Origin: a virus | Strand: one strand, 5' to 3' | IMG/VR virus record: IMGVR_UViG_3300009034_000194 | Coordinates: 1 to 25,447 of that record | Length of the DNA: 25,447 nt | Shown: positions 1 through 25,447 of the stretch, piece by piece | How positions within the stretch are numbered: the first letter of the stretch is position 1 | How the letters are laid out: every line of letters starts with the position of its first letter | The notes under the pieces: model-generated | What the model was told of the DNA's origin: nothing | The model's database searches: none | What the model saw: only the letters and a program-made list of their open reading frames with translations | Translations under genes and position numbers: made by a program

Positions 1-2
1 CA

Positions 3-221
3 ATGGAAGATGAAGTCAAAATAAATTTTGATTTATTGGGTACAAGAGAGCGCATGATAAAGATTGGTTTTTATTTAAGTTCTGTTATTTGGCTCGATGA
101 GTCCGTGATTACTGCCGAGCGCGGAGTACCCCTAAAGGTGATTCTTAGTCATATACGGTCGATTCTTGACGTCAAATTGCAGGAACCAATTGAAATAAAA
201 AAGGAGTTAAGCAATGAATAA
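3..221 (+). CDS. Hypothetical protein, 72 aa (possibly 5'-truncated)
   Basis: Open frame that begins at an ATG two bases into the window, so its ribosome site is off the edge and a longer upstream start cannot be excluded. The product is a mixed alpha/beta-looking small protein with no motif that I recognise. It overlaps the next gene by 8 bases (ATGAATAA), and the next gene's AAGGAG ribosome site lies inside its last codons, which suggests translational coupling and supports it being a real gene. Confidence 0.55.
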   Translation: MEDEVKINFDLLGTRERMIKIGFYLSSVIWLDESVITAERGVPLKVILSHIRSILDVKLQEPIEIKKELSNE

Positions 222-792
222 AGAAACAGAAAACGACAAGCCCAAATGCGAAACGTGTGGGGGAAGCGGGGAAGTAGATGATACTATTCATTCTGTGCGA
301 GCCGGAATAGATATAAACAAACCCTGCCCTGACTGCCAAGGCGATGCAGCGGAGTTTGTGAAAGAATTAAACGAAACAATAGATGGAGTTGTTATCGCAT
401 ACGCAACAGATTGCATTGAAATTGTCGCAGAGCATACGCAAAAGTTAATCAATAAAAGTAGAAAAGCCGCCGACTTCATCAAGCAGCTACAGAAAGCAAT
501 CCTGGAATTTGGTAATAATCCGGCAGGATTTGATTGGGCTGTTTTAGACAAGCTGGATGAACAAGAAAGGCAAATCGAGCAGCTACAGGAAACAGTACCA
601 TCCAAAATTGAAAAGGAACAACAACGTCTAAGAGGAAAACTTTATATTCAATATCGAGAAGAGTGTAGTAGATTGCTTTATGGTGATTTAGAACATACGT
701 CTTACTCTCAAATGCAAGATGGTATTTATGCTATGAAAAAACAAATCGAGCAGCTACAGGCAAGGCTCAAGGAGGCCGAAGATGGCGACTAA
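214..792 (+). CDS. Zinc-finger (DnaJ-like CxxCxGxG) and coiled-coil protein
   Basis: 192 aa. An AAGGAG ribosome site at 201-206 precedes the ATG. The N-terminus has CETCGGSGEV (about residues 12-21) and CPDCQG (about 38-43), which resemble the CxxCxGxG zinc motifs of the DnaJ cysteine-rich domain and could form one four-cysteine zinc site. The rest is helical. Two stretches contain the short repeat QIEQLQ (about residues 115-120 and 177-182), and coiled-coil heptads are likely. It overlaps both neighbours. Function is unknown; the finger suggests nucleic-acid or protein binding. Confidence 0.75.
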   Translation: MNKETENDKPKCETCGGSGEVDDTIHSVRAGIDINKPCPDCQGDAAEFVKELNETIDGVVIAYATDCIEIVAEHTQKLINKSRKAADFIKQLQKAILEFGNNPAGFDWAVLDKLDEQERQIEQLQETVPSKIEKEQQRLRGKLYIQYREECSRLLYGDLEHTSYSQMQDGIYAMKKQIEQLQARLKEAEDGD

Positions 793-1021
793 AATACCAG
801 TAACAAAGACAATGGACGGTAGCGAGTGGTTGCTTTTTGATGAGGAGGATGTAAGAAAAGCCTGCGCCTTGCAAAACTGTGAGCAAGAAATGATAGACGA
901 TTGTATTGAATCTATGCGAGACGGCGAAAATGATTGTGAATGTTGTTTTGCAAATTTAATTAACATAGTAAAGGCTTGCTTTGAATATGCCACGGATGGA
1001 CATAAACGAAATAATATGTAA
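782..1021 (+). CDS. Hypothetical protein, 79 aa
   Basis: The ATG at 782 has a good GGAGG ribosome site at 771-775, inside the end of the previous gene, which it overlaps by 11 bases. The protein is acidic, with five cysteines including a CECC cluster near residues 52-55. I recognise no family. Its position in a tightly packed co-directional run of small genes supports expression. Confidence 0.65.
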   Translation: MATKIPVTKTMDGSEWLLFDEEDVRKACALQNCEQEMIDDCIESMRDGENDCECCFANLINIVKACFEYATDGHKRNNM

Positions 1022-1169
1022 ATATTGCAATACTTACAGATTGATTCGCCGAGTTTGGCGAGATGATATTGTGTGCGGTGGATGTTTGGCAGAGTACAGG
1101 ATCATCGGCGATGCCCTGGTTTGTGTTAAGCCCGGCAAACCGAAGCCGCGGAAGAAAAAAGGTAATTAG
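987..1169 (+). CDS. Small zinc-ribbon protein
   Basis: About 60 aa. It contains CKYC near the N-terminus and CGGC about 17 residues later, a pattern typical of a zinc ribbon, and a very basic C-terminal tail (KPGKPKPRKKK) that would suit nucleic-acid binding. The start is uncertain: a TTG at 981, an ATG at 987 and an ATG at 996 are all in frame. AAGG at 971-974 fits the first two. It overlaps the previous gene out of frame. Its stop overlaps the stop of the converging minus-strand gene by two bases, so two operons meet tail to tail here. Confidence 0.6.
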   Translation: MPRMDINEIICKYCNTYRLIRRVWRDDIVCGGCLAEYRIIGDALVCVKPGKPKPRKKKGN

Positions 1170-1378
1170 TTTTTTGCCAGCGCGATAGCGGCCTCAGTTA
1201 GCTTTACTGCTTTACACATTAAAACTGCGGTTGCTACAGGAATCTCAAAATCTCCAGGTGCGGAATCTAAAAACTTATTCCATGCTTCACACGCCGCCAG
1301 CAGAGCATCGCGTTGTTTCGTAAGTTTGCCAATACGATTCATGTGGTCTATTAGTGTTTCTTCGATTGTTTCACTCAT
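1166..1378 (-). CDS. Hypothetical protein, 70 aa
   Basis: Starts with MSETIEETLIDHMNRIGKLT. The product is largely helical (about residues 5-35 and 50-70). The ribosome site GAAAGGAG lies just before its ATG on the minus strand. It is the last gene of the leftward operon. A hairpin (GGTTTTT at 1395-1401 pairing with AAAAACC at 1406-1412) sits just upstream of the ribosome site and might influence expression. No family is recognised. Confidence 0.65.
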   Translation of the reverse strand: MSETIEETLIDHMNRIGKLTKQRDALLAACEAWNKFLDSAPGDFEIPVATAVLMCKAVKLTEAAIALAKN

Positions 1379-1480
1379 AATATTCTCCTTTCAGGGTTTT
1401 TGCCCAAAAACCATGTCACCAGCCTCCGCCTAAGCCGTCATAATAATTTCTAAGGGGTAAACATGGTCAGGATTCAATTT

Positions 1481-1690
1481 TTAACCGTAGGTTGCCAAAA
1501 CAGCTTTTTTGTTCCATTGTCGGAGACACAACAAACGTCCATCAAGAAATTTTTCCCATAGTTGCCAACGCCCTTTAGTCTCTTGCCAACCTTGTTTTTT
1601 GGGTACAATCTCAATATATAATCCCGCATTAGTTTGGATAGCCTTGACATTATCGGGATTATGTAAATCAGATATTTGTAATTCTTTCAT
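1481..1690 (-). CDS. Hypothetical protein, 69 aa
   Basis: Starts MKELQISDLHNPDNVKAIQT. The ribosome site AAAGGAT is 7-12 bases before the ATG. It is rich in Trp, Lys and Gln in its second half (residues 30-60) and has no membrane segment or metal motif. The plus strand is also open across much of this stretch, but only the minus frame has a ribosome site and fits the leftward operon. Function unknown. Confidence 0.6.
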   Translation of the reverse strand: MKELQISDLHNPDNVKAIQTNAGLYIEIVPKKQGWQETKGRWQLWEKFLDGRLLCLRQWNKKAVLATYG

Positions 1691-1723
1691 CTTCCTATCC
1701 TTTCTGCCTGGGGGCGGTTAAGA

Positions 1724-2038
1724 TCAAACCGAAAAATGTATCGTTTTTATTTCTCTATCATCACAACCTTTCAAGCAATGGTACAAACCTGCGTGATGGC
1801 CGCTTAATTGCATACCTTTATGATATGTGCCTTCTTTTATTTCTTGTTTTAGCCACTCTTCAGCACTAACCAAAGAATCAAAAACAAGCGAATCGGGTAA
1901 GCGGCCATGAAAACAATTCATACCACGCCAGTCTATAGAGTGATACCACCACTGGCCGACGCCATAAATAACATATTTGGTTTTGTGATAAGTTAAAATC
2001 GCAAACCAATCTAAAGCATAATCGTTACTTTCAGCCAT
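1724..2038 (-). CDS. Hypothetical protein, 104 aa
   Basis: The largest product of the leftward operon. It is soluble, rich in Trp, Tyr and His (for example GQWWYHSIDW near residue 28), with three cysteines. The ribosome site GAGGTG precedes the ATG. Its upstream spacer holds the interleaved hairpin element described at 2053-2144, so its expression may be set by attenuation within the operon. Family not recognised. Confidence 0.65.
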   Translation of the reverse strand: MAESNDYALDWFAILTYHKTKYVIYGVGQWWYHSIDWRGMNCFHGRLPDSLVFDSLVSAEEWLKQEIKEGTYHKGMQLSGHHAGLYHCLKGCDDREIKTIHFSV

Positions 2039-2052
2039 AATCGCACCTCATC

Positions 2053-2144
2053 AAAAAGCCCGGCACTACCTCTGAACGCTTAAATCCACCCATAGAAAGG
2101 GCGGCAATGCCGGGCTGTTGACAAATTATACAATAAAGCGTTCA
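2053..2144 (-). promoter_or_regulatory. Interleaved hairpin pair with T-run (attenuator or pseudoknot candidate)
   Basis: Read on the minus strand, four segments occur in the order A5', B5', A3', B3'. TGAACGCTT (2136-2144) can pair with AAGCGTTCA (2073-2081). AGCCCGGCA (2108-2116) can pair with TGCCGGGCT (2057-2065), which is followed directly by a T-run (2053-2056), the form of an intrinsic terminator. The two pairings cross, so they are either mutually exclusive or form a pseudoknot. The element lies between two leftward genes, upstream of the 104-aa gene. The pairings are exact; the function is inferred. Confidence 0.55.
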
Positions 2145-2192
2145 TAAAACCGCTGGCCGGATTCGGACCGGCCATTGGCCAAGCCAGGGCGG

Positions 2193-2489
2193 TTAGTTTA
2201 GGCGAATATATCGGGCCACAGATTGACGGTTTAATATATCATCTAAATCACCGTAAAAGTGGCCTCTGTGGATAACGCCATATGCTTTACAGCCGAAAAC
2301 TTTCTCACCTTCAATAATATACCGACCGGAGCTACCCACATCAACGTAAACATATTTTCGCTTCGGTACAATATGGGCAAGATAGCTGGTTTCATTACCA
2401 ACTATTGAACCACAAAGGCGAATCAAAGCGTCTTTTTCTTGTTTTTCAACTAATTCTGCAAACCTTTTGATTTTTTCAGTAACTTCCAT
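2193..2489 (-). CDS. Hypothetical protein, 98 aa
   Basis: Starts MEVTEKIKRFAELVEKQEKD, a helical N-terminus followed by a beta-rich part (about residues 35-80) with conserved-looking glycines. The ribosome site AAAGGGAT precedes the ATG. Its TAA stop is the last three bases of the repeated GGGCGGTTA motif read in reverse. A GC-rich hairpin follows downstream. No family is recognised. Confidence 0.65.
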   Translation of the reverse strand: MEVTEKIKRFAELVEKQEKDALIRLCGSIVGNETSYLAHIVPKRKYVYVDVGSSGRYIIEGEKVFGCKAYGVIHRGHFYGDLDDILNRQSVARYIRLN

Positions 2490-2580
2490 AATAATCCCTT
2501 TCTAAAAAGTTAAGCGTTTCAGTTAAGTCCCTGCTTGCATTGAAGCTCACGCGCCGACGCAGGCGGCAGGGATGAGAGAA

Positions 2581-2778
2581 TCATTTGGAGACAATGCCCA
2601 CAATGTAAACGCCAACACCAATCATCACTTTGTCAACACGCTCAATGGGAGAATATTCGACAGAATAATGATTTGCCGTTTTTTCCAGTTTTGACACAAT
2701 CTCGACTTTGTCGTACTCTTTAATAGTCCCATCGTCCAATAGACTATTAAGAGTGTTTTGAAATTCTTTGACTGTCAT
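2581..2778 (-). CDS. Hypothetical protein, 65 aa
   Basis: Starts MTVKEFQNTLNSLLDDGTIK. It has a helical N-terminus and a hydrophobic C-terminal strand region (VMIGVGVYIVGIV, about residues 51-63) that is too short and too late to call a membrane anchor with confidence. The ribosome site AAAGGGC precedes the ATG. The motif AAACGCTTAA lies about 30 bases upstream of the start and recurs in front of the next gene in the operon. Function unknown. Confidence 0.6.
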   Translation of the reverse strand: MTVKEFQNTLNSLLDDGTIKEYDKVEIVSKLEKTANHYSVEYSPIERVDKVMIGVGVYIVGIVSK

Positions 2779-2835
2779 TTTTTGCCCTTTCTAATTAAGT
2801 GAATTTAAGCGTTTAATTTATGTCCGCGAGGGCGG

Positions 2836-3033
2836 TTAGGATTCAAGTTTAACATAAAACGAGCCAGTTATTTTGGCATCCCTAATAAACTTATCCATTT
2901 TTCCGGTTGCTTCTTTATGTGTCCTTGCTTGGATTGTACGAGCAGTCGGTAAACACTGATTGCCGTGAAAACCCGAACCGAAGCCAGTTTGTACCATTGA
3001 GCCTCGGCAAATTCTGTACGTTTGCCGTTTCAT
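2836..3033 (-). CDS. Hypothetical protein, 65 aa
   Basis: Basic small protein starting MKRQTYRICRGSMVQTGFGS. The middle section (about residues 24-45) is TARTIQARTHKEATGKMDKF. The ribosome site AGAGGAT precedes the ATG. Its TAA stop forms part of the TAACCGCCC repeat. The opposite strand is also open, but the ribosome site and operon context favour this strand. Function unknown. Confidence 0.6.
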   Translation of the reverse strand: MKRQTYRICRGSMVQTGFGSGFHGNQCLPTARTIQARTHKEATGKMDKFIRDAKITGSFYVKLES

Positions 3034-3066
3034 TTTCTATCCTCTACTTTCTGCCCGTCAGGGCGG

Positions 3067-3246
3067 TTATTCAAAAAGAGCTTCGCCAACTCTATTGCCG
3101 TTTTTGTCTAAAAGTGCAAAATCGACTTTTCCGCTTTCTACTTTTTCGGCAGCTTGCCTTAAAATACGGGCGGTCTCATATTCAAGCCCTGATTCACCAA
3201 AAGCGGCGTTTCCTGTTTTAATAGACAATCTAAATTCAGTATACAT
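3067..3246 (-). CDS. Small phage protein, 59 aa, first full gene of the leftward operon
   Basis: Reading from the ATG at 3246 gives MYTEFRLSIKTGNAAFGESG, then a helix with ETARILRQAAEKVESG and an end with LLDKNGNRVGEALFE. The ribosome site GAAGGGAT is 6-13 bases before the ATG. The sequence looks like a compact alpha/beta fold of the kind common among small phage accessory proteins, but I assign no function. It lies directly behind the promoter at 3373-3401 and behind the hairpin terminator at 3264-3327, so its transcription should depend on read-through of that terminator. Confidence 0.7.
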   Translation of the reverse strand: MYTEFRLSIKTGNAAFGESGLEYETARILRQAAEKVESGKVDFALLDKNGNRVGEALFE

Positions 3247-3261
3247 TTCACTATCCCTTCA

Positions 3262-3363
3262 TTAAAAAGCCCGGCCACCTGTCGGCATGAAACGGCTAAA
3301 TTTCAGGCGTGAGACAGAGGGCCAGGCGATTGTTTGTAATTGGTTGTGATTCAGCCGTTTCAT
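3262..3363 (-). CDS. Possible 33-aa leader peptide
   Basis: An ATG lies about three bases after the predicted transcription start. The frame starts MKRLNHNQLQTIAWPSVSRL and ends GGRAF, with its TAA formed by the terminator's T-run. It spans the whole attenuator. If translated it would be nearly leaderless, and ribosome movement could choose between the two RNA structures. There is no codon cluster typical of amino-acid attenuators, and it may be only an accidental open frame. Confidence 0.3.
   Translation of the reverse strand: MKRLNHNQLQTIAWPSVSRLKFSRFMPTGGRAF
3264..3327 (-). terminator. Strong intrinsic terminator in the leader of the leftward operon
   Basis: On the minus strand, GCCTGGCCCTCTGTC (3313-3327) pairs with GACAGGTGGCCGGGC (3269-3283): 14 of 15 positions pair, counting two G-U pairs. 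Five T residues follow (3264-3268). It lies between the promoter and the first full gene, the position of a transcription attenuator rather than an operon end. Confidence 0.65.
3269..3363 (-). promoter_or_regulatory. Alternative (anti-terminator or pseudoknot) pairing in the same leader
   Basis: An exact 11-base inverted repeat, AGCCGTTTCAT (3353-3363) and ATGAAACGGCT (3287-3297), starts almost at the predicted transcription start. Its right-hand partner is inside the terminator loop, and the terminator's first arm (3313-3327) lies inside its own loop. The two pairings therefore cross. This is the architecture of terminator/anti-terminator leaders, or of an H-type pseudoknot. The same arrangement recurs at 2053-2144. 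Confidence 0.55.
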
Positions 3364-3372
3364 ACTATCGCC

Positions 3373-3401
3373 ATTATCGACAAACATAGAGTATTTGTCA
3401 A
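3373..3401 (-). promoter_or_regulatory. Sigma70-type promoter, leftward
   Basis: On the minus strand, TTGACA (3396-3401), a 17-base spacer and GATAAT (3373-3378). This is a near-consensus promoter with start expected near 3366. It reads into the leader and the seven-gene minus-strand operon. Confidence 0.75.
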
Positions 3402-3489
3402 GTGCAAACTTCTAATAAGTCATATTAAGCCATCTTATAAAGATTGGCACAGAATTTGGCCTCCTTAATATGTTGATAATAAAGCACTT
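3400..3489. repeat. Nested inverted repeats between divergent promoters
   Basis: CATATTAAG (3421-3429) is mirrored exactly by CTTAATATG (3464-3472). Outside this, AAGTGC (3400-3405) is mirrored by GCACTT (3484-3489). The two pairs share nearly the same centre (about 3445). They lie between the leftward and rightward promoters, where an operator or DNA-looping site would be expected. No gene lies in 3364-3551. Confidence 0.5.
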
Positions 3490-3512
3490 ATGAAATAAAT
3501 GGGAAAAGGGGG

Positions 3513-3541
3513 TTGACAAAATAAACAGTAAAAAATAAAAT
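3513..3541 (+). promoter_or_regulatory. Sigma70-type promoter, rightward
   Basis: TTGACA (3513-3518), a 17-base spacer and TAAAAT (3536-3541). Transcription should start near 3548, only about four bases before the ATG at 3552. It probably drives the lysis and packaging genes to its right. Confidence 0.75.
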
Positions 3542-3551
3542 AATAGCTGAT

Positions 3552-3686
3552 ATGAAGCAAGAGCCTGAAACAATCAGCGATGCAGAGTTTGTTGAACTTG
3601 AGAGCAGGGACATCGAAGATTCGCTTGCGGCCCTTGCGGAAACAGACGGCACTTCGCTCGAGGACTTTATTGGAGAGCTAAAATGA
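3552..3686 (+). CDS. Small acidic protein, 44 aa, possibly leaderless
   Basis: The frame reads MKQEPETISDAEFVELESRD and ends EDFIGELK. It is strongly acidic and probably helical. No ribosome site precedes its ATG, and the predicted transcription start is only about four bases upstream, so the message may be leaderless. Its stop overlaps the next gene by four bases (ATGA), which supports it being real. A ribosome site for the next gene (GGAG at 3671-3674) lies inside it. The acidic character allows a guess at a DNA mimic or antitoxin-like partner, without direct support. Confidence 0.5.
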   Translation: MKQEPETISDAEFVELESRDIEDSLAALAETDGTSLEDFIGELK

Positions 3687-3919
3687 AGAAAGTAATACTG
3701 TTATTGGTAGCGTTAGTAGCGTTTTTGATGTGTGCAGGCTGTCAGCGGGGCGATTTCAAGGTTAGTCCGGTGATTGAGAATATGCCTGCGCCGCATGACG
3801 GCTACAACATCGGGCCGGAGCTATACGTTGAGCAGGGCGATCCAGTGCCGGTGACTGGCGCTGTGATATGGATTAGAGGGCTCGAGCCTAACGATTTGAA
3901 GCTGAAAGTCGATAGATAA
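3683..3919 (+). CDS. Small lipoprotein (spanin-like position)
   Basis: 78 aa. It has a basic N-terminus (MKK), a hydrophobic stretch at residues 4-17 and a lipobox-like CAGC with the acylated cysteine expected at residue 20; Cys at the -3 position is unusual. The mature part of about 58 residues is polar and proline-containing. It precedes a holin-like gene, so an outer-membrane spanin (Rz1-like) role is possible, but no Rz-like partner is seen and the mature part is less proline-rich than Rz1. The preceding gene overlaps it by four bases. Confidence 0.65.
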   Translation: MKKVILLLVALVAFLMCAGCQRGDFKVSPVIENMPAPHDGYNIGPELYVEQGDPVPVTGAVIWIRGLEPNDLKLKVDR

Positions 3920-4065
3920 TGTATCAAGAATTGACTGAGCATGATTACTGTGAATGCGGCGGCCTGCTGGGCTATGTATGGTATCGAGGAAAGGATATGA
4001 TTTTCAGGACTTGCCGAAAGCGCAAAAAGGATACAAAGGTTGAAGTAGAGGTTGTGAAATATTGA
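3919..4065 (+). CDS. Small cysteine-containing protein, 48 aa
   Basis: The ATG shares its first base with the TAA of the lipoprotein gene. The frame starts MYQELTEHDYCECGGLLGYV and later has a single further cysteine (RTCRKRKK) and a basic stretch. CxC plus one Cys is an incomplete zinc-ribbon pattern. It lies between the lipoprotein and the holin-like gene. Function unknown. Confidence 0.5.
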   Translation: MYQELTEHDYCECGGLLGYVWYRGKDMIFRTCRKRKKDTKVEVEVVKY

Positions 4066-4072
4066 GGTTGAT

Positions 4073-4321
4073 ATGGAGAATTTGAATTTAACACCTGCAA
4101 TGCTGGCTTTGGTCCCGTTGGTGGCAGCGGCCATACAAATAATTAAGAATATACCCGCTACGGTTAAGATAAAGCCGTTTATGCCGTTTGTAGGGATGAT
4201 AGTGGCTTTTTGTATGTTATATGCCCAGAAGCCAGAGCCACAAATAATACCTGCGGTCGTTATAGGATTGATGGCGTCAGGTGCTTATGACGGCATTAAG
4301 GCCATAAGCAAGAAAAACTAA
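4073..4321 (+). CDS. Holin-like membrane protein
   Basis: 82 aa. Hydrophobic segments lie at about residues 8-24, 35-51 and 58-72, separated by short charged or proline-containing turns, with a basic end (AISKKN). Size, segment number and the charged tail suit a phage holin, which makes lethal pores in the inner membrane so that the endolysin can reach the wall. GAGG at 4064-4067 is the ribosome site. The lipoprotein gene upstream fits a lysis block, although no endolysin is visible in the window. Confidence 0.6.
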   Translation: MENLNLTPAMLALVPLVAAAIQIIKNIPATVKIKPFMPFVGMIVAFCMLYAQKPEPQIIPAVVIGLMASGAYDGIKAISKKN

Positions 4322-4329
4322 ACATATAA

Positions 4330-4491
4330 TTTGGGGTAGCTGATTTTTTGTTTTTCCGATTGGCAGAAAAGGGAATTTCTGTAAATTATGACCCAACGCA
4401 GACTTCGAAGGCAAAAAGACTTAGTGTTGATAATGGAGTTACTTTGTGCGAAAAGCATCACCACAGAAAACACAGAAAAAAGGTTTCCTAA
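4330..4491 (+). pseudogene. Fragment resembling the C-terminal half of an HNH endonuclease
   Basis: A stop-to-stop frame with no convincing start. Its centre reads KRLSVDNGVTLCEKHHHRKH, which matches the second half of the zinc-binding HNH fold in phage HNH nucleases (a pattern like DVDNGxTLCxxCHxxxH). The first half with its CxxC and the catalytic histidine is missing, because a stop at 4327-4329 closes the frame. It is probably a relic of a homing-type nuclease gene that lost its front. Motif recognition is by eye only. Confidence 0.4.
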
Positions 4492-4712
4492 ATTTTAGTA
4501 CACAGATAAATCAGCTAATAGGGCTGATTATCCCTCCAGGCGTAGAGATCGCAAGCCACAGAGCCGCACAGCGGGCAAATAACGCAAGCTGGCGAGTAGA
4601 GCAACAATACTCAAGACAGTACGGCCTGCACAGTTCAATGACTATCGTAAAATGGCATTATCCCAGGCTAAAAGACAAGCGTAAGACTTACGAGCTGATA
4701 AGCAGATGTTAG
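4446..4712 (+). pseudogene. Possibly frameshifted upstream part of the following gene
   Basis: A GTG-started frame with HRAAQRANNASWRVEQQYSR near its middle, then a less protein-like end. In another frame, 4583-4681 reads AQFNDYRKMALSQAKRQA, stops at a TAA (4682-4684) and then continues in the same frame as the next gene (DLRADKQMLGLES). The whole looks like one helical, Gln/Ala-rich protein broken by a frameshift and one stop. It may be a decayed gene, a sequence error or a programmed event. There is no good ribosome site. Confidence 0.35.
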
Positions 4713-4987
4713 GATTAGAAAGTTATTATTTAAGGGCACAACAACAGGCTTTACCGTCTTATTATCCTTATGTAGCACAACTTGCTCAACAAGGGCTAAA
4801 TCCTTGTATACCTGGATATGTATCAAGAAGAGCGTTTCAACAGACTGCGCCAAGCGGATTAGAGGCGATATTTGGCCACCAAACATATACGCCCCAACAA
4901 CCTGTTGTAAAAATCAAAAAAGTCGAGTGTGTGGAGATAAGGCCAAAACAGGATATACGGTTATTGAAAGCTGGCGAAGGTCTTTAG
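4706..4987 (+). CDS. Hypothetical protein, 93 aa
   Basis: Starts MLGLESYYLRAQQQALPSYY. It is rich in Gln, Tyr and Pro, which is common in minor virion proteins, and ends with a basic beta-looking segment (VVKIKKVECVEIRP). There is no clear ribosome site at its ATG, and the reading frame continues upstream through a stop, so it may be the tail of a longer disrupted gene (see 4446-4712). The ATG of the next gene follows its stop directly. Confidence 0.5.
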   Translation: MLGLESYYLRAQQQALPSYYPYVAQLAQQGLNPCIPGYVSRRAFQQTAPSGLEAIFGHQTYTPQQPVVKIKKVECVEIRPKQDIRLLKAGEGL

Positions 4988-5212
4988 ATGCCTAACTCAA
5001 CACTAACACTACAAGAGAACATAAACGATATCCATAGGGTTTTGAGCCTGATAGGTGGTGAGGCAGAGTTAATGAGTATAAAAGCCCATGAAAAGCCATT
5101 GACTCGTAAAGATATCGCAATGTCTGAATATGTTGAAAGAATATTAAAATTGGTGAATTATGTTGAAACCGGACCACTATTCAACCTACAGAAACAAATA
5201 GAAAATGGCTAA
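4988..5212 (+). CDS. Hypothetical helical protein, 74 aa
   Basis: Starts MPNSTLTLQENINDIHRVLS directly after the previous stop, with GAAGG at 4976-4980 as ribosome site. It is predicted mostly helical with no cysteines. It overlaps the next gene by 8 bases. It lies two genes upstream of the small terminase gene. Function unknown. Confidence 0.6.
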   Translation: MPNSTLTLQENINDIHRVLSLIGGEAELMSIKAHEKPLTRKDIAMSEYVERILKLVNYVETGPLFNLQKQIENG

Positions 5213-5399
5213 AGAATACGTACCTTGTGAAAATTGCATAGTTCGGAGAAAACTGAATCCAGATGTATGTCATTGTGAAGAGACAGATAAAACAGGTTAT
5301 CATATTATGGACTATAAAATAAAAAGTGATGCAACTATGATTGGTGAAGTAGGTGAAGGTATGGCAATGTGTGGTAGATTATGGCAAACAGACCGCTAA
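5205..5399 (+). CDS. Cysteine-rich small protein, 64 aa
   Basis: Starts MAKEYVPCENCIVRRKLNPD. The spacing C-x2-C then CHC about 11 residues on suggests a small zinc site, with one further Cys near the C-terminus. It overlaps both the previous gene (8 bases) and the small terminase gene (19 bases), so expression is probably coupled. Function unknown. Confidence 0.6.
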   Translation: MAKEYVPCENCIVRRKLNPDVCHCEETDKTGYHIMDYKIKSDATMIGEVGEGMAMCGRLWQTDR

Positions 5400-5824
5400 C
5401 ACCTAAGCAAGCAGCTTTCATAAGAGAGTATGTAATTGATAATAATGCCACACAAGCAGCATTAAGAGCTGGTTATGCCGCAAGCTGCGCTCGTTGGGCC
5501 GGTTGTACTAACATAACAAAACCAAACATAAAAGCTGAATTGGCCAAGAGAAGGGCCGAAATTGAGGCCAAGACAGAGTATTCAATAGAAAAATGGAGAC
5601 AGCAGCAGTTATCACACATGAAGCAGGCAGCCGGAGACAATCAGTGGGGTGCTGTTGCTGCCTTTGCCCGTCTCTTAGGCATGAACATAGGTGCATTTGA
5701 GGCAGATAACAGCCAGAAGGGTGAGAAGACGCTGATTGCCCTGCGTAACGAGGACAAGGCCATAGCTGCTATCATAGCCACGGGCAAGGCGTTAGACGAA
5801 GCCCCCGACGCACTGGCTGAGTAG
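5381..5824 (+). CDS. terS: Terminase small subunit
   Basis: 147 aa. The N-terminus LTPKQAAFIREYVIDNNATQ followed by AALRAGYA matches the helix-turn-helix start of the Terminase_2 small-subunit family (PF03592), whose hallmark is LTPKQ...EY..D.NATQAA.RAGYS. The family recognises the packaging site on phage DNA and assembles a ring that regulates the large subunit. The helix-turn-helix covers about residues 5-55; the middle helix (60-100) would oligomerise and the C-terminal part contact the large subunit. The insertion CARWAGCTN replaces the usual short A..xG segment. The ATG overlaps the previous gene by 19 bases. The large subunit is 1.3 kb downstream, separated by small genes. Confidence 0.9.
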   Translation: MANRPLTPKQAAFIREYVIDNNATQAALRAGYAASCARWAGCTNITKPNIKAELAKRRAEIEAKTEYSIEKWRQQQLSHMKQAAGDNQWGAVAAFARLLGMNIGAFEADNSQKGEKTLIALRNEDKAIAAIIATGKALDEAPDALAE

Positions 5825-5894
5825 TATTAGCCATGGCTTATAACGCTTGTAAGTCCTTATTTTACGTTAGATATTCTCCGCATTTGTTAAGATA

Positions 5895-6035
5895 ATGCAG
5901 TCAATAGCCAAAAAACAGGCCAAGACGGGGGCGGGACAGCCCGGAGGGGTGGTCGTACTTGATATGTATGATAAGTTCACACACACTTTGAAGGAGATTT
6001 TGAGATGGAAGAAGAGACCTTTTGCGATAAATTAA
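5895..6035 (+). CDS. Possible small protein, 46 aa
   Basis: An open frame starting MQSIAKKQAKTGAGQPGGVV and ending RWKKRPFAIN. It is basic, with no ribosome site before its ATG; a 20-codon frame (5833-5895) ends on the same bases (TAATG), so coupling is possible. It overlaps the better-supported membrane protein gene by 31 bases. No family recognised; it may not be translated. Confidence 0.3.
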   Translation: MQSIAKKQAKTGAGQPGGVVVLDMYDKFTHTLKEILRWKKRPFAIN

Positions 6036-6181
6036 GAGAGGGCGGTATTTATCATGGTCATTTTCTTATTTTCCAGGCCGTAATTCACTTTTTATGGTTA
6101 ATGATATTACCTTTGTTTATTTTTTTTATGATATATGGCCATTATTGTGATTGGCAACACACACTTCATAAGTCTTTTTAG
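6005..6181 (+). CDS. Small single-span membrane protein, 58 aa
   Basis: The AAGGAG ribosome site at 5992-5997 is ideally placed before the ATG. The frame starts MEEETFCDKLREGGIYHGHF and has one long hydrophobic segment (about residues 20-45, FLIFQAVIHFLWLMILPLFI onward), ending in a polar His-rich tail. Such proteins are common in phage late regions. An accessory lysis or membrane role is possible, but there is no direct support. Confidence 0.55.
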   Translation: MEEETFCDKLREGGIYHGHFLIFQAVIHFLWLMILPLFIFFMIYGHYCDWQHTLHKSF

Positions 6182-6194
6182 GGAAGGAATTATT

Positions 6195-6368
6195 ATGAGA
6201 AAGAAGAAAGATGTAAAAAAACCCGTAAAATGTTGTCATGCTTGGTTTTACACAAATGTCAGCCAGGCCCATGAACATGGTTGTGGCTATATAATGCGGA
6301 ACTGTCTTAAATGTTTTGCCACACAGACGTCTAAGTTTCATTGGGTAAAGCGTAATCCAAAGGAATAG
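6195..6368 (+). CDS. Small zinc-finger-like protein, 57 aa
   Basis: The ATG at 6195 is chosen because it has the ribosome site GGGAAGGAA at 6181-6189. An earlier in-frame ATG at 6135 lacks one and lies inside the previous gene. The product starts MRKKKDVKKPVKCCHAWFYT, with CC, a single Cys-Gly-Tyr and CLKC, and several histidines, consistent with a zinc-binding fold. It is strongly basic at both ends. Function unknown. Confidence 0.6.
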   Translation: MRKKKDVKKPVKCCHAWFYTNVSQAHEHGCGYIMRNCLKCFATQTSKFHWVKRNPKE

Positions 6369-6430
6369 TGGGCCTCTTAAAAGACGGTACTTAGCTATTT
6401 TCTCGCATATTTTAGCCTAAGGGCGGTTTT

Positions 6431-6601
6431 ATGCAAAGTGAAACAGAGCAAATTTGGGACAAGCTAATAAATCACAAGCCGAGAAAGTTTACGGATGCCA
6501 TTCAGTCTCGTTTAGAGTCAAAGATGGCTTTGGCCGAATTATTTTGCTCGGAGTTTAGCGATTATGATAGAAAGCGAACCAGAAACGGCGTCAAAGCCTG
6601 A
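6431..6601 (+). CDS. Hypothetical helical protein, 56 aa
   Basis: Starts MQSETEQIWDKLINHKPRKF and continues as a charged helix (TDAIQSRLESKMALAELF). The variant repeat GGGCGGTTTT directly precedes its ATG; GGGCGG is not a normal ribosome site, so initiation is unclear. It overlaps the next small gene by 38 bases. Confidence 0.45.
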   Translation: MQSETEQIWDKLINHKPRKFTDAIQSRLESKMALAELFCSEFSDYDRKRTRNGVKA

Positions 6602-6680
6602 CGATTGGCTATATTTGGCAGAGATTATTCGTGCCTACCTTGAATTAGAGGCCAAGAATAGGAAAAGAAAGAATGAATAA
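6564..6680 (+). CDS. Possible small helical protein, 38 aa
   Basis: Starts MIESEPETASKPDDWLYLAE and ends with a basic tail (KNRKRKNE). There is no ribosome site. It overlaps the previous gene by 38 bases and the next by 8 (ATGAATAA). The overlap pattern is like that of true neighbours in this region, but the length makes chance plausible. Confidence 0.4.
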   Translation: MIESEPETASKPDDWLYLAEIIRAYLELEAKNRKRKNE

Positions 6681-6915
6681 ATTCGGACGTAGATTCAAAT
6701 ATATATGTTCAGATTGTAGTGAGGCCACACGTTTTAGTCACTTAGAGCAGATAAGGGCGGCGGGTATGCAATGCAGGTTTTGTGGTTCACGGCGTTTAGA
6801 ACCAAGTCAACATTCTTTTGAACGTCACAACCAACCGATTTTTCACGACAAAAAGACCGAATACGATAAAAGTATAATGGACAAGAAGTATTATTGTTCA
6901 CCCTCGAAGGATTAA
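6673..6915 (+). CDS. Zinc-ribbon protein, 80 aa
   Basis: Contains CSDC near residue 12 and CRFCGSRRLE near residue 34, a classical two-knuckle zinc ribbon with 18 residues between knuckles. The ribosome site GGAAAAGAAAG precedes the ATG. The C-terminal 35 residues are polar, His/Lys/Asp-rich. Zinc ribbons of this size in phages often touch nucleic acid or transcription machinery; nothing here says which. The repeat copy at 6918 begins two bases after its stop. Confidence 0.65.
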   Translation: MNKFGRRFKYICSDCSEATRFSHLEQIRAAGMQCRFCGSRRLEPSQHSFERHNQPIFHDKKTEYDKSIMDKKYYCSPSKD

Positions 6916-6917
6916 AA

Positions 6918-7057
6918 GGGCGGTTAGGACGAGCAAGGATAAGGTGGTTTTATGAAAGGCAGGTGATGCCAGATGCCGGGCGGTGAGTTAATGAAGACTG
7001 ACCCCAACTTAATGCAAATGGGCGGTTAGGGCGGGCAAGGATAAAGTGTTTTATAAA
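6918..7057 (+). repeat. Imperfect direct repeat of about 38 bp flanking a short spacer
   Basis: Copy 1 (about 6918-6956) and copy 2 (about 7020-7057) both start GGGCGGTTAGG, share GCAAGGATAA and end in TTTTAT. They differ at a few positions and by one base in length. The stretch 6916-7082 holds no convincing gene; an 18-codon frame (6973-7029) ends inside copy 2. The copies lie immediately upstream of the large terminase gene. Confidence 0.6.
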
Positions 7058-7082
7058 GAAGGAAGAGAAATGACCGGTATTT

Positions 7083-8744
7083 GTGGACAAATTTACTAAG
7101 CCTACTATCTGGATACAGCGCAACCTCAAGATTATCGACAAATTAGGTAATCTGATAGGTTTGGACCCTAACATCGGCCAGTTAATGCTGGCCAAGATGA
7201 TAATAAAGCAGCGTCGGCTGGGCCTGCCGGTGCGGATAGTCTTATTGAAGCCTCGTCAGGTGGGCTGGAGCACATGGAGCGAGGCCGAGGCCTTTTGTTT
7301 TATCAATAACAATCCCAACCGCACGGCCCTCGTGGTAAGTGCCGACCTTGACTCTACTAATCTGGTCTTTAACATGGCCAAATTGTATCAGGACCAGATG
7401 CCTGCGGATATACGGCTGGCCACCAAGGCGTCTTCGAGGAAGGAGATTATATATGCCAAGCCTCATCGGTCGCGTTTTTTGACTCAGACGGCGGGCAAGG
7501 ACGTTTTGGGACGGGGCGGTACGGTCCACTTTTTTCACGCTTCGGAAGTTGCGTTCTGGCCGAAGGCCAAGGCCGGACTGGCGGCTGTTTTGCAGATGGT
7601 CCCTTCTTCTGGAGATACAACGGTAATTTTAGAGAGTACGGCCAACGGTGTCGGCGGCGCCTTTTACGACATATTTCAGCAGGCGGTTGACCGGATAAGG
7701 ACTACCGGCTCTTTAGAGGGCTATATTCCGGTCTTTTTCCCGTGGTATAAGTTCCCCGAATACCAGTCGTCGGCCCCTAAAGGTTTTTGCCTCCAGAAAG
7801 ACGAGTCGGAGCTAAAGAGCGAGTTCGGCCTGAGTAACGACCAGATATTCTGGCGGCGGCTGAAGGTCCAGGAACTCGGCGGCGACGAGAGTTTGTTCCG
7901 CCAGGAGTACCCGGCCACCCATATCGAAGCGTTTCAGACCTCCGGCAACCCGGTATTTACGCCTTCTATGATCCACTTTCAGAAGGCCTTCATGGCCGAA
8001 GGTCGGACGGTTGTCTTTAACGACGATGAGATAGAGAACGTCGAGCGCACTTTTAACTGCTGGAAGATAATAAATCCCGCCGAAGAGGGCCATCAATATT
8101 GCATGGGTATAGACACTATGGAGGGCCGTCTTTCGGACGTTCAGGACCCCAAGAGCCATCTGGACTGTGACGGAGCGGTGGTCTTCGACAGGAGCACCGG
8201 CCTGGTGGTCGCCTTCTGGCACGGTCGGGGCGACCAGGGCGTACTGGGCAGGCAATGCCTGTGGTGTGCCCGGCACTATAACGAGGCGTGGGTAGCGCCG
8301 GAGATACCGGCTTCTATGGTGCTATTGAAAATCTTCAAGGACGACGGCTACCCGAACATTTACAATCGCCAGGTCCACGACCAGCGGATAACCACCGAGG
8401 AATCGGAGAACCTGGGCTGGCGTACCGACCTTATTACGAGGGCCTGGTTGGTAAGCGACTTTTTAGTGGCGTGCCGGGAGGGTTCGGTAAAGGCCGTCTT
8501 CCGCGAGATAGTCGAGGAGATGGAGACTTTTATTCGTGACAAGACCGGCAAGGCCGTCCATCAACCGGGCAAGCACGACGATTTGCTCTTCGGCCTGATG
8601 ATAGCCCTTCAGGTCCATTTGAGATGTCCCCTGACCGCAATGCCGTATAAGGACGATTATACGGGCGAGGACGAGGACATGGCCAGGGCCGAGAGTTTAT
8701 CGAGGAGCGGCTGCGTAGACGACTGTATTTTAGAAGGGGATTGA
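7083..8744 (+). CDS. terL: Terminase large subunit (packaging ATPase and nuclease)
   Basis: 553 aa. The motor that pumps DNA into proheads and cuts it. ATPase part: Walker A-like KPRQVGWST (residues 56-64), a Walker B region ending HASE (152-155) whose Glu is the likely catalytic carboxylate, and the coupling motif ILESTANG (182-189). The nuclease part has an RNase H-like pattern: GIDTMEG (Asp344), GAVVFDR (364-370) and the late KHDDLLFG with Asp499/Asp500 as metal ligands. PWYKFPEY (220-227) is also typical. The frame has GTG at 7083 as its first start after a stop at 7071, but the only good ribosome site (GAAGGAAGAG, 7058-7067) is better spaced for an out-of-frame ATG at 7070, so the start is uncertain. 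The gene is clearly richer in GC than the small genes around it. Confidence 0.93.
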   Translation: MDKFTKPTIWIQRNLKIIDKLGNLIGLDPNIGQLMLAKMIIKQRRLGLPVRIVLLKPRQVGWSTWSEAEAFCFINNNPNRTALVVSADLDSTNLVFNMAKLYQDQMPADIRLATKASSRKEIIYAKPHRSRFLTQTAGKDVLGRGGTVHFFHASEVAFWPKAKAGLAAVLQMVPSSGDTTVILESTANGVGGAFYDIFQQAVDRIRTTGSLEGYIPVFFPWYKFPEYQSSAPKGFCLQKDESELKSEFGLSNDQIFWRRLKVQELGGDESLFRQEYPATHIEAFQTSGNPVFTPSMIHFQKAFMAEGRTVVFNDDEIENVERTFNCWKIINPAEEGHQYCMGIDTMEGRLSDVQDPKSHLDCDGAVVFDRSTGLVVAFWHGRGDQGVLGRQCLWCARHYNEAWVAPEIPASMVLLKIFKDDGYPNIYNRQVHDQRITTEESENLGWRTDLITRAWLVSDFLVACREGSVKAVFREIVEEMETFIRDKTGKAVHQPGKHDDLLFGLMIALQVHLRCPLTAMPYKDDYTGEDEDMARAESLSRSGCVDDCILEGD

Positions 8745-8936
8745 ATGAAATATTATACAGAGGAAGAAAAAATAGAAATTGAATTAGGTAAATGCGTGGG
8801 CTTGGGCAAACCTTTGATATGCCCAATATGTTCGTCTGCGGTTCATGGCGAGCAACTTATGTCAAGTACGGGTGGCTTTGAAAACGAATTGTTTTGTCCT
8901 CATTGTGATTTGCGTGTGAATTTGGTGATAAATTGA
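8745..8936 (+). CDS. Zinc-ribbon protein, 63 aa
   Basis: The ATG follows the terminase stop directly; the ribosome site AGAAGGGGA lies in the terminase's last codons. CPICSSAVHG (about residues 26-35) and CPHCDLRV (about 51-58) make a standard four-cysteine zinc ribbon. The N-terminus is a charged helix (YTEEEKIEIELGK). No specific partner can be named. Confidence 0.7.
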   Translation: MKYYTEEEKIEIELGKCVGLGKPLICPICSSAVHGEQLMSSTGGFENELFCPHCDLRVNLVIN

Positions 8937-8971
8937 TTGCCAGATTAGAAGGAGATTAGAAAGGAAGAAAG

Positions 8972-9208
8972 ATGGTGACAAAAATATTATATTTGTTTTT
9001 GTTTTTTACAGTCCCATTTATTGTCGGCTCAATAACTAAAATTGTTTCTTCGTCATTAAATACAGATTTAAAAAGAGAGTGTTATTTTACTTTTGAAGAG
9101 CCGTTTGATGGATTGGGTTATTGGCTTGATGGTTTTGGCATATTGATTATAGCAGTTCCATTATTGATGGCCATTATTATTCTTTTGATTATGCCTTGGC
9201 CTTTTTAA
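8972..9208 (+). CDS. Two-span membrane protein, 78 aa
   Basis: Hydrophobic segments at about residues 4-22 (ILYLFLFFTVPFIVGS) and 54-75 (FGILIIAVPLLMAIIILLIM) flank a polar acidic middle. The ribosome site AAAGGAAGAAAG precedes the ATG. Size and topology would also allow a second holin or antiholin, but it lies away from the lysis-type genes at 3.7-4.3 kb. Function unknown. Confidence 0.6.
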   Translation: MVTKILYLFLFFTVPFIVGSITKIVSSSLNTDLKRECYFTFEEPFDGLGYWLDGFGILIIAVPLLMAIIILLIMPWPF

Positions 9209-9220
9209 AGGAGATTAGAA

Positions 9221-9427
9221 ATGAAGGAATTATGTACAGAATGTACTGGATACGGCAAATGGGAAGGCAGGCCGATGTGCCGCAGACAGCAATCTTTTGA
9301 TTTTGTCAGGAGATGGTTAAAAGACGGCGATGTGTGTGATAATAAAGGTGAGCACAGATTTGAGCAGAGAAAAAAAGGCTCACGGGTAATCAATCGTAAT
9401 GATAATGGTATTATCGAAGGAGATTGA
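9221..9427 (+). CDS. Small cysteine-containing basic protein, 68 aa
   Basis: Starts MKELCTECTGYGKWEGRPMC, with CTEC and one more Cys soon after, then CDN near residue 38: four cysteines in all, so a zinc site is possible. The ribosome site AAAGGAG precedes the ATG. The C-terminal half is basic. It lies between two membrane-protein genes. Function unknown. Confidence 0.6.
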   Translation: MKELCTECTGYGKWEGRPMCRRQQSFDFVRRWLKDGDVCDNKGEHRFEQRKKGSRVINRNDNGIIEGD

Positions 9428-9430
9428 AGA

Positions 9431-9640
9431 ATGAATGAGCTTTTAGCCATTGGCATATATCTGGCCGGCATAGTCACCGGCGTTGCGGTATTTCGTTACG
9501 GTATGGGCTTATGGTCGAAGGCTTTGGTTCAGGCCAAGAAGGAAGAGCCTCTTGGTGTTGAGGACACCGGCCCGATAGAGCAGTCTAATACGGAGGTTGT
9601 TGACGACTATTTATCACAGGAACAAACTGAAGTTTTATGA
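9431..9640 (+). CDS. Single-span membrane protein, 69 aa
   Basis: One hydrophobic segment at about residues 3-22 (LLAIGIYLAGIVTGVAVFRY) is followed by a basic then acidic soluble tail. GAAGGAG at 9417-9423 is the ribosome site. The shape is that of a small N-anchored protein such as an accessory lysis or superinfection protein; no family is recognised. A five-codon frame with a ribosome site (9654-9671) lies in the gap that follows. Confidence 0.6.
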   Translation: MNELLAIGIYLAGIVTGVAVFRYGMGLWSKALVQAKKEEPLGVEDTGPIEQSNTEVVDDYLSQEQTEVL

Positions 9641-9690
9641 AAGGAAGAAAGACATGGAAGAGTTCAGATAAATTTTTATAGGGGGTTATT

Positions 9691-10116
9691 ATGCCAACAG
9701 GCGATATTTCAGGCTGTTTCGAGATTTCGAGTGGCTACGGCAATTTTTACAAATTCGATACGGGAAAAACAGGCCCGTGGGGTGTTTATTTCGATAATAG
9801 CGGCGATGGTGTCGAGAGGATTTGGGCCAAAGACCCAACTTATGACGCTACGAAGTCGGTATTAAAACTCTATTACGTCCATTTGAGTTGTACTACAGCG
9901 GTTTCGGTCGGCTTGTTTGACGGTTCCGACGGAGAGGGTATTGTGAGATTGAGGACGAGCGATGTCACTTATGCCAATACCGGAAATTCAGAGGTATGGG
10001 ACTTTCGGGACGACCCTTTGGTTTGTATGACGGCCGAAAATACAAAGTCATTAAGTGTATGTGCCGGTGACGGCTGGGTTTCGGGCTTTGTTAAAGTCGG
10101 ATGGGGCACGCCGTAA
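9691..10116 (+). CDS. Probable small virion (decoration-type) protein, 141 aa
   Basis: Starts MPTGDISGCFEISSGYGNFY after GGGGG at 9680-9684. It is almost free of long helices and rich in Gly, Asp, Thr, Tyr and aromatic residues, as expected for a beta-sandwich. It ends with GDGWVSGFVKVGWG, reminiscent of the FGW endings of the three small proteins at 16.9-17.8 kb, although the rest does not obviously align. Its place between terminase and portal suggests a structural role, for example head decoration. That role is inferred. Confidence 0.55.
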   Translation: MPTGDISGCFEISSGYGNFYKFDTGKTGPWGVYFDNSGDGVERIWAKDPTYDATKSVLKLYYVHLSCTTAVSVGLFDGSDGEGIVRLRTSDVTYANTGNSEVWDFRDDPLVCMTAENTKSLSVCAGDGWVSGFVKVGWGTP

Positions 10117-12239
10117 TGACAACTGAGGAGCAGAGCAAGAAAAAGGCAGAGCAGAACACCTTTCTCGACCGGCTCGAAGAAGAGGGCATGAAGATTACCA
10201 AGTCGTGGAACTCGGTCTGGTCTGAGAGTATAAGGTACTTCTTCGGCGACCAGTTGGGCCACAGAAAGGTCAAGAAAGGCTGGAGCGAGGTAGTAGTAAA
10301 CTACATTTTGCCCGCCGCCATTCAGGAGATAGCCAAGCTCTCCAAGAACCATGCCCAGATACTCGCGCATCCGTGGGAGGCTTCGGACGCCGAATTTGCA
10401 GAGGCGTGGCGGTCACTGCTCCAGTGGCTGTGGGAAAAGGGTGTGAACGGGCACGGTATGAGGCTGGAGCAGATTGCCTCCACCCTCGATAAGAAACTTT
10501 ACGGCTATAGCGTCTCCAAGGTCATGTGGGAGAACAGGGACGCCTGGGACGAGAAGGCCAAGACGTGGAAGGGCGATGTGAAGTTTAGGTTGTGGAAGCC
10601 GGAGCGGTTCTGGGCGCTGGGCCAGGAGAAGATAGACGACGGCCCCTGCGGGACGGTAAGGTACGTAGAGGAGCAGTGGGCGGTAAAGCGATGGCCGAAA
10701 TTCAAGGCTAAGATAGAAGAGGCATCCCAGACCTACGAGGAAGTTCTTTCCGGCGGCGGTCAGACCATAGACGGCCAGACCCTCTCTTCGGGCACGTATC
10801 CGAGCGCGGGCGTCGGCGCCGCCGACCGCGGCATTGCCAACGCATTTAAGACCCTGCTCAACCTGATAGTCACCCGAAAGAAGCACACACCCAAAGACAG
10901 TAAGATAAGATATATCAAGCTCGCCGAGTTCTACTATAAAGATGAGGAGGAGAAAAAAGTTAAAGAGTACATGACGGCGGAGGAACTACTGGCTTCCGGT
11001 ATGATTTCCGTTGAAGGTGGTATGTATTACGACAACTCCGGCCCTATAAATGAATTACCTCAAGTCCTCAAAAGAGAATATGACGAGCCTTTATACCCCT
11101 ATGGCCGGTTCGTTATCAGGCTGGGCAAGGACATTATAGTAAATAAGAACCAGCGATACGGCTATAAGAAGTGGCCTTTCGTTGTCTCTCCCCACTATCT
11201 TTTACCTCACATGTGGCAGGGTTGGGACGCCGTCCAGATGTATAAGAGCGCTCAGGATATGATAAACATATCCGTGACCCATCTGGTAAATAATATGAAG
11301 ATGTACGGCGACCCTAAAATTGCCGTCGAGCGCGGCGCTATAGACTCGCCACCCGGCAAGAGAGGAGCCCATTACAAGATAGGCAAGGGCGCCGGCAGTA
11401 TTATTCGGCTGGTAAGAGGCGGATTGTCAAGGTTCCAGATTCTCGACCCGCCCGCACCATCCGCTGCGGCCATACAGCTATACGGTTTATTCACTCAGGA
11501 ATTCAAGAATTTGGCCGGCCTTCAGGATATTGCCCGCGGCAAGCAGGGCGAGGGCCGCATAACGGCCACCGAATCTCACTTTTTGATGATATCCGCAAAC
11601 GACCGGCTGGCCCTTCAGAGCGCTTACGAAGACGTCTGGGTGACCGAAGTTGCCCGTTTAATGGCCTGGATATGCCAGAGGAACTACGAGGTCGGCAGGA
11701 TAGTAAGGGTAATCGGCGAGGATAATATAGTCGGCGCCCAAGAGATTACCGAGCAGGTAAAGAACGTAGATTTCGATATCGATATTATTCCGGGCGCCCA
11801 GCTTCCTTTCGACCAGGAAAAGAAAGAGGCCAAGTACCTACAGGCGTACCAGTTAATGGCCGACCCCGCCCCTAACCCCATGCTGCCTGAAGTATTGAGG
11901 ACAATGGAGATTACCAACTGGCGCAAGATTCTCCAGCAGCATGCGGTATGGCAGAAGTTCATGCAGTTCCTGGAGCTGTTTCAGGCCGTTACCGAGAAGA
12001 GGATAACAGTTGAGCAGGGCATACAGAAATTGATTCAGGCGGCAATGGCCCATTTTGCAGAGCAGCAGGACTCCATTGAGGGCATTGAGGCCAGGAACAA
12101 AGAGAAGGAGCAGCTCGACCAGGAGCGTGACAGTCTTATCGCCGAGGGCGAGTCCGAAGGCCGCAAGAAGGAACGCGCTATCCAGTCTGAAAGGGACAAG
12201 GTTAGAAACGAAAAGAAAGCGAAGAAGGACAAGAAATAG
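10116..12239 (+). CDS. Portal protein
   Basis: About 707 aa from the ATG that overlaps the previous stop (TAATG). An in-frame ATG at 10101 would add five residues. The portal is the twelve-subunit ring at one capsid vertex through which DNA passes. Supporting features: the position after terL and before scaffold and capsid, the long alpha/beta body with motifs such as LYGYSVSKVMWE (about residues 130-141) and NFDIDIIPGAQLP-like wording late on (VDFDIDIIPGAQLPFDQEKK), and a highly charged helical tail (last 60 residues, ending KKAKKDKK). Length is near that of the P22-type portals (about 725 aa), and I favour that class, without a search to prove it. Confidence 0.85.
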   Translation: MTTEEQSKKKAEQNTFLDRLEEEGMKITKSWNSVWSESIRYFFGDQLGHRKVKKGWSEVVVNYILPAAIQEIAKLSKNHAQILAHPWEASDAEFAEAWRSLLQWLWEKGVNGHGMRLEQIASTLDKKLYGYSVSKVMWENRDAWDEKAKTWKGDVKFRLWKPERFWALGQEKIDDGPCGTVRYVEEQWAVKRWPKFKAKIEEASQTYEEVLSGGGQTIDGQTLSSGTYPSAGVGAADRGIANAFKTLLNLIVTRKKHTPKDSKIRYIKLAEFYYKDEEEKKVKEYMTAEELLASGMISVEGGMYYDNSGPINELPQVLKREYDEPLYPYGRFVIRLGKDIIVNKNQRYGYKKWPFVVSPHYLLPHMWQGWDAVQMYKSAQDMINISVTHLVNNMKMYGDPKIAVERGAIDSPPGKRGAHYKIGKGAGSIIRLVRGGLSRFQILDPPAPSAAAIQLYGLFTQEFKNLAGLQDIARGKQGEGRITATESHFLMISANDRLALQSAYEDVWVTEVARLMAWICQRNYEVGRIVRVIGEDNIVGAQEITEQVKNVDFDIDIIPGAQLPFDQEKKEAKYLQAYQLMADPAPNPMLPEVLRTMEITNWRKILQQHAVWQKFMQFLELFQAVTEKRITVEQGIQKLIQAAMAHFAEQQDSIEGIEARNKEKEQLDQERDSLIAEGESEGRKKERAIQSERDKVRNEKKAKKDKK

Positions 12240-12243
12240 AAAT

Positions 12244-12468
12244 ATGGCAAGAGTAAATGTAAAGTTTCCCTGCAAAAGCAAAGTGAGTTGTAGTGGTGTT
12301 GAGGGCACAATAACTGCTGTTATTATCAGGGGTAAGGGACGTGCCTACGAGTTTAGTTATATAGACAGAGATGGCAACCCGACCAGTTGCACAACAGAAG
12401 AGTGTGAACTGGAATTATCTAAAACGAGTTCCTTGGGTTTTAAGAAAAATGCAAAGGAAAAGAAATGA
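12244..12468 (+). CDS. Small basic beta-rich protein, 74 aa
   Basis: Starts MARVNVKFPCKSKVSCSGVE four bases after the portal stop. A longer frame exists upstream inside the portal gene, but the ATG at 12244 is the natural start. Alternating beta-strand-like segments (GTITAVIIRGKGRAYEFSYI) suggest a small barrel. It ends with a basic tail and an SSLGFK motif. There are four cysteines. Function unknown; the position hints at a minor head or connector protein. Confidence 0.6.
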   Translation: MARVNVKFPCKSKVSCSGVEGTITAVIIRGKGRAYEFSYIDRDGNPTSCTTEECELELSKTSSLGFKKNAKEKK

Positions 12469-12629
12469 AAGTATACTGTGAAAAATGCGTCTATTTGAAC
12501 ATAGTTTCCGTACCCTCCACCTGCAAATCGCCGGTAGATAACTGGCTTTCACCTAAAGCGCCTTGCAACGATGTATGCTCAACAAAAAACGGCGGCAACG
12601 ACTGCAAGTGCTTTAAGAAGAAGAAATAA
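12465..12629 (+). CDS. Cysteine-rich small protein, 54 aa
   Basis: The ATG overlaps the previous TGA (ATGA); AAAGGAAAAG is the ribosome site. The frame starts MKVYCEKCVYLNIVSVPSTC and has seven or more cysteines in the order CxxC, C, C, C, CxC, suggesting one or two zinc sites. The end is KCFKKKK. The next gene overlaps its stop. Function unknown. Confidence 0.55.
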   Translation: MKVYCEKCVYLNIVSVPSTCKSPVDNWLSPKAPCNDVCSTKNGGNDCKCFKKKK

Positions 12630-12775
12630 TGCCCGAAGCCTTCAACAACTGCGTTAAGAGGGGCGGAAGGGTACGCCGCAAGTCACTCAAGGGCGGCGGG
12701 TACATCAATATATGCTTTATAGATGGCAAGTCTTACGCGGGCCATCCGCACAAGGGGAAGAAAAAAGGTGGCTAA
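12629..12775 (+). CDS. Small basic protein, 48 aa
   Basis: The TAATG overlap with the previous gene sets the start. It reads MPEAFNNCVKRGGRVRRKSL, then GGGYINICFIDGKSYAGH and a lysine tail. I believe similar short proteins with NCVKxGGRVR...ICF..GKSYAG occur in many phages beside structural genes, but no function is known to me. It is the last gene before a structured spacer. Confidence 0.6.
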   Translation: MPEAFNNCVKRGGRVRRKSLKGGGYINICFIDGKSYAGHPHKGKKKGG

Positions 12776-12909
12776 AGGGCTAATCGCCCTTTGTGGCCGT
12801 GGGGGCAGTACCCACCTTCTCCATTGTCACGGAAAGACAGCAGACAGGACTATGCGCCAATATGCCAGTCTTTCCTGTTAAAGAGTATTCAAACCAAGAG
12901 ACTATGCGC
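12774..12909 (+). promoter_or_regulatory. Structured spacer between portal and scaffold blocks
   Basis: Three consecutive inverted repeats: AAAGGGC/GCCCTTT (12774-12780 and 12786-12792), GTGGG/CCCAC (about 12799-12815), and GGAAAGAC/GTCTTTCC (12831-12838 and 12868-12875). The ten-base word GACTATGCGC occurs twice (12848-12857 and 12900-12909). The first stem overlaps the stop codon of the preceding gene. There is no T-run, so it is not a standard terminator. RNA processing, partial termination or a control leader for the capsid genes is possible. Confidence 0.45.
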
Positions 12910-12933
12910 TCAAAATGATTTTGGAGACTTATA

Positions 12934-13665
12934 ATGTCAGAAAAAGAAGAGGAACAGAAAAACCAAGAAGACTTCAAAGCTCAGTGGGACAAGCAGAAGC
13001 AGGAAACGCAGCAGGCCGAGGCCAACTACCAGAAAGCCGTTGAAGAAAAGCAGGTTATATCTGCCGAAAACGCTACATTATCGGTACAACTTGAAAATAT
13101 TCAGCGGTATATGGAAGAGTTGGAAGCGAAGGTAAAGGCCCAGGAAGATGCGAAAACCGACCCTGACTTCGACCCTGACAAAGTTGACCCGAATGTAATC
13201 AAGGAATTGCAACGGGCACGAACCGCTGAAAAAGAGTTGATGGCAAAAGTCAAAGAACTCGAAGGCAAGGCATCTACATACGAGCAGACCGAAAAGCAGC
13301 GGGCGGCGAAGGCCGCGGAAGACAGGGCAGTTAATAAGATTTGCACTTCCCTCGACGAAGAGTTCGGGCCGCAGTTTAGAAATGACGCTATAGCACTTGC
13401 CAAAAAACTTGTCAAGGACGGCAAGGAGCAGCCTATAGAAGATGGCATTGACGGTACGATTCTAATGAGGAAATGTTATAAGCAGCTATCTGAAAAGGCG
13501 AAGTCCAAAGGTGAAGATGATGTTCCGACTGACACGGGTGCCGGCGGGTTGACCCCTGACAAAACCGTAGTAAAAGGTGATACGCAGGATGTGCTCGCCG
13601 ACATGAGACAAAACAAGGGCTGGCTCCAGGAGCCGCTTGGCCCCGGAGAGCCGGACATCTTCTAA
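12934..13665 (+). CDS. Probable capsid scaffolding protein
   Basis: 243 aa. GGAG at 12921-12924 precedes the ATG. The first 120 residues are Glu/Lys/Gln-rich with heptads and almost surely coiled coil. A smaller helical domain follows (about 130-190), then a flexible Gly/Asp/Pro tail that ends PLGPGEPDIF. This composition and the place just before the major capsid gene are characteristic of scaffolding proteins, which line the procapsid during assembly and leave before packaging. Scaffolds vary too much in sequence for a family name by eye. Confidence 0.75.
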   Translation: MSEKEEEQKNQEDFKAQWDKQKQETQQAEANYQKAVEEKQVISAENATLSVQLENIQRYMEELEAKVKAQEDAKTDPDFDPDKVDPNVIKELQRARTAEKELMAKVKELEGKASTYEQTEKQRAAKAAEDRAVNKICTSLDEEFGPQFRNDAIALAKKLVKDGKEQPIEDGIDGTILMRKCYKQLSEKAKSKGEDDVPTDTGAGGLTPDKTVVKGDTQDVLADMRQNKGWLQEPLGPGEPDIF

Positions 13666-13687
13666 CTCCTTTTAATGGGGGGGAATT

Positions 13688-14719
13688 ATGTCAACAGCAG
13701 ATTTAACCAAGGCCACCCGAACGCTTTTTATTCGCACCGTGGATAATATGGTCTTTTACAGGACCCCGGTAGTCGAAGAATTAAAGCGAAGGAATCAGAT
13801 AACCGATTCGGGCGGCACAGCGTATGAAAAACTGGTGGACACTGCGGAAATTGATTCTTTAATGCAGGAGTACACCGCTAACGACGCCCTTACCGATGAG
13901 AAGTCAACGACACTTCAAAAGCCGAAGTTCACAAGGAAATATGCTCAATTGCCCTTGCGTTACGATATTGACGAGTACACTCAGAATATCCACGCGGGTA
14001 AAGAAGAGCAGCTTTTGAACCTGGCGACCCATCTCAACGAAAAGGGCCAGAGGGCGGCCAAGCTATGGCTGTCCAAATCAATCTTTAATAAGGGAAGCAC
14101 GACCCCGGCAGCCGACGGCGGCACGGCTTTCCAATCACTCGTTTCGGCGCTTAACCATGACACCGCCTACGGCACTATTACAAGGACTTACGGTACTACG
14201 GGCGACTATTTTCAGGGTGCGGACCCGACGGCGTTAAACGCCGATATTGCCGCTTCCGGCAGTGCCCAGGACACGGCGACGAACCTGACCATTTCCAACT
14301 TGAGGAAGTGGATAAACGAGTCGAATGTTAGTCAAAATATGGAGAGCGAGGACGACCTGTATATCTGCATGTGTCCCAAGCTCTATAACAAGCTGATAGC
14401 GGAAATGGAAGCCAAGGTCCAGTACAAACCTGCAATGTACCAGCGGCAGGGGATACGGAAATGCGAGCTTGACGGCCATCAGGTTGTTAGCGTGCCTTAC
14501 CTTCAGCAGTCTTCGACGATGAAGACGTGGCTGTTCATTCTCAATATGAAGTATTTCGAGTTGAGACTGCACACGCTTCGCAACTTCTCGCTGACGCCGT
14601 TCGAATGGCAGGGCAAGAACTCCAACGGCTACGATTTCTGGCTGGCAAGGATTATGATTGCCGGGAACTTCATGTGCTGGAAGCCGAACAGTTCAATGTG
14701 GTTAAGTTCGGTAACTTAG
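13688..14719 (+). CDS. Major capsid protein
   Basis: 343 aa. It starts MSTADLTKATRTLFIRTVDN after a GGGGGGG ribosome site (13677-13683). Size, its order (terminase, portal, scaffold, then this gene), the early segment TPVVEELKRRNQITDSGGTA and the later LPLRYDIDEYTQNI with an ensuing helix containing EKGQRAAKLWL are typical of HK97-fold capsid proteins of the group lacking a fused prohead protease. The C-terminal part (from about residue 225) has the alternating strands expected of the P-domain and A-domain. The codon use is GC-rich like that of the terminase and portal genes. Assignment rests on context plus pattern. Confidence 0.8.
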   Translation: MSTADLTKATRTLFIRTVDNMVFYRTPVVEELKRRNQITDSGGTAYEKLVDTAEIDSLMQEYTANDALTDEKSTTLQKPKFTRKYAQLPLRYDIDEYTQNIHAGKEEQLLNLATHLNEKGQRAAKLWLSKSIFNKGSTTPAADGGTAFQSLVSALNHDTAYGTITRTYGTTGDYFQGADPTALNADIAASGSAQDTATNLTISNLRKWINESNVSQNMESEDDLYICMCPKLYNKLIAEMEAKVQYKPAMYQRQGIRKCELDGHQVVSVPYLQQSSTMKTWLFILNMKYFELRLHTLRNFSLTPFEWQGKNSNGYDFWLARIMIAGNFMCWKPNSSMWLSSVT

Positions 14720-14732
14720 AAAGGGGGAAAAC

Positions 14733-15431
14733 ATGGCTAATATAAGATTATCGAAGATAATTCTTAAAGACCAATGGCCGGGTCCGGTTAATCCCAATTA
14801 TGGAACGCCCGTAGATGGCTGGAGCGTAAACGATGGTACGACTCCGGCTTACCCGCTGGGTGAGAAACGCATGGCGTACACCGACAATTCTCATCAGCCG
14901 GGTATGTACACGATGTATTACGGCAACCTGGCCTGTGTTTCGCGCACGAACTACGATATCAGTGCAGACTTTAGTGACGGTAAACAGTGGTGTTCTCACG
15001 CCTGTTTAACCGAAGACGTGTCTTACGCCGCCGACCCTACATACCTGATAGCAAATTCCGACGGCACGTCTCAGCCGATGTATGTAATGCACCTGTGTTC
15101 TACTGACCCTGTGACGGACTATTCAAATTCCGGCGGGGTATGTTTGCCTTGTGCTACTTTAGCGGGTTATGAATACGGCTGGTTCTGGGTAGGCGGGGTA
15201 TGTCCGTGCAAGGACGTAACTATCATGGACGAAAGTGATACGGGAGCAGGTGTAGACCTGACGACCGACGACACTCTTATTCCCGGCGGCAATTGCTTTA
15301 TGTGTATAACCGCCAGAAGTTGTGTGATTGGTTCTGAGTTTACCCTGACATCTATAGAGCTTTCTCTCGGTGCCGAAACTCAAATAGTAACGCCCAACTC
15401 TTTTGGCTGGGCCACGGCGGTAGACGCTTAG
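14733..15431 (+). CDS. Structural paralogue 1 (W-P-G / YGWFWVGGVCP family)
   Basis: 232 aa, after an AAAGGGGG ribosome site. It is the first of three tandem homologues. Shared blocks are QWPGPVNPN (about residues 13-21), GEKRMAYTDNSHQPGMYTMY (about 43-62) and EYGWFWVGGVCPCKDVT (about 146-162), followed by a shared GAGVDL turn. It is predicted nearly all beta, and rich in Gly, Thr, Asp, Trp and Cys. Products of this type behind the capsid gene are probably decoration, head fibre or connector proteins. The family is unknown to me. Confidence 0.7.
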   Translation: MANIRLSKIILKDQWPGPVNPNYGTPVDGWSVNDGTTPAYPLGEKRMAYTDNSHQPGMYTMYYGNLACVSRTNYDISADFSDGKQWCSHACLTEDVSYAADPTYLIANSDGTSQPMYVMHLCSTDPVTDYSNSGGVCLPCATLAGYEYGWFWVGGVCPCKDVTIMDESDTGAGVDLTTDDTLIPGGNCFMCITARSCVIGSEFTLTSIELSLGAETQIVTPNSFGWATAVDA

Positions 15432-15915
15432 AAAGGGGGTACTTTATGGCTGTAACAAACATAAGAGAAATTGTTCTCTACGACAACTGGCCGGGGTGCC
15501 CGAACCCCACCCTTTCAAGACCTAACGACGGGTGGGACGGGACTATAACGGCATGTTTAAGCGCCCCTGCCTACGAACCTGGAACGAAAATCATGTTCCA
15601 AAGTGACAGTACATACACGCCGGGCATGGTCACTATGTGTTATATGCGGTACATAGAAGGTTCCGATACCGCGAGCGACGACGGCGACGCCGGCGATTTA
15701 AGTGACCACGAAGCGGTCTGTTGCCATGTAAATTCTTCGGGCAGCGACGGTCTTGACGCCGCCGCCGCCGATGCCACAGAGCGGCAATGGTGGAATGTTT
15801 CACACGATACCACTAATACCGATGCCACTCTTGCCGGTGGTGTCGGCGCTGTTGCCGTTGCCTGCGGAGAAATGAGTACGGGCGAATACGGCTGGTTCTG
15901 GGTAGGCGGGGTATG
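15171..15915 (+). repeat. 32-bp exact direct repeat within paralogues 1 and 2
   Basis: Positions 15171-15202 and 15884-15915 are identical over 32 bases and encode the EYGWFWVGGV core. Such DNA identity within otherwise diverged copies points to a recent duplication, or to gene conversion or strong constraint limited to this block. Confidence 0.7.
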
Positions 15916-16096
15916 CCCGTATCTGGACGTTACAAAGTTCGATAACCTTACTACGGGGGCCGGCACTGACGTTTTGACTGTTAGCGTGGCGATAGGCAAG
16001 TTAATTGGGACTGTCGATGCGTCGGGAAATATTACCTTTGGTCTTTACGATGGTTCACGACATCCCTGTGGTTTTTCAATGGCAAGTGAGGCTTAG
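15446..16096 (+). CDS. Structural paralogue 2
   Basis: 216 aa, second of the tandem trio, after AGAAAGGGGG. It keeps DNWPGCPNP, PGMVTMCYMRY and EYGWFWVGGVCPYLDVT but is the most divergent in the first half, where an Asp/Ala-rich stretch (SDDGDAGDLSDHE and AAAADATE) replaces the usual central part. Its last 40 residues (SVAIGKLIGTVDASGNITFG) resemble a small beta domain absent from paralogue 1. The DNA coding for the WFWVGGV block is identical to paralogue 1 over 32 bases. Confidence 0.7.
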   Translation: MAVTNIREIVLYDNWPGCPNPTLSRPNDGWDGTITACLSAPAYEPGTKIMFQSDSTYTPGMVTMCYMRYIEGSDTASDDGDAGDLSDHEAVCCHVNSSGSDGLDAAAADATERQWWNVSHDTTNTDATLAGGVGAVAVACGEMSTGEYGWFWVGGVCPYLDVTKFDNLTTGAGTDVLTVSVAIGKLIGTVDASGNITFGLYDGSRHPCGFSMASEA

Positions 16097-16110
16097 AAAG
16101 GAGGCCAAAA

Positions 16111-16842
16111 ATGGCTCATAATGCAATACCACTGTCCTCCGTTCATCTTGTCGATAATTGGCCGGGGCCGGTGAATCCCAATAAGGGAAAGCCCATCGGC
16201 GGATGGGACGGTACTCACGACAGTTTCAAAACTGCCGTTGACTCTACCGTTCCCGCCCAGCCGATAGGCGAGAAACGAATGGCGTACACTGACAATAGTC
16301 ATTGTCCGGGCTGGTACACCATGATGTACTTGCAGTACCATGCCTTTGAGAACGCCTGTATTAGTAAGGATATGTCCGATTCCCTACAGTTATGCACGCC
16401 CTATGACGGTTCTGACTGTGAATCTTACGACAATTCTTTTGCGCAGTATTACACCGTTACCAACGAAATCACTAAGGGCAATTCCGACGCTACAAGGGGG
16501 ATGCGAATAGCGTTTCCCTGTAGCACTATGGACTCTGACGGGACTTCTGTTGATGTTTCCGCCAATAATGCTTACGGCGACCAGTGGGGCTGGTTCTGGG
16601 TAGAAGGCGTGTGTCCCTGTAAGGATGCAACGATTCTTGACGGGACCGCCGGCAACGGCCTTGGTGTAGAGTTTGAATGTGCAAGTACCTATACGGGTGG
16701 TCCAATGACGCTCGATGATTTTTCATCGGACGGGACTACGGGCTATATCTTTTTCAAAGAGGCTGTTTCGGACGCAACGATAGCGTTTGTGGGCGTAAGA
16801 AACTCACCGATTGTTGCATACGGAGATATTAGCGGAAGCTAA
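16111..16842 (+). CDS. Structural paralogue 3
   Basis: 243 aa, third of the trio, after AGAAAGGAGG. It has DNWPGPVNPNKGKPIGGWDG, GEKRMAYTDNSHCPGWYTMM and WGWFWVEGVCPCKDAT. The middle is expanded relative to paralogue 1. It is closer to paralogue 1 than to paralogue 2 in the first 70 residues. Its C-terminus (TGYIFFKEAVSDATIAFVGV) matches the extra end domain of paralogue 2. The set looks like repeated duplication with exchange of end domains. Confidence 0.7.
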   Translation: MAHNAIPLSSVHLVDNWPGPVNPNKGKPIGGWDGTHDSFKTAVDSTVPAQPIGEKRMAYTDNSHCPGWYTMMYLQYHAFENACISKDMSDSLQLCTPYDGSDCESYDNSFAQYYTVTNEITKGNSDATRGMRIAFPCSTMDSDGTSVDVSANNAYGDQWGWFWVEGVCPCKDATILDGTAGNGLGVEFECASTYTGGPMTLDDFSSDGTTGYIFFKEAVSDATIAFVGVRNSPIVAYGDISGS

Positions 16843-16853
16843 GGAGGTGACAA

Positions 16854-17207
16854 ATGTCAGGAATTAACACTGCTACACAATTTGTCGGCACCCTCCAGGG
16901 CGGTATGAAGTTCGAGACAGGTTATATCTGTTATACCAACGCCGGATACGATGTTTCCTCTGCATTGGCTGTTTCCGAGGCCGACTGGAGTGAGACGCGA
17001 AGCGTACCCACCACACTTAATACCGTTATCGCGGGCTGGATGTATTCTACCTGTGACGCCGGCGGTGAGGTCGGGTGTTTAACCGGAAGCGGATTAGCTG
17101 CTCGCGAAGTTACTTATCACACAGGCAGGGGTCAGGTCGTGGACTTTACCCTTGACGAATCAGCTTCATCATTAGGCGGCGACTTTTATTTAATCTTCGG
17201 ATGGTAA
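16854..17207 (+). CDS. Small structural paralogue A, 117 aa
   Basis: Preceded by AAGGAGGTG, the best ribosome site of the window. It starts MSGINTATQFVGTLQGGMKF. The pattern is beta-rich, with VPTTLNTVIAGWMYST (about residues 51-66), then VVDFTLDE, and it ends DFYLIFGW. It is the first of three tandem small paralogues that share MxFETG/EVG, VPTxLxxVxGGxM and a final GW. A small outer-capsid or tail decoration protein is likely; the family is not recognised. Confidence 0.65.
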   Translation: MSGINTATQFVGTLQGGMKFETGYICYTNAGYDVSSALAVSEADWSETRSVPTTLNTVIAGWMYSTCDAGGEVGCLTGSGLAAREVTYHTGRGQVVDFTLDESASSLGGDFYLIFGW

Positions 17208-17218
17208 GGAGGTAATTT

Positions 17219-17542
17219 ATGGGTTGGGATAACGCATCACAATTTCAGACTTCTGCCAGAACAATGAGGATAGAAGTCGGATGTGGTTCTTCGCTCGGAT
17301 GTCTTGACGGCACGGACACGGGCCATTCGAGTCATGGTGTGCCAACGAACCTGACGTATGTAGCAGGCGGCTGGATGATGTGCATGTCAACGGCAGGCGC
17401 AGTTTCCAGTAAGCCTATCTATTCGGGTTGCGTTACTTCGCAGATGGTTCCAAGTGACCATTCGTGGGGTGCGGGCTACCTTGACTTTACAATGGAAGAG
17501 TCCTGTGAGGGCATTAACCAGTATATTTTGTTTGGATGGTAA
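17219..17542 (+). CDS. Small structural paralogue B, 107 aa
   Basis: Preceded by AAGGAGG. The core VPTNLTYVAGGWMMCMST and the end YLDFTMEESCEGINQYILFG followed by a final W align with paralogues A and C. Seven cysteines, including VGCGSSLGCLDG near residue 24, suggest disulfides or metal, as in paralogue A. The gene follows A after eleven bases and leads to C after ten. Confidence 0.65.
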   Translation: MGWDNASQFQTSARTMRIEVGCGSSLGCLDGTDTGHSSHGVPTNLTYVAGGWMMCMSTAGAVSSKPIYSGCVTSQMVPSDHSWGAGYLDFTMEESCEGINQYILFGW

Positions 17543-17552
17543 GGAGATAATT

Positions 17553-17837
17553 ATGGGATTTGCAGATTTATCATTATCAAATGGCCTCCAGCAAATGAGT
17601 GGTTCTGGTCATACTCTTCGTTTTGAGGCCGGTTGTTTTAGCGGGGCCTCGACCACAATGGCGGTGCCTACACGACTTGTTCATGTTGTCGGTGGCCTGA
17701 TGATAGGTTGTTTGACTTCGACAGGCTCGGCGGGGCGACCGTTAATAGGCTCTGTATGTGAAGGCGGGTTTGTGGAATTTACTATGAACTACGCACCGGC
17801 GGGTCAGGCAACTCCGTATTTTGTTGCAGGATGGTAA
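17553..17837 (+). CDS. Small structural paralogue C, 94 aa
   Basis: The ATG at 17553 is chosen for its AAGGAGAT ribosome site; the frame is open further upstream, inside the end of paralogue B, but without a ribosome site. VPTRLVHVVGGLMIGCLTST, then FVEFTMNYAPA and the end PYFVAGW align with A and B. It is the shortest of the three and closes the block before a hairpin-rich spacer. Confidence 0.65.
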   Translation: MGFADLSLSNGLQQMSGSGHTLRFEAGCFSGASTTMAVPTRLVHVVGGLMIGCLTSTGSAGRPLIGSVCEGGFVEFTMNYAPAGQATPYFVAGW

Positions 17838-17906
17838 AAGGAAGGGACGTCTTTCTTCCTTCTCCGAGAGGGGGATATGAGAGCGTTAGAAGCGTGTCTG
17901 TCCCCC
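17838..17906 (+). promoter_or_regulatory. Two hairpins in the spacer before the connector gene
   Basis: AAGGAAG/CTTCCTT (17838-17844 and 17855-17861) and GGGGGA/TCCCCC (17870-17875 and 17901-17906). Neither is followed by a T-run. A 13-codon frame with a purine-rich ribosome site (17877-17918) lies across the second one. They could lower read-through into the connector and sugar genes or protect the 3' end of the highly expressed structural message. Confidence 0.4.
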
Positions 17907-17926
17907 TACTCGTATTAAGGTGATTT

Positions 17927-18661
17927 ATGGCATTGACAGGCGCAGGCATAACAGACGAGGTGCAGGCCCTTTGCGGCAGGCCCACTAATCAGGTACTCCT
18001 GACCAACGCCCGCGTTACGCGCTGGCTCAACGAGGCGGTTAAAAAGATAGCAGAGGAATGTCCCGACCTCGAAGAGTTGCAGTTCGATAATACCGATTCG
18101 TTTGATACCACCGAAACGAACGTATATGCGGTAAACGAAATAACGGTCGGCGACGCTACGGGCGAAGATACCGTTTGTCATATCTTCGATGTTTTTTATC
18201 TGGACGGTAACGAATCGAGACAATTGACGTACATTCACCCGGACGAGTTCGACGCCGCATGGCCGGACCCCACCCATTCGGACATACCAAAAACCAGACC
18301 CTCCCATTGGACAATGCAGGAAGACCTTTCCGGCGGCTATATTAAGATGATGCCTTTTTGCCTTACCGAATATTGTGATAAAGACTTGAGAATTACCGGT
18401 TCAATGTATCCGGGCGAATGGACTACCGAAGATTCTACGGAAGGCCGATTGAAGGATTGTGACGATGCTATCATCGCTTATAGTGTCTGGAAGGGATTTA
18501 ACGCCATTGGTAACGACCTGAAGGCCGCTTTATGGAAAAAGACATGGAGCAATCCCGACCCGCTGACCGGCGAAGACTACGGCGAGCTGGAGAAGATAAA
18601 GTTCCGGTCGGGCAGGGAACACGGCTGGGACGGCAATATATTCTACGATAGTTATGAGTAA
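17927..18661 (+). CDS. Probable head-tail connector (adaptor) protein
   Basis: 244 aa. The N-terminal part ITDEVQALCGRPTNQVLLTN followed by ARVTRWLNEAVKKIAE has the pattern of head-completion/adaptor proteins that dock under the portal: a helical start, then D/N-x-R-x-x-RWLNEA. A beta-rich middle with IHPDEFDAAWPDP (about residues 102-114) and HWTMQEDLSGGYIKMMPF (about 126-143) is also typical, as is the late helical part with YSVWKGFNAIGNDLKAALW. AAGGTG is the ribosome site. Its stop overlaps the ATG of the sugar synthase by eight bases, which ties the sugar cassette to the virion genes. Confidence 0.7.
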   Translation: MALTGAGITDEVQALCGRPTNQVLLTNARVTRWLNEAVKKIAEECPDLEELQFDNTDSFDTTETNVYAVNEITVGDATGEDTVCHIFDVFYLDGNESRQLTYIHPDEFDAAWPDPTHSDIPKTRPSHWTMQEDLSGGYIKMMPFCLTEYCDKDLRITGSMYPGEWTTEDSTEGRLKDCDDAIIAYSVWKGFNAIGNDLKAALWKKTWSNPDPLTGEDYGELEKIKFRSGREHGWDGNIFYDSYE

Positions 18662-19514
18662 GGAAGTAAAGATAGTAGCTGAGATGGGGGCCTCTCATCA
18701 TCAGGACGGCGAGACGGCGAAGCAGATAATAGACGCCGCCAAATGGGCCGGTGCCGATGCCGTTAAAGTCCAGATGTTTACGCCCGACCAGATGACCTTA
18801 AACTCCAAAGAGGACAGATTTATTATAAAGGAAGGTCAATGGAAGGGTTTTAAGCTCTGGGACTTGTACGAGGCGGCTGCAATGCCCGTGGAGTGGGTTC
18901 CGGGCCTGAAGAATTACACCGAGTCTTTGGGAATGGAGTTTTTCACTTCGGTCTATCATCCCGATGCCGTGGACTGGGCCGAGGAAATTGGCATACCAAA
19001 GTACAAGATAGCCTCTTTTGAGATAACTTATTTAGAGTTAATTGAGAAGGTAGCGAAGACAAAAAAGCCCGTATATATTTCTACGGGCACGGCGACTTTT
19101 GACGAGATTAAAGCCGCTGTAAATGCGGTCAAAAAGCACAATAAAAAACTTACACTGTTATATTGTGTAAGCGAATATCCGCCTCGGATAGAGGACATGA
19201 ACCTTCGCACGATAGATGCGATGGGCCACGCCTTCAAGGCCAGGATGGGTCTGTCCGACCATACCGAGGGCATGGTGGCCGCAGTAGCATCCGTTTCTCT
19301 GGGAGTTACCGTTATTGAAAAGCATATCAGGGTGGACGATATCGGCCTGGACAATTTTGCCATGATGCCTGAGCCGTTCAGGATAATGGTCAAAACGGTC
19401 AGGGCGGCGGAGCAGTCTTTGGGCAGGGTCACTTACGGCGGAAAAAAGAAATTCACAAGAGAAAAGATAGAAGGAAGATGGATACGAGTCGTTTCGACAA
19501 CAAGACAATCCTGA
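18654..19514 (+). CDS. neuB: NeuB/PseI-family nonulosonic acid synthase lacking the C-terminal SAF domain
   Basis: 286 aa. The family condenses phosphoenolpyruvate with a six-carbon amino sugar to form a nine-carbon nonulosonic acid (sialic, legionaminic or pseudaminic acid). The TIM-barrel motifs are intact: AEMGASHH (residues 9-16), AGADAVKVQMF (32-42), FKLWDLYEAAAMPVEW (66-81), YKIASFEIT (117-125), PVYISTGTA (139-147), GLSDHTEGM (199-207) and IEKHIRVDD (221-229). His203 and His224 match the metal ligands of NeuB. Usual members are 335-355 aa and end in an antifreeze-like SAF domain that reaches into the partner's active site; this one stops where that domain should begin. SFEITYLELIE favours the PseI subtype. 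No ribosome site is seen; translation is probably coupled to the connector gene. It overlaps pseB by 37 bases. Confidence 0.88.
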   Translation: MSKEVKIVAEMGASHHQDGETAKQIIDAAKWAGADAVKVQMFTPDQMTLNSKEDRFIIKEGQWKGFKLWDLYEAAAMPVEWVPGLKNYTESLGMEFFTSVYHPDAVDWAEEIGIPKYKIASFEITYLELIEKVAKTKKPVYISTGTATFDEIKAAVNAVKKHNKKLTLLYCVSEYPPRIEDMNLRTIDAMGHAFKARMGLSDHTEGMVAAVASVSLGVTVIEKHIRVDDIGLDNFAMMPEPFRIMVKTVRAAEQSLGRVTYGGKKKFTREKIEGRWIRVVSTTRQS

Positions 19515-20392
19515 TAACGGGCGGGACCGGCAGTTTGGGTCATGTCCTGGTCAGGAAGCTATTTGACAAGTTCACAGCGAAAAAGGTGATAGTATATTCA
19601 CGGGACGAGTTCAAACAGTCTGTTATGGCTGAAGAACTGCACGAGGACAGGCTGCGGTTCTTTTTAGGCGACGTAAGGGACCGCAGCCGCCTGTCTCGCG
19701 CGTTAAGGGGTGTGGATTACGTTATTCACGCCGCCGCATTGAAGCAGGTTCCTGCCCTTGAATATAATCCGACTGAAGCGATAAAGACCAATGTAATCGG
19801 CACTATGAACGTGGCGGAGGCATGTGTTGGGGGGGATGTCTCTGCCGCGGTTCTTATATCCACCGATAAGGCCGTCAATCCCGTTAATCTTTACGGCGCC
19901 TCCAAACTTGTCGCCGAGAAGATATTTACCGCCGCCAATGCAATCGGCACAACGATGTTTTCGTCTGTAAGATACGGTAATGTTATAGGGTCGAGAGGGT
20001 CGGTAATGCCCCTTTACCAGAGACTTGCCGAAGAAGGCAAGGCCCTGCCCGTTACCCACATTGATATGACCCGTTTCTGGATTACCCTGGAAGAGGCGGC
20101 TGATTTGGTGTTTTTCGCACTCCAGTATTCCGACCGCAGCGGCAAAGTGATTGTGCCCCAGATACCCTCAATGAAGATAGTCGATATTGCCGGAACTATC
20201 GGGCCGGACTCTGAAATAGTAGTTATCGGTAAACGAGCGGGCGAAAAGCTGCATGAGACCCTGATAGCGGAGGATGAAGTTAAGGCGGTTTTATTGAAGA
20301 AGGACGGCCTTGTAGATTACAGGCCGAAGGCGTTTAACAGCAGAGACAATGATTTATGGCTGACGCCGGAAGAGTTAAGGAAGAAATTATGA
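19478..20392 (+). CDS. pseB: PseB-type UDP-GlcNAc 4,6-dehydratase (inverting)
   Basis: 304 aa, short-chain dehydrogenase fold. It would turn UDP-GlcNAc into the 4-keto-6-deoxy sugar that starts the pseudaminic acid pathway. Seen: NAD-binding GGTGSLG (15-21), YSRDEFKQ (40-47), GDVRDRSRL (64-72), IHAAALKQVPALEYNP (83-98), ISTDKAVNPVNLYGASK (127-143) with catalytic Asp130, Lys131, Tyr139 and Lys143, RYGNVIGSRGSVMPLY, MTRFWIT and GEKLHETL. These match the PseB/FlaA1 group closely. It is about 25 residues shorter than usual at the C-terminus. GAAGGAAG precedes the ATG, which lies inside the synthase gene. The next gene overlaps by four bases. Confidence 0.9.
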   Translation: MDTSRFDNKTILITGGTGSLGHVLVRKLFDKFTAKKVIVYSRDEFKQSVMAEELHEDRLRFFLGDVRDRSRLSRALRGVDYVIHAAALKQVPALEYNPTEAIKTNVIGTMNVAEACVGGDVSAAVLISTDKAVNPVNLYGASKLVAEKIFTAANAIGTTMFSSVRYGNVIGSRGSVMPLYQRLAEEGKALPVTHIDMTRFWITLEEAADLVFFALQYSDRSGKVIVPQIPSMKIVDIAGTIGPDSEIVVIGKRAGEKLHETLIAEDEVKAVLLKKDGLVDYRPKAFNSRDNDLWLTPEELRKKL

Positions 20393-20631
20393 ATACCTGT
20401 AGAGAATGTGAATACGTCGAGCATTTAACCTGGGAGGAAGAGCGCAGCAGAGGCAGGCTTGGCAGTCACATTTCAAAAGAAAGCCGCTGGCTCTGCCTGA
20501 GATTTCCGCCCACGTCAAGCGGCGGCTTTAAATCAAAAGGTCGTGATGAACTTATAAAATATTCGGGATACAATATAGTATTCGAGTTCAACATAGCTTG
20601 TGGTGAGTTTGAGAAAAGGAAGAAATTATGA
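20389..20631 (+). CDS. Small cysteine-containing protein, 80 aa
   Basis: The ATG overlaps the pseB stop (ATGA) behind AAGGAAGAAA. It starts MNTCRECEYVEHLTWEEERS; further cysteines lie in WLCLRFPP and ACGEFEKR. CxxC...C...C suggests a zinc-binding fold. The pattern CxxCxY...W.C..F.P...CGEF resembles small phage and bacterial proteins of unknown function. It overlaps the reductase gene by four bases, so it is translated within the sugar unit, but a role in sugar synthesis is not shown. Confidence 0.6.
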   Translation: MNTCRECEYVEHLTWEEERSRGRLGSHISKESRWLCLRFPPTSSGGFKSKGRDELIKYSGYNIVFEFNIACGEFEKRKKL

Positions 20632-21299
20632 TATTTGACAGATTAGCGATAGGTACGGCCAACTGGGGCAAGGAGTACAACGGGGCAAAGGTTTCCGAAG
20701 ACGACCAGAAGCGGATACTCGACTACTGCCAGTGTTCGGGCATTGACATGATAGACACCGCCACCGCCTACGAGTGGGACTGGACTAAGGTCAGCAGTTA
20801 TTTCAATGTGGTTGTTAAGATAAATGAAAATGATAGTGTTAAGCGGGTAAAAGAAATAAGAGATGCCGAACCGTATTGTCTGATGGCACATTATAAAAAT
20901 CTGTTAGATAAAATCCCTTGGTGTCACTTAGGGGGCGTTTCTCTTTATAACCCATCAGAATATGATGGCATCACGGAAAGCATGAGAATTTTGCAAGTTC
21001 CTTATAGCATGTATGATAGACGGTTTGAGAGACATTTTAAGACTCGGCATAATGAGGATATATATAATCGAAAACTTCACGTCCGCTCCGTATTCCTGCG
21101 GGGGAAAATTATAAAGGCAGGCGTAGAGCCGTGGAAGTGTATAGCCTTCTGCCTGATGAACCCTTACGTTGACCGGGTAATTATCGGTGCGGACTCCTAC
21201 GAGCAATTCAAGGATAACCTGCGACCTTTTCACAGAATGGATGTAATGAAAAAAGAAGATGAAAACCTGTTAGACCCAAGGAGATGGAAGAATGAATGA
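20628..21299 (+). CDS. Aldo/keto reductase-like protein (short)
   Basis: 223 aa against 270-330 for the usual family. The start LAIGTANWGKEYNG, then IDMIDTATAYE, VVVKIN and LMAHYKN places Asp43, Tyr48, Lys64 and His88 where the aldo/keto reductase catalytic tetrad lies. The end IIGADSYEQFKDNL resembles the cofactor-binding loop. AKR-like proteins accompany NeuB and class III aminotransferases in some nonulosonic acid clusters, where a redox or isomerising step is presumed. The substrate is unknown. The middle of the gene (about 20800-21080) is distinctly richer in AT than its ends. It overlaps both neighbours. Confidence 0.75.
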   Translation: MIFDRLAIGTANWGKEYNGAKVSEDDQKRILDYCQCSGIDMIDTATAYEWDWTKVSSYFNVVVKINENDSVKRVKEIRDAEPYCLMAHYKNLLDKIPWCHLGGVSLYNPSEYDGITESMRILQVPYSMYDRRFERHFKTRHNEDIYNRKLHVRSVFLRGKIIKAGVEPWKCIAFCLMNPYVDRVIIGADSYEQFKDNLRPFHRMDVMKKEDENLLDPRRWKNE

Positions 21300-21495
21300 G
21301 AAACGAAATCCGATACAGGAAGCGATGACAAAGATTGCTCATCAAGCTAATTATTATAGTATCCCTGTTTTGGATAAATTATCTGATTATGACAAAGGAA
21401 ATCACAAAGGTCGCAAAGAAGGTTTGTTGATTGCTTTTTACTTAATGAATGATGCTATAACCCGAATAATTAAAAATTGGAAGGAAGAAAAATGA
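21292..21495 (+). CDS. Small helical protein, 67 aa
   Basis: Starts MNEKRNPIQEAMTKIAHQAN, after GGAGATGGAAG in the reductase gene. It is predicted mainly helical with no cysteines, and contains DYDKGNHKGRKEGLLIAFYL. Overlaps of eight bases at the front and four at the back embed it in the sugar operon. It is AT-rich like the early small genes, so it may be a passenger. Function unknown. Confidence 0.6.
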   Translation: MNEKRNPIQEAMTKIAHQANYYSIPVLDKLSDYDKGNHKGRKEGLLIAFYLMNDAITRIIKNWKEEK

Positions 21496-22766
21496 ACTGG
21501 AACAGGACCAAACAACTGATACCGGACGGCGTTCAGACGCTTTCCAAGATGCCGGAAAGGCATGTAAACGGCGTTTATCCCAAGTATATTGATGGCGGGA
21601 TGGGCGCTTATATTAAATGCGGCGATAAGAGATATATAGATTTTCCAATGGGGCTGGGGGCAGTGATATTGGGACATGCCAACCCTGACGTTAATCTTGC
21701 CGTTAAGAAGCGGCTGGACATTGGCACGATATTCGGCCTGCCCAACTTCATGGAAACGGAGCTTGCCGAAAGGATAGTCGATATTATCCCTTCTGCCGAG
21801 CAGTGTCGGTTCCTGAAAACGGGCAGTGAAGCCACCAGTGCCGCCGTTAAGATAGCACGGACATACACCAACAGAAAGAAAATAGTCGCCTGCGGCTATC
21901 ACGGCTGGCACGACTGGTATTCATCTACCTTTAAGCGGGCGGGAACGGTGGACAGGCACGTTATACAGGTGCCATACAACGACCTTGAAGCATTTAAGAA
22001 AAAGGTTACGGACAAGACCGCCGCCGTCATCATGGAGCCGTATGTTTTCGAGGAGCCGAAGAAGGATTTTCTTAAGGGCGTAAGAAGATTATGCAATGAT
22101 AAGGGCGTTGTCTTAATCTTCGATGAGTGCGTAACAGGGTTTAGGACCAGGAAGATGTCGGCCCAGGCTTTCTTCAACGTCAGGCCCGAGCTTACCTGTC
22201 TCGGCAAGGCGATGGGCAACGGATATCCGATTTCCTGTGTGTGCGGAAAGAAGGAGTTGATGGATGTTCTCACCAAAGACTGTTTTGTTTCTTCTACTTT
22301 TGGCGGCGATTTGGTGGGTATTGCAGCGGCGATAAAGACAATTGAAATTGTAAGCCACAAGGGTATTCACCATCTGGAGATAATGGGCCACAAACTAAAG
22401 GAGGCATTTAACCGTTACGCGCAGAATGACGGCCTTTTCGATTGTAAGTGTGTGGGCTACCCGCAGAGGACGAAGTTCGAATTTCCCACAGATGCCCACA
22501 GGTCTCTATTCTGGCAGGAATGTCTGGGCCAGGGAGTGTTCTTCGGCTACGCCCAGTTTGTGAGTTATGCACACAATATGCCGGAGATGGACAAAACCGT
22601 AGCTGCTATAAGATATGCAATGAGGATATTAAGAAAGAACAAGGACAACCCGCCGGCGGCGCTCAAGGGCGATGTGGCCACGCCGGCACTTAGAGAGGAA
22701 GTAAAGAATGAAACTGGAAGTACTAACACTTCAACAGTGCCAGCAGGTGAGACTGTGGCGAAATAA
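21492..22766 (+). CDS. Class III aminotransferase, glutamate-1-semialdehyde aminomutase-like
   Basis: 424 aa from the ATG at 21492 (ribosome site GGAAGGAAGAAA). Pyridoxal-phosphate enzyme of fold type I: LKTGSEATSAAVKIAR (108-123), ACGYHGWHDWY (133-143), VIMEPYVFEEP (179-189), LIFDECVTGFR (208-218) and CLGKAMGNGYPIS (236-248), with Lys239 the cofactor lysine and Asp211 its ring partner. True haem-pathway enzymes share these motifs. In this cassette the likely substrate is a keto-sugar, taking the place normally held by PseC or LegC, which belong to the unrelated DegT group. The last 40 residues (rich in Ala, Thr, Val and Glu) form an added disordered tail whose DNA also encodes the start of the next gene in another frame. 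Confidence 0.85.
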   Translation: MNWNRTKQLIPDGVQTLSKMPERHVNGVYPKYIDGGMGAYIKCGDKRYIDFPMGLGAVILGHANPDVNLAVKKRLDIGTIFGLPNFMETELAERIVDIIPSAEQCRFLKTGSEATSAAVKIARTYTNRKKIVACGYHGWHDWYSSTFKRAGTVDRHVIQVPYNDLEAFKKKVTDKTAAVIMEPYVFEEPKKDFLKGVRRLCNDKGVVLIFDECVTGFRTRKMSAQAFFNVRPELTCLGKAMGNGYPISCVCGKKELMDVLTKDCFVSSTFGGDLVGIAAAIKTIEIVSHKGIHHLEIMGHKLKEAFNRYAQNDGLFDCKCVGYPQRTKFEFPTDAHRSLFWQECLGQGVFFGYAQFVSYAHNMPEMDKTVAAIRYAMRILRKNKDNPPAALKGDVATPALREEVKNETGSTNTSTVPAGETVAK

Positions 22767-23232
22767 ATCAATGTCGGCGTTGCGGACGCCGTACCAACTG
22801 ACGGAGGAAATGCAGGAGAAGTTTTACCATGATGTGATATGTAATCCTAATTCGCATCACAGGTATTGGGGGGTATGGTTAGAGCCTTACGAGGAAGATA
22901 CCTGTTTTATAGGCTTGGGCGGCATTACCAATATCCAGTGGGAGAACCGTATCGGAGAGATAAGCCTGATACTTAATCCCGAAGAAAGAGGCAAGGGCTA
23001 TGGCGAACAGGTCGTAGACCTGCTCTTGGATAAAGCCTTTAATTACCTAAACTTACAGACGGTATGCGGGGAAGTATATTGGTCAAATCCTGAAGGAGTG
23101 GCTTTTTGGCAAAAGATAGTCGGGAAGTTCAGACAAACTCACCTGCTTGAATTGCCTAATAGAAAATATTGGAAGGGTCAGTTTTATCCTTCGTGGTACT
23201 TTTCAATAGACAGGGGAGATTATGTTAAGTAA
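22708..23232 (+). CDS. GNAT acetyltransferase (PseH-like)
   Basis: 174 aa. RimJ/RimL-type GNAT fold. VRLWRNK (14-20) is the usual start; ISLILNPEERGKGYGEQVVD (85-104) contains the acetyl-CoA pyrophosphate loop R94-GKGYG-99; SNPEGVAFWQKIVGKF (126-141) is the C-terminal helix seen in PseH-like enzymes. In the pseudaminic pathway PseH acetylates the 4-amino group made by the aminotransferase, and the gene order here (aminotransferase, then GNAT) fits. Its ATG lies 59 bases inside the aminotransferase gene after AGAGAGGAAG. It overlaps the next gene by 11 bases. Confidence 0.82.
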   Translation: MKLEVLTLQQCQQVRLWRNKSMSALRTPYQLTEEMQEKFYHDVICNPNSHHRYWGVWLEPYEEDTCFIGLGGITNIQWENRIGEISLILNPEERGKGYGEQVVDLLLDKAFNYLNLQTVCGEVYWSNPEGVAFWQKIVGKFRQTHLLELPNRKYWKGQFYPSWYFSIDRGDYVK

Positions 23233-24046
23233 AGATTTCCCATCTCCGCTCTATTCCGAGCTTGGCATCCAGTATCAGCAGGCTTACGACGGGCCTTACG
23301 AGGACTTGTCTATTTCAGTTAATGGAACGACGGTTATAGCCGGAAGCAAGGACGGTAAAATTACAGGCTTCGGCAGGCCCGTTTTTGCGACAGGAAAGAA
23401 ATTGAGGCAGGCAGCCGAAAGGCTGTATGGGATTTCCGATGATATATGGTATCGGGCCTATGAGATAGACGATTTTGCCAAGTTTCTTTTGGAAAAGGGA
23501 TATGAAGCAACTCCGTATTTTACCCAGGTAATCGACCTGTTTATTAGAGGTTCGTCCGGCCAGAGAATCCGCCCTAAGACAGAGCAGGAATTACACGTCG
23601 ATGTGCGCAAGAGCTATAAGAGCCTGATAAGCAAAAATGAAAATGTCAAATTAGATGCAGGTTTGTTATTTTCGAGAAATTTGCATATTGAATGTGCCGG
23701 GCGGGAAACCCGTTCTGTTAAAACATGGGAAATACAAAATGAGATGATAAAACAGGAAGAGGCTTTTAGTTTTTCTGATAATACAGGTTTGTTGCCGATA
23801 GCTTTTGGTTTCTTCATCTACAACAATCACACATGCTATTACGGTGTAGGGGCTTCATTGGAAGGTGTAAACAGTCACGCCTTGATATGGAAGGCGATAC
23901 TCCACGCAAAAGAGTTGGGCTGTAAGTATTTTGAGATGGGTGAACAGGTGTTTTCCGGGGACGAGAAATTGGTGAATATATCGAAGTTTAAGCGTGGTTT
24001 CGGCGGCACTTGCCAAATGAGGCTTGATTTAAGGAAGAAAGAATGA
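23222..24046 (+). CDS. FemAB-like acyltransferase (double-GNAT type)
   Basis: 274 aa. The middle VRKSYKSLISK (about 127-137), HIECAGRETRSVKTWEIQNE (about 154-173) and the closing set YYGVGASLEGVNSHALIWKA (about 206-225), HAKELGCKYFEMGEQ and ISKFKRGFGGT follow the pattern of FemAB-like GNAT proteins, in which the second GNAT unit carries the active site. Such proteins transfer aminoacyl or acyl groups onto peptidoglycan or sugar amino groups. Here it could add an acyl or amino-acid substituent to the nonulosonic acid. AAT-rich stretches at 23630-23820 contrast with the rest. GGGGAG is the ribosome site. Confidence 0.72.
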   Translation: MLSKDFPSPLYSELGIQYQQAYDGPYEDLSISVNGTTVIAGSKDGKITGFGRPVFATGKKLRQAAERLYGISDDIWYRAYEIDDFAKFLLEKGYEATPYFTQVIDLFIRGSSGQRIRPKTEQELHVDVRKSYKSLISKNENVKLDAGLLFSRNLHIECAGRETRSVKTWEIQNEMIKQEEAFSFSDNTGLLPIAFGFFIYNNHTCYYGVGASLEGVNSHALIWKAILHAKELGCKYFEMGEQVFSGDEKLVNISKFKRGFGGTCQMRLDLRKKE

Positions 24047-24222
24047 AACTGATAAAACTTAGTTGTTCGCCAAGTTGTAATAGAAAAGTTGAAATACCCG
24101 AAAATTCACCTATTCGGCACCAATTATTTCCGTTTTGGCCTTGGGTACAACAAGGATTTAATTGTGTTGATTGTGGTTATGCTGTGTATGTAGAGGTAAT
24201 AGATGACAAGGAGAAGGAATGA
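24043..24222 (+). CDS. Small zinc-ribbon-like protein, 59 aa
   Basis: The ATG overlaps the previous stop (ATGA) behind AAGGAAGAAAG. It starts MKLIKLSCSPSCNRKVEIPE and has CVDCGYAVYV about 30 residues later: two CxnC knuckles, a zinc ribbon. The middle contains PFWPWVQQGF. It overlaps the amidotransferase gene by four bases. It is AT-rich. Function unknown; this is the third small protein threaded through the cassette. Confidence 0.6.
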   Translation: MKLIKLSCSPSCNRKVEIPENSPIRHQLFPFWPWVQQGFNCVDCGYAVYVEVIDDKEKE

Positions 24223-25274
24223 GATGTCGCAAGTGTATAATGCCCGATACCAAGCCCGGCATATCTTTTATAGACGGCGTTTGTAACGCCTGCCAGAACG
24301 CAGAGATAAACAATAAGAAGAATTTTGAAGATTATCAGTATGTGCTAAGAACGAAGGTTGTTCATGGTATTCATGCGCAGGCAGGGTTTTCTTCTTGTGG
24401 TTATGGCTGTGTTGTTCCCGTATCCGGCGGTAAGGATTCGACCTTTCTGGCGATGAAGGCGCGGGAGTTGGGGCTAAATCCGTTGTGTGTAAATGTAGCG
24501 CCGTGCGTGCCAACGGCAAGAGGCGAAAGGAACCTTGGAAACCTTTCCAAGTTAGGGTTTGATATATTTCGGTTCTTTTCGAACCAGAGGATAATGCCGA
24601 CTTTGGTAAAGAGAAGTTTCGTAGAGGACGGCGACCCGTGTACTTCTCACGAGTTCATGCTTTACACAGTGCCAGTGAGAATGGCAATGAAATTTATGAT
24701 ACCCCTGATATTTTGGGCCGAAGACCCGCAATTTGAATACGGTAATTCCGGCGATGTAAAAGGAGCAGATGAACAGCGAAATATTGCCGGCTTATGGGGT
24801 CGTCCAGCCTCTCATTGGGTATGTGAAGGTGTTGAAGAAGAAGACCTAAATATGTTCGAGCATCCCACTGCCGAACAGATTGGCAGGGCAGGTCTTGAGG
24901 CCATTTATATGAGCCGATACATCCGGTGGGATTCACAGAAGATAGCGAAGTTTGCTATAAAACACGGTATGGAAGTAAGGCCCTATAGTGAACTTGAAGG
25001 AACTGGCGGCTATTGGGACTTCGAGCAGTTGGATGATGAGACACCGATAATAGGCCATTACCTCAAATTTGTAAAGTTCGGATACGGCAGGGCCACAGAC
25101 CAGGCGTGCAGAGATATAAGGCTGGGATACCTTACAAGGCAGCAGGGCTTGGCTTGTGCGCTACAGTTTGATGGCCACATATCACCAATATATATAGACA
25201 ATTTCTGTAGGTACATTGATATAACCGTGAAAGAATTTAACGTAATTTGTGAAACATTCAGAGGGAAGAAATGA
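24219..25274 (+). CDS. pseA: N-acetyl sugar amidotransferase (PseA/WbpG-like)
   Basis: 351 aa. The N-terminal zinc motif MRCRKCIMPDTKPGISF with CNAC (Cys3, 6, 22, 25), the PP-loop VSGGKDST (68-75) that activates a substrate with ATP, and EDGDPCTSHEF (about 136-146) identify the N-acetyl sugar amidotransferase family. Characterised members convert an acetamido group of a sugar (pseudaminic acid in flagellar glycosylation, a uronic acid in O-antigen) into an acetamidino group. YGCVVPVSGGKDS and LWGRPASHWV are also typical. Some relatives need HisH/HisF-like ammonia-supplying partners; none is in the window. The next gene overlaps by four bases. Confidence 0.87.
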   Translation: MRCRKCIMPDTKPGISFIDGVCNACQNAEINNKKNFEDYQYVLRTKVVHGIHAQAGFSSCGYGCVVPVSGGKDSTFLAMKARELGLNPLCVNVAPCVPTARGERNLGNLSKLGFDIFRFFSNQRIMPTLVKRSFVEDGDPCTSHEFMLYTVPVRMAMKFMIPLIFWAEDPQFEYGNSGDVKGADEQRNIAGLWGRPASHWVCEGVEEEDLNMFEHPTAEQIGRAGLEAIYMSRYIRWDSQKIAKFAIKHGMEVRPYSELEGTGGYWDFEQLDDETPIIGHYLKFVKFGYGRATDQACRDIRLGYLTRQQGLACALQFDGHISPIYIDNFCRYIDITVKEFNVICETFRGKK

Positions 25275-25447
25275 AAAAGATACTGATTCTTACAGCTTCG
25301 CCGGAGCGCGACAAAATCATCGACGAGCTTATCGCCGAGGAACTTACCAAGAGGGGCTTTAAGGTAGCAGTCGCCCCGTGCCTGCGGCAGGGCCGGGCAG
25401 CCGTACTAAAGCACAAGCCCGATATCGTGATAATTGCTCCTGTCAGA
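25271..25447 (+). CDS. Partial: probable surface carbohydrate biosynthesis protein (N-terminus)
   Basis: 59 codons to the window edge, starting MKKILILTASPERDKIIDEL after AGGGAAGAAA. A first Rossmann half-fold of GT-B type is evident: strand ILILTA, helix IIDELIAEELTKRG, strand FKVAVAP, helix, then KPDIVIIAPV. In sugar clusters this pattern starts surface-carbohydrate proteins and some glycosyltransferases. It is not PseG, which begins with a GxxxGxGHxxR motif. It overlaps pseA by four bases, so the cassette continues rightward. Confidence 0.55.
   Translation, partial: MKKILILTASPERDKIIDELIAEELTKRGFKVAVAPCLRQGRAAVLKHKPDIVIIAPVR

Follow-up and report, generated by a model that had tools for sequence, protein, structure and literature searches.

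A putative nonulosonic acid cassette in the virion module of an uncultured podovirus-like phage lineage

The virion module of an uncultured tailed-phage lineage appears, judging from its sequence, to include a conserved cassette for the biosynthesis, activation and probable transfer of a nonulosonic acid (NulO), and we think it rather probable that the phage places this sugar on its own virion. Sialic-acid-like sugars are known surface decorations of bacteria and hosts. The DNA analysed is a linear IMG/VR record of about 25,447-25,448 bases, referred to here in its full length as the window (Table 1). The analysis consisted of sequence comparison and predicted structures. We favor virion glycosylation as the best reading because of the placement of the cassette among virion genes, its linkage with the portal, and the presence of a probable transferase.

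Upstream of the cassette, the window holds terminase, portal, and head genes. The scaffold-like protein, assigned by position and conservation, found no family match in the PHROGs search. The major head protein shares about 53-95% identity with that of its relatives, and no cultured relative of it was found in the phage collection. In the same collection, the terminase is related to many phages, all only distantly. The tail protein of the lineage weakly matches podovirus virion/packaged-DNA stabilisation proteins, and we describe the lineage as uncultured, podovirus-like tailed phages. A search of 285 genomes of the phylum of an Omnitrophota MAG with the major head protein gave no match, which says little on the host. 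On the minus strand, positions 1166-3033 form a block of small ORFs opposing the rest of the contig, with a GC content of ~0.41 as against ~0.50 in the virion module.

Table 1 Features of the window, with the evidence for each assignment
Feature	Coordinates	Strand	Evidence
Terminase small subunit	5381..5824	+	phrog_51 E 4e-18 (PHROGs)
Terminase large subunit	7083..8744	+	phrog_2 E 6e-12; kept across lineage
Portal protein	10101..12239	+	phrog_156 E 5e-21
Scaffold-like protein	12934..13665	+	position and lineage conservation
Major head protein	13688..14719	+	phrog_9953 E 7e-8
Three paralogous virion-module proteins	14733-15431, 15446-16096, 16111-16842	+	family alignment
SU10-type head-tail adaptor	17927..18661	+	PF24175 E 7e-7, exceeds cut-off (Pfam)
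NeuB/PseI-like nonulosonic acid synthase	18654..19514	+	PF03102 E 2.9e-71; TIGR03586
PseB-like UDP-GlcNAc 4,6-dehydratase	19478..20392	+	Polysacc_synt_2 E 7.5e-93; TIGR03589
Small Cys-containing ORF, 91 aa	20356..20631	+	ORF only
Short aldo/keto reductase (AKR)	20628..21299	+	PF00248 (Aldo_ket_red) E 2.8e-7
Small ORF, 67 aa	21292..21495	+	homologue in G010
Class III (GSA-like) PLP aminotransferase	21492..22766	+	PF00202 (Aminotran_3) E 4.2e-46
PseH-like GNAT N-acyltransferase	22708..23232	+	PF13302 E 1.7e-12; TIGR03585
FemAB-like acyl/aminoacyl transferase	23222..24046	+	TIGR04421 (FemAB_IMCC1989) E 1.1e-12, under cut-off
Small Cys-containing ORF, 59 aa	24043..24222	+	ORF only
WbuX-type N-acetyl sugar amidotransferase	24219..25274	+	TIGR03573 275 bits, over 203-bit cut-off
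GT-B-fold glycosyltransferase-like gene, start	25271..25447	+	relatives' protein, E 7e-25

As originally predicted, the adaptor is followed by genes of the NeuB, PseB, AKR, class III aminotransferase, GNAT, and FemAB families, all recovered at their positions by profile matches well above chance. The gene placed last and called PseA-like is likewise present, and is now specified as a WbuX-type amidotransferase. Beyond it, 59 codons of a further gene precede the contig end, with 63% identity over 59 aa, and up to 65%, to the protein encoded next after FemAB in relatives. The coding overlap claimed for every junction from adaptor to edge holds when the three small ORFs are included, with successive overlaps of 8, 37, 37, 4, 8, 4, 59, 11, 4, 4, and 4 bases. 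Small Cys-containing ORFs sit among the cassette genes in the window and in a relative (L002, 9610-10065), and several are mutually similar among relatives.

The synthase of the window stops at the end of the TIM barrel, and no SAF domain was recognised in it in Pfam and NCBIfam scans. Residues K38, Q40, K118, S121, E123, S201, H203, E222, K223, and H224 are invariant across the lineage; from what is known of NeuB structures, we take them to be of the type that lines the active site. The closest matches of the phage NeuB are pseudaminic acid synthases. The PseB-like protein carries the STDKA and YGASK motifs, the Asp-Tyr-Lys-His residues of the AKR are in place (read by eye), and K239, D211, and E212 of the aminotransferase, including the PLP-type Lys and Asp, are invariant in the lineage. 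None of the equivalog cut-offs of the pseudaminic acid models is reached: NeuB scores 300 bits against 340 for PseI (TIGR03586, E 1.9e-89), the PseB-like protein 379 against 408 for its best NCBIfam model (TIGR03589, E 1.2e-113), and the GNAT 35.8 against 93.1 for PseH (TIGR03585, E 7.6e-9). Among the cassette proteins scanned there is no PseC (DegT) match, a class III aminotransferase being present instead, and no PseG homologue was found by sequence in the cassette.

The genes missing at the right end are found in relatives. An IMG/VR search with the window NeuB yielded relatives at 53% identity, and further ones were gathered through similarity of their head, portal, adaptor, or tail proteins, after which the contigs were annotated. 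In L002, L003, and L005, the order runs from adaptor through small Cys ORF, NeuB, PseB, AKR, aminotransferase, GNAT, and FemAB to a 440-aa protein, a 190-aa CMP-sugar synthetase/cytidylyltransferase (PF02348, E 2e-17), a tail-fibre-like protein, and a 713-aa virion protein (phrog_3287, E 1e-25). With the cytidylyltransferase and the 440-aa, GT-B-fold glycosyltransferase-like protein, relatives thus encode the activation function and a probable transfer function that were to be looked for beyond the edge. Scored where the contig extends far enough, the order adaptor, cassette, tail is common to G001, G002/G003, G005, G010, G014, G015, G017, G018, L153/L154, and L184/L185. NeuB is present in every lineage contig reaching beyond the adaptor, the cytidylyltransferase wherever a contig covers the stretch preceding the tail-fibre-like gene, and the glycosyltransferase-like gene between FemAB and the CMP-synthetase/tail genes in all relatives reaching there. 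Several contigs are near-copies, so the lineage amounts to about a dozen distinct phages. Synteny in independent phages thereby bears out the placement of the cassette in a late/virion operon, downstream of portal, capsid, and connector.

The cassettes vary in their accessory genes. Among the lineage contigs annotated, the WbuX amidotransferase occurs in the window only; a PIG-L deacetylase is present in G014, G015, and G018, joined in the same cassette of the first two by a formyltransferase-like gene. A common sugar with differing N-acyl tailoring would fit this variation. An RNA ligase-like gene is inserted in the cassette of L154 (16543-17196) and an AAA_33 kinase-like gene in that of L153 (19804-20262). 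The NeuB of L184 and L185 comprises 328 aa, compared to about 272 elsewhere in the lineage, and the loss of the SAF domain may therefore date from within the lineage.

In a tree with 79 cellular sequences, computed without the later-found L184 and L185, the phage NeuBs form one clade (support 100/93). Pairwise distances follow those of the portal for NeuB (rho 0.83), PseB (0.82), and the aminotransferase (0.88; Mantel p 0.0005), comparable to the adaptor (0.83), while the correlations of AKR, GNAT, and FemAB with the portal fall short of significance. Because the NeuBs form a single clade and the three core enzymes diverge with the portal, we regard the cassette as a long-established, inherited component of the virion module. 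At the level of sequence, the pattern points to a core inherited vertically and long ago, with accessory enzymes swapped.

The 440-aa protein matches the BFO_1060 family (NF046086) with 74 bits in L002, against a cut-off of 200, and also a surface-carbohydrate glycosyltransferase family, below its cut-off. Its AlphaFold model adopts a GT-B fold (pTM 0.73) and resembles UDP-GlcNAc 2-epimerases/NeuC about as much as TarL/TagF (CDP-polyol) polymerases (Z about 20). The fold comparison does not tell transferase-type from epimerase/hydrolase-type matches, which are about equal in Z, and on this model the protein could instead be a hydrolase or epimerase. H228-P229, corresponding to the HP motif of bacterial sialyltransferases, is invariant in 10 phage proteins; the D/E-D/E-G motif is not among the invariant columns of that alignment, read by eye. 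In Bacteroidota, a PseB- or NeuB-like gene adjoins six of eight above-cut-off BFO_1060-family genes, which links the family to a NulO-type sugar. No cultured relative of the GT-B protein was found in the phage collection, and its homologues are weak and rare in cellular genomes bearing NeuB relatives. Two NulO transferases of Tannerella forsythia with experimental backing, GtfS and TFUB4_00887 (442-445 aa), carry an HP motif and are similar in size to the phage protein, which has one too (PMC6388019). They differ in that their target is a bacterial S-layer glycan, and the phage protein is only distantly like the BFO_1060 model. The BFO_1060-type family is likely of the same kind as these transferases, and the GT-B protein of the relatives is a probable NulO transferase.

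The gene set fits a pseudaminic-type NulO synthesis, though not the textbook pathway. We postulate that the phage would make a CMP-nonulosonic acid late in infection. PseB would yield a 4-keto-6-deoxy UDP-HexNAc, the class III aminotransferase would perform C4 amination in the place of PseC, and the GNAT would N-acylate the aminated sugar. The nucleotide would be removed by a host enzyme or another enzyme outside the recognised set, after which NeuB would condense the sugar with PEP and the cytidylyltransferase would form the CMP-sugar. The N-groups may be modified by FemAB together with the amidotransferase or the formyl/deacetylase genes, and transfer of the sugar to one or more virion proteins encoded on the same transcript would fall to the GT-B protein. 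C4 amination is proposed for the aminotransferase because it recurs with PseB, NeuB, and cytidylyltransferase across phage lineages. Candidate acceptors could be the three paralogues of Table 1, members of a fast-evolving family of about 220 aa that lies between head and adaptor genes in 1-4 copies per phage, with very low K+R and raised S+T. A predicted model of moderate confidence gave no PDB match and no known fold.

Compared to the bacterial pathway (PseB-C-H-G-I-F), the phages share a PseB-like dehydratase, a PseH-like GNAT, a PseI-like synthase and, in relatives, the cytidylyltransferase. They differ in the class III aminotransferase and short AKR, in lacking a recognised PseC or PseG, in a NeuB without SAF, and in the location of the genes inside a virion operon. 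Synteny strongly upholds the nonulosonic acid theme of the original prediction. Pseudaminic acid itself is no more than a possible product, as PseC and PseG were not recognised and PseB, PseI, and PseH stay below equivalog level. Cellular loci such as those of a Spirochaetaceae genome (L130) and, in part, of an Omnitrophota genome (L066) have a similar set of PseB, AKR, class III aminotransferase, cytidylyltransferase, FemAB, and NeuB. Unlike the phage cassette, they are cellular, encode full-length enzymes, and have no recognised virion genes nearby; L066 also has DegT genes and an RmlD/DegT fusion. The spirochaete locus encodes a DegT aminotransferase besides the AKR and class III aminotransferase that it has in common with the phages. 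This counts against the proposed C4 amination, and the AKR and class III aminotransferase may act at another step.

Related enzymes occur in other phages. A scan with the aminotransferase identified 76 viral contigs; in 43 records checked, terminase matches were found on 19 and NeuB on 35, and part of the rest may be of cellular origin. In lineage B (L186, L187, L190, L191, L192, L194, L196, L217), an adaptor-like and nozzle-like pair is immediately preceded by cytidylyltransferase, PseB, and aminotransferase genes, and several contigs have formyltransferase-like and PIG-L-like genes farther upstream. In lineage C (L215, L220, L225, L231, L236-L239, L241, L245, L246, and L250 among others), PseB, Gfo/Idh, NeuB, GNAT, FemAB, cytidylyltransferase, and aminotransferase lie upstream of terminase and portal-like genes, the Gfo/Idh-like gene replacing the AKR of the window lineage (A). 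For both of these further lineages, the adaptor-like, nozzle-like, and portal-like labels derive from position and sequence reading rather than family searches. The aminotransferases of A, B, and six ungrouped viral records form one virus-only clade (100/98), separate from those of lineage C and of cells. The chances seem even that several unrelated tailed-phage lineages have their own de novo NulO pathway, with a class III aminotransferase replacing PseC, often a SAF-less synthase, decorated particles, and lineage-specific N-tailoring (amidino versus formyl/deacetyl). A different podovirus-like contig with a P22-type portal (L049/L050, IMGVR_UViG_3300038608_000027) carries a canonical legionaminic-type set: NeuB with SAF, CBS+NTP transferase, two DegT aminotransferases, cytidylyltransferase, hexapeptide acetyltransferase, and a WbuX homologue. 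This set abuts a 537-aa ORF, possibly a terminase, without a Pfam match.

In the main rival reading, the sugar would instead decorate the surface of the host (LPS, capsule, pili, or flagella), blocking superinfection, masking receptors, or altering release, with late-gene co-transcription serving timing only. Cellular sugar loci hold similar enzyme sets, and in Acinetobacter, prophage enzymes alter host nonulosonic acids: epaA-epaB (PMC12053666) and O-acetyltransferases (PMC6586298). Like the cassette, these are phage-encoded and act on a nonulosonic acid, but they are one- or two-gene modifiers of a capsule sugar that the host itself makes, with no de novo synthesis. In the window lineage, by contrast, every member has a complete pathway anchored between its head and tail genes, and the core enzymes have been inherited along with the portal. 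Furthermore, the cassette showed no recognisable flippase, polymerase, or initiating transferase, and, as weak evidence, there was no integrase among the few non-structural ORFs scanned. We consider a host-surface destination unlikely.

A still less likely alternative holds that the NeuB-family and GT-B proteins have drifted and that the end product, perhaps a free metabolite, is an unusual acidic or amino sugar other than a NulO. This would agree with the unrecognised PseC and PseG, the presence of the class III aminotransferase and AKR, the NeuB without SAF domain, and the missing of every equivalog cut-off. It is countered by the retained active-site-type residues of NeuB, by its top matches to pseudaminic acid synthases, and by the occurrence of NeuB together with genes of the PseB and cytidylyltransferase families in the more complete phage loci of three lineages. 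A false join of phage DNA to a bacterial sugar locus during assembly, at ~18.66 kb, was a concern raised with the original prediction; no evidence for it turned up, and it is ruled out as vanishingly improbable, since relatives in several separate metagenomes share the junction and have tail genes on the far side of the cassette. The operon location and the nonulosonic acid theme thus stand, and the virion would be the acceptor in the reading we favor.

A virus-associated glycan of this type has a parallel in HRPV-1, an archaeal virus whose glycan reportedly contains legionaminic acid (work of Kandiba et al., 2012). It differs from the phages described here in being an archaeal pleomorphic virus, and we know of no NulO synthesis pathway encoded by it. 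In the open-access literature, we found no paper on de novo synthesis of a nonulosonic acid encoded by a phage virion operon. Modification of host nonulosonic acids by phages was already known; what appears to be new, as read from the genes, is a phage-borne de novo set among the virion genes. The cassette represents a compact set of unusual, shortened enzymes, with a SAF-less NeuB and a class III aminotransferase for PseC. If the proposed reading is true, phage particles can bear self-made acidic glycans, and their adsorption, stability, and recognition would be affected.
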